This document shows, one piece after another, positions 1-64,000 of a stretch of 64,000 nt of DNA. Numbering within the stretch: the stretch's first letter is position 1; each line of letters begins with the position of its first letter. The notes beneath the pieces are model-generated. The model had not been told where the DNA came from and did not search any database. It saw nothing but the letters and a program-made list of their open reading frames with translations. Source of the DNA: Acholoe squamosa (taxonomy: Eukaryota; Annelida; Polychaeta; Phyllodocida; Polynoidae). The DNA lies in the NCBI GenBank assembly GCA_949317995.1, contig OX439047.1, forward strand, positions 2,342,501 to 2,406,500. The letters run 5' to 3'. The translations under genes were made by a program, and so were the position numbers.

Positions 1-1188
1 ACGGCCATGGACCTCCGTCTTACAACCGGTAACAATAACAATATAGCTATAACATGTGTTATTGTAGTCACGGCCATGGACCTCCGTCTTACAACCTGTA
101 ACAATAACAATAGCAATATAGCTGTAACATGTGTTATTGTAGTCACAGCCATGGACCTCCGTCTTACAACCTGTAACAATAACAATAACAATATAGCTGT
201 AACATGTGTTATTGTAGTCACAGCCGAGGACCTCCGTCTTACACCCTGTAACAATAACAATATAGCTGTAACATGTGTTATTGTAGTCACAGCCATGGAC
301 CTCCGTCTTACACCCTGTAACAATAACAATATAGCTGTAACATGTGTTATTGTAGTCACAGCCATGGACCTCCGTCTTACACCCTGTAACAATAACAATA
401 ACAATATAGCTGTAACATGTGTTATTGTAGTCACAGCCGAGGACCTCCGTCTTACACCCTGTAACAATAACAATATAGCTGTAACATGTGTTATTGTAGT
501 CACGGCCATGGACCTCCGTCTTACACCCTGTAACAATAACAATATAGCTGTAACATGTGCCATTGTAGTCACGGCCATGGACCTCCGTCTTACACCCTGT
601 AACAATAACAATAACAATATAGCTGTAACATGTGTTATTGTAGTCATGGCCATGGACCTCCGTCTTACACCCTGTAACAATAACAATAACAATATAGCTG
701 TAACATGTGTTATTGTAGTCACAGCCGAGGACCTCCGTCTTACAACCTGTAACAAAAACAATATAGCTGTAACATGTGTTATTGTAGTCACAGCCATGGA
801 CCTCCGTCTTACACCCTGTAACAATAACAATATAGCTGTAACATGTGTTATTGTAGTCACGGCCATGGACCTCCGTCTTACACCCTGTAACAATAACAAT
901 AACAATATAGCTGTAACATGTGTTATTGTAGTCACAGCCGAGGACCTCCGTCTTACACCCTGTAACAATAACAATAACAATATAGCTGTAACATGTGTTA
1001 TTGTAGTCACAGCCATGGACCTCCGTCTTACACCCTGTAACAATAACAATAACAATATAGCTGTAACATGTGTTATTGTAGTCACAGCCGAGGACCTCCG
1101 TCTTACAACCTGTAACAATAACAATAACAATATAGCTGTAACATGTGTTATTGTAGTCACAGCCATATACCTCCATCTTACAACCTAC
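1..1188. repeat. 69/75-bp minisatellite carrying a kringle-exon acceptor junction
   Basis: About 16 head-to-tail units run from the window edge. Units differ mainly by one extra (AACAAT) hexamer, giving 69 or 75 bp. Both lengths are multiples of three, so one plus-strand frame is open for 395 codons; this is a repeat artefact, not a gene. On the minus strand each unit reads TTGTTACAG then GTTGTAAGACGG, which resembles the acceptor and first codons of the kringle exon at 59845 (TTACAG then ATTGTAAGACG). The array therefore looks like amplification of a 3' splice junction. The left end is cut by the window. Confidence 0.9.
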
Positions 1189-1639
1189 AGGTAAAGCATC
1201 ATCATTCTGTATCATGAACATTTATATGAACTGCAATGTAAACAATATAGCCATGATAGGTGGCACCACACTATCCTCCCTGTCCTGTACCTGCAGATAC
1301 AACAGTGCGCCAACTAGCTGAACAACGTTAACTCTGACATCATAAAAGTCATACATCATTCATTCAGGCATTCCATACATAAGTCTTTATCTCACAATTT
1401 TGCCTTTAAACTAAGTTTCTTAAGTGTCCCAAATTAGATAAAAAGAAATTGATACAATATTTGTGTCTTTCTTAAAAGTGATTACTTAATTGCAAACTGT
1501 CCTGGGGAGGGGGAATCCTCAATCAAAGCCTCTATCGGAGAGCCATTGTAGTATGACTACAAATTCGACATTGTAACAATGATGTGAGTGGCACTATACC
1601 AACAGACGAAGCTCCTAACAAGTGAGTGGTCAGTAATAG
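1189..1639. other. Unannotated intronic or flanking DNA
   Basis: I see no coding exon, repeat array or RNA gene here. It is single-copy-looking AT-rich sequence between the left minisatellite and the decayed kringle repeats, most simply host intron of the minus-strand kringle gene. Confidence 0.5.
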
Positions 1640-2005
1640 ATGTTTAACGCCATTTCGACAGCTGAGGTCATATTCAAGGCGAGAACTACATTACACAATT
1701 TCACAGAGGAATGTGTCAGTGCCCGCGCATATGTGCACCACACACATCCCGAGGGATATGAAAGAGGAGATATAGACCCTTTTAAGTGGGCTCGGGAAGC
1801 CCTAGCTCCTGACAAACATCTCTGGCAATATGATGTTAAATCTATGACACTAAAACATCAGATCTACGGTACATGTAATATAACAATTAATAGACCTCCT
1901 TACCACAATTATGCACATCACAGTGTGCCTGGTTCTGTGTTAGAGATCTATAGTAATATAACAATAGTTAAAGCTCCTTACCATATTGGCCTAGTTCTGT
2001 GGTAG
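1640..2005 (+). other. Open frame of unknown status
   Basis: A 121-codon ATG-initiated plus-strand frame. The first ~75 residues have a protein-like composition (for example DPFKWAREAL and KHLWQYD), but I recognise no family. The last third overlaps decayed ~62-bp repeats that belong to the minus-strand kringle gene, so the full frame is unlikely to be one real protein. It could be an exon or a transposon remnant in opposite orientation to the host gene. Confidence 0.2.
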
Positions 2006-2106
2006 AGATCTATAGTAATAAAACAGAATTTAAAATTCCTTACCACATTGTGCCTGTTTCTGTGGTAGAGATCCATAGTAATATAACAGTAGTTAAAGTT
2101 CCTTAC
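1863..2106 (-). repeat. Decayed ~62-bp repeats containing a kringle donor junction
   Basis: Three or four degenerate units lie directly downstream (minus strand) of the donor of the kringle exon ending at 2107. Each unit repeats a piece of the exon end and the donor (plus-strand CCTTACCACA and TGGTTCTGTGG, near 1900, 1977, 2039 and 2100). They look like an amplified exon/5'-splice-site segment that has since decayed. Confidence 0.65.
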
Positions 2107-2358
2107 CACAGTCAGGTACATCACAGTACTCCCACAGTGTGGCTGGTTCTGTGGTGTAACACCAGGGGGCATCCCGGCTACTGCCCGGATTACGACATGA
2201 GTTAGTGGCATCCTCTAGTGTGGTATCTGGGAATGAGGCAGGGTCTGTGTAGGGCAGGGTGCGCTGTGCCTGGTCTGCCCAACGTGCACACATGAGGCCT
2301 GACACTGTGGTACGCTGTGTGCCCTTATACTCTGTGCCACTGGCAGTACGCTTACATT
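2107..2358 (-). CDS. Kringle-domain exon (complete kringle)
   Basis: A single 252-nt exon encodes a full kringle, a disulfide-knotted extracellular protein-binding module. The minus-strand acceptor CCTACAG precedes AA-TGT-AAG, and the exon closes at TGT-G before GTAAGG, so both flanking introns are phase 1. Six kringle cysteines are visible in order: CK, CARW, CRNP, WCYT, EYCDVP and DCG. The conserved PWCYTTEP and WEYCDVP blocks are intact. It is the last (most 3') recognisable exon of the host gene in this window. The complete protein cannot be built because its ends lie outside the window; secreted or membrane-tethered kringle proteins of this kind act outside the cell. Confidence 0.9.
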
Positions 2359-2411
2359 CTGTAGGTAAAATAAGGAATATACATGTAAGTACTCAGTATG
2401 CGCTAAGTGTA

Positions 2412-2464
2412 GGCCAGTGTGCGCTGTGCCTTTTTCACCCAACTTGCACATGTGAGGCCTGGTA
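2412..2464 (-). pseudogene. Decayed kringle-exon fragment
   Basis: A diverged copy of the middle of the exon at 2107-2358: the plus-strand string GTGCGCTGTGCCT and the following CCCAACTTGCACA recur from 2257-2295. There are no flanking splice sites and no intact frame, so it is a dead duplicate. Confidence 0.6.
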
Positions 2465-2485
2465 ATGGGTGTGGACCACTAAGAT

Positions 2486-2660
2486 TGACATGGCGACATG
2501 GGCTATTTTAGTCTTAGTGACATGGGACATGAACAATTTCTTAAAATTGATATGGTGACATAAACAGTTTCTTAAAATCGACATGGTGACATGACCATTT
2601 CTGAAAATTGACATGGGGACATGGTCATTTTTTAAAATCGACATGTGACATGGGGGACAC
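2486..2660. repeat. Short degenerate ~37-bp tandem repeat
   Basis: Four to five imperfect copies of a motif around TTAAAATCGACATGGTGACA. It lies in the intron between a linker exon and a kringle exon. No coding function is evident. Confidence 0.6.
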
Positions 2661-2676
2661 CCCATCCACACCCCCC

Positions 2677-2745
2677 TGGTACTGGAGTACACTGTGTACC
2701 TTTGTACTCTGTACCATGATCTGTATGTTTACACTTTGTAGATAG
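2677..2745 (-). pseudogene. Decayed 5' part of a kringle exon
   Basis: Read on the minus strand, this resembles the acceptor and first ~20 codons of the exon at 2358 (CK..., then GTEYKGTQ-like codons). The following kringle core is missing, so it is a partial exon duplicate. Confidence 0.55.
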
Positions 2746-2750
2746 GACAA

Positions 2751-2751
<1 letters not shown>

Positions 2752-2801
<50 letters not shown>
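2752..2801. repeat. (TA)n microsatellite
   Basis: About 25 uninterrupted TA dinucleotides in the intron upstream (plus-strand left) of a linker exon. Confidence 0.95.
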
Positions 2802-2804
<3 letters not shown>

Positions 2805-2871
2805 CTACCAGGTACGAGGATTTCCAGTCCCCTACATGATGGGGGTGTTACGGCAAGTATCGTCAACTTAC

Positions 2872-2931
2872 CGTACACTATGGTATCCAGGGTGACAGGC
2901 TTCTTGGTGGTAGTAGGGGCCTTAGGTTTTC
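2872..2931 (-). CDS. Linker exon between kringle modules
   Basis: A 60-nt minus-strand exon with a clean acceptor (CTACTTCAG) and donor (G then GTAAGT). It is phase 1-1, like the kringle exons, and encodes a Lys/Pro/Thr-rich spacer (GKPKAPTTTKKP...). Such spacers commonly separate kringles and may carry O-glycans; that is inference. The call rests on splice sites, phase agreement and its position between two intact kringle exons. Confidence 0.7.
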
Positions 2932-3098
2932 CTGAAGTAGAAAACAGTCAAGTTATAACATCACATACATCGCTGGGCACTGATGTCAGCACTCCCTGAC
3001 TCCCAGCATACACCAGGGCCACCACTGCCATACTGTATGTTACCCTTACCCTACATTTAGTATACATGTTCTGTATATATACACTATATAATACTAAC

Positions 3099-3353
3099 CT
3101 ATACATATAGGAATACTGCAGTACTCCCAGCGTACACCAGGGTCTGTTGTATAACACCAGGGGCCGCCACTGTCAGCCTCTATATTCCTGCAACCATTAT
3201 CAGCGTCTGCGATTGTGGCGTCAGGAAACATGGCCGGGTCTCGGTATGTGTGCTGCTGTGGGGACTGGAGGGACCATGACTGACATGTCCGACCTGACAC
3301 AGTGACTGACACCGTGCCCGTGTAGGCTAGACCTAATGCATCATCCAGACAAT
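3099..3353 (-). CDS. Kringle-domain exon (complete kringle)
   Basis: A 255-nt minus-strand exon from acceptor TTTTACAG (exon begins AT-TGT, Asp-Cys) to donor GTTAGT, phase 1-1. Six cysteines are present in kringle order (DC, TCQSW, GCRN, WCYT, EYCSIP, IC), with the blocks CQSWSLQSP, PWCYTTDP and WEYC. The domain extends one codon past the usual Cys-Gly end. It lies 3' of the retrotransposon nest in transcription order, so the nest sits in the intron upstream of this exon. Confidence 0.9.
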
Positions 3354-3397
3354 CTGTAAAAGTAATGTTTTATATACAATGAGCATTTGTACTGTAT

Positions 3398-3470
3398 AAG
3401 GCGCACGACTGACACGTCCAACTTGATACTGTCACTGACACTGTGCCTGTGTAGGTCAAACCAAGGTCAA
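3398..3470 (-). pseudogene. Decayed N-terminal half of a kringle exon
   Basis: On the minus strand this reads like the start of the neighbouring kringle (LGLTYTGTVSVTVS...TCQS) but with mutated key positions and no second half. The same half-exon is the unit of the 126-bp array at 49960-51020, on the other side of the retrotransposon nest. Confidence 0.6.
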
Positions 3471-3578
3471 AACTTTATGTATTTCCAATGTTGTCTTGAC
3501 TCCAACATTGGAAATACATAAAGTTTCAAAAATTCCCTACTTGAGCTATAGACGTGAAGCACATATTAGAAACCTTAC

Positions 3579-3803
3579 TTTAAAAGAGCTCAATCCCCCA
3601 AATTTACTGAGGTAAGACCTCGTGCCACAAGATTGGCAGATCATCCTGTACTGACTGAAGCATACTCCCTAAGTGTACATAAAAAAGCTGCTCACTGTTG
3701 GAATTCCTTGAGAGCTGAGGTTAAAACTATCTCTGAAATAGACAAGTTCAAACAACAAACAAAAAAAGGACTACTAACAGAGATAAAGGAAGGACTATGC
3801 TAA
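3579..3803 (+). pseudogene. C-terminal remnant of a non-LTR (LINE-type) reverse transcriptase
   Basis: 75 codons on the plus strand end in TAA at 3801. The block SLSVHKKAAHCWNSLRAEV then DKFKQQTKKGLL matches the tail of LINE ORF2 proteins, where (S)...A..WNSLP...I....F...LK..L is typical. The upstream frame is closed by stops and frameshifts, so only a 5'-truncated, decayed copy remains, as is usual for LINE insertions. The clade cannot be assigned from this piece. Confidence 0.6.
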
Positions 3804-4220
3804 AGTTGCTCCTATACTGTAAAAATCGTTTGGTATAACAAGAGCTGTTATGTAGCTATATGTATATATAATACATCTAACATACGAGAGATATAATACT
3901 GGCAAGTTTATTCCCATTTGTCCATTCTAACTGCCTTATTATTGTGTATTCAAGATCTATACACAAGTGCAATAATATCAGCACAACTGTAATTACACCT
4001 ACAGCAAGATATTCATATTTAGGAAATGACATTGATGAAAGAAAAACACAAACTATGTATATACTGATAATACAAGATGTGTAAAACTGTTACTAAAAAT
4101 GCATACTCCATGTATGAATTATACTAATGTTTGCTAATAACCCTGCCTATTCCTTAATATACCATAGTTAAACAACTTGTTTTCACTGGGGAGGTTTCTA
4201 AACAGTTACCTTTTTAAACT
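3804..4220. other. AT-rich host intron
   Basis: No exon, RNA gene or clear repeat is visible between the LINE remnant and the left target duplication of element B. Confidence 0.5.
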
Positions 4221-4224
4221 GTAC

Positions 4225-5554
4225 TATCATATACCATTTTATTATTCCATAAATTGTGACATATTATTGTATTGATCAAATAATGTATTGTATAAGGAAT
4301 CAATACATAGGTTGGTTCTAAGAACTATAAGAGCGCTCAAACTTTGTATAAGAGCGTTCATGCCCCACTGCACACCAGCCAAGTCAGTTACACAGAGTTT
4401 GTGACATCAAAGGGTCCGACCTAATGGTTCACTGCACAATATAATAAAACTGAGGGTCTCAGTGTGCGACCTCATGGTTCAGTGCACAAACTAATAAGTT
4501 GTAAGTGAATGCAACCGGCCGTCACGAGTGCCTGGGCACCGCAAACGCCGTCATGAGTGTCTGAGCACTCTAATAACTGAACAATGGGTTACATAAGCAC
4601 GACGCCATAACCGTCCGGTCGCTCTAGCGTCGCTCCTGAGCGACCTAGGTCAAATATAATTAGACGGTCAAAATGAGCCTAAGATCAAGGCGGAACTCCT
4701 ATTACTAAGGAAGTTACGCCATAGAGAAGGATTCGACCTCCGAGTACACTACAGACGAACCGGCGCGAGTTACGCGCCTATCAAGTGGGCATTATAAACT
4801 TGGCATATTCAACTCCGCGCATGCGCAAAATGGCAGTTATAACGGCGTAAACTTCCGAGATATGGGGGTTTGAAGTCAAAGAACCGACCAAGACAATGGG
4901 GGACACAGCGGCGTCCATGGGGGTCCTTTGTGCACCCAGTGACACATGAAAGACTCCCCTCAAACAATTGCAGAGTTAGGCAGATGCCACTGGCCCCAGT
5001 CAGTCTGAGGTGCAATGCCAAGATTTGCTACAAATAGCCTGGCTGCACCTCCTAGAAATCAGAACACCAAGAACCGCTCCAGAGGTAACATCTCCAGTCA
5101 TCTCCTGTTACCTGTTATACCACTGCACTATGGTGAAACTATGCTAGACAGGCATTGGTTTCCATCATTAGTGGCCAGAGGGTATCTTCCTCACGACATC
5201 CACCAGAGGGTAAAGTTATTCATTATCACATTATTCCTCTAAGCAGCAGGTCAGGAGCTAGGTGTGGGAACCCACCTAGAACTATGCTGGACATTGTATT
5301 ATTATTACCTCACAGGTGGAGTGGAACAGAACATTATACTTTATAAACTACTGTATATTTACTGTATGTACAAATTACCTACATACTAACTACTGTATGA
5401 TTGATATTTCTTACATGTTGCCTAAAGCTGAATAAACCAGTGATAACTGGAAATAACACTATTTATAAGAGCCTGTTGGATTAACCCTATATACCACTAG
5501 TCATATGATATTTCTCATATGACAACTTGATCATGCACAATTACTAGTATGACA
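4225..5554 (+). repeat. Element B 5' LTR
   Basis: 1330 bp, direct repeat of 48523-49852. It ends in GTATGACA and starts TATCATATACC rather than TG: the first two bases (TA) match the bases preceding the inner LTR copy, so they may be left by imprecise plus-strand priming. AATAAA is at 5431-5436. A 9-bp palindromic stem GTCATATGA/TCATATGAC lies at 5500-5523 near the LTR end. A TATAA-like string occurs near 4793. Confidence 0.93.
4817..4834 (+). promoter_or_regulatory. NRF1-like and YY1-like sites in the LTR
   Basis: GCGCATGCGC matches the palindromic NRF1 consensus and is followed at once by AAAATGGC, the YY1 core. The pair recurs in the other B LTR (49115-49132) and, inverted, in the A 5' LTR (35841-35858). 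The A 3' LTR copy near 7446 has one substitution (GCGCAAGCGC). Activity is inference from motif knowledge. Confidence 0.5.
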
Positions 5555-5557
5555 AAG

Positions 5558-5572
5558 TGGTGGAGAACATCC
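5558..5572 (+). other. Primer-binding site of element B
   Basis: TGGTGGAGAACATCC starts three bases after the LTR end. TGG pairs with the CCA tail of a tRNA, and the first ten bases (TGGTGGAGAA) would pair with a tRNA ending TTCTCCA-CCA. The same ten bases start the primer-binding site of the miniature element at 25098. The tRNA identity is not certain. Confidence 0.7.
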
Positions 5573-5700
5573 TACTAAGATCCCAAATTACCCAATGCTC
5601 TCATAAAAATTAAGCTGGCAACATTACTAAAAACAATTATACACACAGTAAACCCCACTCCACCCACCCAGTGACCTTGACACCATGTCCACAAAGGTCA

Positions 5701-6177
5701 CCAGTGAGATATCCCACATGCCAGTGAGATCTCCCACACATCAGTGAGATCTCCCACATGTCAGTGAGATCCCCCACACATCAATGAGATCTCCCACACA
5801 TCAGTGAGATCTCCCACACATCAATGAGATCTCCCACACAACAGTAAGATCTCCCACATATCAGTGAGATCTCCCACACATCAATGAGATCTCCCACACG
5901 ATCAGTGAGATCTCCCACACACCAGTGAGATCTCCCACACATCAGTGAGGTCTCCCACACGTCAGAGAGGTCTCCCACACGTCAGTGAGGTCTCCCACAC
6001 GTCAGTGAGGTCTCCCACACGTCAGTGAGGTCTCCCACACGTCAGTGAGGTCTCCCACACGTCAGTGAGGTCTCCCACACGTCAGTGAGGTCTCCCACAC
6101 GTCAGTGAGGTCTCCCACACGTCAGTGAGGTCTCCCACACGTCAGTGAGGTCTCCCACACGTCAGTGAGGTCTACCC
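5701..6177 (+). repeat. 20-bp tandem array in the gag leader of element B
   Basis: About 24 copies of a 20-bp unit (core GTGAGRTCTCCCACAC) fill the leader up to the start of the gag frame. The left half is more diverged and the right half nearly homogeneous. Element A has about 17 copies at the same place (34628-34975). Its position between PBS and gag recalls the Su(Hw)-site insulator of Drosophila gypsy; similarity of function is inference. Confidence 0.9.
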
Positions 6178-6717
6178 CACACATTAAGGTCTTATCAGTC
6201 AAGCTGGCAGAACAACACACAAAGACCTTACGTAGTCAGGGGCCTGTTGAAGAGGTCTCCCTCCCACCTAGATCTAGGAGACCCACAAAGGGCACAGCCT
6301 CCAGTACAACAGACCCACACTCAGTAGACCCCACACCACCCACCCTGTCTACTCAGGGAACAACCAGTTCTCAGGGATCCAACATTTCCCAGGGATCTCT
6401 ACAGGACGCTCAGCTCACGCTATCTACCTCAGGGGAAGAAGGATCGGCCTCAGGGGGTGGATCCACACCCTCATCTAGATCCTCCACCCCAGCTCCGGCC
6501 TTTGACAGCCACTCCTCCAGAGACACTTCTCCCACACCCTCCATCATGGACACCGATGAAGGCCCCCAACCAAATCAGACAGCTGAGAAGATAGGGGCCT
6601 ATGAGAAGGCCATCCAAGATGCAGTTACTGCCCTAGAGACCAACAAGTCCCAGCAGGAGGAAAGGGAGAGGATCCTCAACCAACAATTGGCAGAGAGGAA
6701 TGCGGCAATAGACGCCC
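6165..6717 (+). pseudogene. gag: Element B gag, 5' fragment (split by element A)
   Basis: The open frame begins at GTG 6165 and is collinear with the N-terminus of A's gag: a Ser/Pro/Thr-rich low-complexity region followed by a Gln/Glu-rich coiled coil. The first in-frame ATG comes only at about residue 127 (MDTDEG), in both A and B, so initiation may be non-AUG or the N-terminal open stretch may be leader. The frame is cut at GCCC (6714-6717), the target duplication of element A, and resumes at 36462. Gag would form the particle shell. Confidence 0.85.
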
Positions 6718-8064
6718 TGTCATACTAGTAATTGGCATGATCAAGTTGTCATATGAGAAATATCATATGACTAGTGGTGTATGGAGTAAATACATCAGGC
6801 TCATATAAAATAGTGTTATTTCCAGTTGTCACTGGTTTATTCAGCTCTAGGCAACATGTAAGAAATATCAATCATACAGTAGTTGGTATGTAGGTAATTT
6901 GTACATACAGTAAACATACAGTAATTTATAAAGTACAATGTTCAGTTCCACTCCACCTGTGAGGTAACAATAATACAATGTCCAGCATAGTTCTAGGTGG
7001 GTTCCCACACCTAGCTCCTGGCCTGCTGCTTAGAGGAATAATGTAATAATGAATAACTTTACCCTCTGGTGGATGTCTTGGAGAAGATAGCCTCTGGCCA
7101 CTAATGATGGAAACCCATGCCTGTCTAGCATAGTTTCACCATAGTGCAGTGGTATAGCAGGTAGCAGGAGATGACTGGAGATGTTACCTCTGGAGTGGTT
7201 CTTGGTGTTCTGTCCTTCTGGAGGTGCAGACAGGCTATTTGTAGCAAATCTTGGAAAAGCACCTCCAGACTGACTGGAGCCAGCAGCATCTGCCTGACTC
7301 TACAATTGTTTGAGGGGAGTCTTTCATGTGTCACAGGGGGACAAAGGACCCCCATGGGCGCCGCTGTGTCCCCCATTGTCTTGGTCGGTTCTGCAACTTC
7401 AGACCCTCATATCTCGGTCGTTTATGCGTTTATAACCGCCATTTTGCGCAAGCGCGGAGTTGAATATGCCAAGTTTATAATGCCTGTTGGATAGGCGCGT
7501 AACTCCCGCCGGTTTGTCTGTAGGGAACTCGGAGCTCCTTTCAGTCTCCATGGCATAACTTCCTTAATAATGGGAGTTCCGCCTTGATCTTGGGCTCATT
7601 TTGACCGTCTAATTATGGGCTTTCCATAAATGCTTTGATATTTGACCTAGCTCGCTCAGGAGCGACGCTAGAGCGACCGGAAGGTTATGGCGTCGTGCTT
7701 ATGTAACCCATTGTTCAGTTATTAGAGTGCTCAGACACTCATGACGGCGTCAGCAGTGCTCAGGCACCCGTGACGGCCGGTTGCATTCACTTACAAGTTA
7801 TTAATTTGTGCATTGAACCATGAGGTCGCACACTGAGACCCTCATTTTTATTATATTGTGCAGTGAACCATTAGGTCGGAGCCTTTGATGTCAGAGAGAG
7901 TGTTTGTAACTGACCTGGCTGGTGTGCAGTGGGGCATGAACGCTCTTATACAAAGTTTGAGCGCTCTTATAGCTCTCAGAACCAACCTATGTATTAATTT
8001 TATAGATATCCTTTGATTAATACAAAATATGTTACAATTTATGGAATAATAAAATGGTATATCA
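6718..8064 (-). repeat. Element A 3' LTR
   Basis: 1347 bp. In element orientation it runs from TGATATACC (8064) to TAGTATGACA (6718). It carries the inverted AATAAA (TTTATT near 6836) and the GTCATATGA palindrome. It has a 6-bp insertion relative to the partner LTR (near 7568) and one change in the NRF1-like palindrome. Confidence 0.93.
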
Positions 8065-8071
8065 TAGAATA

Positions 8072-8084
8072 CTCCCTCTCCCCC
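8072..8084 (-). other. Polypurine tract of element A
   Basis: On the minus strand GGGGGAGAGGGAG lies seven bases before the 3' LTR. This is the plus-strand primer position and is conserved in element B at 48505-48517. Confidence 0.75.
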
Positions 8085-8329
8085 GAGAGAATGCGAAACT
8101 CCGTCATTTCGCCGAGGGAATGTACAATTTATACAATTTTTACCTTATTTTGGAGTTATATATTGTTTGTAAGAGGATTTGAAGTGATGGGGAGTGCTTC
8201 AAATGCAATTTTTGTGGTAGAGCTTTGTCAGTATAAACAATTTTCTCCTGGGTATAAGTACATTTCCGAGTTTCTATATCTTACCATACCTGAGCTTATT
8301 TGCTTATGTAACATCAATTTTGGGTACAA

Positions 8330-8880
8330 CTTTCCATTTTTATGTACAACATACAATTTGGCAAATAGTGTGCCATTTTGGCATTCAATGTTCAATTTAG
8401 CGTGCAAATTGAACATAAATGACAATTTTAGTGTGCAAATATACAATTTCGCGTACATTTGGCAATTTTAGTGTGTAAATATATAATTTTTGCGTACATT
8501 TGACGGTTTTTGGTATGCCAATATATAATTTTGCGTTCAATTGATAGTTTCTCTATGTACATATATAATTTTGCGTACAGCTTGGATACACATAGAAATG
8601 TTGATTTTCTAAAAAATCTGACTTCAGTGTATGAATTGGGTACAGACATACAGTATAATGTGCAACATACAATTCAAATGTAAATTGGATACAAACTTAC
8701 AATCTAGTGTGCGAACATACAATTTTTGTGTGCAAATTGGGTACAAGCATACAATCTGGTGTGCAAACATACAATTTTAGTGTGCAAATTGGGTACAAGC
8801 GTACAATCTGGTGTGCAAACATACAATTTTAGTGTGCAAATTGGGTACAAGCGTACAATCTGGTCTACACTATACAATTT
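8330..8880. repeat. ACAATTT/GTGCAAA-rich degenerate repeats in the A 3' region
   Basis: Repeated strings such as GTGCAAATTGGGTACAAGC and GTGTGCAAACATACAATTT form a ~50-bp tandem array at the right side and looser copies at the left. The equivalent region of B is 47540-48300. No coding function; short open frames here are repeat artefacts. Confidence 0.75.
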
Positions 8881-9673
8881 TTGGGATTTGAGACAAATTT
8901 TTCCGAGGGCCGGAAAAACAAAGTACTTCATGTACAATAGGCTTGTTTGTCTCTGAGTTACTCATTGATTTTGCTATATGGGTGTATTAATTGGCAATTT
9001 CGGCAGTGGGCCGCTGCTTAATTGACTTTTCCCTAGCCTTCTTGAGTATGTGTCCCTGGAAGAGATTATTTGGTGAGTATCTTAAGTAAACATGTTTTAT
9101 GTCAACCATTTTCTCAACAATTTGTTTTTTTTTTTTTTTTTTCCATTCATTTTTCCAACAATTTTCTTGGGTACCTAAAGTGTGTTACTTTAAGTAAATC
9201 TTGGTATAGTATACAAGTGCTAGTGGGTACAAAAACTGTTTTAGTTATCTACCTGCATTCATGTATATTAATGTTAGATTTGTACAATTTACAATTTGTA
9301 ATTTGCAATTTCGCAATTCTGCGCGTACATGCGCGCATTAATCATCGATTTTGTGAGAATACCATAGATTTTCATATTATACATCAACAAGTGGCTGTGT
9401 ATGTATATATATTTTTTTTTTCTAATATTTTGATAATTTCATTGACAGTGGAGGTGTGTCAGGAGTGAGATGTGAGTCTCCCCCTGGTGTGCTCATGCAG
9501 TGGTGGCACTTGAGGTGTTAGGTGCCAGGTTCTGGCATGTGTCTGTGGCAGTGCCTAGCTTGGTGTCAGTGGACAGTTCAGGGTGGGGAGGGGTGTGTGT
9601 GTGTGTCCATTTAAGGAGTGTGTGGCTGGTATTGGAGTATCAGTTCCTCTCTGGAAATCACTGCTGTAGCACC
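8881..9673. other. Element A 3' noncoding region upstream of the antisense ORF
   Basis: AT-rich, with poly-T runs near 9128 and 9411. On the plus strand a pyrimidine-rich stretch ending TTTCATTGACAG at 9450 looks like a 3' splice site, 224 bases before the antisense ATG, so the antisense transcript could be spliced. This is inference from sequence only. Confidence 0.4.
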
Positions 9674-10153
9674 ATGGCCCATCTACAAGCTCTCTTTGCT
9701 TTGCCTGTCCCCCAGGTGATGGAGGTGGGGAGTCCAGTTAGGGCCCTGGTTGAGTCTAACCAGACCATCCATTGTGGGTACATAGTGAGGAATTTCAAGG
9801 AGATCATTGAGCATGGTGATGTGATGGTCTGTAATTACTCCTGCCACTATTTCTTAGGCTCAGCCTTGCGTCGGGGGGCCACTGTGGCCCTTCTGACTAG
9901 GGCCTTGGGTAATATGGGTTTCTGGCCCATGGACTATAACTTAGGGCCGCGGGAGCGAGTGCTATGGGATTATCTGTTGGCGGCGTCCCTCCTCGATCTT
10001 GTGGCATCCGGGTATCCATCCACGGCTGCCGAGTATGGACTGGGGATGCTGGAGGCCCGGCTCGTTGAGTGGGAGCAGGATCACGGCCATATGTATGGCT
10101 CGGACTCGGACTCGGACTCTCCCATTGATGTTGAACCCGAGGATCTGTGGTAG
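9674..10153 (+). CDS. Conserved antisense ORF of element A
   Basis: This encodes 159 residues on the strand opposite to A's gag-pol-env, between env and the 3' LTR. The ATG sits in ACCATGG, a strong initiation context; the open frame extends upstream to 9500 from a GTG, but the ATG is preferred. An ortholog lies at the same place in element B (46287-46760, minus). The two differ at many third codon positions while blocks such as YSCHYFLGSALRRGATVALL and FWPMD stay the same, suggesting protein-level selection. The C-terminus is acidic with Ser-Asp repeats and ends in EPEDLW. I recognise no domain. By analogy only, antisense accessory genes exist in some retroviruses. It converges with env, the stops being 150 bp apart. 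Confidence 0.65.
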   Translation: MAHLQALFALPVPQVMEVGSPVRALVESNQTIHCGYIVRNFKEIIEHGDVMVCNYSCHYFLGSALRRGATVALLTRALGNMGFWPMDYNLGPRERVLWDYLLAASLLDLVASGYPSTAAEYGLGMLEARLVEWEQDHGHMYGSDSDSDSPIDVEPEDLW

Positions 10154-10302
10154 GATCCCGACTGACTGAAACCTAGGGTGTAAAAACCCGCCATCCCAAA
10201 GGCCCTTTTCAGGGCCGGCAAATTGTCCGAAAAGTTCTGAATACTGTCTCTGATGTGTTGTCTCCTGGTGGTGGACTGGGGGCAGCCTAGGCTGTGGGCA
10301 GT

Positions 10303-11472
10303 CTAGGCTGTTTCCACAGTCACCGGGGAGGGCTGGTGGTTTAGAAAATTAGCAATAGTCTGCATGTTTGACCTTGCGGTCTCCTCCTGTTGTTCGTCAA
10401 TAATTATATCTGTTGTATTTTCCAGTGCTGTCATGGTCACCGGACTGGTGCCACAATCATTCTGGAGAAGCATGGAGTAGTACAGTCCTTTGTTTTTAAG
10501 GGCTGGTATGGTACTGAACCTAGTGCGCCAAGGTAGGTGTATCACCTGAGGGAGGTGATAAGCAAATTCTCCTCTCTGTGTTGTTATAACTGCTGGTCCA
10601 TTCCAGGTAAATATAGCCTTAGGTAGTGGGAAGGTTTTAACCACTATATCCTTATAGGTAGGGGCAGCTGCTGATTTAATCTCATCAAATTCATGTGGTA
10701 TTGGCCTCAAGGGTACCGCGAAGTTTGAGTCTCCACAATATATTTTAAAATATATTGTGGGATTTGTGCGCTTGGCCACATTTTTCTTGCCACAGTGTGT
10801 CTGTGCAAATTTCTTAAGGTACTTCATTATTCTGTAGGCTGAGTAGATGGTCAGGGTGAATAATATAGCAATTATCAGGGTGTGGGTTTCCTGAATTGTG
10901 AGGAAAGGGGTGTGGGTTTCCTCTGTAGGGGTTAATTTGGTAGGATTCTTATCTGGGAGCAATTTGTGTAGGGGCAGCTCGGTGACTAGTCTGAATGCTT
11001 TGGCTGTAGGCAGGTAGGCTACAGTCCCTCCTAGTCTGTATAATTTGAGTAGTATGTATACTATAAAAATGTGAGCTGATATCCCTAGGATGAGTGCTAA
11101 GCTTTGGAAGATTGGATGCTCTGTAACTCGACGTAGGTATGATTCCTCGTAGCGTGTTTCCATTTCCTTATTAAGGTTGGAGGCATCTTTTAATACTGTT
11201 TTGGCAAAGGGCTCTAAATTTAGTTGAGTAATATCATCCATGATTGGATTTTCCTGTAGTTTTTCTAAGGTTCTAGAAAGGTTTACTACTGGGAACTTTG
11301 GAAGATTCTCTCTTTCATCTGGTTTGGTTTCAGAAATTTTGTTAAGTGCTGCCATGAATGGTAAATTAATTGTCTTGAGAATGTAATGAAATGATAAGGT
11401 TGAGTTACAGGGCAACCTTGTGTTTGGAAGAGAAAATTCTCCTACACTGATTGTGCACCCACAGGGTACACC
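10303..11472 (-). pseudogene. env: Element A env-like gene, C-terminal part (severed)
   Basis: This is the remainder of A env after the composite insertion at CACC (11469-11472). It encodes the end of the ectodomain, a hydrophobic segment (LALILGISAHIFIVYILL) typical of a membrane anchor, a Pro/Thr-rich stretch, a second hydrophobic segment (LIIAILFTLTIYSAY), and then ~160 residues with no recognised domain. It is collinear with the second half of B env. As it stands it lacks signal peptide and N-terminal ectodomain and cannot make the protein. Confidence 0.85.
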
Positions 11473-11891
11473 TGTAGTGGTTCGTCTCGTTAAGTTAGAT
11501 TAAATCATAACGAAGAGAGAGAAAAGTTTCCGGGTAGGCAACCGAGCTTTTATTTCAGAGCTTGCGTTACATACGATCACAGCCTCAGAGGACTACATGC
11601 TGCTAGTGCATTCGGTTACCCTTTCGGGTAACAACCTGGTTGAGCAGTGGGTAAACCACTACTGAGGAACCTAGGGCTAGGACCAGCCTTATATAGGGGA
11701 AAAGCCCGCGAAAACTCAGACCGGCCACGTGACGTGTGGCGGACGAGTGGTAGGCCCCCTGGTGTAGTGGATACGAACCCAGAGGCAGGTGCTGCCACCT
11801 GCCATCCGGATTCCCCCACCACACCCGAAGGACCTAGGTCTGAGTCTCACGGGTGCATGAACGTTAAAGTGTAAAATACCATACCCCTACA
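11473..11891 (-). repeat. Element C 3' LTR
   Basis: 419 bp, starting TGTAGGGG and ending CTACA in element orientation. A TATATAA box lies at about 11690-11696 (minus strand) and AATAAA at about 11549-11554. A CACGTG and a nearby GACGTG string lie near 11726-11735. It is identical to 24451-24869. Confidence 0.95.
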
Positions 11892-11905
11892 CTGCCCCCC
11901 TTAGA
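11892..11905 (-). other. Polypurine tract of element C
   Basis: On the minus strand TAAGGGGGGCAG immediately precedes the 3' LTR. The final three bases CAG recur outside the 5' LTR at 24870-24872, which informs the junction with the miniature element. Confidence 0.8.
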
Positions 11906-13201
11906 CAATAACTTGGGGGTAATTAAACCGCAGTGTATTAATAACCTAGTAAGTGATTGTTTACAATACTAAAAAGGGGTATTAATTACACTTGCTCGAT
12001 GTGAAATAGGCTATAGTATAAGACTATCCTATTTCTGAAAAATTATACAATAATAGCATCGAGTGTCGTTCATGTTATTTCCATCACTAGCTTATAACAA
12101 CCATAAATGATAAATATACAATTATCACAGATTTATAGTAACGTTTTGACAACAGTAGGGTCCTGAAAAGGACCGGTGGTTGTTAACAATGATCGTATTA
12201 TGGTTATTGAACCCGGAAAAAAAATTTTCGACTTTTTAAATTAACAGCTCTGTCTACTTTACAGAGTGAATTAAATATTAATGATCAGATATGGACAATT
12301 AATCTGATACTATATGAACACAATTAGGTATTAACCTGAGTAATACAATACTAAGTTTAGAGAAATCCGTTGGACCTTCTCTTATTTTATAGAAAAATAT
12401 TTATACTTTTGAGACGCAGCTCAGTTTATACCTTAGTGTTTTATATTTACAAGTTACAGAAGAATTATAGTCTCTTAATATATTGAGACCAGGAATGACC
12501 TATATAGACAGTTATAGGTCTAGGATTACCTTAAATAACTTTTAGGATTCGCAGATCCAGTATATTTATAGGTACCCTTATATAATAATATATCTTTATA
12601 AAAGATATTATATAGTTATAAATACAATTTTACATACAATATAATAATATCAACAAAGTTACTTGTTTTCATGATTGGAGGATGTAACAGGAGTCGGATG
12701 CTGCTGATGGCTTGGTATGGGCGAGCTGAACCCTGATGCCTGAAGTGCTATAGTAAAACTTGTTGGTGGGTGTAGCTAAACCCTGATGCCTGTAGTGCTA
12801 GCTAACTGGAGGTTATAGTAGATCCAGTTGTAGACTGTTGATGGACTCTATGGGCGTAGCTAAACCCTGATGCCTGTAGTGCTAGCTCACAAATAGTAGT
12901 GGTGTAGTAGTAAATCCGGTTTGTAGTTCAAAAGTCCATATTAGTGTAAATTGTCCATGATTTTATAATAGGCACAGTCATTACATTGTGGCACAGTACA
13001 ATTATGGTGTTTACAGCATTCGTACTCCTCCTCCAGAGTGACTTGTTTGTTTTCTCCTTCTGTTTTCAGTTTCCGGATTAGGGTACAGTTTGGTACCCGA
13101 ATCAATACGGGTTGGATAAAAAAATGGTTTCTTATCCAACAATGCATGGGTAATAGAACCCCGGGACACACAATTATGTCCGATCTTCATGCAACAGTTT
13201 T
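11906..13201 (-). other. Element C 3' noncoding region
   Basis: AT-rich with no convincing gene. A motif near TAAACCCTGATGCCTGTAGTGCTAG recurs three times at 12730-12890. A 76-codon Cys-rich minus-strand frame (12941-13171) follows the third ORF, but nothing supports it beyond being open. Confidence 0.5.
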
Positions 13202-16200
13202 TTACTGTTCCATGTTCTCCTCGGGTGGCTGGTTTGGACCCGGTTGTTGAGCCAGTGGCTGAACAGGGGGGTTCATACCAGTTCCATCCGTAGGTGCCAA
13301 TGCGGGGACAGCAGGTGTAAGTTTCACCTTTTGGCGTGCTTCGAACAGCTTCAAAGCATGCTCAGGTGTACCGTCCCAGTTATCCATGATAACTCCGAAG
13401 ACCTTGAAGAACTTTTGCTGGTTCTTCATGTTCGTTGCTCGTTCTAGGTCGAGCATCTGAGAAGCTGTTTCCTTCTCGGATAGGGCCTCCTGCCGCAGAT
13501 TAGCAGCTTCCTGCTTATCTTTGGCAACATCCGCTTTGATCTGAGTCGAGATTCGGTTGATCTCTGACTTCTGGATCGCGTCAATACACTGGAGAGTGCT
13601 CGACACGGTCCGACGATACATGTCCAGGTGGAGGTTTTCCAGATGGTGCTGTAGCGTCTCAAATTGTTTGCTCTGGATATTGCAAGACAATTTGTCCTCC
13701 TTCTTGAAGAAGGTCTCCACTGTCTGGATCAGCTTAGGCCGATGAACCACAGCACCAGGTGGGGGTACCTGACCCTGAGGCTTCGGCTGTGCTCCAGACC
13801 CACTCGCAGTGACAGCTACCTGCGTGTGCGAAGAAGCAACCGCAGTAGTAACCGCACTAGCAGTGGTCGAAGAAGGGCCTTGAGTTGGTAATCCCTGAAC
13901 CAGGGGCAACCGTGACAATTCCCTTCTAAGGTCTTTGGCCGTCAACAATGGTGCGGGTGGACGTTGTCTCACCACAGCACTCATTGTAGGTCGGGGAGCT
14001 TGACCTCCTACTGTCGGCAGTTCCTGCTTGACCCTCCCGTACTGATCAAAGATTTGCATCTCTGGTCCGGGTGGGCCCATAGCAGGGTACTGCTTCGGGT
14101 CTTTGACATTCAAAGGCGCGTGTTTCCGGGCGGACTGGCCACTCGGTCCACTGACACCAAAGAATGTCGGGTTCTGTGCACCTCGTGGAGTTGGTGCTCG
14201 CCCATAATGGGAAGGAGTTCCAGTAGGAGATGGAAGATGTGGCTTCTTCCTTCCCCCATTTGTCTGTCTCTCCAGCGCCTCCAGTGGTGACCTGGCTCGG
14301 CTTGGAGATTCAGACGCCTGTCTCTTCCTATCTGCTACAGAGGGTCCCTGGCGGTAATCCCTGCGGCTTCGGACCTGTTCTCCGGATGGAGTTACATAAG
14401 CCCCACCACGACGGCGGGCCTTGTTGCTTCTCCATTCGTTTAACAGATCGTACTCCTCCTGAGCGTACTCTAGTTTGCCGGACCCGGGAGTCTGGGCAAA
14501 CCGAGCCTTTAGTTTCTGGTTAGTACCAGGAACCGTAGGCGCAAACTGCTTCGTACTCGGTGTGAGGGAAGCCAACTTCTCTGCATTGAGGCCCCTAAGG
14601 TTGCCATAGAGTTCGGAGTGAATTTTCATCACCCGATCTATGGCTGCCTCCAGGCCCTCTCCATGCGAAGTCACATAGTGCCGGACCATGTCTCCGCGTC
14701 GGGGGGTGACACATCCTGTGCATTTAGCACATTTCTTGCCAACCTCTCGGTCGCAGACATATTCCGGCCTCTGGTGCATATGAACCTCCACGAGATGACG
14801 AAGGAACGCGTCTTTCTCGATGAAGAATTCAACCTCACCCTCACTTTGAGTACAACGTTGGAAGGGACAATCCTTACGATCCTCCCCGTAGTACTCATCT
14901 AGAGCAAACTTGAGCTTGCCCTTCTGGTCATAATTGTACAGACCATTGGGCGAATTCTTAACGAATTCCCAATAGATCCAGTACATATTGGCCGGCTTTC
15001 TATCAGAGAGCTTCTTGCGAAGCCACTCCTCCATATCTTCCTGCCTCTCACAGGTGATCCGAGGGGGCAGTCTCCATACGGATTTACTCCCCTTCAGGTG
15101 TCCCCTGTGTAGAGGAATGAAGTCGGCAAAGTTGCTATTGGCGTTAGCCCAGATAGCAGCCTCTTGCTCGTCAGTCGGAGTGATATCCACAACTGGGTCA
15201 ACCGGCTCCTCTCCCTCCGGGTCGGATGGTACATCCACAGGTTGCACAACGGGTTGTTGACCCGCGAGGACCTGGGCTGCAGCATCTTGAGCGTCTCCAC
15301 TCAAATCGGCCATTACGTCGTGTAGCTTGACGATTGGCACACCGAGCTCAACTTTTACGGTTGGGACAGCCGGTTCAGCTTCTGTATTATCAGCTTGAAC
15401 GTCTACCTCGATAGGTTCAGGTTTGCGTTGGTCAACCTTCTTCTTATTCCTCCTGCGGGATCTGCCGTTAGTAGAAGTGCCAGGCTCGGATGCGTCCGTC
15501 TCATTGCCGGAGACATCCGAAGCCTTAGCGCCCTTCTTATTGGCCGAGCGTGGAGACACCCGACGGGTTCGGGTACTGTCGTCCACACTCGTGCTGGTAG
15601 AGGGTTCGGTTCCTGACCGCTTCCCTTTACCCTTACCTTTGGTGGGGGTTGTTTTACCCTTTCCACCAGCTGCTTTCTCCTTTACTTGCTCAGTCTTCGT
15701 AGGGGTAGACTGAGCAGTTTTAAGGGAAACATCTGCATCAGGTAGGGCCTTCTCAGGTACCACTGCTGCGCCTCCCAAGGTGGGAGCTTCAGCAGGAGAC
15801 ATGAGACGGTCCATCCGATCGGCCATCTTGGCTGTTACTTGCACGGGTGCGGGTCCGGGTACTAACTCCGGATGCGCCAGTGCATACTGTCTCTCCAATA
15901 GACGTACTACGAGGTCTTGTATTACCCCGAGTCTGTCTAGTGGAGACACACCAATACGGGCCTCTTCTGCCTCAATGGTTTGAGACGTAATAGGGACCCC
16001 TGGACAGTAATCCACAACAGCGTTACCTGCTGCTTCATACTCATCCGCTGTGCTTAACAGTAGGATCTGGTCTCTGTCTATGTATCTAGAGACCTCATCT
16101 GCCTTGACACCGGTGTAACCCGTTTTGTCAGACACATAGGAAGGCCTATAAGAGGTATTCCTTCGGAAAGCCATTTCTGCGTCCCAGACGGCTTTACGAA

Positions 16201-16879
16201 ACCATAAGTGGACTACCAATCCTTTGGCCATCTGATGGTAATCCATCAACCAGGACTCCGGAAAGGTATTAGCCCACTGCGGATGAGCACATTCCCAGAT
16301 TGCGTTGACAACACGCTCGTCAACCTCTCTGGGCGTCCCATAACAGGTGGGTATCAGCATTTCCTCGGAAATTGCTAACATCCGTCCGTCATATGGACCG
16401 GCTACATCATGCCATTCGGGACTGTCTGGGAAGGGCAGCTCTAGGTGCATTGGCCTGTCAACCGGAGAAGCAGGTCCCAAAGCACCGAATGAGGTACTCC
16501 CACCAAGACGGGGCGGCAGTTGAGGGGGAGGTGGCATCAGAGCCCTGTCAAGAGACTGGGCTCCTGCCGGTTCTCCACTCAAACCTTCGGATGGAGGGGC
16601 TACATAAGGCTCACCTACATCAATTTGTTGTTGAACGCCTCGGCGTTCAGGACTAACTTGTCTGGAGTTGTCGGATGCGTCGTAGAACGATTCTACGTCG
16701 CTATCGTCTACTCCAGAGAAGTACTGATCAACATTCATTTGTTGATCCATTTGATCACAATCAGCATCGTATTGCTGATCGTCGTATGTATAAGTGGGAC
16801 TCTTGGGAGAACCACTTCCATACTCTGGCGGGGTGCTGGCACCGGCACCGCCGCCAAGACGGACGGCCTCTTCTGCCAT
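13202..16879 (-). CDS. Element C ORF3: large protein with zinc-finger-like motifs
   Basis: 1225 residues from ATG 16879 (the frame is open 12 codons further to a TTG, but ATGGCAGAAGAG is the first ATG). It lies downstream of pol where env would be. It has no signal peptide and no hydrophobic segment. Order: acidic N-terminus; a charged, conserved-looking block at roughly residues 160-360; a Lys/Ser/Thr-rich basic region; then about residues 660-750 with Cys/His groups (CPFQRC...FLRHLVEVHMH, then CAKCTGC...MVRHYVTSH) like two irregular C2H2 fingers; a Pro/Gln-rich segment; and a coiled-coil-like C-terminus. It could bind nucleic acid or chromatin. I do not recognise the family. The uninterrupted frame argues that it is needed. 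Confidence 0.75.
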   Translation of the reverse strand: MAEEAVRLGGGAGASTPPEYGSGSPKSPTYTYDDQQYDADCDQMDQQMNVDQYFSGVDDSDVESFYDASDNSRQVSPERRGVQQQIDVGEPYVAPPSEGLSGEPAGAQSLDRALMPPPPQLPPRLGGSTSFGALGPASPVDRPMHLELPFPDSPEWHDVAGPYDGRMLAISEEMLIPTCYGTPREVDERVVNAIWECAHPQWANTFPESWLMDYHQMAKGLVVHLWFRKAVWDAEMAFRRNTSYRPSYVSDKTGYTGVKADEVSRYIDRDQILLLSTADEYEAAGNAVVDYCPGVPITSQTIEAEEARIGVSPLDRLGVIQDLVVRLLERQYALAHPELVPGPAPVQVTAKMADRMDRLMSPAEAPTLGGAAVVPEKALPDADVSLKTAQSTPTKTEQVKEKAAGGKGKTTPTKGKGKGKRSGTEPSTSTSVDDSTRTRRVSPRSANKKGAKASDVSGNETDASEPGTSTNGRSRRRNKKKVDQRKPEPIEVDVQADNTEAEPAVPTVKVELGVPIVKLHDVMADLSGDAQDAAAQVLAGQQPVVQPVDVPSDPEGEEPVDPVVDITPTDEQEAAIWANANSNFADFIPLHRGHLKGSKSVWRLPPRITCERQEDMEEWLRKKLSDRKPANMYWIYWEFVKNSPNGLYNYDQKGKLKFALDEYYGEDRKDCPFQRCTQSEGEVEFFIEKDAFLRHLVEVHMHQRPEYVCDREVGKKCAKCTGCVTPRRGDMVRHYVTSHGEGLEAAIDRVMKIHSELYGNLRGLNAEKLASLTPSTKQFAPTVPGTNQKLKARFAQTPGSGKLEYAQEEYDLLNEWRSNKARRRGGAYVTPSGEQVRSRRDYRQGPSVADRKRQASESPSRARSPLEALERQTNGGRKKPHLPSPTGTPSHYGRAPTPRGAQNPTFFGVSGPSGQSARKHAPLNVKDPKQYPAMGPPGPEMQIFDQYGRVKQELPTVGGQAPRPTMSAVVRQRPPAPLLTAKDLRRELSRLPLVQGLPTQGPSSTTASAVTTAVASSHTQVAVTASGSGAQPKPQGQVPPPGAVVHRPKLIQTVETFFKKEDKLSCNIQSKQFETLQHHLENLHLDMYRRTVSSTLQCIDAIQKSEINRISTQIKADVAKDKQEAANLRQEALSEKETASQMLDLERATNMKNQQKFFKVFGVIMDNWDGTPEHALKLFEARQKVKLTPAVPALAPTDGTGMNPPVQPLAQQPGPNQPPEENMEQ

Positions 16880-17433
16880 CGACAGAAGTGGCTGTTCGGG
16901 GATAAAATATCCCAATCCACCGGATAAGCAGTGAGTACTGCTTACCCAGTGAAAGGCGGGTGCCTTTTAACGAGGGCACACCTCGGAATATGGCTGTCAC
17001 GGGCTATCAGACTCCAACAAGAGCAAGACCACCCTCGGCCACGTCTTCTTCCTTCGCAGGAATAAGACAATATGGCGGGATACTCGAACTTGAATCGCTG
17101 CGCATGATCAAACCGGCGCCTCACGTGACCATTCGAAAATGGGTCAACAACTTTCCCGCGTGCCCTTAATTAGGTCACGCGCCCTTACATAAAAACAATA
17201 CAATACCCGATCGGTCGTCCGTCCGTACTCAGGGTTCGACTATGACAATTCGCTAGGTATTCTGGAGTTTATGGATAGCATAAGCATATCCACCGGATTA
17301 TCCGTCCAAAACCATGGGTTCATTGTCATAGGACCTTTTCCAGAGACTCTTGACCGGCTCAAATATACATTGAACTAGGTTACAACATATAACAGTACAC
17401 AGTACAGGACAACACACTCGTTGTGTTAACAGG
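16880..17433 (-). other. Element C spacer between pol and ORF3
   Basis: About 550 bp with no open gene. ORF3 must be reached by splicing, an internal promoter or reinitiation; no single signal stands out by eye. Confidence 0.5.
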
Positions 17434-20400
17434 CTAGGTTACGGCAGTCTGTAGCAACCTTGGACTGCGTCTAAGAGGTTTTGAGGCCTCTTTTATTGAC
17501 CTGGTATCCATAAGAGCCTTTTCCAAGGTCTTCTTAGCCTTAGAGGGACCTTTCCTCTTATTTTTACCTGCGCCTGCCGAGACTTTTTGTATCTTCCCCT
17601 GCTTTCCGGATGTTACGACAGGGGGCACCACCCTCTTCGGGTCTGCAACCTTCCGTGGCCGCCCGGGTCCTCGCTTTCGGGTCGGTACCACTTCGAGTTG
17701 CTTAACACGACTCTGTTCCATTACTTCCAATAGACCATCGCCGTACATTTCGGTGGAGGTATCCCTCCCCCTCCATGGGCGTAGTCTCGCTACATTTGAC
17801 TTGTAACATTTACCAAGCTGTGATTTAATAATCACTGTGCAATCACTAATAACCTGAGTTATAGTGAAAGGTCCATCCCAATTACTGGCTAATTTCAGGT
17901 TAGCTAGAGGTTGGTGTAGACGCAGTACTCTATCCCCTAGATTAAAAAATCTAGCTTTTAGACCTGTGTCATAGCCAACTTTCTGCCAACGCGCAGTTTT
18001 CTGCAACTCGTCTCTAACCCTCTCATAGGCTTGTTTGAAATTATCCCGTAGGGATTCTACAAACATCACCTGGCAAGGGGCTTCCGGATTCATTCTTATT
18101 ACGCCGAACACCAAATCGGCTGGCATAATCAAATCCTCTCCAAAAACGAGGAGATTAGGAGAACAGTTTGTGCTCGAATGCACAGTGCCATTATAGGCAT
18201 GTACCACGAATTCACATTGTTCATCCCAATCATCCATCTGCTCATTTACCAGAGACTTCAATACTTGGATCAAAGTCCTATTGAATCTCTCTACTTGTCC
18301 ATCGCTCTGTGGTCTATAGGGATTAGTTCTTGTCTTGCAGATCGCCAGACAATTACACATCTCCTGCCACAGACTAGACTCAAATTCTCTGCCTTGGTCA
18401 CTATGTAACATGAGTGGGACACCTAGGTGCAGCACCCACCCTTTTACAAAGGCCATAGCACAAGTAACAGCCTTATGATCCGGTAAAGGGAACACTCGGG
18501 TGTACTTGGTATAATAATCAGACACGACCATCATACACGTGTTGCCACTAGGAGTGGGGGGAATCCCACTAATAATGTCAACAGCTATTCTAGCAAACCT
18601 TACACCAAACAGTTCCTGGGATAATGGCAGCTTGCCTAACCCGGGTCCTGGTTTGTTCTTACAGCACTCGGGACAGGTCTCCACCCATCGGGTGAGATCT
18701 GTACTCATGCCGGGCCAATAGTATCGTCTGGTCAGACGTTCTAGAGACCTTTTCTTTCCAAAGTGCCCACTAGTTCTATGTCCATGACAGAAATACATAA
18801 TATCTCGTCGCATAGCACTAGGTATGACAACTTGCAAGGTTTTGTTCCTATTAGAATGGTTCTTCCATCGAAACAGAATACCATCCCGGACTTTTAGCTC
18901 GGCCCATTGAGCTAAGAATCGTCTCATCTCTCTGTTCTCCAATGACACTACGGGTCTTGGGGGACAGATACCCTGATTAAGGAATTTAATCAAACGTGAT
19001 GTGACTGCATCAGACTTCTGGAACTGCCTGATGGTCTCCAAGGACCAATTCAAGACATGTTCCGGATGGGTTTCGAATGGAACTCGAACCCCTGCCAACA
19101 CAGCATTGTGTGCTCCACAATCAGTGCACTCAGCATTTGCACATTTCCTCACTGGGATTCTAGACAAAGCATCTGCATTCAAATGCTTTGCCCCGGCTCG
19201 GTGTTCAATCTGGCTGTGATTTAGACCGAATTCGGATAGGTGCGCTAACCAGCGACCTATCATCCCCTCTGCATCTTTGAAGTTCAATAACCATCTGAGG
19301 GAAGAGTGATCAGTCCGTAGAGTGAAATCACTCCCCCACAAAAAGTGCTTGAACTTCTTCGTATAGACCACCACAGCCAACAACTCACGTTTAGTGGTAC
19401 AATAGTTTCTTTGAGATTTACTCAACGTGTTACTAGCGAAGGCTATAGGAACTTCGACCCCATCCTGGACCTGAGAAAGGGCGGCTCCTATGCTTTCATT
19501 ACTAGCATCAGTATCTAGAATGAAATGATCATTCTCCGTGGGGTATCTCAACACAGGTGTGATAGCAAACAAATCCTTTATTTTCATAAAGGCCTCGTCT
19601 TGCTCGGGTCCCCAAGGGAATCGTTCCTTTCTGATCCCGGGTGTCCAGTGGGACAAACTCTGGATAGGAAAGGCAACCCTTGAATATCCTGGGATAAAGT
19701 CCCGGTAGTAGGAACAGAATCCGAGGAAGGACCTAACTTCTTTCGCATTCGTGGGTGCTTGCCAATTTGACACGGCATCCAGTTTCTCCGGATCGGCTTT
19801 AATCCCTTCATTCGAGATTATTCGCCCCAAGTAATTAATAGATCTTTTGAAAAGATCGCACTTCTTGGGTTTCAGCTTCAAACCATTAGTTATGATCCTT
19901 TCCAGGACCATACCTAAATTTTCCAAGCATTCTTCGTATGTCTTTCCAAAGACAATCACATCGTCTAGATAGACGAGACATTTCTTCCATAAAAGGTCAC
20001 TTAATAAAGTTTCCATCATGGCTTCAAATGTCGCCGGTGCATTGCACAATCCAAACGGCATCACATTATACTGGAATAATCCAATATGACTGGAAAAGGC
20101 CGTCTTCTCCATATCTTTCGGATGCATACCCACTTGCCAGTACCCGGATTGTAAGTCTAGAGAGCAATACCATTGCTTACCTCCAAGGGAGTCTATAGTC
20201 TCATCGATCCGTGGTAAGGGATATGAATTCTTCTTGGTCATACCATTCAATTTCCGGTAATCTATGCAGAAACGGATGCTACCATCTTTCTTGGTCACCA
20301 TGCACACAGGGCTAGACCAAGGACTGGTTGATGGAATTATTACATCCTGTTCAAGCATTTTAGCTATCTCCTCCTCAGCTACCCTTTTTTTGGCTAGTGG

Positions 20401-21627
20401 GAGTCTTCTATAAGGAATCTTAAAAGGTTCATTCTCACCAGTGTCAATCGTATGCAGTACTTTATCGGTACGCCCCAATTGTTCACTCGGTGCTGCAAAA
20501 GCTTTACGGTACTTGTACAACAAGTCAGTTAGAGCTTCACGTTGTTCATCACTTTCTACATGGCTTTCGGCTACTAGAGTGTCTAGTTCCGGGCTCCTTT
20601 CGGGTGAGGAAGGGGCTCCGGGTGCCGAAACATGTTTACAGTCTTCTATCAATTCGGATAAGACAACCGATCCAAGGATCGTATCCTTCTGTACATAGAC
20701 AGTCTTGTTACCGGTATTGGATATAGGAACCACCGTCCAAGCAGCGTTAGCTACTAGAACATCAGCGGATTCCAATCCGATACTTGACAACATGGCCATG
20801 TCTGGCTCTACAACTCCAGTTTTTCCTGAAAACTGTCTGTCCGCTCGACATAAGACATCACAGGCTGTGCCTGGTGGTATCTTAACAGTCTGGGCTACAC
20901 TGGCTACACTGCTTACTTGCCTAAGTACACATTGTACTTCGAGATGGTACGGGTCTCTCACTTCCAATATTCCCCTCTGGGAATCTAACCTTGCTCCATA
21001 TAATGCAGCAAAATCCAGACCGAGTATACCATCATCCGCGATGTTCGCCACAGTAGGGGTAAGGATGAAGTCCTTATCTTCCTGTAGACTGAACCTCATA
21101 CATGTTCTACCGAACGTTTGTATCATGCTACCGTCGGCCGTACGAGCATTTCCTTCCGTTGTGAAAGTTTCATGATTCGTAGGCAAAAGATCGTAGAATC
21201 TCTTAGCAATACAGGAGTGGCTAGCACCCGTATCGACAAGAAACTCAGCGGATCTACCACTCACAGATACAACTGCGTACCACCTCCTACCTTTCAAGTA
21301 GGTAGGACTACTTGCATACTTAGCAAGTTCCGTCTTAGCGCCGAGGTCAAATCCACATCCCTTTAAGAATTCGAGACAAGGATGACCCGGGGGGAACTGG
21401 GCACACCCCACCCTGGCCAACTCATTGGCCGCTCCCTCTGGACTGATATCGGGTTTCCCCTCTGTGTTCTTCTGCCGGTTCTTGACACCTGGTGTACTAT
21501 CAGTCTCCCCAGCCTCATGAGTAAGGAACTGATCAGGCTCCTTAGCTTCACTGCTGGGCGAAATCGCTAGAGGATTCTTGCCAGTACCGCAAGCTGCGAT
21601 AGGCTGGCAGTCATGGCAATCACTCAC
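17434..21627 (-). CDS. pol: Element C pol polyprotein (PR-RT-RNaseH-IN)
   Basis: 1397 residues counted from a GTG at 21627, but the frame is continuous with the -1 frame at the gag stop, so it is probably made as Gag-Pol. Protease LVDTGASHSC (Asp about 132); reverse transcriptase with LVYLDDVIVFG near 551; RNase H with LDTDASNESIG near 704; integrase zinc finger H-H-C-C (GHRTSGH ... CPECC) near 946-987; catalytic D-D-E near 1016, 1072 and 1111 (VERFNR); and a GPF-type module (NWDGPF) near 1252. The basic tail GPGRPRK resembles an AT-hook. Domain order RT-RH-IN is that of Ty3/gypsy. All key catalytic motifs are present. Confidence 0.95.
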   Translation of the reverse strand: MSDCHDCQPIAACGTGKNPLAISPSSEAKEPDQFLTHEAGETDSTPGVKNRQKNTEGKPDISPEGAANELARVGCAQFPPGHPCLEFLKGCGFDLGAKTELAKYASSPTYLKGRRWYAVVSVSGRSAEFLVDTGASHSCIAKRFYDLLPTNHETFTTEGNARTADGSMIQTFGRTCMRFSLQEDKDFILTPTVANIADDGILGLDFAALYGARLDSQRGILEVRDPYHLEVQCVLRQVSSVASVAQTVKIPPGTACDVLCRADRQFSGKTGVVEPDMAMLSSIGLESADVLVANAAWTVVPISNTGNKTVYVQKDTILGSVVLSELIEDCKHVSAPGAPSSPERSPELDTLVAESHVESDEQREALTDLLYKYRKAFAAPSEQLGRTDKVLHTIDTGENEPFKIPYRRLPLAKKRVAEEEIAKMLEQDVIIPSTSPWSSPVCMVTKKDGSIRFCIDYRKLNGMTKKNSYPLPRIDETIDSLGGKQWYCSLDLQSGYWQVGMHPKDMEKTAFSSHIGLFQYNVMPFGLCNAPATFEAMMETLLSDLLWKKCLVYLDDVIVFGKTYEECLENLGMVLERIITNGLKLKPKKCDLFKRSINYLGRIISNEGIKADPEKLDAVSNWQAPTNAKEVRSFLGFCSYYRDFIPGYSRVAFPIQSLSHWTPGIRKERFPWGPEQDEAFMKIKDLFAITPVLRYPTENDHFILDTDASNESIGAALSQVQDGVEVPIAFASNTLSKSQRNYCTTKRELLAVVVYTKKFKHFLWGSDFTLRTDHSSLRWLLNFKDAEGMIGRWLAHLSEFGLNHSQIEHRAGAKHLNADALSRIPVRKCANAECTDCGAHNAVLAGVRVPFETHPEHVLNWSLETIRQFQKSDAVTSRLIKFLNQGICPPRPVVSLENREMRRFLAQWAELKVRDGILFRWKNHSNRNKTLQVVIPSAMRRDIMYFCHGHRTSGHFGKKRSLERLTRRYYWPGMSTDLTRWVETCPECCKNKPGPGLGKLPLSQELFGVRFARIAVDIISGIPPTPSGNTCMMVVSDYYTKYTRVFPLPDHKAVTCAMAFVKGWVLHLGVPLMLHSDQGREFESSLWQEMCNCLAICKTRTNPYRPQSDGQVERFNRTLIQVLKSLVNEQMDDWDEQCEFVVHAYNGTVHSSTNCSPNLLVFGEDLIMPADLVFGVIRMNPEAPCQVMFVESLRDNFKQAYERVRDELQKTARWQKVGYDTGLKARFFNLGDRVLRLHQPLANLKLASNWDGPFTITQVISDCTVIIKSQLGKCYKSNVARLRPWRGRDTSTEMYGDGLLEVMEQSRVKQLEVVPTRKRGPGRPRKVADPKRVVPPVVTSGKQGKIQKVSAGAGKNKRKGPSKAKKTLEKALMDTRSIKEASKPLRRSPRLLQTAVT

Positions 21628-21665
21628 TCTGGGGGTAATCCGGTTGCCATTGTGGACACCCCCTC

Positions 21666-21675
21666 TCAGTTTTCC
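21666..21675 (-). promoter_or_regulatory. Putative -1 frameshift site, element C gag/pol
   Basis: On the minus strand GGAAAAC is followed directly by the gag stop TGA. A -1 slip here enters the pol frame with no stop (CTG AGA GGG GGT...). A possible 6-bp stem GGGGGT/ACCCCC follows. The same heptamer precedes the gag stop in A and B. It is not a canonical X-XXY-YYZ site. Confidence 0.5.
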
Positions 21676-24407
21676 TTCTTCACTGAGTCCTCCTTACCCG
21701 GATTGCTCCGGTAACGAGTGTTTCTATAAACTGGCTTATCTGCCTCACACTCGGCAGCATAATGCCCAGTTTCCTGACATCGGAAGCATGTCACAACAGT
21801 CCTATCAGGCTTAGGCCTCCTAAGATTTTCAGTAATCTTCTTTACCAAATTGTTAACCAGGTCCTCTGATAAAGAAGGACCCGTCGTGGGTTTGGTATCG
21901 GGTTGAGTCACAGGAGGTTTAGAAGTGATCACTTTCTCCTTGACGTAACCCGGTTTCTTTCCCCAGTTCCGGTTGTACCGGGGGTTCCCTTGGCCAATGG
22001 CCCCAACGTTTTCATCTTCGTCAGGTTCCCCTGATTCGGATGAATCGGTTTCGGGTATTCCCTCCGGGATTATCATTGCTGACATCCGTTGGGGTACCTT
22101 CCCGGCAAAGATACGGGCCTTTCGATCATAATGATCTAGGGACTGGAACAAATCTGTCAAAGAGGCATCATTCTTCCAAGCTTCACAGGCTACTGTCCTG
22201 TGTTCTTGATTCCGCAATCCTTCAATGAATTGTTTAAACATCTCATCTAGGAAGCATTCATCATCTAGTCTCCATTGAGGTCTGGCTTTATGCAACAGTC
22301 GTTGACATTCTAAGCCGAACACTTTGGCAGACTCCTTGGGCTTCTGTGTTCTTTTAGTGAACGTCAGCCAAGGGTCTTCTCCAACTATATTCCCATATAA
22401 ATATGAAGCAATCTCTATGAGTTCATCATACTTCATATGGGCTGAGAGTCCTGTTATTTGAGAATCTCTCCATTGTTCCACGGCTCCTTTTCCGTCGCCT
22501 TCCTTTAACCAGCATACTAAATAAGGCAGAGCTTCCGCTTTACCCCATCCATTGCAGTTAAAGACATCCGCGCAGCCTTGATACTCCTCCTTCCAAGGGT
22601 TCTTGGCATTAAAGGGGGTAGGTATCTTAGCTACTCTACGAGCCGGATTCGTGGATCCAGTAAGGGTTAAACCCTTACTCCATTCCATGATCTCCGTATC
22701 GTCCAGACCTTGATTGTAACAATCAACACCTAAGTTAGCAATCGCTGCATTAGAATCATGCAGCGCTTGTAACCCTGGAGAAAGAGATACTCGGCGACTG
22801 AGTCTCTTTTTCCTTGGAGGATTCGTACCATAAGTACTTCCAAAGCCTCCGGATGGTGGTCCTCCTCCACCTCCTGATCCCCCTGCTCCGTATGGAGGCA
22901 CCTGTGAAAAGGTGTATCCACTGGTTTGGGGAGCCGGCCCTGGACCATTGGTGGGTTGTGTATTTCCACCAAAGCTAAAGAAACCACTATTGGGATTAGT
23001 GTTTCCTCCTGTTCCATACGACTGATTTCCATTATTGAAACCAGTCCCACTGGCAGAGGGTCTGCTCCTGGAACGATCGCTTGAGGGTCCGGATCCTTGA
23101 TCACATCCGGATTGCCCCCCAGCTGTACTGGAACCTCCGGGTGCTCGTCCGGTTGTTCCTCCGGACGTGTTCCGGGTGTTACCATTGGACGGATTCGTTC
23201 CTGTTTGGGACTGATTCCATCCATACTGGGCATACGGGCCATTAGGTCCCCCTAAAGGTGACTGTTGTGGCCATCCGCCGTCAAAGGTGGAGCTTCCTGC
23301 CGAGCGGCTTTGTTTAGCTCCACTCGCAGAATTATCCCCTTTATTTCCCGTACCTAGACCAAGAGGTATAGAGGTATTATCTGTAAATCTAACCTGATGA
23401 CTCTTTACTCCTTCATAACGAGGTACAGTTGTCTCTGTTACCCCGTCATTGCCCCTCAAAGAGAACATCTGGTTACTTGTCGTGTTTAGGGCAATTCCTG
23501 AAACAGTGAAGTCTGATTCAAGAGTGCCTACTGCACGACCAGTATCTTCTAGATACTTTGACATCTGGATAGCTTTAGCCTCCAGTTCGGAATAATCATC
23601 CATCATTTTAGTCTGTTTAACAGCCAAATCTGTGGATTCGCGTATCAATTGATCTTTGAGTTTTTCATGCTCATCGGTCTGTTTTTGGTACGTTTCCCGA
23701 GCATCTTTGAAGGCTGATTCTATTTTCTTCAGCTCTTCTTGATACTTGCCGTAGGCCGATTGAGTTGAATTTAACTCTTGTTTAGTTCTATTCAACTCAT
23801 CATACGAGGCTCTGTATTCCAGATCCGCCGTATATAGTGCATCACGATACTGTTCGTGCTGGAGTTGAAAATCTTGCTTTTCTTTCTCCATCTGATCCAA
23901 CAACAATTGTTGTTGGCGTCTACAACTCTGATCGTAATCGAGACGTTCCGATATCAACTGTTTGTTTTCAGTCAGAATCTTGTCTCGGGTTCCGGTCAGT
24001 GTAATAAGATCCTTCTGGATCTTCTCGTATTCAGCTCTCATGTCTTCAAGCTCGTCCATTTTGTTCTTTTCGAATCCACATTTTTGGTGTTTAATTCGAG
24101 AACTGTATGGAGTTTCAAACATACCTGCACTAGGCTTTGGTACCTCAAATGGTAATTTACCAGATTGAGCAGTACTTTTATGCATTGGTGCAGGTTTCGA
24201 AGTACCTCCTGGCATGAATAAGGAGTCTCCAAATTCATCCAGTTCATGATGTAAGTTTCTTCTTACATCTTCTAACCCATCAGGGTAGTGTTCTAGTGGA
24301 TCCCTCCACTCCGTACCTTGGGGTGGTGACTTGATTTCACCATCCTCCATCGGGGAGTCTAGCTCACGATTTGAGCCATTTCCCCTAACTGGGCTCAGCT
24401 CAGTCAT
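21666..24407 (-). CDS. gag: Element C gag
   Basis: 913 residues from ATG 24407. Order: short charged N-terminus; long coiled coil (about residues 60-290, heptad-like E/K/Q/L); Gly/Ser/Asn-rich flexible region to about 560; a capsid-like helical region (WKEEYQGCADVF, LPYLVCWLKEG, QWRDS) of the retrotransposon gag type; and one CCHC zinc knuckle CFRCQETGHYAAEC near 869-882, followed by a short basic tail. It would assemble the particle and bind RNA. It is large for a Ty3 gag because of the coiled coil and the glycine-rich insert. Confidence 0.93.
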   Translation of the reverse strand: MTELSPVRGNGSNRELDSPMEDGEIKSPPQGTEWRDPLEHYPDGLEDVRRNLHHELDEFGDSLFMPGGTSKPAPMHKSTAQSGKLPFEVPKPSAGMFETPYSSRIKHQKCGFEKNKMDELEDMRAEYEKIQKDLITLTGTRDKILTENKQLISERLDYDQSCRRQQQLLLDQMEKEKQDFQLQHEQYRDALYTADLEYRASYDELNRTKQELNSTQSAYGKYQEELKKIESAFKDARETYQKQTDEHEKLKDQLIRESTDLAVKQTKMMDDYSELEAKAIQMSKYLEDTGRAVGTLESDFTVSGIALNTTSNQMFSLRGNDGVTETTVPRYEGVKSHQVRFTDNTSIPLGLGTGNKGDNSASGAKQSRSAGSSTFDGGWPQQSPLGGPNGPYAQYGWNQSQTGTNPSNGNTRNTSGGTTGRAPGGSSTAGGQSGCDQGSGPSSDRSRSRPSASGTGFNNGNQSYGTGGNTNPNSGFFSFGGNTQPTNGPGPAPQTSGYTFSQVPPYGAGGSGGGGGPPSGGFGSTYGTNPPRKKRLSRRVSLSPGLQALHDSNAAIANLGVDCYNQGLDDTEIMEWSKGLTLTGSTNPARRVAKIPTPFNAKNPWKEEYQGCADVFNCNGWGKAEALPYLVCWLKEGDGKGAVEQWRDSQITGLSAHMKYDELIEIASYLYGNIVGEDPWLTFTKRTQKPKESAKVFGLECQRLLHKARPQWRLDDECFLDEMFKQFIEGLRNQEHRTVACEAWKNDASLTDLFQSLDHYDRKARIFAGKVPQRMSAMIIPEGIPETDSSESGEPDEDENVGAIGQGNPRYNRNWGKKPGYVKEKVITSKPPVTQPDTKPTTGPSLSEDLVNNLVKKITENLRRPKPDRTVVTCFRCQETGHYAAECEADKPVYRNTRYRSNPGKEDSVKKEN

Positions 24408-24437
24408 TTCTGACTGCGCTTACCCGAAGACCAACTG

Positions 24438-24449
24438 GTCACGGCACCA
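24438..24449 (-). other. Primer-binding site of element C
   Basis: TGGTGCCGTGAC starts one base after the 5' LTR on the minus strand. It matches the 3' end expected of animal tRNA-His (GTCACGGCA-CCA) over 12 bases, a different primer from that of the miniature element and of A/B. Confidence 0.7.
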
Positions 24450-24450
24450 G

Positions 24451-24869
24451 TGTAGTGGTTCGTCTCGTTAAGTTAGATTAAATCATAACGAAGAGAGAGA
24501 AAAGTTTCCGGGTAGGCAACCGAGCTTTTATTTCAGAGCTTGCGTTACATACGATCACAGCCTCAGAGGACTACATGCTGCTAGTGCATTCGGTTACCCT
24601 TTCGGGTAACAACCTGGTTGAGCAGTGGGTAAACCACTACTGAGGAACCTAGGGCTAGGACCAGCCTTATATAGGGGAAAAGCCCGCGAAAACTCAGACC
24701 GGCCACGTGACGTGTGGCGGACGAGTGGTAGGCCCCCTGGTGTAGTGGATACGAACCCAGAGGCAGGTGCTGCCACCTGCCATCCGGATTCCCCCACCAC
24801 ACCCGAAGGACCTAGGTCTGAGTCTCACGGGTGCATGAACGTTAAAGTGTAAAATACCATACCCCTACA
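24451..24869 (-). repeat. Element C 5' LTR
   Basis: 419 bp, identical to 11473-11891. The identity extends three bases past the U3 end (CTG at 24870-24872), matching polypurine-side bases. Confidence 0.95.
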
Positions 24870-24875
24870 CTGGAG

Positions 24876-25096
24876 TGTAGGGGCAGTAATTCCCTGTACT
24901 CGGTGGCAGACCCCCAGGGGCGGGTCTCCGGGTAATCACTGCCCCCCTAGTGTGTATCATACCGATCCAGGTGTGGATGGAAGGTGGAAATGTCAGGCCA
25001 GGGGAAGTAGCTCAGAGGAAGAGCAGCCGCTTCGAAGTTGGAGGGCCCCGGGTTCGAGTCCCGGTTTCTCCAAGAACATTTTCACCGACCTCTACA
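24876..25096 (+). repeat. Miniature element 5' LTR
   Basis: 221 bp. The first ~75 bases can fold into a long imperfect hairpin (TAGGGGCAGT near the start against ACTGCCCCCCTA near 24944-24955, with an inner AGACCC/GGGTCT stem). The tRNA-like gene occupies 25001-25072, and 24 bases follow it to the LTR end. Confidence 0.9.
25001..25072 (+). tRNA. tRNA-like gene in the 5' LTR of the miniature element
   Basis: 72 nt with cloverleaf parts: acceptor GGGGAAG/TTTCTCC (two G-T pairs), TA, D stem GCTC/GAGC, T stem CCGGG/CCCGG with loop TTCGAGT, and discriminator A; CCA is not encoded. A box TAGCTCAGAGG at 25008-25018 and B box GGTTCGAGTCC at 25051-25061 match the Pol III consensus, and TTTT follows at 25079-25082. 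The anticodon arm is poor: GCCGC against TTGGA gives only about three pairs around loop TTCGAAG (formal anticodon CGA). Acceptor and T arms resemble animal tRNA-Ala. It thus looks kept for transcription and for its 3' end, not for decoding. Confidence 0.75.
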
Positions 25097-25097
25097 G

Positions 25098-25113
25098 TGG
25101 TGGAGAAACCGAG
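25098..25113 (+). other. Primer-binding site complementary to the element's own tRNA-like RNA
   Basis: TGGTGGAGAAACCGAG begins one base after the 5' LTR. With CCA added to the tRNA-like RNA of the LTR (…CCCGGTTTCTCCA), 14 consecutive bases pair and 15 of 16 overall. This includes TGG pairing with the added CCA, as in normal retroelement priming. Confidence 0.85.
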
Positions 25114-25351
25114 CATCCTAACACAATCACAGATTGAAGATATGTGTGCCTGCTCATGTCTTAACACAATCATGGATTGAGGACTCGGGAACTGGGCCGA
25201 TATGATACAGATGACGCTTCGACCAATCTGGTAATTGTACCGGTACATCCACTGGGAAGTCAGGAGTGCCCTAACACTGCTTGATAAAGCCTCAATTTCC
25301 AGGTAACTGGTTTGAGGGGGAATGCCGGGTGCTGGTGGATGGTGGTTGAAG
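25114..25351 (+). other. Noncoding interior of the miniature element
   Basis: No open frame of note. A short imperfect direct repeat (AACACAATCA.AGATTGA-like) occurs at 25120-25177. Packaging or dimer signals may lie here but cannot be identified by eye. Confidence 0.5.
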
Positions 25352-25365
25352 CTGATGGGGAGGAG
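25352..25365 (+). other. Polypurine tract of the miniature element
   Basis: GATGGGGAGGAG directly precedes the 3' LTR at 25366. The last four bases GGAG also precede the 5' LTR at 24872-24875. Confidence 0.7.
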
Positions 25366-25586
25366 TGTAGGGGCAGTAATTCCCTGTACTCGGTGGCAGA
25401 CCCCCAGGGGCGGGTCTCCGGGTAATCACTGCCCCCCTAGTGTGTATCATACCGATCCAGGTGTGGATGGAAGGTGGAAATGTCAGGCCAGGGGAAGTAG
25501 CTCAGAGGAAGAGCAGCCGCTTCGAAGTTGGAGGGCCCCGGGTTCGAGTCCCGGTTTCTCCAAGAACATTTTCACCGACCTCTACA
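25366..25586 (+). repeat. Miniature element 3' LTR
   Basis: 221 bp, identical to the 5' LTR. Its U5 end (CTACA, 25586) is the right border of the whole C/miniature composite. Confidence 0.9.
25491..25562 (+). tRNA. tRNA-like gene in the 3' LTR of the miniature element
   Basis: Identical second copy of the 72-nt tRNA-like gene, with the same A and B boxes and TTTT at 25569-25572. Each full-length insertion therefore delivers two copies. Confidence 0.75.
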
Positions 25587-27063
25587 CACCTATGATTGAG
25601 TAGGACTGGGCTTTTCGAGTTTCAGACGTTTTACCATGGCAGTTGATAAAGTAATGGGGTTCATTAGTAGTGACCAGATACTCATCTTCAGGAATGGAAA
25701 TAGCATGGGTGGTAGGTGCTTGCAGTGGTGAAACTGTAAACTTGCAATGTTCCTTAATCTGTTGAGCCTGGTTAGTAAAAATGGCTACAGGGCATGTAGG
25801 CCTGTGTTTATAGATCCTACCATTTACATCTCTGCATACCTTTACTGTAGTACCTTCACATGCCTGCATATCTGCTGAGTCCAATTCGATGAATAATGAT
25901 TCGTCGTAAGATACTGCTAGAAGCTCAGTTGTGGTTTGCAACTTGGTGACTCCTCTGGTGGGGGTCCCCTGTGTGTCTATAGGCATGGGTGATGTAATCA
26001 TTTGGTACAGTTTGAAGGTTGAGGTGGTAGATTGTATTATAATGTCCAGATGAATATATATATGGTGAGCTGAGTAAGTGTATGAGGTCAGCTTCTGTGA
26101 ATAATAGAAATCTAAGTCATTAATTGCGACTTGTGCTCCAGGGTGTGTAATCCTAAGTTTGTTATTAATGTCAATTAAGTATCTAGCAAGGTCTGAGGGT
26201 GGTACTATATCAGGGGTTAGGATCCCTGATGATAGCATCCTCAGGGCTGCATTTGTCCTTTGCAGTGATTGAACTGTATTCATTCTCGCTGCTATGATAA
26301 TTAATGCATCATTTAATACTTGCATTTTTTCCCTTTGAGTTTTCTCGTGCCTTGAATATGAGTCAAGTGACCTGGACATGTTAGAGGCCCACAGGTTGAC
26401 GGTGTCACCTATGGTGTTGATTGTGCTGTCCAGTACCTTCTTATCTTGGATGTATGCTTTAACAAACTTATCTTGTCTGTCTGTGATCTTTTCAATGAGA
26501 CTAGCTGCTTCCTGATCTTGTTTAGCAAATTTTCTTAGTATTTCATCTATGTTCTTGAGCTGTCCCATTACTTGGTTTACATCTTCTACTGTGGCTAGAC
26601 CTAGCACACCGCGAAACAGGGGTGCTAGAAAACCCAGTATGGCCTCTCTTTTGGCCTTGTCCAATGTGTTTATGGGGTTGGATAGGAACAATTTGATGGA
26701 GGCTAATGTTTCATTTATCTCCTTGTCTGCAATTTCCAGCAAGGTGTCAAGCTCTTTGGCTTGTTGGATAATTTGACCAGAGGTATGATCTTGTAGAGTA
26801 GGAGTGGTCAAATGGAGTATTCTATCCCTTATGGATCCTTGGGTAACGGGTGCCCGAGGTATCTTGTAGGGGATAGCTAACAATAGTGTTGTGGTTGTAT
26901 GTCCATTGACCAATGGTTGAGGGCTAGGTTTGAATACTACTCCTATGTTTTGTCTCACCACAGGTGTATAACCTGCAGTAAGTGGTTCTATAGTATATAA
27001 TAACAGCATAGTTAGCAGTATGGGTGAAACTCTCAGTCTCCCCATGGTGCTTGTGTAAAGCAA
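25587..27063 (-). pseudogene. env: Element A env-like gene, N-terminal part (severed)
   Basis: About 492 residues. A hydrophobic signal-peptide-like start (second Met, MGRLRVSPILLTMLLLY) is followed by an ectodomain with a short Arg-Gly-Val-Leu-Gly segment near residue 165, helical heptad-like stretches, and a Cys-containing region. The order and the phrase LLAVSYDESLFIEL resemble errantivirus env/baculovirus F-type fusion proteins; this is family-level inference. The frame ends at CACC (25587-25590), where the composite inserted. The remainder is at 10303-11472. Confidence 0.8.
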
Positions 27064-27851
27064 GTTTGCTGTTTAAAGTCTTGTCAAATTTGTAGTGATT
27101 TGGTGCTGGTAAAGTCTAAGTGTATGGTGTAACACTTTAAATGAAGTGGTTCAAACTGTACCTTTGCAAGATTGAGCTGTCTTGGCAATATGTCCGGTGA
27201 GTCTATAGAGATTGACCAGTAAATGGTAAGGTCAGGTTGAAGGTGAAGTAGGTGTCCTAGTGGAGAAGTGGGCTGGCTAATTCCCAAGTGGGGTCCTGTA
27301 GACTTGTGTTCCAGACTGCAGCTGGATGAAGACTGATGGTGGGCTATGGTCCACAGTGCTTCTTATGTAGCCTACCCTACCCACATCCATTGTGGGCCTG
27401 GTATTGTTTCTCTGGAGCAGGTGCACCTAATCTCCAGTGTCTGCTACTGTGGGGGTCTATTGTGTAATCTGTGTACTGGTAATTAGCTCCTCCTGTCATC
27501 CAGGACAGCCATTCATGACTGTCTAGACAGTTGTCTGAGGGTAGCTTATAAGGTCAATTGATCTCTATAGACTGCTGTGTTGGCATAGCGCGCTCTTTCA
27601 TGTGGGGATTAGGCTTTAGACACTCCATTGTGTTACCCTTACTCTTCTTAGACTTCATGTCTGCTTTACTTGGGGGGTCCCAGTCTTTGACCCTTTCAGA
27701 GGCAATAACCTACTGATATATTTACAAATTTGATTGGCTTTATATACCTATAAGTAATTCATTATCAGTCACACATGTCTTATGTGTGGATGAAGAGAAT
27801 TTGTAATACATTTTGAAAATCTTATGTTCTTTTGGTATCTCACTCTTGTTT
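27064..27851 (-). other. Element A pol-env spacer
   Basis: About 790 bp with no supported gene, conserved in B (42686-43495). Env is presumably made from a spliced RNA, as in other env-bearing Ty3/gypsy elements; I could not fix the acceptor. Confidence 0.5.
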
Positions 27852-30800
27852 CTAATTTCTTGAAACTGCACCACACCTAGATGTCTTTCTTAGTATGTGG
27901 TGTGCAGGCCTAGGCTTGATAGGGCCTATGCCTGTGGTTTCTCTTGTAAGGGTGATATCATTTTTGTTCCTTACAATTTTGCTGTAGTATTTGGCCTCAT
28001 GTGGAATAAGCCTGTGTGCAAATTCATTGTTTCTGACAGCCATAACCTTTTTCAGTCTGTCTATGTGCACTGGTCTGGCCACCAATAGATTGGTGTCCAA
28101 GTTTTTGAGTTTGGCACTTGTCAAACTAGGTCTATCTACTACAACATATGGTCCCATAAAAAGGGGTTGAAGTTTCTTACACTCTGTGTTGGTCAGGATT
28201 CTTGGTATGTTAAGGTACACCATGTCGGTGACCTTGATTTCCTGTGGTGTAAGTTTCTTATCATATCTATCCTTCCTTTCCTTTTGTAGCTTGGCGACCC
28301 TTTCTATAGCTTTCCTCCTAGAGGTATCTTGATTTGTTATCATGTTAGCTACATGGTCTGCTACTGTGGATATGTCTTCCTGTATTCCCAGCCCTAAGTC
28401 CATTGGGGTGGCTGGGTTTCTTCCATGGAGTAGAAAGAAAGGGGTGAATCCTGTGGTTTGGGATTCAGTGTTGTTTAATGCAAAGGTTATGGGTTCAATA
28501 AATGAATCCCAATTGTTTTGGTGCTTTGAGCAGAATGCTCTGAGCGCTGTGCCTATTCTAGCATTGAATCTCTCTACAAGCCCATTTGATTGTGGCCTGT
28601 ATGGTGAGGAGAATTTATGTTTGATCTTGAGGTGTTTAGTTAACTTTGTGAACTTTGCACCAGTATAACATGTCCCATTGTCTGTTTGAAGAGTGGCTGG
28701 TGTTCCATGATGACAAATTATATTCTTGTAGAACTCTGCTGCTGTTGTTTCAGCTTTCAAGTCAGTAGTAGCCCAAGCTGTTGCATATCTGGTAGCATAA
28801 TCTATGCAGACTTGTATATGTTTGTTTCCCCTGGCAGTTGTGGGAAGTGGTCCCACCGCGTCTAGGTTTAGGAACTTCATTGGTGAAGTCATGTACTCTC
28901 TCACTGTCATTGGTGTTTTGTGTGAGTGTACTTGCCTTTTTGCTGTGAGGCATGTGTGGCAGGTGGAAACATATTTTGTTGTGTCTGCTAGCATAGACTT
29001 CCAATATACCCTAGGTCGGAGTGCTGACAGCATCCTACTTGAACCAAGATGGCCGCCAGTAGGTGAGTCATGGAAATACTGTAGTGTACTTGTTACCCAT
29101 TGCTGTGGTATAACAATTTGAAGTGGTACAGTATTGGTTTTTCTCCAATTTATGGGGCATATATGGACTAATGTACCATTTACCAAGGTGTATGTCTGGC
29201 CTTGGTTGATGATTCTATTTCCTTGTGCTTTTGGTGCAGGCAAGGTCCCATCCTCAAGATATTGTATGAGGGGCAATAGGTCCTTGTCTTTCCTTTGTTC
29301 CAAGCCAAGGTTTGTACCTGAGATGGATGTGTCGGGAATCTGATCCAGTAGTTGATTTATATCTAGCACATGTTGTTTTATTCTGTCTCTTTCTTTTTCT
29401 TTTTCATCGACTATTGGCCTATCTTGTGCCTTTTGTTGGGGTGTGTCACTCTTGTTTTGGTGTGTAGGCTCCTTTGGAGGGCCTATTCTCGCCTTGATGG
29501 GAGTGGCAACCTTTTTCTTTAAAGGCACAATTTGCTTTTTGTCATTCTTCTTTGTCTCAGAGTTCTTTGACTTAGTAGATGCAGTGTCTTTTGTGACATT
29601 TTTCCTGGCAGGTGGGGTTTTGGTAGGTTTGCTTCCTGTGACCTTTTTCTCATTTAGAATAGTTTGTGATTGTGTGGGGGGTTTTGGTGTGCCCTCCTGA
29701 ATCATTTCTCTAGTCTTTGAGCGTGTGGTCATAGGACACAAATGGTTTGATGCTTCCTCTCCCTGCATTGGTTCAAAGAATCTGACTGATTTAGAAGTTG
29801 CTTGAGTAATAGCATATATTGTGTCTTCTGGATCTTCATCGTCTGAGTCAGGTGGGGTGAAGGGTGGCTCCTTTGGAGTTGCCTTCAGCATCTGATTGAG
29901 TGATGAGAATTCAATAGGCTCGAAGTCATTATCTGGAAAGAGTTGTGAGTATTCTCTCTCACAGTGGCAAAACACATAGTGTGTAGATTGCTTCAAGATA
30001 CCCCTAATCTCTGGCCTTTCAATGGTGTTGGGTGGATCATCCCTTTTGAATGGTACTTTCTTTGTTACTTTTGCAAACTTGGTTCTACTGGCTGCTCTAA
30101 CTCTCCTTGGTGGGGGTGGAGGGTTAGTCATGGGTCCAGAATCTGGGTATTCTCTTCTAGACATAGCATCTGGTGGTATGTTATCATCACCTTTCACATG
30201 TTGGATGGTGAATGAAAATTGTTGTATGTCTAGAGCCCATCTGGCCCATCTGTGTGTGAGTCCTGTATTGGTTAATAGTGGGATTAGGGCTGCATGGTCT
30301 GTGTATAATTGGGAGTGTCTAGTCTCTAGATAGTGTCTGAAGTGTAATACTCCATACACTACTCCCAGTAGTTCTCTCTCTGTGGTATTGTAATTTCTCT
30401 CATGTTTGGAGAGGGTTCTACCTGCAAAGGCTACTGGTCTGAGCACTCCTTCATTATCTCTCTGTGAGAGTACAGCTCCTAAACTCACATTGGAAGCATC
30501 AGTTGCCAAACTGAACTCTTTCTCATAGTTTGGATATCTGAGAAGAGCATTGGTACAGAGGGCATGCTTTAATGTTTTGAAAGCATTATCTGCCTCTTCT
30601 GTCCAGACAAATGCTTTGAGATGTGTCTGTAGATCATACAATGGTCTAGCAATTTGGGCATAACCTTTGATAAACTTTTTGAAGTATTGGCATAGGCCTG
30701 TGAAGGATCTGACATTTTTGACTGATTTTGGTGTTGGGAAGGTTTTGATTGACTCCACCTTTGTGGGAGATGGTTGCAGTCCCATGGGTGTGACTCTCAT

Positions 30801-32576
30801 TCCCAAGAAGTCTATTCTGTCTATGAAGTATTCAAATTTTGATTTCTTCAGTTTGAGTTTACCAACTCTTAGGCTGTTGAACACATCTTCCAGGTCATGG
30901 AAGTGTTGTTCGATTGATGGTGATAATACCAATATGTCATCTAGGTATGGTAGGGCACATTTGTACTTGAGTTTGTTCAGAATTAATGTGACTAGATGGC
31001 AGAATCCCGCCGGTGCCGTCGCTAAACCCATCGGCATCCTTTCATAGACATATTTTTTGTCATTTGCTATGAATGCGGTTTTATGCTGATCCTCCTGTCT
31101 TATAGGAATTTGAAAAAATCCCTGTTGGGCATCTAGCTTACTGAATACTCTTGGTCTGAGTGACCCTATCATGTCTAGAGTGTCATCGGCCCGGGGTGTA
31201 GATAAGGCTTGATTTATCGTGTTTTGGTTCAAATAACGAAAATCTGTGACGAGCCTATGGCCTCCCGATGATTTTTGTACTAAAAAGGATCTGGAAGCCC
31301 AGGGGCCTTCAGCACATTCTCTCAGAATGCCCTGTTGTACTAGCCTTTCACACTCTTCCCCTATTGCGGCCTGTTTTTCTGGTGTTTGTCTATATGGTAG
31401 GAAATGACATGGTACTGCCTCAGGTTTTACATGTATTGAGTGTGTATACAGGTGTGTGGCACCAATGTCTCCATCTTTTCCTACAAATACATCATCATAC
31501 TTGGTCAGCAGTGATCCTAATCTATCATGCTGATCTTTGGATGTGAGCACAGATTTTGGTGGAACATTCTCTTCCAATTCTGGCTCGAGGTCATGTGCCT
31601 CACTATGAATAGCAGCTATTTCAGAGAGTCTGATTGAGTTGGGTTCAGGGTCAGCATATGTGGACTCACAGTCTGAGTCTGTGTCACTGAATTGAGTTAC
31701 ATCCTCAGGCCGTATGGCTGAGATGGATTGATCAGTGTGTGGGGTAGTGTCTGACACCTGTTGAGGTTTTTCTAAATCAGATTCCTTGACTTCCTGAAAT
31801 AGAGCTATGATGGCACCCTTTTTGATTTTATGTGGGCGCCTGCTGGTGTTGAGTAACACTAGGGGATGTTTGTTATTTTCCCTGGGGGTTACTGCTGCCC
31901 TTTGAACTAGATATGGGGCATTGTTATTTCTTTGGAGGTTATCTACTACTCCAGTTTTGCCTTGCAGTGATTGAGTAGATGTGACTTTACCCAATACTGC
32001 AAGTTCAGAGAATGGAGGGATGGTGAAATCCCTCACTGCCCTAATGGGTTTGAGAATTTGTTCAGGATCAACATTAAATTCAATTTGAGATTTTGTAGTG
32101 CTTAAGAAATCTGTGCCGAGAACAACGGGCTGTGTGAGGTTGGGAATTACAGCAAATTGGTATTGGAATCTGACACCTTGGATTCTAAAGTTCAGCATAG
32201 CTGAATGTCTAACATGACACACCGATCCATCTGCCAAATGGATGTTGATTTTAGATTTCCTCAGTTGGATATGGAATCTCTTTTGGAGATCCATGAGGAA
32301 TGATTGTCTGACACAGGTGATAGTAGCACCTGTATCAACCAAACATTGTACATCTGAAACATCATATAGATTTGCATTGATACAGCCATTTTGAAGAAGT
32401 ACAATAGAAAGCTTGGTACTCTCACCTGTATCCTTTGATGATGAATCTGGTGGGGTGATGTGTATCACTGATGGACGTCTCTGTCTGTTAGATGGTAGAT
32501 TGGCACTAGCAATTGTCTCTGGTTGGATCTTTGTTAATCCTGATTGATTGTTTGTATTTGGGGTGTCACAGTGCAC
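27852..32576 (-). CDS. pol: Element A pol polyprotein (PR-RT-RNaseH-IN)
   Basis: 1574 residues counted from a GTG at 32576, but joined to gag by a -1 frame; the frame is open from the slip site. Protease CLVDTGATITC (Asp 81); reverse transcriptase ALPYLDDILVL near 544; RNase H LATDASNVSLG near 690; then an unusually long basic, Pro-rich linker (about residues 795-1130, rich in Lys/Thr/Pro); integrase HHCC finger (GGHLGSS ... CHTCL) near 1171-1207; catalytic D-D-E near 1239, 1300 and 1336 (VERFNA); and a GPY module (MGPYVVV) near 1475. All catalytic motifs are present and the frame is uninterrupted. Domain order is Ty3/gypsy. It would supply enzymes for both A and B copies. Confidence 0.95.
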   Translation of the reverse strand: MHCDTPNTNNQSGLTKIQPETIASANLPSNRQRRPSVIHITPPDSSSKDTGESTKLSIVLLQNGCINANLYDVSDVQCLVDTGATITCVRQSFLMDLQKRFHIQLRKSKINIHLADGSVCHVRHSAMLNFRIQGVRFQYQFAVIPNLTQPVVLGTDFLSTTKSQIEFNVDPEQILKPIRAVRDFTIPPFSELAVLGKVTSTQSLQGKTGVVDNLQRNNNAPYLVQRAAVTPRENNKHPLVLLNTSRRPHKIKKGAIIALFQEVKESDLEKPQQVSDTTPHTDQSISAIRPEDVTQFSDTDSDCESTYADPEPNSIRLSEIAAIHSEAHDLEPELEENVPPKSVLTSKDQHDRLGSLLTKYDDVFVGKDGDIGATHLYTHSIHVKPEAVPCHFLPYRQTPEKQAAIGEECERLVQQGILRECAEGPWASRSFLVQKSSGGHRLVTDFRYLNQNTINQALSTPRADDTLDMIGSLRPRVFSKLDAQQGFFQIPIRQEDQHKTAFIANDKKYVYERMPMGLATAPAGFCHLVTLILNKLKYKCALPYLDDILVLSPSIEQHFHDLEDVFNSLRVGKLKLKKSKFEYFIDRIDFLGMRVTPMGLQPSPTKVESIKTFPTPKSVKNVRSFTGLCQYFKKFIKGYAQIARPLYDLQTHLKAFVWTEEADNAFKTLKHALCTNALLRYPNYEKEFSLATDASNVSLGAVLSQRDNEGVLRPVAFAGRTLSKHERNYNTTERELLGVVYGVLHFRHYLETRHSQLYTDHAALIPLLTNTGLTHRWARWALDIQQFSFTIQHVKGDDNIPPDAMSRREYPDSGPMTNPPPPPRRVRAASRTKFAKVTKKVPFKRDDPPNTIERPEIRGILKQSTHYVFCHCEREYSQLFPDNDFEPIEFSSLNQMLKATPKEPPFTPPDSDDEDPEDTIYAITQATSKSVRFFEPMQGEEASNHLCPMTTRSKTREMIQEGTPKPPTQSQTILNEKKVTGSKPTKTPPARKNVTKDTASTKSKNSETKKNDKKQIVPLKKKVATPIKARIGPPKEPTHQNKSDTPQQKAQDRPIVDEKEKERDRIKQHVLDINQLLDQIPDTSISGTNLGLEQRKDKDLLPLIQYLEDGTLPAPKAQGNRIINQGQTYTLVNGTLVHICPINWRKTNTVPLQIVIPQQWVTSTLQYFHDSPTGGHLGSSRMLSALRPRVYWKSMLADTTKYVSTCHTCLTAKRQVHSHKTPMTVREYMTSPMKFLNLDAVGPLPTTARGNKHIQVCIDYATRYATAWATTDLKAETTAAEFYKNIICHHGTPATLQTDNGTCYTGAKFTKLTKHLKIKHKFSSPYRPQSNGLVERFNARIGTALRAFCSKHQNNWDSFIEPITFALNNTESQTTGFTPFFLLHGRNPATPMDLGLGIQEDISTVADHVANMITNQDTSRRKAIERVAKLQKERKDRYDKKLTPQEIKVTDMVYLNIPRILTNTECKKLQPLFMGPYVVVDRPSLTSAKLKNLDTNLLVARPVHIDRLKKVMAVRNNEFAHRLIPHEAKYYSKIVRNKNDITLTRETTGIGPIKPRPAHHILRKTSRCGAVSRN

Positions 32577-32609
32577 TGGCCCATCGGCACTGTGACATCC
32601 TAGTTTTCC
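32564..32609 (-). promoter_or_regulatory. Putative -1 frameshift signal, element A gag/pol
   Basis: On the minus strand GGAAAAC (32609-32603) is followed directly by the gag stop TAG, and then by an 11-bp perfect stem TGTCACAGTGC/GCACTGTGACA (32597-32587 and 32574-32564) with a 12-nt loop. Slipping back one base at AAC enters the pol frame with no stop. In B the stem has one base change that keeps a G-U pair. Confidence 0.6.
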
Positions 32610-34627
32610 TGGTTCTGTGGGGTGGTTGAGATGGTTGCCACCAGGAGCTTGGAGATTTGATCCATCACATGAGGTGGTATTTGGGGGTTACTTTGTTGGT
32701 TCCCCTGGTAACCTCTTGTGTCAGGTTTGTAATCCTCCCAGCGTGAGTTGGAACCCTGGTAATATTGACCAGAGTTGCTGTATTGACCGGAGTTATTGGA
32801 TCTCTGGTTGTTGTAGGCGCCATTGTTGTTGTAGGATCCACTGTTGTAGTTCCTATGTGGACTCTGGCTCCTACTGTTGGATCCTTGATTATAGGATCCA
32901 GAGTTGTTTGAACCCTGGCTGTTGTTGTAGGATCCAGAGTTGTTGTAGGATCCAGAGTTGTAGTTTCTATGTGGACTCTGGCTCCTACTGTTGGATCCTT
33001 GATTATTATAGGATCTGCCATTACTTGGGGTTCTGTCTCTCCTATCACTGTATGAAGAGTTACCATTGTTGGAGTTGGAAGAGCTGTTGTCTTTCCTACT
33101 GTTGTGACCTCCCCGGTTGTTGTTGTTGTTGTTGCCCCCTCTACCTCTACCTCTATTGGATTGGTAGTTGGGGTCATAGTTATTTCCTCTATATCTACCG
33201 GTAGGGTCTCTTGATGCAACCTTAGCCTCCTGTTGCCTTACATGGGCACTAGACATTAGGTTAACATCTTCATCTGCACTAGTGCTGATTTCCTGGACCT
33301 TTTTCTTAGTAGGCTGTGGGTTGGACTCTGCATCCCTCACCCTCCTAGATCTTTCTTGGGTCTCAACCTCTAGGGCTAGGTCTAGTGCTTGGTCAAAAGA
33401 GTCTATTTTCTTGTTCTCAAGAGCTACAGAGATCCAGGGCCTCATGCCTTGGGTAAATGCCTTGCTTAGGATTTCATCACTCTGGCGTTGGGCATTACAC
33501 ACTTTCCTGAGATGGCATGCATAGTCTAGGACGGGTTCATCTACCTTTTGTGCACGGAGTGCAGTCCTTGAGATTATATTGTCTCGAGTAGCAAAATACT
33601 CTTTTAATTTATTCACTACATTGGTCCATGTCAACATGTCAGGTGTGGCACTCTCCCTGAAGGATTCAAACCAAGCTAGTGCTTGTCCTTCGAGGTACTT
33701 GGGTAAATATGTTACCATGGTGTCACTGTCTGTTACTTTGTACTTATCCTTCAGATATTCTGGGAATTTGTGATCAATAAATAATGCTGTTGACATGAGT
33801 GGTGATGGGTGTGAAAAGGTTTTGGGTTTTGTTACCTCATGTAGCCTGATCTTTCTGTCATCCTGTTGTTTTCTGTCTATGAGTTTGGTCATGTTGGACA
33901 CCATGGAGATTATGATGTCATCTTTGGATCCAGAGGCAGATGGTGTGACAACAGGTGTGATGGCAGGTGTGGGAGGTTGTGGGGTCTGGGATGATACCAT
34001 CTTCATGAGATCTGCTATCTGTTGTTGTTGTCTCTCTAGGGACTTCCTCTGATCTTCCATGGCCTTCTGTTGAGCATCTATTGCTGCATTCCTCTCTGCC
34101 AGTTGTTGGTTGAGGATCCTCTCCCTTTCCTCCTGCTGGGACTTGTTGGTCTCTAGGGCAGTAACTGCATCTTGGATGGCCTTCTCATAGGCCCTTATCT
34201 TCTCAGCTGTCTGATTAGGTAGGGGGCCTTCATCGGTGTCCATGATGGAGGGTGTGGGGGAGGTGTCTCTGGAGGAGTGGCTGTCAGAGGCTGGAGCTGG
34301 GGTGGAGGATCTAGATGAGGGTGTGGATCCACCCCCTGAGGCAGATCCTTCTTCCCCTGAGGTAGATAGCGTGAGTTGGGCGTCCTGTAGAGATCCCTGG
34401 GAAATGTTGGATCCCTGAGAACTGGTTGTTCCCTGAGTAGACAGGGTGGGTGGTGTGGGGTCTACTGAGTGTGGGTCTGTTGTATTGGAGGCTGGTTTGC
34501 CTCCTGTGGGCCTCCTAGATCTAGGTGGGAGGGAGACCTCTTCAACAGGCCCCTGACTACGTAAGGTCTTTGTGTGTTGTTCTGCCAGCTTGACTGATAA
34601 GGCCTTGATGTGGGTGGTGGACCTCAC
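32600..34627 (-). CDS. gag: Element A gag (no zinc knuckle)
   Basis: 675 codons from a GTG at 34627; the first ATG is at about residue 127. Order: Ser/Thr/Pro-rich N-terminus; Gln/Glu-rich coiled coil about 140-200; capsid-type region about 240-420 (TYLPKYLEGQALAWFESF, WTNVVNKLKEYF, LDYACHLRKVC), the retrotransposon gag fold region; then a C-terminal third made of RGRGG and repeated Ser/Tyr/Asn/Gly (YNNSGSYNN, SPHRNYNSG) blocks with no cysteines. There is no CCHC knuckle, so RNA binding probably relies on the Arg-Gly region. It is intact here, unlike in B. Confidence 0.92.
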   Translation of the reverse strand: MRSTTHIKALSVKLAEQHTKTLRSQGPVEEVSLPPRSRRPTGGKPASNTTDPHSVDPTPPTLSTQGTTSSQGSNISQGSLQDAQLTLSTSGEEGSASGGGSTPSSRSSTPAPASDSHSSRDTSPTPSIMDTDEGPLPNQTAEKIRAYEKAIQDAVTALETNKSQQEERERILNQQLAERNAAIDAQQKAMEDQRKSLERQQQQIADLMKMVSSQTPQPPTPAITPVVTPSASGSKDDIIISMVSNMTKLIDRKQQDDRKIRLHEVTKPKTFSHPSPLMSTALFIDHKFPEYLKDKYKVTDSDTMVTYLPKYLEGQALAWFESFRESATPDMLTWTNVVNKLKEYFATRDNIISRTALRAQKVDEPVLDYACHLRKVCNAQRQSDEILSKAFTQGMRPWISVALENKKIDSFDQALDLALEVETQERSRRVRDAESNPQPTKKKVQEISTSADEDVNLMSSAHVRQQEAKVASRDPTGRYRGNNYDPNYQSNRGRGRGGNNNNNNRGGHNSRKDNSSSNSNNGNSSYSDRRDRTPSNGRSYNNQGSNSRSQSPHRNYNSGSYNNSGSYNNSQGSNNSGSYNQGSNSRSQSPHRNYNSGSYNNNGAYNNQRSNNSGQYSNSGQYYQGSNSRWEDYKPDTRGYQGNQQSNPQIPPHVMDQISKLLVATISTTPQNQEN

Positions 34628-34975
34628 TGACAGGTGGGAGACCTCACTGACGTGTGGGAGACCTCACTGACGTGTGGGAGACCTCACTGACGTATGGGAG
34701 ACCTCTCTGACGTGTGGGAGACCTCTCTGACGTGTGGGAGACCTCACTGACGTGTGGGAGACCTCACTGACGTGTGGGAGACCTCACTGACGTGTGGGAG
34801 ACCTCACTGACGTGTGGGAGACCTCTCTGACGTGTGGGAGACCTCACTGACGTGTGGGAGACCTCACTGACGTGTGGGATACCTCTCTGACGTGTGGGAG
34901 ACCTCACTAACGTGTGGGAGACCTCACTGGTATGTGGGAGATCTCACTGGTATGTGGGAGCTCTCACTGGTGACC
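34628..34975 (-). repeat. 20-bp tandem array in the gag leader of element A
   Basis: About 17 copies of the same 20-bp unit as in B, here read as GGGAGACCTCACTGACGTGT, ending at the gag frame. Copy number differs from B (about 24), so the array is unstable but retained. Confidence 0.9.
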
Positions 34976-35102
34976 TTGGTGGGCATGGTGTCAAGGTCAA
35001 GGTCACTGGGTGGGTGGAGTGGGTTTTACTGTGTGTATGATTGTTCTTAGTTGTGTTACCAGCTTTAATTTTTATGAGCCTGTGAGAGATGGGATCTTAG
35101 TA
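34976..35102 (-). other. Element A leader between PBS and array
   Basis: About 125 bp, conserved in element B at 5573-5700. No ORF. Confidence 0.5.
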
Positions 35103-35117
35103 GGATGTTCTCCACCA
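35103..35117 (-). other. Primer-binding site of element A
   Basis: TGGTGGAGAACATCC on the minus strand, three bases after the 5' LTR, the same as in B. Confidence 0.7.
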
Positions 35118-35120
35118 CTT

Positions 35121-36461
35121 TGTCATACTAGTAATTGGCATGATCAAGTTGTCATATGAGAAATATCATATGACTAGTGGTGTATGGAGTAAATACATCA
35201 GGCTCATAATAAATAGTGTTATTTCCAGTTGTCACTGGTTTATTCAGCTCTAGGCAACATGTAAGAAATATCAATCATACAGTAGTTGGTATGTAGGTAA
35301 TTTGTACATACAGTAAACATACAGTAATTTATAAAGTACAATGTTCAGTTCCACTCCACCTGTGAGGTAACAATAATACAATGTCCAGCATAGTTCTAGG
35401 TGGGTTCCCACACCTAGCTCCTGGCCTGCTGCTTAGAGGAATAATGTAATAATGAATAACTTTACCCTCTGGTGGATGTCTTGGAGAAGATAGCCTCTGG
35501 CCACTAATGATGGAAACCCATGCCTGTCTAGCATAGTTTCACCATAGTGCAGTGGTATAGCAGGTAGCAGGAGATGACTGGAGATGTTACCTCTGGAGTG
35601 GTTCTTGGTGTTCTGTCCTTCTGGAGGTGCAGACAGGCTATTTGTAGCAAATCTTGGAAAAGCACCTCCAGACTGACTGGAGCCAGCAGCATCTGCCTGA
35701 CTCTACAATTGTTTGAGGGGAGTCTTTCATGTGTCACAGGGGGACAAAGGACCCCCATGGGCGCCGCTGTGTCCCCCATTGTCTTGGTCGGTTCTGCAAC
35801 TTCAGACCCTCATATCTCGGTCGTTTATGCGTTTATAACCGCCATTTTGCGCATGCGCGGAGTTGAATATGCCAAGTTTATAATGCCCGTTGGATAGGCG
35901 CGTAACTCCCGCCGGTTTGTCTGTAGGGAACTCGGAGCTCCTTTCAGTCTCCATGGCATAACTTCCTTAATAGTTCCGCCTTGATCTTGGGCTCATTTTG
36001 ACCGTCTAATTATGGGCTTTCCATAAATACTTTGATATTTGACCTAGCTCGCTCAGGAGCGAAGCTAGAGCGACCGGAAGGTTATGGCGTCGTGCTTATG
36101 TAACCCATTGTTCAGTTATTAGAGTGCTCAGACACTCATGACGGCGTCAGCGGTGCTCAGGCACCCGTGACGGCCAGTTGCATTCACTTACAAGTTATTA
36201 ATTTGTGCATTGAGCCATGAGGTCGCACACTGAGACCCTCATTTTTATTATATTGTGCAGTGAACCATTAGGTCGGAGCCTTTGATGTCAGAGAGAGTGT
36301 TTGTAACTGACCTGGCTGGTGTGCAGTGGGGCATGAACGCTCTTATACAAAGTTTGAGCGCTCTTATAGCTCTCAGAACCAACCTATGTATTAATTTCAT
36401 AGATATCCTTTGATTAATACAAAATATGTTACAATTTATGGAATAATAAAATGGTATATCA
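35121..36461 (-). repeat. Element A 5' LTR
   Basis: 1341 bp, from TGATATACC (36461, minus) to TAGTATGACA (35121). TTTATT (AATAAA on the minus strand) is at 35239-35244. An intact NRF1-like GCGCATGCGC is at 35849-35858. It is followed by the GCCC duplication at 36462-36465. Confidence 0.93.
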
Positions 36462-37931
36462 GCCCAACAGAAGGCCATGGAAGACCAGCGGAAGTCCCTA
36501 GAGAGACAACAACAACAGATAGCAGATCTCATGAAGATGGTATCATCCCAGACCCCACAACCTCCCACACCAGCCATCACACCTGTTGTCACACCATCTG
36601 CCTCTGGATCCAAGGATGACATCATAATCTCCATGGTGTCCAACATGATCAAACTCATAGACAGAAAACAACAGGACGACAGAAAGATCAGGCTGCATGA
36701 GGTAACAAAACCCAAAACTTTTTCACACCCATCACCACTCATGTCAACAGCATTATTTATTGATCACAAATTCCCAGAATATCTGAAGGATAAGTACAAA
36801 GTAACAGACAGTGACACCATGGTAACATATTTACCCAAGTACCTTGAAGGACAAGCACTAGCTTGGTTTGAATCCTTCAGGGAAAGTGCCACACCTGATA
36901 TGTTGACATGGACCAATGTAGTGAATAAATTAAAAGAGTATTTTGCTACTCGAGAAAATATCATCTCAAGGACAGCACTCCGTGCACAAAAGATAGATGA
37001 ACCTGTCCTAGACTATGCATGCCATCTCAGGAAAGTGTGTAATGCCCAACGCCAAAGCGATGAAATCCTAAGCAAGGCATTTACCCAAGGCATGAGGCCC
37101 TGGATCTCTGTAGCTCTTGAAAACAAGAAAATAGACTCTTTTGACCAAGCCCTAGACCTAGCCTTAGAGGTTGAGACCCAAGAAAGATCTAGGAAGATAA
37201 GGGAGGCAGAGTCTAACCCACAGCCTACTAAGAAAAAGGTCCAGGAAATCAGCACTAGTGCAGATGAAGATGTTAACCTAATGTCTAGTGCCCATGTAAG
37301 GCAACAGGAGGCTAAGGTTACATCAAAAGACCCTACCGGTAGATATAGAGGAAATAACTATGACCCCAACTACCAATCCAATAGAGGTAGAGGTAGGGGG
37401 GGCAACAACAACAACCGGGGGGGTCACAACAGTAGGAAAGACAACAGCTCTTCCAACTCCAACAATGGTAACTCTTCATACAGTGATAGGAGAGACAGAA
37501 CTCCAAGTAATGGCAGATCCTATAATAATCAAGGATCCAACAGTAAGAGCCATAGTCCACATAGGAACTACAACTCTGGATCCTACAACAACTCTGGATC
37601 CTACAACAACAGCCAGGGTTCAAACAACTCTGGATCCTATAATCAAGGATCCAACAGTAGAAGCCATAGTCCACATAGGAACTACAACAGTTGATCCTAC
37701 AACAACAATGGTGCCCACAACAACCAGAGATCCAACAACTCTGGTCAATACAGCAACTCTGGTCAATATAACCAGGGTTCCAACTCACGCCAGGAGGATT
37801 ACAAACCTGACACAAGAGGTTACCAGGGGAACCAACACAGTAACCCCCAAATACCACCTCATGTAATGGATCAAATCTCCAAGCTCCTGGTGGCAAGCAT
37901 CTCAACCGCCCCACAGAACCAGGAAAACTAG
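36462..37931 (+). pseudogene. gag: Element B gag, 3' fragment with a nonsense codon
   Basis: This continues the B gag frame after the A insertion: end of the coiled coil, capsid region, then the Arg-Gly and Ser/Tyr/Asn-rich tail without zinc knuckle. A TGA at 37692-37694 replaces the GGA codon found in A, truncating the protein about 80 codons early. Otherwise it is collinear with A gag to the TAG at 37929. Confidence 0.88.
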
Positions 37932-37967
37932 GATGTCACAGTGCCGATGGGCCAGTGCGCTGTGACA
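37922..37967 (+). promoter_or_regulatory. Putative -1 frameshift signal, element B gag/pol
   Basis: GGAAAAC then TAG, followed by the stem TGTCACAGTGC (37934-37944) and GCGCTGTGACA (37957-37967). The A-to-G change relative to A leaves a G-U pair, so the hairpin is preserved. Confidence 0.55.
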
Positions 37968-40900
37968 CCCCAAAAACAAACAATCAATCAGGATTAACAA
38001 GGATCCAACCAGAGACAATTGCTAGTGCCAATCTACCATCTAACAGACAGAGACGTTCATCAGTGATACACATCACCCCACCAGATTCATCATCAAAGGA
38101 TACAGGTGAGAGTACCAAGCTTTCTATTGTACTTCTTCAAAATGGCTGTATCAATGCAAATCTATATGATGTTTCAGATGTACAATGTTTGGTTGATACA
38201 GGTGCTACTATCACCTGTGTCAGACAATCATTCCTCATGGACCTCCAGAAGAGGTTCCATATCCAACTGAGGAAATCTAAAATCAACATCCATTTGGCAG
38301 ATGGATCGGTATGTCATGTTAGACATTCAGCTATGCTGAACTTTAGAATCCAAGGTGTCAGATTCCAATACCAATTTGCTGTAATACCCAACCTCACACA
38401 GCCCATTGTTCTCGGCACAGATTTCTTAAGCACTACAAAATCTCAAATTGAATTTAATGTTGATCCTGAACAAATTCTCAAACCCATTAGGGCAGTGAGG
38501 GATTTTACCATCCCTCCATTCTCTGAACTTGCAGTATTGGGTAAGGTCACATCTACTCAATCACTGCAAGGCAAAACTGGAGCAGTAGATAACCTCCAAA
38601 GAAATAACAATGCCCCATATCTAGTTCAAAGGGCAGCAGTAACCCCCAGGGAAAATAACAAACATCCCCTAGTGTTACTCAACACCAGCAGGCGCCCACA
38701 TAAAATCAAAAAGGGTGCCATCATAGCTCTATTTCAGGAAGTCAAGGAATCTGATTTAGAAAAACCTCAACAGGTGTCAGACACTACCCCACACACTGAT
38801 CAATCCATCTCAGCCATACGGCCTGAGGATGTAACTCAATTCAGTGACACAGACTCAGACTGTGAGTCCACATATGCTGACCCTGAACCCAACTCAATCA
38901 GACTCTCTGAAATAGCTGCTATTCATAGTGAGGCACATGACCTCGAGCCAGAATTGGAAGAGAATGTTCCACCAAAATCTGTGCTCACATCCAAAGATCA
39001 GCATGATAGATTAGAATCACTGCTGACCAAGTATGATGATATATTTGTAGGAAAAGATGGAGACATTGGTGCTACACACCTGTATACCCACTCAATACAT
39101 GTAAAACCTGAGGCAGTGCCATGTCATTTCCTACCATATAGACAAACACCAGAAAAACAGGCCGCAATAGGGGAAGAATGTGAAAGGCTAGTACAACAGG
39201 GCATTCTGAGAGAATGTGCTGAGGGCCCCTGGGCTTCCAGATCCTTTTTAGTACAAAAATCATCGGGAGGCCATAGGCTCGTCACAGATTTTCGTTATCT
39301 GAACCAGAACACGATAAATCAAGCCTTATCTACACCCCGAGCCGATGACACTCTAGATATGATAGGGTCACTCAGACCAAGAGTATTCAGTAAGCTAGAT
39401 GCCCAACAGGGATTTTTTCAAATTCCTATAAGACAGGAGGACCAGCATAAAACCGCATTCATAGCAAATGACAAAAAATATGTCTACGAAAGGATGCCAA
39501 TGGGTTTAGCGACCGCACCTGCAGGATTCTGCCATCTAGTCACATTAATTCTGAACAAACTCAAATACAAATGTGCCCTACCATACCTAGATGACATATT
39601 GGTATTATCACCATCAATCGAACAACACTTCCATGACCTGGAAGATGTGTTCAACAGCTTAAGAGTTGGTAAACTCAAACTGAAGAAATCAAAATGTGAA
39701 TACTTCATAGACAGAATAGACTTCTTGGGAATGAGAGTCACACCCATGGGACTACAACCATCTCCCACAAAGGTGGAATCAATCAAAACCTTCCCAACAC
39801 CAAAATCAGTCAAAAATGTCAGATCCTTCACAGGCCTATGCCAATACTTCAAAAAGTTTATCAAAGGTTATGCCCAAATTGCTAGACCATTGTATGATCT
39901 ACAGACACATCTCAAAGCATTTGTCTGGACAGAGGATGCAGATAATGCTTTCAAAACATTAAAGCATGCCCTCTGTACCAATGCTCTTCTCAGATATCCA
40001 AACTATGAGAAAGAGTTCAGTTTGGCAACTGATGCTTCCAATGTGAGTTTAGGAGCTGTACTCTCACAGAGAGATAATGAAGGAGTGCTCAGACCAGTAG
40101 CCTTTGCAGGTAGAACCCTCTCCAAACATGAGAGAAATTACAATACCACAGAGAGAGAACTACTGGGAGTAGTGTATGGAGTATTACATTTCAGACACTA
40201 TCTAGAGACTAGACACTTCCATTTATACACAGACCATGCAGCCCTAATCCCACTATTAACCAATACAGGACTCACACACAGATGGGCCAGATGGGCTCTA
40301 GACATACAGCAATTTTCATTCACCATCCAACACGTGAAAGGTGATGAGAACACACCACCAGATGCTATGTCTAGAAGAGAATACCCAGACTCTGGACCCA
40401 TGACTAACCCTCCACCCCCACCAAGGAGAGTTAGAGCAGCCAGTAGAACCAAGTTTGCAAAAGTAACAAAGAAAGTACCATTCAAAAGGGATGATCCACC
40501 CAACACCATTGAAAGGCCAGAGACACCCATTAGGGGTATCTTGAAGCAATCTACACACTATGTGTTTTGCCACTGTGAGAGAGAATACTCACAACTCTTT
40601 CCAGATAATGACTTCGAGCCTATTGAATTCTCATCACTCAATCAGATGCTGAAGGCAACTCCTAAGGAGCCGCCCTTCACCCCACCTGACTCAGATGATG
40701 AAGATTCAGAAGACACATTATATGCTATTACTCAAGCAACTTCCAAATCAGTCAGATTCTTTGAATCAATGCAGGGAGAGGAAACACCAAACCATTTGTG
40801 TCCTATGACCACACGCTCAAAGACTAGAGAAATGATTCAGGAGGGCACACCAAAACCCCCCACACAATCACAAACTATTCTAAATGAGAAAAAGGTCACA

Positions 40901-42685
40901 GGAAACAAACCTACCAAAACCCCACCTGCCAGGAAAAATGCCACAAAAGACACTGCATCTACTAAGTCAAAGAACTCTGAGACAAAGAAGAATGACAAAA
41001 AGCAAATTGTGCCTTTAAAGAAAAAGGTTGCCACTCCCATCAAGGCGAGAATAGGCCCTCCAAAGGAGCCTACACACCAAAACAAGAGTGACACACCCCA
41101 ACAAAAGGCACAAGATAGGCCAATAGTCGATGCAAAAGAAAAGGAAAGAGACAGAATAAAACAACATGTGCTAGATATAAATCAATTTCTGGATCAGATT
41201 CCCGACACATCCATCTCAGCTTCAAACCTTGGCTTGGAACAAAGGAAGGACAAGGAACTATTGCCCCTCATACAATATCTTGAGGATGGGACCTTGCCTG
41301 CACCAAAAGCACAAGGAAACAGAATCATCAACCAAGGCCAGACATACACCTTGGTAAATGGTACATTAGTCCATATATGCCCCATAAATTGGAGAAAAAC
41401 CAATACTGTACCACTTCAAATTGTTATACCACAGCAATGGGTAACAAGTACACTACAGTATTTCCATGACTCACCTACTGGCGGCCATCTTGGTTCAAGT
41501 AGGATGCTGTCAGCACTCTGACCTAGGGTATATTGGAAGTCTATGCTAGCAGACACAACAAAATATGTTTCCACCTGCCACACATGCCTCACAGCAAAAA
41601 GGCAAGTACACTCACACAAAACACCAATGACAGTGAGGGAGTACATGGCTTCACCAATGAAGTTCCTAAACCTCGACGCGGTGGGACCACTTCCCACAAC
41701 TGCCAGGGGAAACAAACATATACAAGTCTGCATAGATTATGCTACCAGATATGCAACAGCTTGGGCTACTACTGACTTAAAAGCTGAAACAACAGCAGCA
41801 GAGTTCTACAAGAATATAATTTGTCATCATGGAACACCAGCCACTCTTCAAACAGACAATGGAACATGTTATACAGGTGCAAAGTTCACAAAGTTAACTA
41901 AACACCTCAAGATCAAACATAAATTCTCCTCACCATACAGGCCACAATCAAATGGGCTTGTAGAGAGATTCAATGCTAGCATTGGCACAGCGCTCAGAGC
42001 ATTCTGCTCAAAGCACCAAAACAATTGGGATTCATTTATTGAACCCATAACATTTGCATTAAATAACACAGAATCCCAAACCACAGGATTCACCCCTTTC
42101 TTCCTACTCCATGGAAGAAACCCAGCCACCCAAATGGACTTAGGGCTGGGAATACAGGAAGACATATCCACCGTAGCAGACCATGTAGCTAACATGATAA
42201 CAAATCAAGATACCTCTAGGAGGAAAGCTATAGAAAGGGTCGCCAAGCTACAAAAGGAAAGAAAGGATAGATATGATAAGAAACTTACACCACAGGAAAT
42301 CAAGGTCACCGACATGGTGTACCTAAACATACCAAGAATCCTGACCAACACAGAGTGTAAGAAGCTTCAACCCCTCTTTATGGGACCATATGTTGTAGTA
42401 GATAGACCTAGTTTGACAAGTGCCAAACTCAAAAACTTGGACACCAATCTATTGGTGGCCAGACCAGTGCACATAGACAGACTGAAAAAGGTTGTGGCTG
42501 TCAGGAACAATGAATTTGCACACAGGCTTATTCCACATGAAGCCAAATACTACAACAAAATTGTAAGGAACAAAAATGATATCAACCTTACAAGAGAAAC
42601 CACAGGTATAGGCCCTATCAAGCCTAGGCCTGCACACCACATACTAAGAAAAACATCTAGGTGTGGTGCAGTTTCAAGAAATTAG
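37955..42685 (+). pseudogene. pol: Element B pol with one nonsense codon
   Basis: It has the same domain order as A pol: protease DTGA, YLDD reverse transcriptase near 39584, RNase H near 40026, long basic linker, integrase finger and D-D-E core. CGA in A is TGA in B at 41519-41521, inside the integrase zinc-finger region, so integrase is lost; the frame is open again to 42685. The change is C-to-T at a CpG, a common decay mutation. B has two extra codons relative to A near 40530. Confidence 0.92.
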
Positions 42686-43495
42686 AAACAGATTGAGATA
42701 CCAAAAGAACATAAGATTTTCAAAATGTATTACAAATTCTCTTCATCCACACATAAGGCATGTGTGACTGATAATGAATTACTTATATGTATATAAAGCC
42801 AATCAAATTTGTAAATATATCAGTAGGTTATTGCCTCTGAATGGTCAAAGTCTGGGACCCTCCAAGTAAAGCAGACATGAAGTCTAAGAAGAGTAAGGGT
42901 AACACAATGGAGTGTCTAAAGCCTAATCCCCACATGAAAGAGCGCGCTATGCCAACACAGCAGTCTATAGAGATCAATTGACCTTATAAGCTACCCTCAG
43001 ACAACTGTCTAGACGGTCATGAATGGCTGTCCTGGATGACAGGAGGAGCTAATTACCAGCACACAGATTATACAATAGACCCCCACAGTTGCAGACACTG
43101 GAGATTAGGTGCACTGACTCCAGAGAAACAATACCATGCCCACAATGGATGTGGGCAGGGTAGGCTACATAAGAAGCACTGTGGACCATAGCCCACCATC
43201 AGTCTTCATCCAGCTGCAGTCTGGAACACAAGTCTACAGGACCCCACTTGGGAATTAGCCAGCCCACTTCTCCATTAGGAGAGACTGCACTAGGATAAAG
43301 AACACACCTACTTCACCTTCAACCTGATCTTACCATCTACTGGTCAATCTCTATAGACTCACCGGACATATTGCCAAGACAGCTCAATCTTGCAAAGGTA
43401 CAGTTTGAACCACTTCATTTAAAGTGTTACACCATACACTTAGACTTTACCAGCACCAAATCACTACAAATTTGACAAGACTTTAAACAGCAAAC
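42686..43495 (+). other. Element B pol-env spacer
   Basis: About 810 bp matching 27064-27851 of A, with no supported gene. Confidence 0.5.
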
Positions 43496-46137
43496 TTGCT
43501 TTACACAAGCACCATGGGGAGACTGAGAGTTTCACCCATACTGCTAACTATGCTGTTATTATATACTACAAAACCACTTACTGCAGGTTATACACCTGTG
43601 GTGAGACAAAACATAGGAGTAGTATTCAAACCTAGCCCTCAACCATTGGCCAATGGACATACAACCACAACACTGTTGTTAGCTATCCCCTACAAGATAC
43701 CTCGGGCACCCGTTACCCAAGGATCCATAAGGGATAGAATACTCCAATTGACCACTCCTACTCTACAAGATCATACCTCTGGTCAAATTATCCAACAAGC
43801 CAAGGAGCTTGACACCTTGCTGGAAATTGCAGACAAGGAGATAAATGAAACATTAGCCTCCATCAAATTGTTCTTATCCAACCCCATAAACACATTGGAC
43901 AAGGCCAAAAGAGAGGCCATACTGGGTTTTCTAGCACCCTGTTTCGCGGTGTGCTAGGTCTAGCCACAGTAGAAGATGTAAACCAAGTAATGGGACAGCT
44001 CAAGAACATAGATGAAATACTAAGAAAATTTGCTAAACAAGATCAGGAAGCAGCTAGTCTCATTGAAAAGATCACAGACAGACAAGATAAGTTTGTTAAA
44101 GCATACATCCAAGATAAGAAGGTACTGGACAGCACAATCAACACCATAGGTGACACCGTCAACCTATGGGCCTCTAACATGTCCAGGTCACTTGACTCAT
44201 ATTCAAGGCACGAGAAAACTCAAAGGGAAAAAATGCAAGTGTTAAATGATGCATTAATCATCATAGCAGCAAGAATGAATACAGTTCAATCTCTGCAAAG
44301 GACAAATGCAGCCCTGAGGATGCTATCATCAGGAATCCTAACCCCTGATATAGTACCACCCTCAGACCTTGCTAGATACTTAATTGACATTAATAACAAA
44401 CTTAGGATTACACACCCTGGAGCACAAGTCGCAATTAATGACTTAGATTTCTATTATTCACAGAAGCTGACCTCATACACTTACTCAGCTCACCATATAT
44501 ATATTCATCTGGACATTATAATTCAATCTACCACCTCGACCTTCAAACTGTACCAAATGATTACATCACCCATGCCTATAGACACACAGGAGACCCCCAC
44601 CAGAGGAGTCAACAAGTTGCAAACCACAACTGAGTTTCTAGCAGTATCTTACGACGAATCATTATTCATCGAATTGGACTCAGCAGATATGCAGGCATGT
44701 GAAGGTACTACAGTAAAGGTATGCAGAGATGTAAATGGTAGAATCTATAAACACAGGCCTACATGCCCTGTAGCCATTTTTACTAACCAGGCTCAACAGA
44801 TTAAGGAACATTGCAAGTTTACAGTTTCACCACTGCAAGCACCTACCACCCATGCTATTTCCATTTCTGAAGATGAGTATCTGGTCACTACTAATGAACC
44901 CCATTACTTTATCAACTGCCATGGTAAAACGTCTGAAACTCGAAAAGCCCAGTCCTACTCAATCATAGGTGTACCCTGTGGGTGCACAATCAGTGTAGGA
45001 GAATTTTCTCTTCCAAACACAAGGTTGCCCTGTAACTCAACCTTATCATTTCATTACATTCTCAAGACAATTAATTTACCATTCATGGCAGCACTTAACC
45101 AAATTTCTGAAACCAAACCAGATGAAAGAGAGAACCTTCCAAATTTCCCAGTAGTAAACCTTTCTAGAACCTTAGAAAAACTACAGGAAAATCCAATCAT
45201 GGATGATATTACTCAGCTAAATTTAGAGCCCTTTGCCAAAACATTATTAAAAGATGCCTCCAACCTTGATAAGGCAATGGAAACACGCTACGTAGAATCA
45301 CACCTACGTCGAGTCACAGAGCATCCAATCTTCCAAAGCTTAGGACTCATCCTAGGGATATCAGCTCACATTTTTATAGTATACATACTACTCAAACTAT
45401 ACAGACTAGGAGGGACTGTAGCCTACCTGCCTACAGCCAAAGCATTTAGACTAGTCACCGAGCTGCCCCTACACAAATTGCTCCCAGATAAGAATCCTAC
45501 CAAATTAACCCCTACAGAGGAAACCCACACCCCTTTCCTCACAATTCAGGAAACTCACACCCTGATTATTGCTATATTATTCACCCTGACCATCTACTCA
45601 GCCTACAGAATAATGAAGTACCTTAAGAAATTTGCACAGACACACTGTGGCAAGAAAAATGTGGCCAAGCGCACAAATCCCACAATATATTTTAAAATAT
45701 ATTGTGGAGACTCAAACTTCGCGCTACCCCTGAGGCCAATACCACATGAATTTGATGAGGTTAAATCAGCAGCTGCCCCAACCTACAAGGATATAGTGGT
45801 TAAAACCTTCCCACTACCTAAGGCTACATTTACCTGGAATGGACCAGCAGTTATAACAACACAGAGAGGAGAATTTGCTTATCACCTCCCTCAGGTGATA
45901 CACCTACCTTGGCGCACTAGGTTCAGTACCATACCAGCCCTTAAAAACAAAGGACTGTACTACTCCATGCTTCTCCAGAATGATTGTGGCACCAGCCCGG
46001 TGACCATGACAGCACTGGAAAATACAACAGATATAATTATTGACGAACAACAGGAGCAGACCGCAAGGTCAAACATGCAGACTATTGCTAATTTTCTAAA
46101 CCACCAGCCCTCCCCGGTGACTGTGGAAACAGCCTAG
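43496..46137 (+). pseudogene. env: Element B env-like gene with a frameshift
   Basis: About 880 codons in total. A run of C's near 43937-43939 is one base shorter than in A, shifting the frame and stopping it at 43957; the downstream frame continues from 43951 to 46137. The layout is signal-peptide-like start, F-type ectodomain, hydrophobic anchor (near residue 625), second hydrophobic segment (near 690) and an unrecognised C-terminal domain. Because B is not interrupted by the composite, it shows the full-length layout of the family's env. The protein as encoded is broken. Confidence 0.88.
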
Positions 46138-46286
46138 ACTGCCCACAGCCTAGACTGCCCCCAGTCCACCACCAGGAGACAACATATCAGAGACAGTATT
46201 CAGAACTTTTCGGACAATTTGCCGGCCCTGAAAAGGGCCTTTGGGATGGCGGGTTTTTACACCCTAGGTTTCAGTCAGTCAGGTTT

Positions 46287-46760
46287 TTACCACAGAGCCT
46301 CGGGTTCAACACTGACGGGAGAGTGGGATTCCGATCCATACATGTGGCCGTGGTCATGATCCCACTCAATGAGTCGGGCCTCCATCGATCCTAGTCCGTA
46401 CTCAGCTGCCATAGATGGGTCCCCGGATGCCGCAAGATCAATGAAGGAGACTGCCAACAAATAATCCCACAACACTGGCTCCCGCGGCCCGAAGTTAGAG
46501 TCCATGGGCCAGAACCCTATATTACTCAAGGCCCTGGCCAAAAGGGCCACAGTGGCCCCCCGACGTAAGGCTGAACCCAAAAAGTAGTGGCAGGAGTACA
46601 TGTCAACCAGCACATCACCATGCTCACTGATCTCTCTGAAATTTTTCACTATATAGCCATAGTGTATGGTCTGGTTGGCCTCCACCAGGGCCCTAGCCGG
46701 ACTCCCCACCACCATCACCTGGGAGACAGGCAATTCAAGGATAGCTTGAAAGTGAGCCAT
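46287..46760 (-). CDS. Conserved antisense ORF of element B
   Basis: 157 residues from ATG 46760 (context ATCATGG), antisense to B's genes and in the same place as the A antisense ORF. The open frame reaches 46850 upstream. It remains intact even though gag, pol and env of B are all mutated. Conserved blocks and a C-terminus ending EPEALW match A. Function unknown. Confidence 0.62.
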   Translation of the reverse strand: MAHFQAILELPVSQVMVVGSPARALVEANQTIHYGYIVKNFREISEHGDVLVDMYSCHYFLGSALRRGATVALLARALSNIGFWPMDSNFGPREPVLWDYLLAVSFIDLAASGDPSMAAEYGLGSMEARLIEWDHDHGHMYGSESHSPVSVEPEALW

Positions 46761-48504
46761 GATGTTGCAGCAAAGGTTTCCAGTGAGGAACTGATACTCC
46801 AATACCAGCCACCCACTCCTTAAATGGACACACACACACACCCCCCCCACCCTGAACTGTCCACTGACACCAAGCTAGGCACTGCCACAGACACATGCCA
46901 GAACCTGGCACCTAACACCTCAAGTGCCACCACTGCATGAGCACATCAGGGAGGAGACTCACATCTCATTCCTGACACACCTCCACTGTCAATGAAATTA
47001 TCAAAGTATTGAAAAAAAAAAAAAAATTTAGAAAAATATACACAGCCACTTGTTGATGTATAATATGAAAATCTATGGTATTCTTACAAAATCGATGATT
47101 AATGCGCGCATATACGCGCAAATTGCAAATTGCAAATTGTACAAATCTAACATTAATATACATGAATGCAGGTAGATAACTAAGACAGTTCTTGTACCCA
47201 CTAGCACTTGTATACTATACCAAGGTTTACTTAAGGTAACACACTTTAGGTATCCAAGAAAATTGTTGGAAAAATGAATGAAAAAAAAAAAAATTGTTGA
47301 GAAAAATTGTTGACATGAAAAATGTTTACTTAAGATACTCACCAAATAATCTCTTTCAGGGATACATACTCAAAAAGCTAGGGAAAAGTCAATTAAAAGC
47401 AGCGGCCCACTGCCAAAATTGCCAATTAATACACCCATATAGCAAAATCACAGAGTAACTCAGAGACAAACGAGCCTATTGTACATGAAGTACCTTGTTT
47501 TTCCGGTCCTCGGAAAAATTTGTCTCAAATCCAAAAAAAATTGTATAGTGTAAACTAGATTGTACGTTTGTACCCAATTTGCACACTAAAATTGTATGTT
47601 TGCACACTAGATTGTATGTTTGTACCCAATTTGCAAACTAAATTACTATTTTGCAAACTAGATTGTACATTTGTACCCAATTTGCACACTAAAATTGTAT
47701 GTTTGCACACCAGATTGTACGTTTGTACCCAATTTGCACACTAAAATTGTATGTTTGCACACCAGATTGTACGTTTGTACCCAATTTGCACACTAAAATT
47801 GTATGTTTGCACACTAGATCGTACGCCTGTACACAATTTGCACACTAAAATGTATGTTGCACATTATACTGTACGTTTGTACCCAATTCATACACTAAAT
47901 CAGATTTTTTACAAAATCAATATTTTTCATGTGTAACCAAACTGTACGCAAAATTATATATGTGCATACAAAAAAAAAAAAAAAAAGATCATCAATTGAA
48001 CGCAAAATTAAATATGTACATACAAAAATTATCAATTGAACGCAAAATTGTATATTTGCATACAAAAATTATCAATTGAACGCGAAAACTATATATTTGC
48101 ATACTAAAAATTGTCAATTGAATGCAATTACACGCGAAATTGTAAACTTGCACACTAAAATTGTCATTTATGTTCAATTTGCACGCTAAATTGAACATTT
48201 AATGCCAAAATTGCACGCTATTTGCCAAATTGTATGTTGTACATAAAATTGGAAATTTGTACCCAAAAATTGAAGATACATAAGCAAATACACCCATGTA
48301 TGGTAAGATATAGAATTACGGAAATGTACTTATACCCAGGAGAAAATTGTATACATATACTGACAAAGCTCTACCACAAAAATTGCATTTGAAGCACTCC
48401 CCATCACTTCAAATCCTCTTACAAACAGTATATAACTCCAAATAGGGTAAAAACATATATATTGTACATTCCCTCGGCGAAATGACGGAGTTTCGCATTT
48501 TCTC
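46761..48504. other. Element B 3' noncoding region with repeats
   Basis: Mirror of 8085-9673 in A. Poly-A and poly-T runs occur near 47008 and 47281, and degenerate ~50-bp repeats (GCACACTAAAATTGTATGTTTG and variants) fill about 47540-47830, with looser ACAATTT-type copies to 48250. No gene seen. Confidence 0.6.
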
Positions 48505-48517
48505 GGGGGAGAGGGAG
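48505..48517 (+). other. Polypurine tract of element B
   Basis: GGGGGAGAGGGAG, five bases before the 3' LTR. The bases TA at the LTR start are shared with the outer edge of the 5' LTR. Confidence 0.75.
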
Positions 48518-48522
48518 TATTC

Positions 48523-49852
48523 TATCATATACCATTTTATTATTCCATAAATTGTGACATATTATTGTATTGATCAAATAATGTATTGTATAAGGAATCA
48601 ATACATAGGTTGGTTCTAAGAGCTATAAGAGCGCTCAAACTTTGTATAAGAGCGTTCATGCCCCACTGCACACCAGCCAAGTCAGTTACACAGAGTTTGT
48701 GACATCAAAGGGTCCGACCTAATGGTTCACTGCACAATATAATAAAACTGAGGGTCTCAGTGTGCGACCTCATGGTTCAGTGCACAAACTAATAAGTTGT
48801 AAGTGAATGCAACCGGCCGTCACGGGTGCCTGGGCACCGCAGACGCCGTCATGAGTGTCTGAGCACTCTAAAAACTGAACAATGGGTTACATAAGCACGA
48901 CGCCATAACCGTCCGGTCGCTCTAGCGTCGCTCCTGAGCGACCTAGGTCAAATATAATTAGACGGTCAAAATGAGCCTAAGATCAAGGCGGAACTCCTAT
49001 TATTAAGGAAGTTACGCCATAGAGAAGGATTCGACCTCCGAGTACACTACAGACGAACCTGCGCGAGTTACGCGCCTATCAAGTGGGCATTATAAACTTG
49101 GCATATTCAACTCCGCGCATGCGCAAAATGGCGGTTATAACGGCGTAAACTTCCGAGATATGGGGGTTTGAAGTCAAAGAACCGACCAAGACAATGGGGG
49201 ACACAGCGGCATCCATGGGGGTCCTTTGTGCACCCAGTGACACATGAAAGACTCCCCTCAAACAATTGCAGAGTTAGGCAGATGCCACTGGCCCCAGTCA
49301 GTCTGAGGTGCAATGCCAAGATTTGCTACAAATAGCCTGGCTGCACCTCCTAGAAATCAGAACACCAAGAACCGCTCCAGAGGTAACATCTCCAGTCATC
49401 TCCTGCTACCTGCTATACCACTGCACTATGGTGAAACTATGCTAGACAGGCATTGGTTTCCATCATTAGTGGCCAGAGGGTATCTTCCTCAAGACATCCA
49501 CCAGAGGGTAAAGTTATTCATTATCACATTATTCCTCTAAGCAGCAGGTCAGGAGCTAGGTGTGGGAACCCACCTAGAACTATGCTGGACATTGTATTAT
49601 TATTACCTCACAGGTGGAGTGGAACAGAACATTATACTTTATAAACTACTGTATATTTACTGTATGTACAAATTACCTACATACTAACTACTGTATGATT
49701 GATATTTCTTACATGTTGCCTAAAGCTGAATAAACCAGTGATAACTGGAAATAACACTATTTATAAGAGCCTGTTGGATTTACACTATATACCACTAGTC
49801 ATATGATATTTCTCATATGACAACTTGATCATGCACAATTACTAGTATGACA
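48523..49852 (+). repeat. Element B 3' LTR
   Basis: 1330 bp, about 99% identical to 4225-5554. AATAAA is at 49729-49734 and the NRF1-like site at 49115-49124. It is followed by GTAC (49853-49856), the target duplication. Confidence 0.93.
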
Positions 49853-49959
49853 GTACCTCACCAGCTTTTCTTGTGGTAAATGAATATAAAATGTATGAAA
49901 AGATCCTTGTACAAACAATATTACAGCAATAAAAGAAAATCTGTACTAAAAAAAAAACA

Positions 49960-51020
49960 AGCGCATCATCCAAACAGTCTGTAACAGTAGCGTTATACAC
50001 AGTCAGTATTTGTACTGTACCACTAACACTAACAGGGGCAAAACTAACACGTCCGACCTCACACAGTCACTGACACTGTGCCCATGTAGGTTAGACCAAG
50101 CGCATCATCCAAACAGTCTGTAATATGAACATTATAATACTCAGTATTTGTACTGTACAAGGCGCAGGACTGACACATCCAACCTGATACGGTCACTAAC
50201 ACTGTGCCTGTTTAGGTCAAATCTAGCACATGGTCCAAACAGTCTGTAATATGAACATGATAATACTCAGTATTTGTACTGTACAAGGCGCAGGACTGAC
50301 ACATCCAACCTGATACGGTCACTAACACTGTGCCTGTTTAGGTCAAATCTAGCACATGGTCCAAACAGTCTGTAATACTAACATTATAATACTCAGTATT
50401 TGTACTGTACAAGGCGCAGGACTGACACATCCAACCTGATACGGTCACTAACACTGTGCCTGTTTAGGTCAAATCTAGCACATGGTCCAAACAGTCTGTA
50501 ATACTAACATTATAATACTCAGTATTTGTACTGTACAAGGCGCAGGACTGACACATCCAACCTGATACGGTCACTAACACTGTGCCTGTTTAGGTCAAAT
50601 CTAGCACATGGTCCAAACAGTCTGTAATACTAACATTATAATACTCAGTATTTGTACTGTACAAGGCGCAGGACTGACACATCCAACCTGATACGGTCAC
50701 TAACACTGTGCCTGTTTAGGTCAAATCTAGCACATGGTCCAAACAGTCTGTAATACTAACATTATAATACTCAGTATTTGTACTGTACAAGGCGCAGGAC
50801 TGACACATCCAACCTGATACGGTCACTAACACTGTGCCTGTTTAGGTCAAATCTAGCACATGGTCCAAACAGTCTGTAATACTAACATTATAATACTCAG
50901 TATTTGTACTGTACAAGGCGCAGGACTGACACATCCAACCTGATACGGTCACTAACACTGTGCCTGTTTAGGTCAAATCTAGCACATGGTCCAAACAGTC
51001 TGTAATACTAGCATTATACA
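49960..51020 (-). repeat. 126-bp array of a partial kringle exon with its acceptor
   Basis: Two diverged and about seven nearly identical 126-bp units. On the minus strand each contains an intron end, TTACAG, and then codons like the start of a kringle exon (DCLDHVLDL.TGT.LVTVSGW.CQS), with an internal TAA in the homogenised units. No unit has the second half of the kringle. So this is amplified dead half-exon, not functional modules, and it offers a series of decoy 3' splice sites. Confidence 0.85.
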
Positions 51021-51438
51021 CAGTAAGTATACATACTGTACAATACCACTGATGTAGTCAAGGATTGAAAAGTACAGAATTAATAGATGTATTCTTCTTA
51101 ACCAGCTTGAAATTGAAACACTGGGCGGTATATCCATTAGCGCTTTATTTAGATAAACATTTGAGGTTAACATCAATCAAAATAGGTCCTATCATCGCCT
51201 TAGTACAAAAAGGTTGCAACTGGCATTTTGGCAAATTTTACTATCTATTGAGCCTTATCTACCTACTATGAAACAGCCAAAGCTCTGTCTAATATAGTGC
51301 AATATTGTTGTATCGGCCTGCTCCTATAGTTACGAGAACATTTCTTATGTCTTGAAAAATTGAAAAATGCAGTTACAACCTCCTTGCACTAAGGTGATGA
51401 CATTAAATCAGAATCACTTATACAAGGATATCTGTTAC
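51021..51438. other. Host intron, no feature seen
   Basis: AT-rich single-copy-looking sequence between the 126-bp array and the linker exon. A 68-codon plus-strand frame here has no supporting features. Confidence 0.45.
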
Positions 51439-51507
51439 CTGCAGGGGGGGCTGTTGGAGATCCTGGATCCACTGGCGCTGTCGGTACCTCTACTTCATGT
51501 GGCAGCT
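51439..51507 (-). CDS. Pro-rich linker exon
   Basis: A 69-nt minus-strand exon from acceptor AAAACAG to donor G|GTAACA, phase 1-1, encoding LPHEVEVPTAPVDPGSPTAP-like spacer residues. It joins the upstream kringle (57881-53633) to the next module. Support is splice sites, phase and composition. Confidence 0.65.
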
Positions 51508-51888
51508 CTGTTTTAAGGAAGGGGAAAATGGTTTAACACCATCATTATAGACTATTTGACCACAATTGCCTACCAAGTGTCTATTTTGACTAAAATCACC
51601 CTGACAAGGGTCAACTTTTGAAGAAAAATGAAAAATCTGATTCTTTCATTTTCGAGAAAACAAATGGAGGTTTTAGGTCAGAATTTCCTAACAAGGCTGG
51701 GAATATAGGTAGAATTGTCCTAACAGGTGTTATAATGGGCTTAGTCACACCATTGTAAAGAACAGGAAACTCTCCCTCTCACTGGATGTGAGTATTGATG
51801 GTACTTAGTGCTCAACTCTCCTCAATTTGACCCACACTCTATTTTAATCAGGCTTTATCAAAAACTACAAACAAAACCGCATTCATGA
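51508..51888. other. Host intron, no feature seen
   Basis: Between linker exon and 32-bp array; no exon or RNA gene seen. Confidence 0.45.
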
Positions 51889-53612
51889 ACTCTAATTCAG
51901 TCAGTACAGAGATCATATACACTCTAATTCAGTCAATACAGAGATCATATTCACTCTAATTCAGTCAGTACAGAGATCATATGGAATCTAATTCAGTCAG
52001 TACAGAGATCATATGCACTCTAATTCAGTCAATACAGAGATCATATACACTCTAATTCAGTCAGTACAGAGATCATATGCACTCTAATTCAGTCAGTACA
52101 GAGATCATATGGAATCTAATTCAGTCAATACAGAGATCATATACACTCTAATTCAGTCAGTACAGAGATCATATGGAATCTAATTCAGTCAATACAGAGA
52201 TCATATACACTCTAATTCAGTCAGTACAGAGATCATATGGAATCTAATTCAGTCAATACAGAGATCATATGGAATCTAATTCAGTCAATACAGAGATCAT
52301 ATGGAATCTAATTCAGTCAATACAGAGATCATATGCACTCTAATTCAGTCAGTACAGAGATCATATGGAATCTAATTCAGTCAGTACAGAGATCATATAC
52401 ACTCTAATTCAATCAGTAGAGAGATCATATTCACTCTAATTCAGTCAGTACAGAGATCATATGCACTCTAATTCAGTCAGTACAGAGATCATATGCACTC
52501 TAATTCAGTCAGTACAGAGATCATATGCACTCTAATTCAGTCAGTACAGAGATCATATACACTCTAATTCAGTCAGTACAGAGATCATATACACTCTAAT
52601 TCAGTCAATACAGAGATCATATACACTCTAATTCAGTCAGTACAGAGATCATATACACTCTAATTCAGTCAGTACAGAGATCATATGGAATCTAATTCAG
52701 TCAGTACAGAGATCATATGGAATCTAATTCAGTCAATACAGAGATCATATTCACTCTAATTCAGTCAGTACAGAGATCATATGGAATCTAATTCAGTCAA
52801 TACAGAGATCATATACACTCTAATCCAGTCAATACAGAGATCATATTCACTCTAATTCAGTCAGTACAGAGATCATATGGAATCTAATTCAGTCAATACA
52901 GAGATCATATGCACTCTAATTCAGTCAGTACAGAGATCATATGGAATCTAATTCAGTCAGTACAGAGATCATATTCACTCTAATTCAGTCAGTACAGAGA
53001 TCATATTCACTCTAATTCAGTCAGTACAGAGATCATATGCACTCTAATTCAGTCAGTACAGAGATCATATGCACTCTAATTCAGTCAGTACAGAGATCAT
53101 ATGAACTCTAATTCAGTCAATACAGAGATCATATACTCTCTAATTCAGTCAATACAGAGATCATATACACTCTAATTCAGTCAGTACAGAGATCATATAC
53201 ACTCTAATTCACTCAATACAGAGATCATATACACTCTAATTCAGTCAATACAGAGATCATATTCACTCTAATTCAGTCAGTACAGAGATCATATACACTC
53301 TAATTCAGTCAATACAGAGATCATATACACTCTAATTCAGTCAGTACAGAGATCATATACACTCTAATTCAGTCAATACAGAGATCATATGCACTCTAAT
53401 TCAGTCAATACAGAGATCATATACACTCTAATTCAGTCAATACAGAGATCATATGCACTCTAATTCAGTCAGTACAGAGATCATATACACTCTAATTCAG
53501 TCAGTACAGAGATCATATACACTCTAATTCAGTCAATACAGAGATCATATACACTCTAATTCAGTCAATACAGAGATCATATACCCTCTAATTCAGTTAA
53601 TACAGAGATCAT
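51889..53612. repeat. 32-bp minisatellite
   Basis: About 54 units of CTCTAATTCAGTCARTACAG plus AGATCATATRCA. Variants alternate (ACACT, GCACT, TCACT or GGAAT at the end), a pattern of higher-order shuffling. The right end is about 20 bases from the donor of the kringle half-exon ending at 53633, so on the minus strand the array fills the start of the intron. Confidence 0.95.
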
Positions 53613-53632
53613 ATAATAAGACAGTAACTCAC

Positions 53633-53721
53633 CACAGAGTCTGACGTCACAATACCCCCAGCGGACACTTGGTTCTATCGTATAACACCAGGGGCCGCCA
53701 CCTTCTCCCTTATCTGGGTTT
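53633..53721 (-). CDS. Kringle exon, C-terminal half
   Basis: 89 nt from acceptor ACTTCAG to donor G|GTGAGT. Codons after the phase-2 join give [18 protein letters not shown] then [10 protein letters not shown], the last three kringle cysteines. It pairs with 57716-57881. The usual WEYC is WGYC here. Confidence 0.88.
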
Positions 53722-53980
53722 CTGAAGTCAAAGTAATACACTTATAGATTGTTACATTAAATAATATGGAATAAATGCGAAGGGAATCTTAAGCATTCTA
53801 GTTCTGCATCGAAAGCAACCCGTGCATCCCTCACACATCTGAGCATTAACATGGGATACAGCCCAAAATACACAACAAGATCATAATGGAGGCCTAGTGT
53901 ACATGTTTCAGATGTTGCTTATACTTAACATAAAACATTCTGCTACATACTAAACACTATGAGGCATACATCTCACACAC
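53722..53980. other. 3' part of the kringle-splitting intron
   Basis: Single-copy-looking sequence between the 51-bp array and the acceptor at 53722-53724. No exon or RNA gene seen. Confidence 0.45.
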
Positions 53981-56900
53981 CCCTGCAGTAACTGTTTGTT
54001 TATGTGTGTCATTACGGTATAACTAATACAAACCTGCAGTGACTGTTTGTTTATGTGTGTCATTACGGGATAACTAATACAAACCTGCAGTAACTGTTTA
54101 TGTGTGTCATTATGGGATAACTAATACAAACTAATACAAACCTGCAGTGACTGTTTGTTTATGTGTGTCATTACGGGATAACTAATACAAACCTGCAGTA
54201 ACTGTTTGTTTATGTGTGTCATTACGGGATAACTAATACAAACCTGCAGTAGTTGTTTGTTTATGTGTGTCATTATGGGATAACTAAAAGAAACCTGCAG
54301 TAGTTGTTTGTTTATGTGTGTCATTATGGGATAACTAATACAAACCTGCAGTAACAGTTTATGTGTGTCATTATGGGATAACTAATACAAACTAATACAA
54401 ACCTGCAGTGACTGTTTGTTTATGTGTGTCATTACGGGATAACTAATACAAACCTGCAGTAGTTGTTTGTTTATGTGTGTCATTATGGGATAACTAATAG
54501 AAACCTGCAGTAGTTGTTTGTTTATGTGTGTCATTACGGGATAACTAATACACCCCTGCAGTAACTGTTTGTTTATGTGTCTCATTATGGGATAACTAAT
54601 ACAAACCTGCAGTGACTGTTTGTTTATGTGTGTCATTACGGGATAACTAATACAAACCTGCAGTAACTGTTTGTTTATGTGTGTCATTACGGGATAACCA
54701 ATACAAACCTGCAGTAACAGTTTGTTAATGTGTGTCATTATGGGATAACTAATACAAACCTGCAGTAACAGTTTGTTTATGTGTGTCATTACTGGATAAC
54801 CAATACAAACCTGCAGTAGTTGTTTGTTTATGTGTGTCATTACGGGATAACTAATACAAACCTGCAGTAGTTGTTTGTTTATGTGTGTCATTACGGGATA
54901 ACCAATACAAACCTGCAGTAACAGTTTGTTTATGTGTGTCATTACGGGATAACTAATACAAACCTGCAGTAACAGTTTGTTAATGTGTGTCATTACGGGA
55001 TAACTAATACAAACCTGCAGTGACTGTTTGTTAATGTGTGTCATTATGGGATAACTAATAAAACCTGCAGTAGTTGTTTGTTTATGTGTGTCATTATGGG
55101 ATAACTAATAGAAACCTGCAGTAGTTGTTTGTTTATGTGTGTCATTACGGGATAACTAATACACACCTGCAGTAACAGTTTGTTTATGTGTGTCATTATG
55201 GGATAACTAATAAAACCTGCAGTAACAGTTTGTTAATGTGTGTCATCATGGGATAACCAATGCAAACCTCCGGTAGTTGTTTGTTTATGTGTGTCATTAC
55301 GGGATAACTAATACAAACCTGCAGTGACTGTTTGTTAATGTGTGTCATTATGGGATAACTAATAAAACCTGCAGTAGTTGTTTGTTTATGTGTGTCATTA
55401 CGGGATAACTAATACACACCTGCAGTAACTGTTTGTTTATGTGTCTCATTATGGGATAACTAATACAAAACTGCAGTGACTGTTTGTTTATGTGTGTCAT
55501 TACGGGATAACTAATACAAACCTGCAGTAACTGTTTGTTTATGTGTGTCATTACGGGATAACCAATACAAACCTGCAGTAGTTGTTTGTTTATGTGTGTC
55601 ATTACGGGATAACTAATACAAACCTGCAGTAACTGTTTGTTTATGTGTGTCATTACGGGATAACTAATACAAACCTGCAGTAACTGTTTGTTTATGTGTG
55701 TCATTACGGGATAACCAATACAAACCTGCAGTGACTGTTTGTTTATGTGTGTCATTACGGGATAACTAATACAAACCTGCAGTAACTGTTTGTTTATGTG
55801 TGTCATTACGGGATAACTAATACACCCCTGCAGTAACTGTTTGTTTATGTGTCTCATTATGGGATAACTAATACAAACCTGCAGTGACTGTTTGTTTATG
55901 TGTGTCATTACGGGATAACTAATACAAACCTGCAGTAACTGTTTGTTTATGTGTGTCATTATGGGATAACCAATACAAACCTGCAGTAACAGTTTGTTAA
56001 TGTGTGTCATTATGGGATAACTAATACAAACCTGCAGTAACAGTTTGTTTATGTGTGTCATTACTGGATAACCAATACAAACCTGCAGTAGTTGTTTGTT
56101 AATGTGTGTCATTACGGGATAACTAATACAAACCTGCAGTAGTTGTTTGTTTATGTGTGTCATTACGGGATAACCAATACAAACCTGCAGTAACAGTTTG
56201 TTTATGTGTGTCATTACGGGATAACTAATACAAACCTGCAGTAACAGTTTGTTAATGTGTGTCATTATGGGATAACTAATAAAACCTGCAGTAGTTGTTT
56301 GTTTATGTGTGTCATTATGGGATAACTAATAGAAACCTGCAGTAGTTGTTTGTTTATGTGTGTCATTACGGGATAACTAATACACACCTGCAGTAACAGT
56401 TTGTTTATGTGTGTCATTATGGGATAACTAATAAAACCTGCAGTAACAGTTTGTTAATGTGTGTCATTATGGGATAACCAATACAAACATCTGGTAGTTG
56501 TTTGTTTATGTGTGTCATTACGGGATAACTAATACAAACCTGCAGTGACTGTTTGTTAATGTGTGTCATTATGGGATAACTAATAAAACCTGCAGTAGTT
56601 GTTTGTTTATGTGTGTCATTACGGGATAACTAATACACACCTGCAGTAACTGTTTGTTTATGTGTCTCATTATGGGATAACTAATACAAAACTGCAGTGA
56701 CTGTTTGTTTATGTGTGTCATTACGGGATAACTAATACAAACCTGCAGTAACTGTTTGTTTATGTGTGTCATTACGGGATAACCAATACAAACCTGCAGT
56801 AGTTGTTTGTTTATGTGTGTCATTACGGGATAACTAATACAAACCTGCAGTAACTGTTTGTTTATGTGTGTCATTACGGGATAACTAATACAAACCTGCA

Positions 56901-57715
56901 GTAACTGTTTGTTTATGTGTGTCATTACGGGATAACCAATACAAACCTGCAGTAGTTGTTTGTTTATGTGTGTCATTACGGGATAACTAATACAAACCTG
57001 CAGTAACTGTTTGTTTATGTGTGTCATTACGGGATAACTAATACAAACCTGCAGTAACTGTTTGTTTATGTGTGTCATTACGGGATAACCAATACAAACC
57101 TGCAGTGACTGTTTGTTTATGTGTGTCATTACGGGATAACTAATACAAACCTGCAGTAACTGTTTGTTTATGTGTGTCATTACGGGATAACTTATAAAAA
57201 CCTGCAGTAACTGTTTGTTTATGTGTGTCATTACGGGATAACTAATACAAACCTGCAGTAGTTGTTTGTTTATGTGTGTCATTACGGGATAACCAATACA
57301 AACCTGCAGTAACAGTTTGTTTATGTGTGTCATTACGGGATAACTAATACAAACCTGCAGTAGTTGTTTGTTTATGTGTGTCATTATGGGATAACTAATA
57401 CAAACCTGCAGTAGTTGTTTGTTTATGTGTGTCATTATGGGATAACTAATAGAAACCTGCAGTAGTTGTTTGTTTATGTGTGTCATTACGGGATAACTAA
57501 TACACACCTGCAGTAACAGTTTGTTTATGTGTGTCATTATGGGATAACTAATACAAACCTGCTGTGACTGTTTGTTTATGTGTGTCATTACGGGATAACT
57601 AATACAAAGCTGCAGTAACTGTTTGTTTATGTGTGTCATTACGGGATAACTTATAAAAACCTGCAGTAACTGTTTGTTTATGTGTGTCATTATGGAGAAT
57701 ATAACTAAAACAAAC
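53981..57715 (-). repeat. 51-bp minisatellite seeded at a 5' splice site
   Basis: About 73 units of 51 bp fill the intron that splits a kringle domain. On the minus strand each unit contains CTGCAGGTTTGTATTAGTTA, nearly the same as the real exon end and donor (TTGCAG|GTTTGTTTTAGTTA at 57720-57702). 17-codon units keep minus-strand frames open for up to 429 codons (MTHINKQLLQVCISYPV), which is a repeat artefact. Confidence 0.93.
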
Positions 57716-57881
57716 CTGCAATGGTTCTCTGTGGCAGGCACAGAGGTGTCAGGGAAGAAGGCAGCATTGTTGTAGTTGTGAGGTTGAGGAGATTGTTGGT
57801 CCCAGCGCTGACACGTCTCTCCTGTCACTGTCACTGACCGTGTACCATAGTACAGCAACCCCGCACTGTCAGGCTTACACT
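57716..57881 (-). CDS. Kringle exon, N-terminal half
   Basis: 166 nt from acceptor TTTACACAG (AG-TGT, Glu-Cys) to a phase-2 donor AG|GTTTGT. It encodes ECKPDSAGLLYYGTRSV then TCQRWDQQSPQPHNY, FFPDTSVPATENHC-R, the first three cysteines. The split lies inside the CRNP motif, a position where vertebrate kringle genes are also often interrupted (general knowledge). Confidence 0.9.
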
Positions 57882-58021
57882 CTGTGTAAAATACAATGTA
57901 ATAATATGAAGACTCTATGTATATTTATGTGTAACACCTGTTATGAAGTCGGTTGTGAAACAACCCCACCTGTGTAAAATACAATCAACATATCTGTAGG
58001 TATATATACAATAGGTGACTG

Positions 58022-58093
58022 ACACATCTCTCCTGTCACTGTCACTGAGCAATGTCCACTGTACAGCGACCCTGCACTGACAGGTTTACACTC
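58022..58093 (-). pseudogene. Decayed N-terminal kringle half-exon
   Basis: A copy of the start of 57881-57716 (ECKPVSAGSLYSGHCSVTVTGE-like) about 210 bases upstream. It ends shortly after the TGE.C motif, with no Trp and no donor. Confidence 0.6.
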
Positions 58094-58729
58094 TGATATG
58101 ATATAACTGGATGTGTGTTAATTTACATGAACAATAGATGACTAACATGTCTCACCCCTTTACTGCCACTGTATGCTTACCACATACACAGAACTAAATG
58201 ACCATAGCGTATATTGTGGTCGTTCCACCCTGAGGGTGACTGTATCCGCAGAAGTTGAAGCCCAAGGGGAAGACAGCCCTCCAAGTGGTGGATGACCACA
58301 ATGTATGCCATGGGAGTTTAGTTCAGTATTTATTTCATGATATTTTGAAATAAGAGTGCGTAAATTCAGCTAATTTAGCATCAAAATAAGTCATGTGACC
58401 AGCAGTGGGATCAAGACATGTTGTGCCAATGGGGAGGTGGCAGTCAGCCCTTCAATGTTAAGTCTATGGAGAGTTGTTATTCACATGAAATAATGTACAA
58501 GAACCCTGTCAACTTCTGACCTTGAGCTTTGACCCTCAAAAGGTGACCCCATGTTACCATGGTTACATCAAATTTTCTTTTTCTTTAACCGAAGAAACAA
58601 TTTGGTACCAGAATTATGATTCTATGTCGATATTAAAGGCCTCCCACGACTAATTATAGGCAGGGTAGTGCTATTTTTAACTACAACATTATGGGGGTGA
58701 ATTTGTACCATGACACCTTATTTATAAAA
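58094..58729. other. Host intron, no feature identified
   Basis: Single-copy-looking sequence. A few palindromic patches near 58220-58310 (GTGGTCGTT, ATGACCACAA) might be an old DNA-transposon remnant, but I cannot assign a family. Confidence 0.4.
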
Positions 58730-58925
58730 CACGTACCACAGAATAGTACATCACAGTACTCCCAGCTTGTCCCCGTATCCAGTGTAAGATAGCACACATG
58801 TATACCATGCTCCATCCTAATGTCTTGCATAGGCCTATGTACATATCTATATACTTATAAAACAATTACCACAGAAGGGCACTTCACAGTACTCCCAGCG
58901 TATCCCTTCAGGTGTTTTACACATA
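58730..58925 (-). pseudogene. Two decayed C-terminal kringle fragments
   Basis: On the minus strand 58790-58735 reads CYLTLDTGTSWEYCDVLFC-G before GTACGT, and 58925-58872 reads TPEGIRWEYCEVPFC-G before GTAATT. Both have a kringle end and a donor-like site but no preceding CRNP part or acceptor, so they are relics of duplicated exons. Confidence 0.6.
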
Positions 58926-58941
58926 TGAAGATATCTATATT

Positions 58942-59465
58942 TATGTGGTAGTCGGTGGTTATCTTTAACCACCGTCGAAAGTTATAGTATGGTCATCCAA
59001 ACATATCAAGGTTACTCTAAAGATATTATTAGACATGTGCCGAGGCGCCCGGTTGTAAGACCAGTTCTAAGTTATTTCTGTCATATCACGTGGTTCCCTC
59101 TACTCTACTATAAAAGGGGAGTCTGGTCTTCTACCTGGGTTCAGTCCCGGACTGGCCACACTAGTGTCCAGTTCTACTGATCCAGTGTTATAGCTTACTT
59201 CTCTCCCCATCGGCGCTTGTGCCTAGGGGAGAGTGATGTAATTTTACTTTAAGGTTTGTATCGACTACGGTCGATACAACACATGTTCTAACTCAACAGA
59301 GCTTGCTCTTGAGTATTTGTGATCATTGATAGCCTAGGCTACTCTTGCATTAATAATCAACTCATGTTGAGACTTGTTTACTGGTGTATACGAGAGACAA
59401 ATAAAGAACTAGCTGGAACCTGAGTAGTGTGTCATTGTCCTTCTTTGTAAAAGTACAATCGACTT
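58942..59465 (+). mobile_element. Possible solo LTR
   Basis: Starts TGTGGTAGTCGG and contains TATAAAAG at 59109-59116 and AATAAA at 59400-59405, the right order and spacing for a promoter and poly-A site in an LTR. It interrupts a run of decayed kringle fragments. The exact right end and a target duplication could not be fixed, and no partner LTR is in the window. It could be an unrelated promoter-like sequence. Confidence 0.4.
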
Positions 59466-59497
59466 GGGTTTGGGAAACACTACATTCATATAACACT

Positions 59498-59575
59498 TAC
59501 CACCTTATGGTACATCACTCCCAGCATGTCCCTGAGTCTAATGTCAAACACCACGGTCCTTCCCTGTCCCATATA
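59498..59575 (-). pseudogene. Decayed C-terminal kringle fragment
   Basis: A minus-strand copy of the exon at 59594-59845 around GPWCLTLDSGT, with a small deletion in the WEYC region. Tandem partial duplication. Confidence 0.55.
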
Positions 59576-59593
59576 TACATATACAACTCTTAC

Positions 59594-59845
59594 CACAGAA
59601 GGGTACATCACAGTACTCCCAACGTGTCCCAGCGTCCAGTGTCAAACACCACGGTCCATCCGGGTGTTCCATGTCAGGGTTCCTGCAGTAGTTTCTGACA
59701 TCCTCCAGGTTCTGTTCAGGGAAGGACGTGATGGTGTAGGAGTGGGCATGAGGGGACTGGGACGTCCAGCTCTGACACGCTTTACCTGACACTGTATTGT
59801 GGATGTTACCCGTGTACTCACTCCCCGCTTTACTCGTCTTACAAT
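59594..59845 (-). CDS. Kringle-domain exon (complete kringle)
   Basis: 252 nt from acceptor GTTACAG (AT-TGT) to donor G|GTAAGA, phase 1-1. Six cysteines in order: DCKTS, KACQSW, NYCRNPD, PWCLT, EYCDVP and FCG. Motifs SQSPHAHSY, NYCRNPD and WEYCDVPFCG are close to the kringle consensus. WCLT replaces the more usual WCYT. Confidence 0.92.
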
Positions 59846-60174
59846 CTGTAACACAGCAAATGTTCATTCTACAGAAATAGAGACAAAGCACATTGTGGTA
59901 TGACATAGATAAATGGGATTACTTATACCATCCTTCCTTGTAATAACTTACAATCAGATATTACTCGGAAGATCTTGGCGCTAAATTTATAAATGGCCTT
60001 CCCCTTATTGATAACTTACTTAACATATAGTGTCTCTCAGACTTGGACTAATAAAATATTCAATTTCATAATTCCCTTCAACTAAATTTAACATCAGATA
60101 CTCAGATCACTAGTGTGACAAAGGTGATAATAGTGCCTGTTTGATTACAAGCAACAAAACGCAAAGATACCTAC
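59846..60174. other. Intron between kringle exons
   Basis: AT-rich, no exon or repeat seen. Confidence 0.5.
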
Positions 60175-60302
60175 GGCATACAGGAATGTCACAATATTCC
60201 CATGATGCACTGCCTGTCATGGTGTAACACCACGGTCCTAAGGCACGGTTACCAGGGTTACGACAGAAGTTGCTCGCTTCTGATAACATACTGTCAGGGA
60301 AC
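60175..60302 (-). CDS. Kringle exon, C-terminal part
   Basis: 128 nt from acceptor ATGACCAG to donor C|GTAGGT, entering in phase 2 and leaving in phase 1. It encodes FPDSMLSEASNFCRNPGN, GPWCYT and SWEYCDIPVC, cysteines 3-6. It joins 63486-63609. The intron here falls before FPD, about 13 codons earlier than in the other split kringle. Confidence 0.88.
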
Positions 60303-60514
60303 CTGGTCATTGTAAGACATATACATATATATACATTAATTTACGAGTGTGCACAAATAACCAATACCAGTAAACATCCATCAGATATTCTAGATTTATC
60401 AATGATAATAAGGTTAATAAGGCAAAGGTTGACGAGTGTGTGGCCTTTTGAGGATTATCTCACTTGCACATTTGGTGCCATATTGCATGACAAGTTCTCC
60501 TTTGCATTTATCTC

Positions 60515-63485
60515 ATGGTCAGAGGGGTTCAGACCATCTACTTACATCATCTACATAACAGGCCTCCCACCACCTACCTACATCATCTACATAACAGGCC
60601 TCCCACCATCTACCTACATCATCTACATAACAGGCCTCCCACCACCTACCTACATCATCTACATAACAGGCCTCCCACCATCTACCTACATCATATACAT
60701 AACAGGCCTCACACCATCTACTTACATCATCTACATGACAGGCCTCCCACCATCTACCTACATCATCTACATAACAGGCCTCCCACCGTCTACCTACATC
60801 ATCTACATAACAGGCCTCCCACCACCTACCTACATCATCTACATAACAGGCCTCCCACCATCTACTTACATCATCTACATAACAGGCCTCAGACCATCTA
60901 CCTACATCATCTACATAACAGGCCTCCCACCATCTACTTACATCATCTACATAACAGGCCTCCCACCACCTACTTACATCATCTACATAACAGGCCTCCC
61001 ACCATCTACCTACATCATCTACATAACAGGCCTCCCACCATCTACCTACATCATCTACATAACAGGCCTCCCACCATCTACCTACATCATCTACATAACA
61101 GGCCTCAGACCATCTACCTACATCATCTACATAACAGGCCTCCCACCATCTACCTACATCATCTACATAACCGGCCTCCCACCACCTACCTACATCATCT
61201 ACATAACAGGCCTCAGACCATCTACCTACATCATCTACATAACAGGCCTCCCACCACCTACCTACATCATCTACATAACAGGCCTCAGACCATCTACCTA
61301 CATCATCTACATAACAGGCCTCCCACCATCTACCTACATCATCTACATAACAGGCCTCCCACCATCTACCTACATCATCTACATAACAGGCCTCCCACCA
61401 TCTACTTACATCATCTACATAACAGGCCTCACACCATCTACCTACATCATCTACATAACAGGCCTCCCACCATCTACCTACATCATCTACATAACAGGCC
61501 TCCCACCATCTACCTACATCATCTACATAACAGGCCTCACACCATCTACCTACATCATCTACATAACAGGCCTCAGACCATCTACCTACATCATCTACAT
61601 AACAGGCCTCCCACCATCTACCTACATCATCTACATAACAGGCCTCCCACCATCTACTTACATTATCTACATAACAGGCCTCCCACCATCTACCTACATC
61701 ATCTACATAACAGGCCTCCCACCATCTACCTACATCATCTACATAACAGGCCTCCCACCATCTACCTACATCATCTACATGACAGGCCTCCCACCATCTA
61801 CCTACATCATCTACATAACAGGCCTCCCACCATCTACTTACATCATCTACATAACAGGCCTCCCACCGTCTACCTACATCATCTACATAACAGGCCTCCC
61901 ACCACCTACCTACATCATCTACATAACAGGCCTCCCACCATCTACCTACATCATCTACATAACAGGCCTCCCACCATCTACCTACATCATCTACATAACA
62001 GGCCTCACACCATCTACCTACATCATCTACATAACAGGCCTCCCACCATCTACTTACATCATCTACATAACAGGCCTCCCACCATCTACCTACATCATCT
62101 ACATAACAGGCCTCAGACCATCTACCTACATCATCAACATAACAGGCCTCCCACCATCTACCTACATCATCTACATAACAGGCCTCCCACCATCTACCTA
62201 CATCATCTACATAACAGGCCTCCCACCATCTACCTACATCATCTACATAACAGGCCTCACACCATCTACCTACATCATCTACATAACAGGCCTCCCACCA
62301 TCTACTTACATCATCTACATGACAGGCCTCCCACCATCTACCTACATCATCTACATAACAGGCCTCAGACCATCTACCTACATCATCTACATGACAGGCC
62401 TCCCACCATCTACCTACATCATCTACATGACAGGCCTCCCACCATCTACCTACATCATCTACATAACAGGCCTCCCACCATCTACTTACATCATCTACAT
62501 AACAGGCCTCACACCATCTACCTACATCATCTACATAACAGGCCTCACACCATCTACCTACATCATCTACATAACAGGCCTCCCACCATCTACCTACATC
62601 ATCTACATGACAGGCCTCCCACCATCTACCTACATCATCTACATAACAGGCCTCAGACCATCTACCTATATCATCTACATGACAGGCCTCCCACCGTCTA
62701 CCTACATCATCTACATAACAGGCCTCCCACCACCTACCTACATCATCTACATAACAGGCCTCCCACCATCTACCTACATCATCTACATAACAGGCCTCCC
62801 ACCATCTACCTACATCATCTACATAACAGGCCTCCCACCATCTACCTACATCATCTACATAACAGGCCTCCCACCATCTACCTACATCATCTACATAACA
62901 GGCCTCCCACCATCTACCTACATCATCTACATAACAGGCCTCAGACCATCTACCTACATCATCTACATAACAGGCCTCACACCATCTACCTACATCATCT
63001 ACATAACAGGCCTCCCACCATCTACCTACATCATCTACATAACAGGCCTCCCACCATCTACTTACATTATCTACATAACAGGCCTCCCACCATCTACTTA
63101 CATCATCTACATGACAGGCCTCCCACCATCTACTTACATCATCTACATAACAGGCCTCAGACCATCTACCTACATCATCTACATAACAGGCCTCCCACCG
63201 TCTACCTACATCATCTACATAACAGGCCTCCCACCATCTACTTACATCATCTACATAACAGGCCTCAGACCATCTACCTACATCATCTACATAACAGGCC
63301 TCACACCATCTACCTACATCATCTACATAATAGGCCTCAGACCATCTACCTACATCATCTACATAACAGGCCTCCCACCATCTACCTACATCATCTACAT
63401 AACAGGCCTCCAGCCATCTACCTACATCATCTACATAACAGGCCTCACACCATCTACTTACATCATCTACATAACAGGCTCTTAC
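60515..63485 (-). repeat. 36-bp minisatellite starting at a 5' splice site
   Basis: About 82 units of 36 bp fill almost the whole intron within a kringle. On the minus strand units carry GATGTAGGTAGATGG or GATGTAAGTAGATGG; the latter contains the ideal donor hexamer GTAAGT. The true donor (AATAG|GTAAGAGCC) runs directly into the first unit. Both forward frames are open for over 1000 codons because 36 is a multiple of three; these are not genes. Confidence 0.95.
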
Positions 63486-63609
63486 CTATTTATATCTGTG
63501 TAGGAGTGGGGTCGTGGTGTTTGAGTGTCCCATCTCTGACATGTCTTTCCACTGGCTGTACGTGACACACGGCCCGCGTAGGATGTACCCCGCATGGTGA
63601 ACTTACATT
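63486..63609 (-). CDS. Kringle exon, N-terminal part
   Basis: 124 nt from acceptor TTATAACAG (AA-TGT, Glu-Cys) to a phase-2 donor AG|GTAAGA. It encodes ECKFTMRGTSYAGRVSRTAS, TCQRWDTQTPRPHSYTDIN, cysteines 1-2. It is the most 5' recognisable host exon in the window. Confidence 0.88.
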
Positions 63610-63745
63610 CTGTTATAACAATTAATATGATACATTTATGTACATGATGTACCAGGAACTGTGAACTTACATTCTGTTATAAAGAGAACCGTGATACATA
63701 GATCTATGAAGTACCCGTATGGTGTACTTACATTCTGGTGATTCT
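63610..63745 (-). repeat. Two extra copies of an exon acceptor junction
   Basis: Upstream of the exon at 63609, the segment TATAACAG|AATGTAAGTTCAC (minus strand) recurs near 63670, and a CACCAG|AATGTAAGTACACC variant near 63733. Spacing is about 62-65 bp. They look like tandem duplicates of the 3' splice site and first codons. Confidence 0.7.
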
Positions 63746-63821
63746 TACACTCCACTATTACACATATATGTAGAGATTCTTTTTATATAATTACATTTAT
63801 ACCACAGTGATGAGTTATCAG

Positions 63822-64000
63822 TTCTACCTTAGCCTCAAAAGACCCACAGGAGTCTATGACATGAAGTCTACCTTAGCCACAAAACATTTACAGGAGTCTA
63901 TGACATGAAGTCTACCTTAGTCACAAAACATCTACAGGACTATATGACATGAAGTCTACCTTAGCCACAAAACATCTACAGGACTCTATGACATGAAGTC
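63822..64000. repeat. 44-bp tandem repeat (runs off the window)
   Basis: About four units of AGTCTACCTTAGCCACAAAA plus CATCTACAGGACTCTATGACATGA, continuing past the right edge. Confidence 0.9.

Follow-up and report, generated by a model that had tools for sequence, protein, structure and literature searches.

To start reverse transcription, retroviruses and LTR elements are believed to rely on host tRNAs or, in the case of Tf1, on the 5′ end of their own RNA. In the 64,000-nucleotide stretch of Acholoe squamosa DNA analyzed here (the window), each LTR of a TRIM contains a tRNA-like gene, and the primer binding site (PBS) of the element matches it, raising the question of whether this element supplies its own primer, as an earlier note on the sequence had claimed.

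The TRIM (24876-25586; Table 1) is 711 bp long and has two identical 221-bp LTRs (225 nt identical including 4 nt upstream), as LTR-LTR comparison (24876-25096 vs 25366-25586) confirmed. Its interior contains no ORF of at least 150 aa, except for one at 25582-27063 that merely touches the end of the element. The polypurine tract is conserved upstream of the 3′ LTR in the fetched copies, one of which has GTGGAGGAG instead.

Table 1. Coordinates in the window of the TRIM, its Ty3/gypsy partner, and the features that join and flank them
Feature	Position	Strand	Remarks
TRIM 5′ LTR	24876..25096	+	221 bp, identical to 3′ LTR, TG...CA ends
tRNA-like gene, 5′ LTR	25001..25072	+	ARAGORN, Rfam; inferred Pol III A/B boxes; primer sequence
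TTTT, possible Pol III terminator	25079..25082	+	repeated at 25569-25572
TRIM PBS TGGTGGAGAAACCG	25098..25111	+	14/14 complementary to own tRNA-like 3′ end + CCA
Positions 15-18 past PBS (AGCA)	25112..25115	+	three changed to tRNA complement (GGAC) in copy L145
Polypurine tract GGGGAGGAG	25357..25365	+	adjoins 3′ LTR
TRIM 3′ LTR	25366..25586	+	221 bp, identical to 5′ LTR
tRNA-like gene, 3′ LTR	25491..25562	+	ARAGORN, Rfam; proposed TRIM RNA 3′ end after tRNase Z cleavage and CCA addition
Partner Ty3/gypsy element	11473-24869	-	13.4 kb, joined head to head to TRIM
Partner 3′ LTR	11473..11891	-	419 bp
Partner third ORF	13202..16915	-	1237 aa, no Pfam match
Partner pol ORF	17434..21627	-	protease plus RT, RNase H, and integrase, the last three by Pfam
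Partner gag-like ORF	21666..24407	-	CCHC zinc knuckle
Partner PBS TGGTGCCGTGACC	24437..24449	-	unlike TRIM PBS
Partner 5′ LTR	24451..24869	-	LTR of Ty3/gypsy partner
Junction CTGGAG	24870..24875	+	between gypsy LTR and TRIM LTR
TSD CACC, left copy of fused unit	11469..11472	+	4 bp
TSD CACC, right copy of fused unit	25587..25590	+	4 bp

ARAGORN called a 72-nt tRNA in both LTRs. The Infernal-type check of 25001-25072 that had been proposed gave a score of 47 bits with Rfam RF00005 (gathering threshold 29, E = 6.7e-07), and the two tRNA matches alone reach the gathering threshold in the Rfam scan of the window. The acceptor, D, and T arms agree with the RF00005 model and also form in an in silico fold of the 72 nt, but four anticodon-stem positions are flagged as non-pairs, and the stem is not paired as it is in a translating tRNA gene. 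Anticodon loops differ among TRIM families (CTTCGAAG, CCTGCAGG, TCTCGAGA), and between subfamilies both T loops and anticodon loops vary while the acceptor end is constant. The only two TTTT runs in the TRIM start at 25079 and 25569, each six bases past the tRNA-like sequence. These results bear out the earlier description of a 72-nt tRNA-like gene with A and B boxes and TTTT in each LTR, degenerate in its decoding arm but good in its acceptor and T arms.

The PBS starts one base past the 5′ LTR and is the reverse complement of CGGTTTCTCCA plus an untemplated CCA, so that the complementarity claimed for it holds at every position. CCA is not encoded in the LTR, where the DNA after the tRNA-like sequence continues AGAACATTTT. 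The PBS occurs exactly only once in the window (both strands checked), and the combined pattern of B box, tRNA 3′ end, and PBS gives one match there vs. none in 100 shuffles.

The host genome (1.48 Gb, 63 contigs) was searched for more 221-bp LTR copies, as the earlier note had suggested, yielding 24 distinct places among the best 40 of 2033 candidates; 15 LTRs among the same best 40 (window copies included) have the top score and 100% identity. The TRIM has a 4-bp target site duplication (TSD) in 11 of 20 fetched places (two being low-complexity sites), with seven others being fusions or tandems and two having no TSD, in samples that are not random, the best 40 of 2033 LTR candidates having been scored and the 9.9-kb fetches having favored odd-flanked copies. 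Tandem TRIM arrays with common LTRs (LTR-int-LTR-int-LTR) are seen at L157, L159, L191/L192, and L196/L197.

This tRNA 3′ end, followed by another base than in the window TRIM, was found in 1861 further genome places (0 in the backwards control), many of them paired ~450-740 bases apart and thus belonging to other TRIM subfamilies. Thirty loci, with pairs preferred, were fetched from the first 100 listed of the 1861, all on contig C1. Four have no intact LTR end and three no PBS after the LTR end; the remaining 23 match at 14/14 positions (17 loci), with one mismatch (five loci) or with three (one locus). Most PBSs match over 14 nt only and then read AG rather than GG. Scans of viral contigs with the 14-mer PBS matched at least 120 stretches with no relation to the TRIM, and with the tRNA-end pattern six stretches; the pattern of B box, tRNA end, and PBS had no match in the viral contigs, nor did a genome-contig collection scanned for the TRIM.

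Fossil DNA copies of the primer were sought in the host genome with a pattern consisting of the LTR end, N, TGG, and TGGAGAAACCGGGA (14 tRNA-complementary bases). Thirty-six genome places matched, compared with 0 in the backwards control. Since TGG is absent after the tRNA-like sequence in LTR DNA, the TGG of the fossils derives from the CCA tail of a primer. In 19 of the 36, the entire tRNA-like sequence and at least 11 nt of further TRIM U3 are copied, and in five, 24-61 nt of the tRNA-like sequence. The other 12 stop at nt 18-21, the usual m1A58/T-loop stop, with ends that are imprecise because the following bases can equally be internal sequence; one locus of this class, L219, is rearranged. 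In HIV-1, plus-strand DNA likewise stops at m1A58 of the tRNA primer, nt 18 (PMC13191261). None of the 36 fossils terminates at the 5′ end of the tRNA-like sequence.

Longer fetches covered 14 regions with 15 junctions. At ten of these, beyond U3 the copy takes in the complementary strand of the polypurine tract flank (only five bases of it in L247). Two others, L250 and L256, are full LTR palindromes (TGTAGGGG...CCCCTACA) with TSDs of CATT and AGGG, respectively, and among the remaining three (L246, L254, and the second junction of L255) are a switch to a different TRIM, decay, and a stop at the LTR end. One copy, L145, departs from the 18 others in the alignment at 25112, 25114, and 25115, just past the 14-nt PBS, and every change helps to extend the match to its own tRNA to 18 nt. 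The 19 fossils that run through the tRNA-like sequence into TRIM U3 show that reverse transcription started there from TRIM RNA with a CCA tail and not from a host tRNA, and the U3 and polypurine tract behind the copied tRNA-like sequence place that primer at the 3′ end of TRIM RNA. It follows from these sequences that, in at least some elements, copying began from RNA of TRIM tRNA-like genes rather than from host tRNA.

A different origin of the usual primer would be a host tRNA identical in its final 11 bases, from which the LTR tRNA descends, self-priming being a rare accident. The host tRNA nearest to the TRIM tRNA-like sequence is, we take it, tRNA-Ala. A host tRNA-Ala pattern matched 93 genome places, 91 of them tRNA-Ala-like; nt 66-67 are CA or CG in all 91, with CA, not TT, in the genuine-looking matches and TT in none of the 93. 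Lacking TT at these positions, host tRNA-Ala mismatches the TRIM PBS at 2/14 positions, and it was rejected as primer, a matching 3′ end being present in 0/91 genes found. The proposed hunt for a nuclear tRNA with this 3′ end thus returned none among the 91 tRNA-Ala-like genes. Many of the 91 lie on C15 in one cluster, where tRNA-Ala genes alternate in tandem units (C15:5.088-5.142 Mb).

A host primer is favored by the AG at PBS positions 15-16 of most copies, which the TRIM tRNA does not explain, and by the extent of our survey, which covered 30 fetched of 100 listed of the 1861 places with this 3′ end. A host tRNA explaining the AG-type PBS would need CTCGG preceded by TG, CA, or AA. The T loop plus CTCGGTTTCTCCA occurs in 26 genome places, but the required nt 59-60 (TG, CA, or AA, for the three common PBS forms) occur in 0/26, and these places look like point mutants of TRIM tRNAs. 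A genome search for fossils whose primer fits the common PBS past nt 14 found 0 places, compared with 36 for the TRIM type, and an AG-type host tRNA was rejected as primer on both counts. We consider a host tRNA as the usual primer unlikely.

Covariation between the PBS and the tRNA-like sequence, another check suggested earlier, was evident at one position. In 25 of 28 readable loci, PBS nt 18 can base-pair with nt 59 of the tRNA-like sequence in the adjoining LTR; in a permutation test (mean 14.0), 0/200,000 permutations reached 25, a figure that overstates the strength, as the loci are related to each other, and that gives no clean probability. The set omits eight of the 36 fossil loci: L219, L220, L223, L224, L228, L230, and L233, for which the fetched piece is without the LTR tRNA, and L216, for which the call is unreliable. 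The three exceptions (L212, L213, and L222) have the primer type of a different TRIM family, which we read as priming in trans; with 3/28 loci primed from another family, the "own" primer is that of the family, not of the copy. The central claim that the TRIM supplies its own primer tRNA is hence supported by the fossils, by the covariation at PBS nt 18, and by the differing 3′ ends of tRNA-Ala.

One serious possibility as to the form of this primer, if a somewhat doubtful one, is that the free 72-nt tRNA-like RNA normally serves and that complete TRIM RNA priming with its 3′ end is a by-product, visible since only palindromes with two U3 ends integrate. The 12 fossils holding an 18-21-nt copy only are compatible with a free modified tRNA, as is the fold into acceptor, D, and T arms; against this, U3 is attached in 19/36 fossils, and an end at the tRNA 5′ end is found in none. 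The earlier picture of a free tRNA primer therefore holds as to its derivation from the TRIM, but the free state does not fit the 19 long fossils. Long fossils are favored because two U3 ends can integrate, and the fossil set is filtered for integrable ends, so the frequency of each primer form is not readable from them. That the CCA-tailed 3′ end of genomic RNA, from the element's own LTR, is the regular primer, on its own or a sister PBS, is a reading we put forward tentatively, at a little short of an even chance.

Tf1 primes with the 5′ end of its own RNA, without a tRNA (PMC5371799, PMC6934838). Self-priming in cis of this kind would here involve a hairpin between the 3′ strand of the 5′ LTR tRNA and the PBS in one RNA, nicked into a primer. 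These two parts are 25 nt apart and pair in silico (131- and 64-nt folds), and as in Tf1/Tf2 the primer would come from the element itself. Unlike that of Tf1, however, the PBS here matches a CCA-tailed tRNA 3′ end: TGG, the complement of the added CCA, abuts the tRNA end where a hairpin would be expected to leave the spacer AGAACATTTT, and the U3 and polypurine tract in the fossils put the primer at the 3′ rather than the 5′ end of the RNA. With TGG in both PBS and fossils disfavoring it, the hairpin was rejected and is, in our judgment, highly improbable.

The TRIM of the window is joined to a Ty3/gypsy element, and the resulting unit (11473-25586) carries one TSD, CACC, within an otherwise uninterrupted copy of another gypsy element. 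Ordinary nested insertion at this junction was rejected, as neither element alone has a TSD and a single TSD flanks both. In the junction CTGGAG, CTG corresponds to the 3 nt adjoining the gypsy 3′ LTR and GGAG to the 4 nt adjoining the TRIM 3′ LTR, with one G in common, an arrangement that direct joining of two unprocessed cDNA ends would give. The TRIM is fused to this one Ty3/gypsy family in 9/24 places (drawn from the best 40 of 2033 candidates, with odd flanks favored), in arrangements that include head-to-head and tail-to-tail joints, the polypurine tract abutting the TRIM LTR, the TRIM LTR abutting gypsy interior sequence, and internal switches. Five whole fusions have a 4-bp TSD: that in the window (CACC), L157 (ATTA), L161/L173 (ATGG), L162/L172 (GTTA), and L165/L175 (GATG). 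These five point to the Ty3/gypsy partner as the mobilizer of the TRIM, the two cDNAs having presumably coexisted, with a single integrase acting on the ends of each.

In L159, one of the nine fusions, the gypsy element may be truly nested in the TRIM LTR, and the far side (L174) is a tandem gypsy copy. At position 5632 of this locus, the gypsy LTR lies within the anticodon arm of the tRNA-like sequence, possibly through targeting of tRNA genes. L158 has a TRIM LTR amid inverted and direct pieces of gypsy pol, resembling autointegration or repeated template switching. The expected LTRs were not found on the far sides of L155 (L170) and L158 (L176, L177). The PBS of the partner, presumably of the tRNA-His type, agrees with that presumed primer for no more than about 12-13 nt. 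Since it differs from the TRIM PBS, the TRIM and its helper have no common primer. No loci related to the gypsy RT were found in the viral-contig and genome-contig collections.

The other gypsy element is present in two copies (9586-35668 and 36035-49764 of the window) that form large inverted repeats, 97-99% complementary. Its env-like ORF lies at 43496-46137 (+) and, in the interrupted copy, at 25582-27063 (-) and 10303-11415 (-); the 493-aa part at 25582-27063 (-) has only two protein-database homologs, one of them 60% identical. The window also contains long minisatellites at 60533-63479, 53982-57720, 51885-53614, 50043-51018, and 30-1186, with units of 36, 51, 32, 126, and 75 bp, respectively, some of which retain long open frames through their periodicity.

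LTR-borne tRNA-like sequences in TRIMs were described in 2024 by Kojima as Helenus (TRIMp3; PMC10886601), and the TRIM studied here accordingly belongs to the Helenus kind, the self-match being its new part. Like Helenus as there described, it is a short LTR element without protein genes (about 0.3-1.3 kb for Helenus, 711 bp here), with a tRNA-like sequence in the LTR having A and B boxes and a degenerate anticodon arm, an internal region bounded by a PBS and a polypurine tract, and the 4-bp TSD of the animal families. A Gypsy helper is another likeness, presumed for Helenus and indicated here by the fused places (9/24, five with a shared TSD, from the best 40 of 2033); Gypsy mobilization is the inference of the Helenus author, and the helper of such elements is listed as unknown (PMC10886601). 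The helper is identified here from fusions, not from a shared PBS, the PBSs of TRIM and helper being different.

According to section 3.6 of that paper, a primer role might be expected, but complementarity between the LTR tRNA and the PBS was not found, from which the author concluded that the LTR tRNA does not contribute to initiation (PMC10886601). In contrast, the match here is 14 nt, and 18-21 nt in 12 copies, and is accompanied by primer fossils. On the published pattern, the tRNA-like sequence would be a Pol III promoter only and the PBS match an inherited coincidence, as the families without such a match in section 3.6 might lead one to expect. A promoter role cannot yield a CCA-tailed tRNA-like copy at the PBS, and for at least the fossil copies this reading is contradicted; we find it scarcely credible. 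LTR-borne tRNA-like sequences as such thus have a precedent in Helenus. The earlier statement that no LTR element with a self-matching tRNA was known agrees with our literature search, which covered papers available without subscription: none of them described an LTR element that naturally encodes its own tRNA primer, and PMC10886601 alone among the hits dealt with tRNA borne by TRIM LTRs.

We regard it as very probable that the element, a Helenus-type TRIM, uses its LTR tRNA-like gene both as a Pol III-type promoter and as the source of the reverse transcription primer, with reverse transcriptase and integrase coming from a co-packaged Ty3/gypsy element. Transcription from the tRNA-like promoter of an LTR, reading through TTTT, would yield TRIM RNA, which host tRNA 3′ processing would cut at the 3′ end of the tRNA-like sequence in the 3′ LTR before addition of the CCA tail. 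The CCA end, of TRIM RNA or of the free tRNA-like RNA, would then anneal to the PBS of a TRIM RNA of the same or sometimes a sister family and prime minus-strand DNA within gypsy particles, the partner providing reverse transcriptase and integrase. Inferred from the genomic copies are transcription by Pol III, the cut by tRNase Z with subsequent addition of CCA, annealing to another RNA in trans, and the particle steps, as well as the usual rather than occasional use of this route.

Some points weigh against this explanation. With TTTT after the tRNA-like sequence, Pol III should terminate within the 5′ LTR, and full-length RNA can arise only if the signal is read through or a further promoter is used. 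Copying of the tRNA by reverse transcriptase in each cycle should spread an 18-nt PBS, yet most stay at 14 nt. In Ty1, the primer is reportedly not inherited, and this, with the 12-13-nt match of the partner, would answer this last point, although as a patch. As to how the tRNA came to lie in the LTR, for which the earlier note had conjectured capture of the primer, simple read-through would be expected to place it antisense after U5, not sense within the LTR.

Further comparisons can be drawn with other systems. Like the plant TRIM Cassandra, the element has a Pol III gene in its LTR, which is a tRNA here and 5S rRNA there (no 5S match was found in the Rfam scan of the window); 5S rRNA is not known to act as a primer. 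Lund 1997 is said to have used a murine leukemia virus vector with an engineered tRNA-like primer supplied separately; there as here, the PBS is matched to a tRNA-like primer that is not of the host, engineered in the vector and natural in the TRIM. In plant viruses and the Mauriceville retroplasmid, and in the genomic tag idea, the genome RNA ends in a CCA-tailed tRNA-like structure, similar to the end proposed for TRIM RNA, but these are not LTR elements, and to our knowledge annealing to a PBS is not their mode of priming.

Because the primer molecule itself survives in the fossils, a genome alone suffices to tell which primer was used, where copying stopped, and whether priming occurred in trans, and the fossil pattern search is applicable to any genome with Helenus-like TRIMs. 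The TRIM-gypsy fusions with shared TSDs are in turn direct evidence for the helper of a TRIM. A primer gene in its own LTR offers the element an escape from host tRNA supply, and it could also escape control by host tRNA fragments. If the 3′ end of genomic RNA is indeed the regular primer, the TRIM would be a present-day example, within an LTR retrotransposon system, of a genome for which its own tRNA-like end is both tag and primer, and it would be independent both of host tRNA choice and of the primer of its helper.
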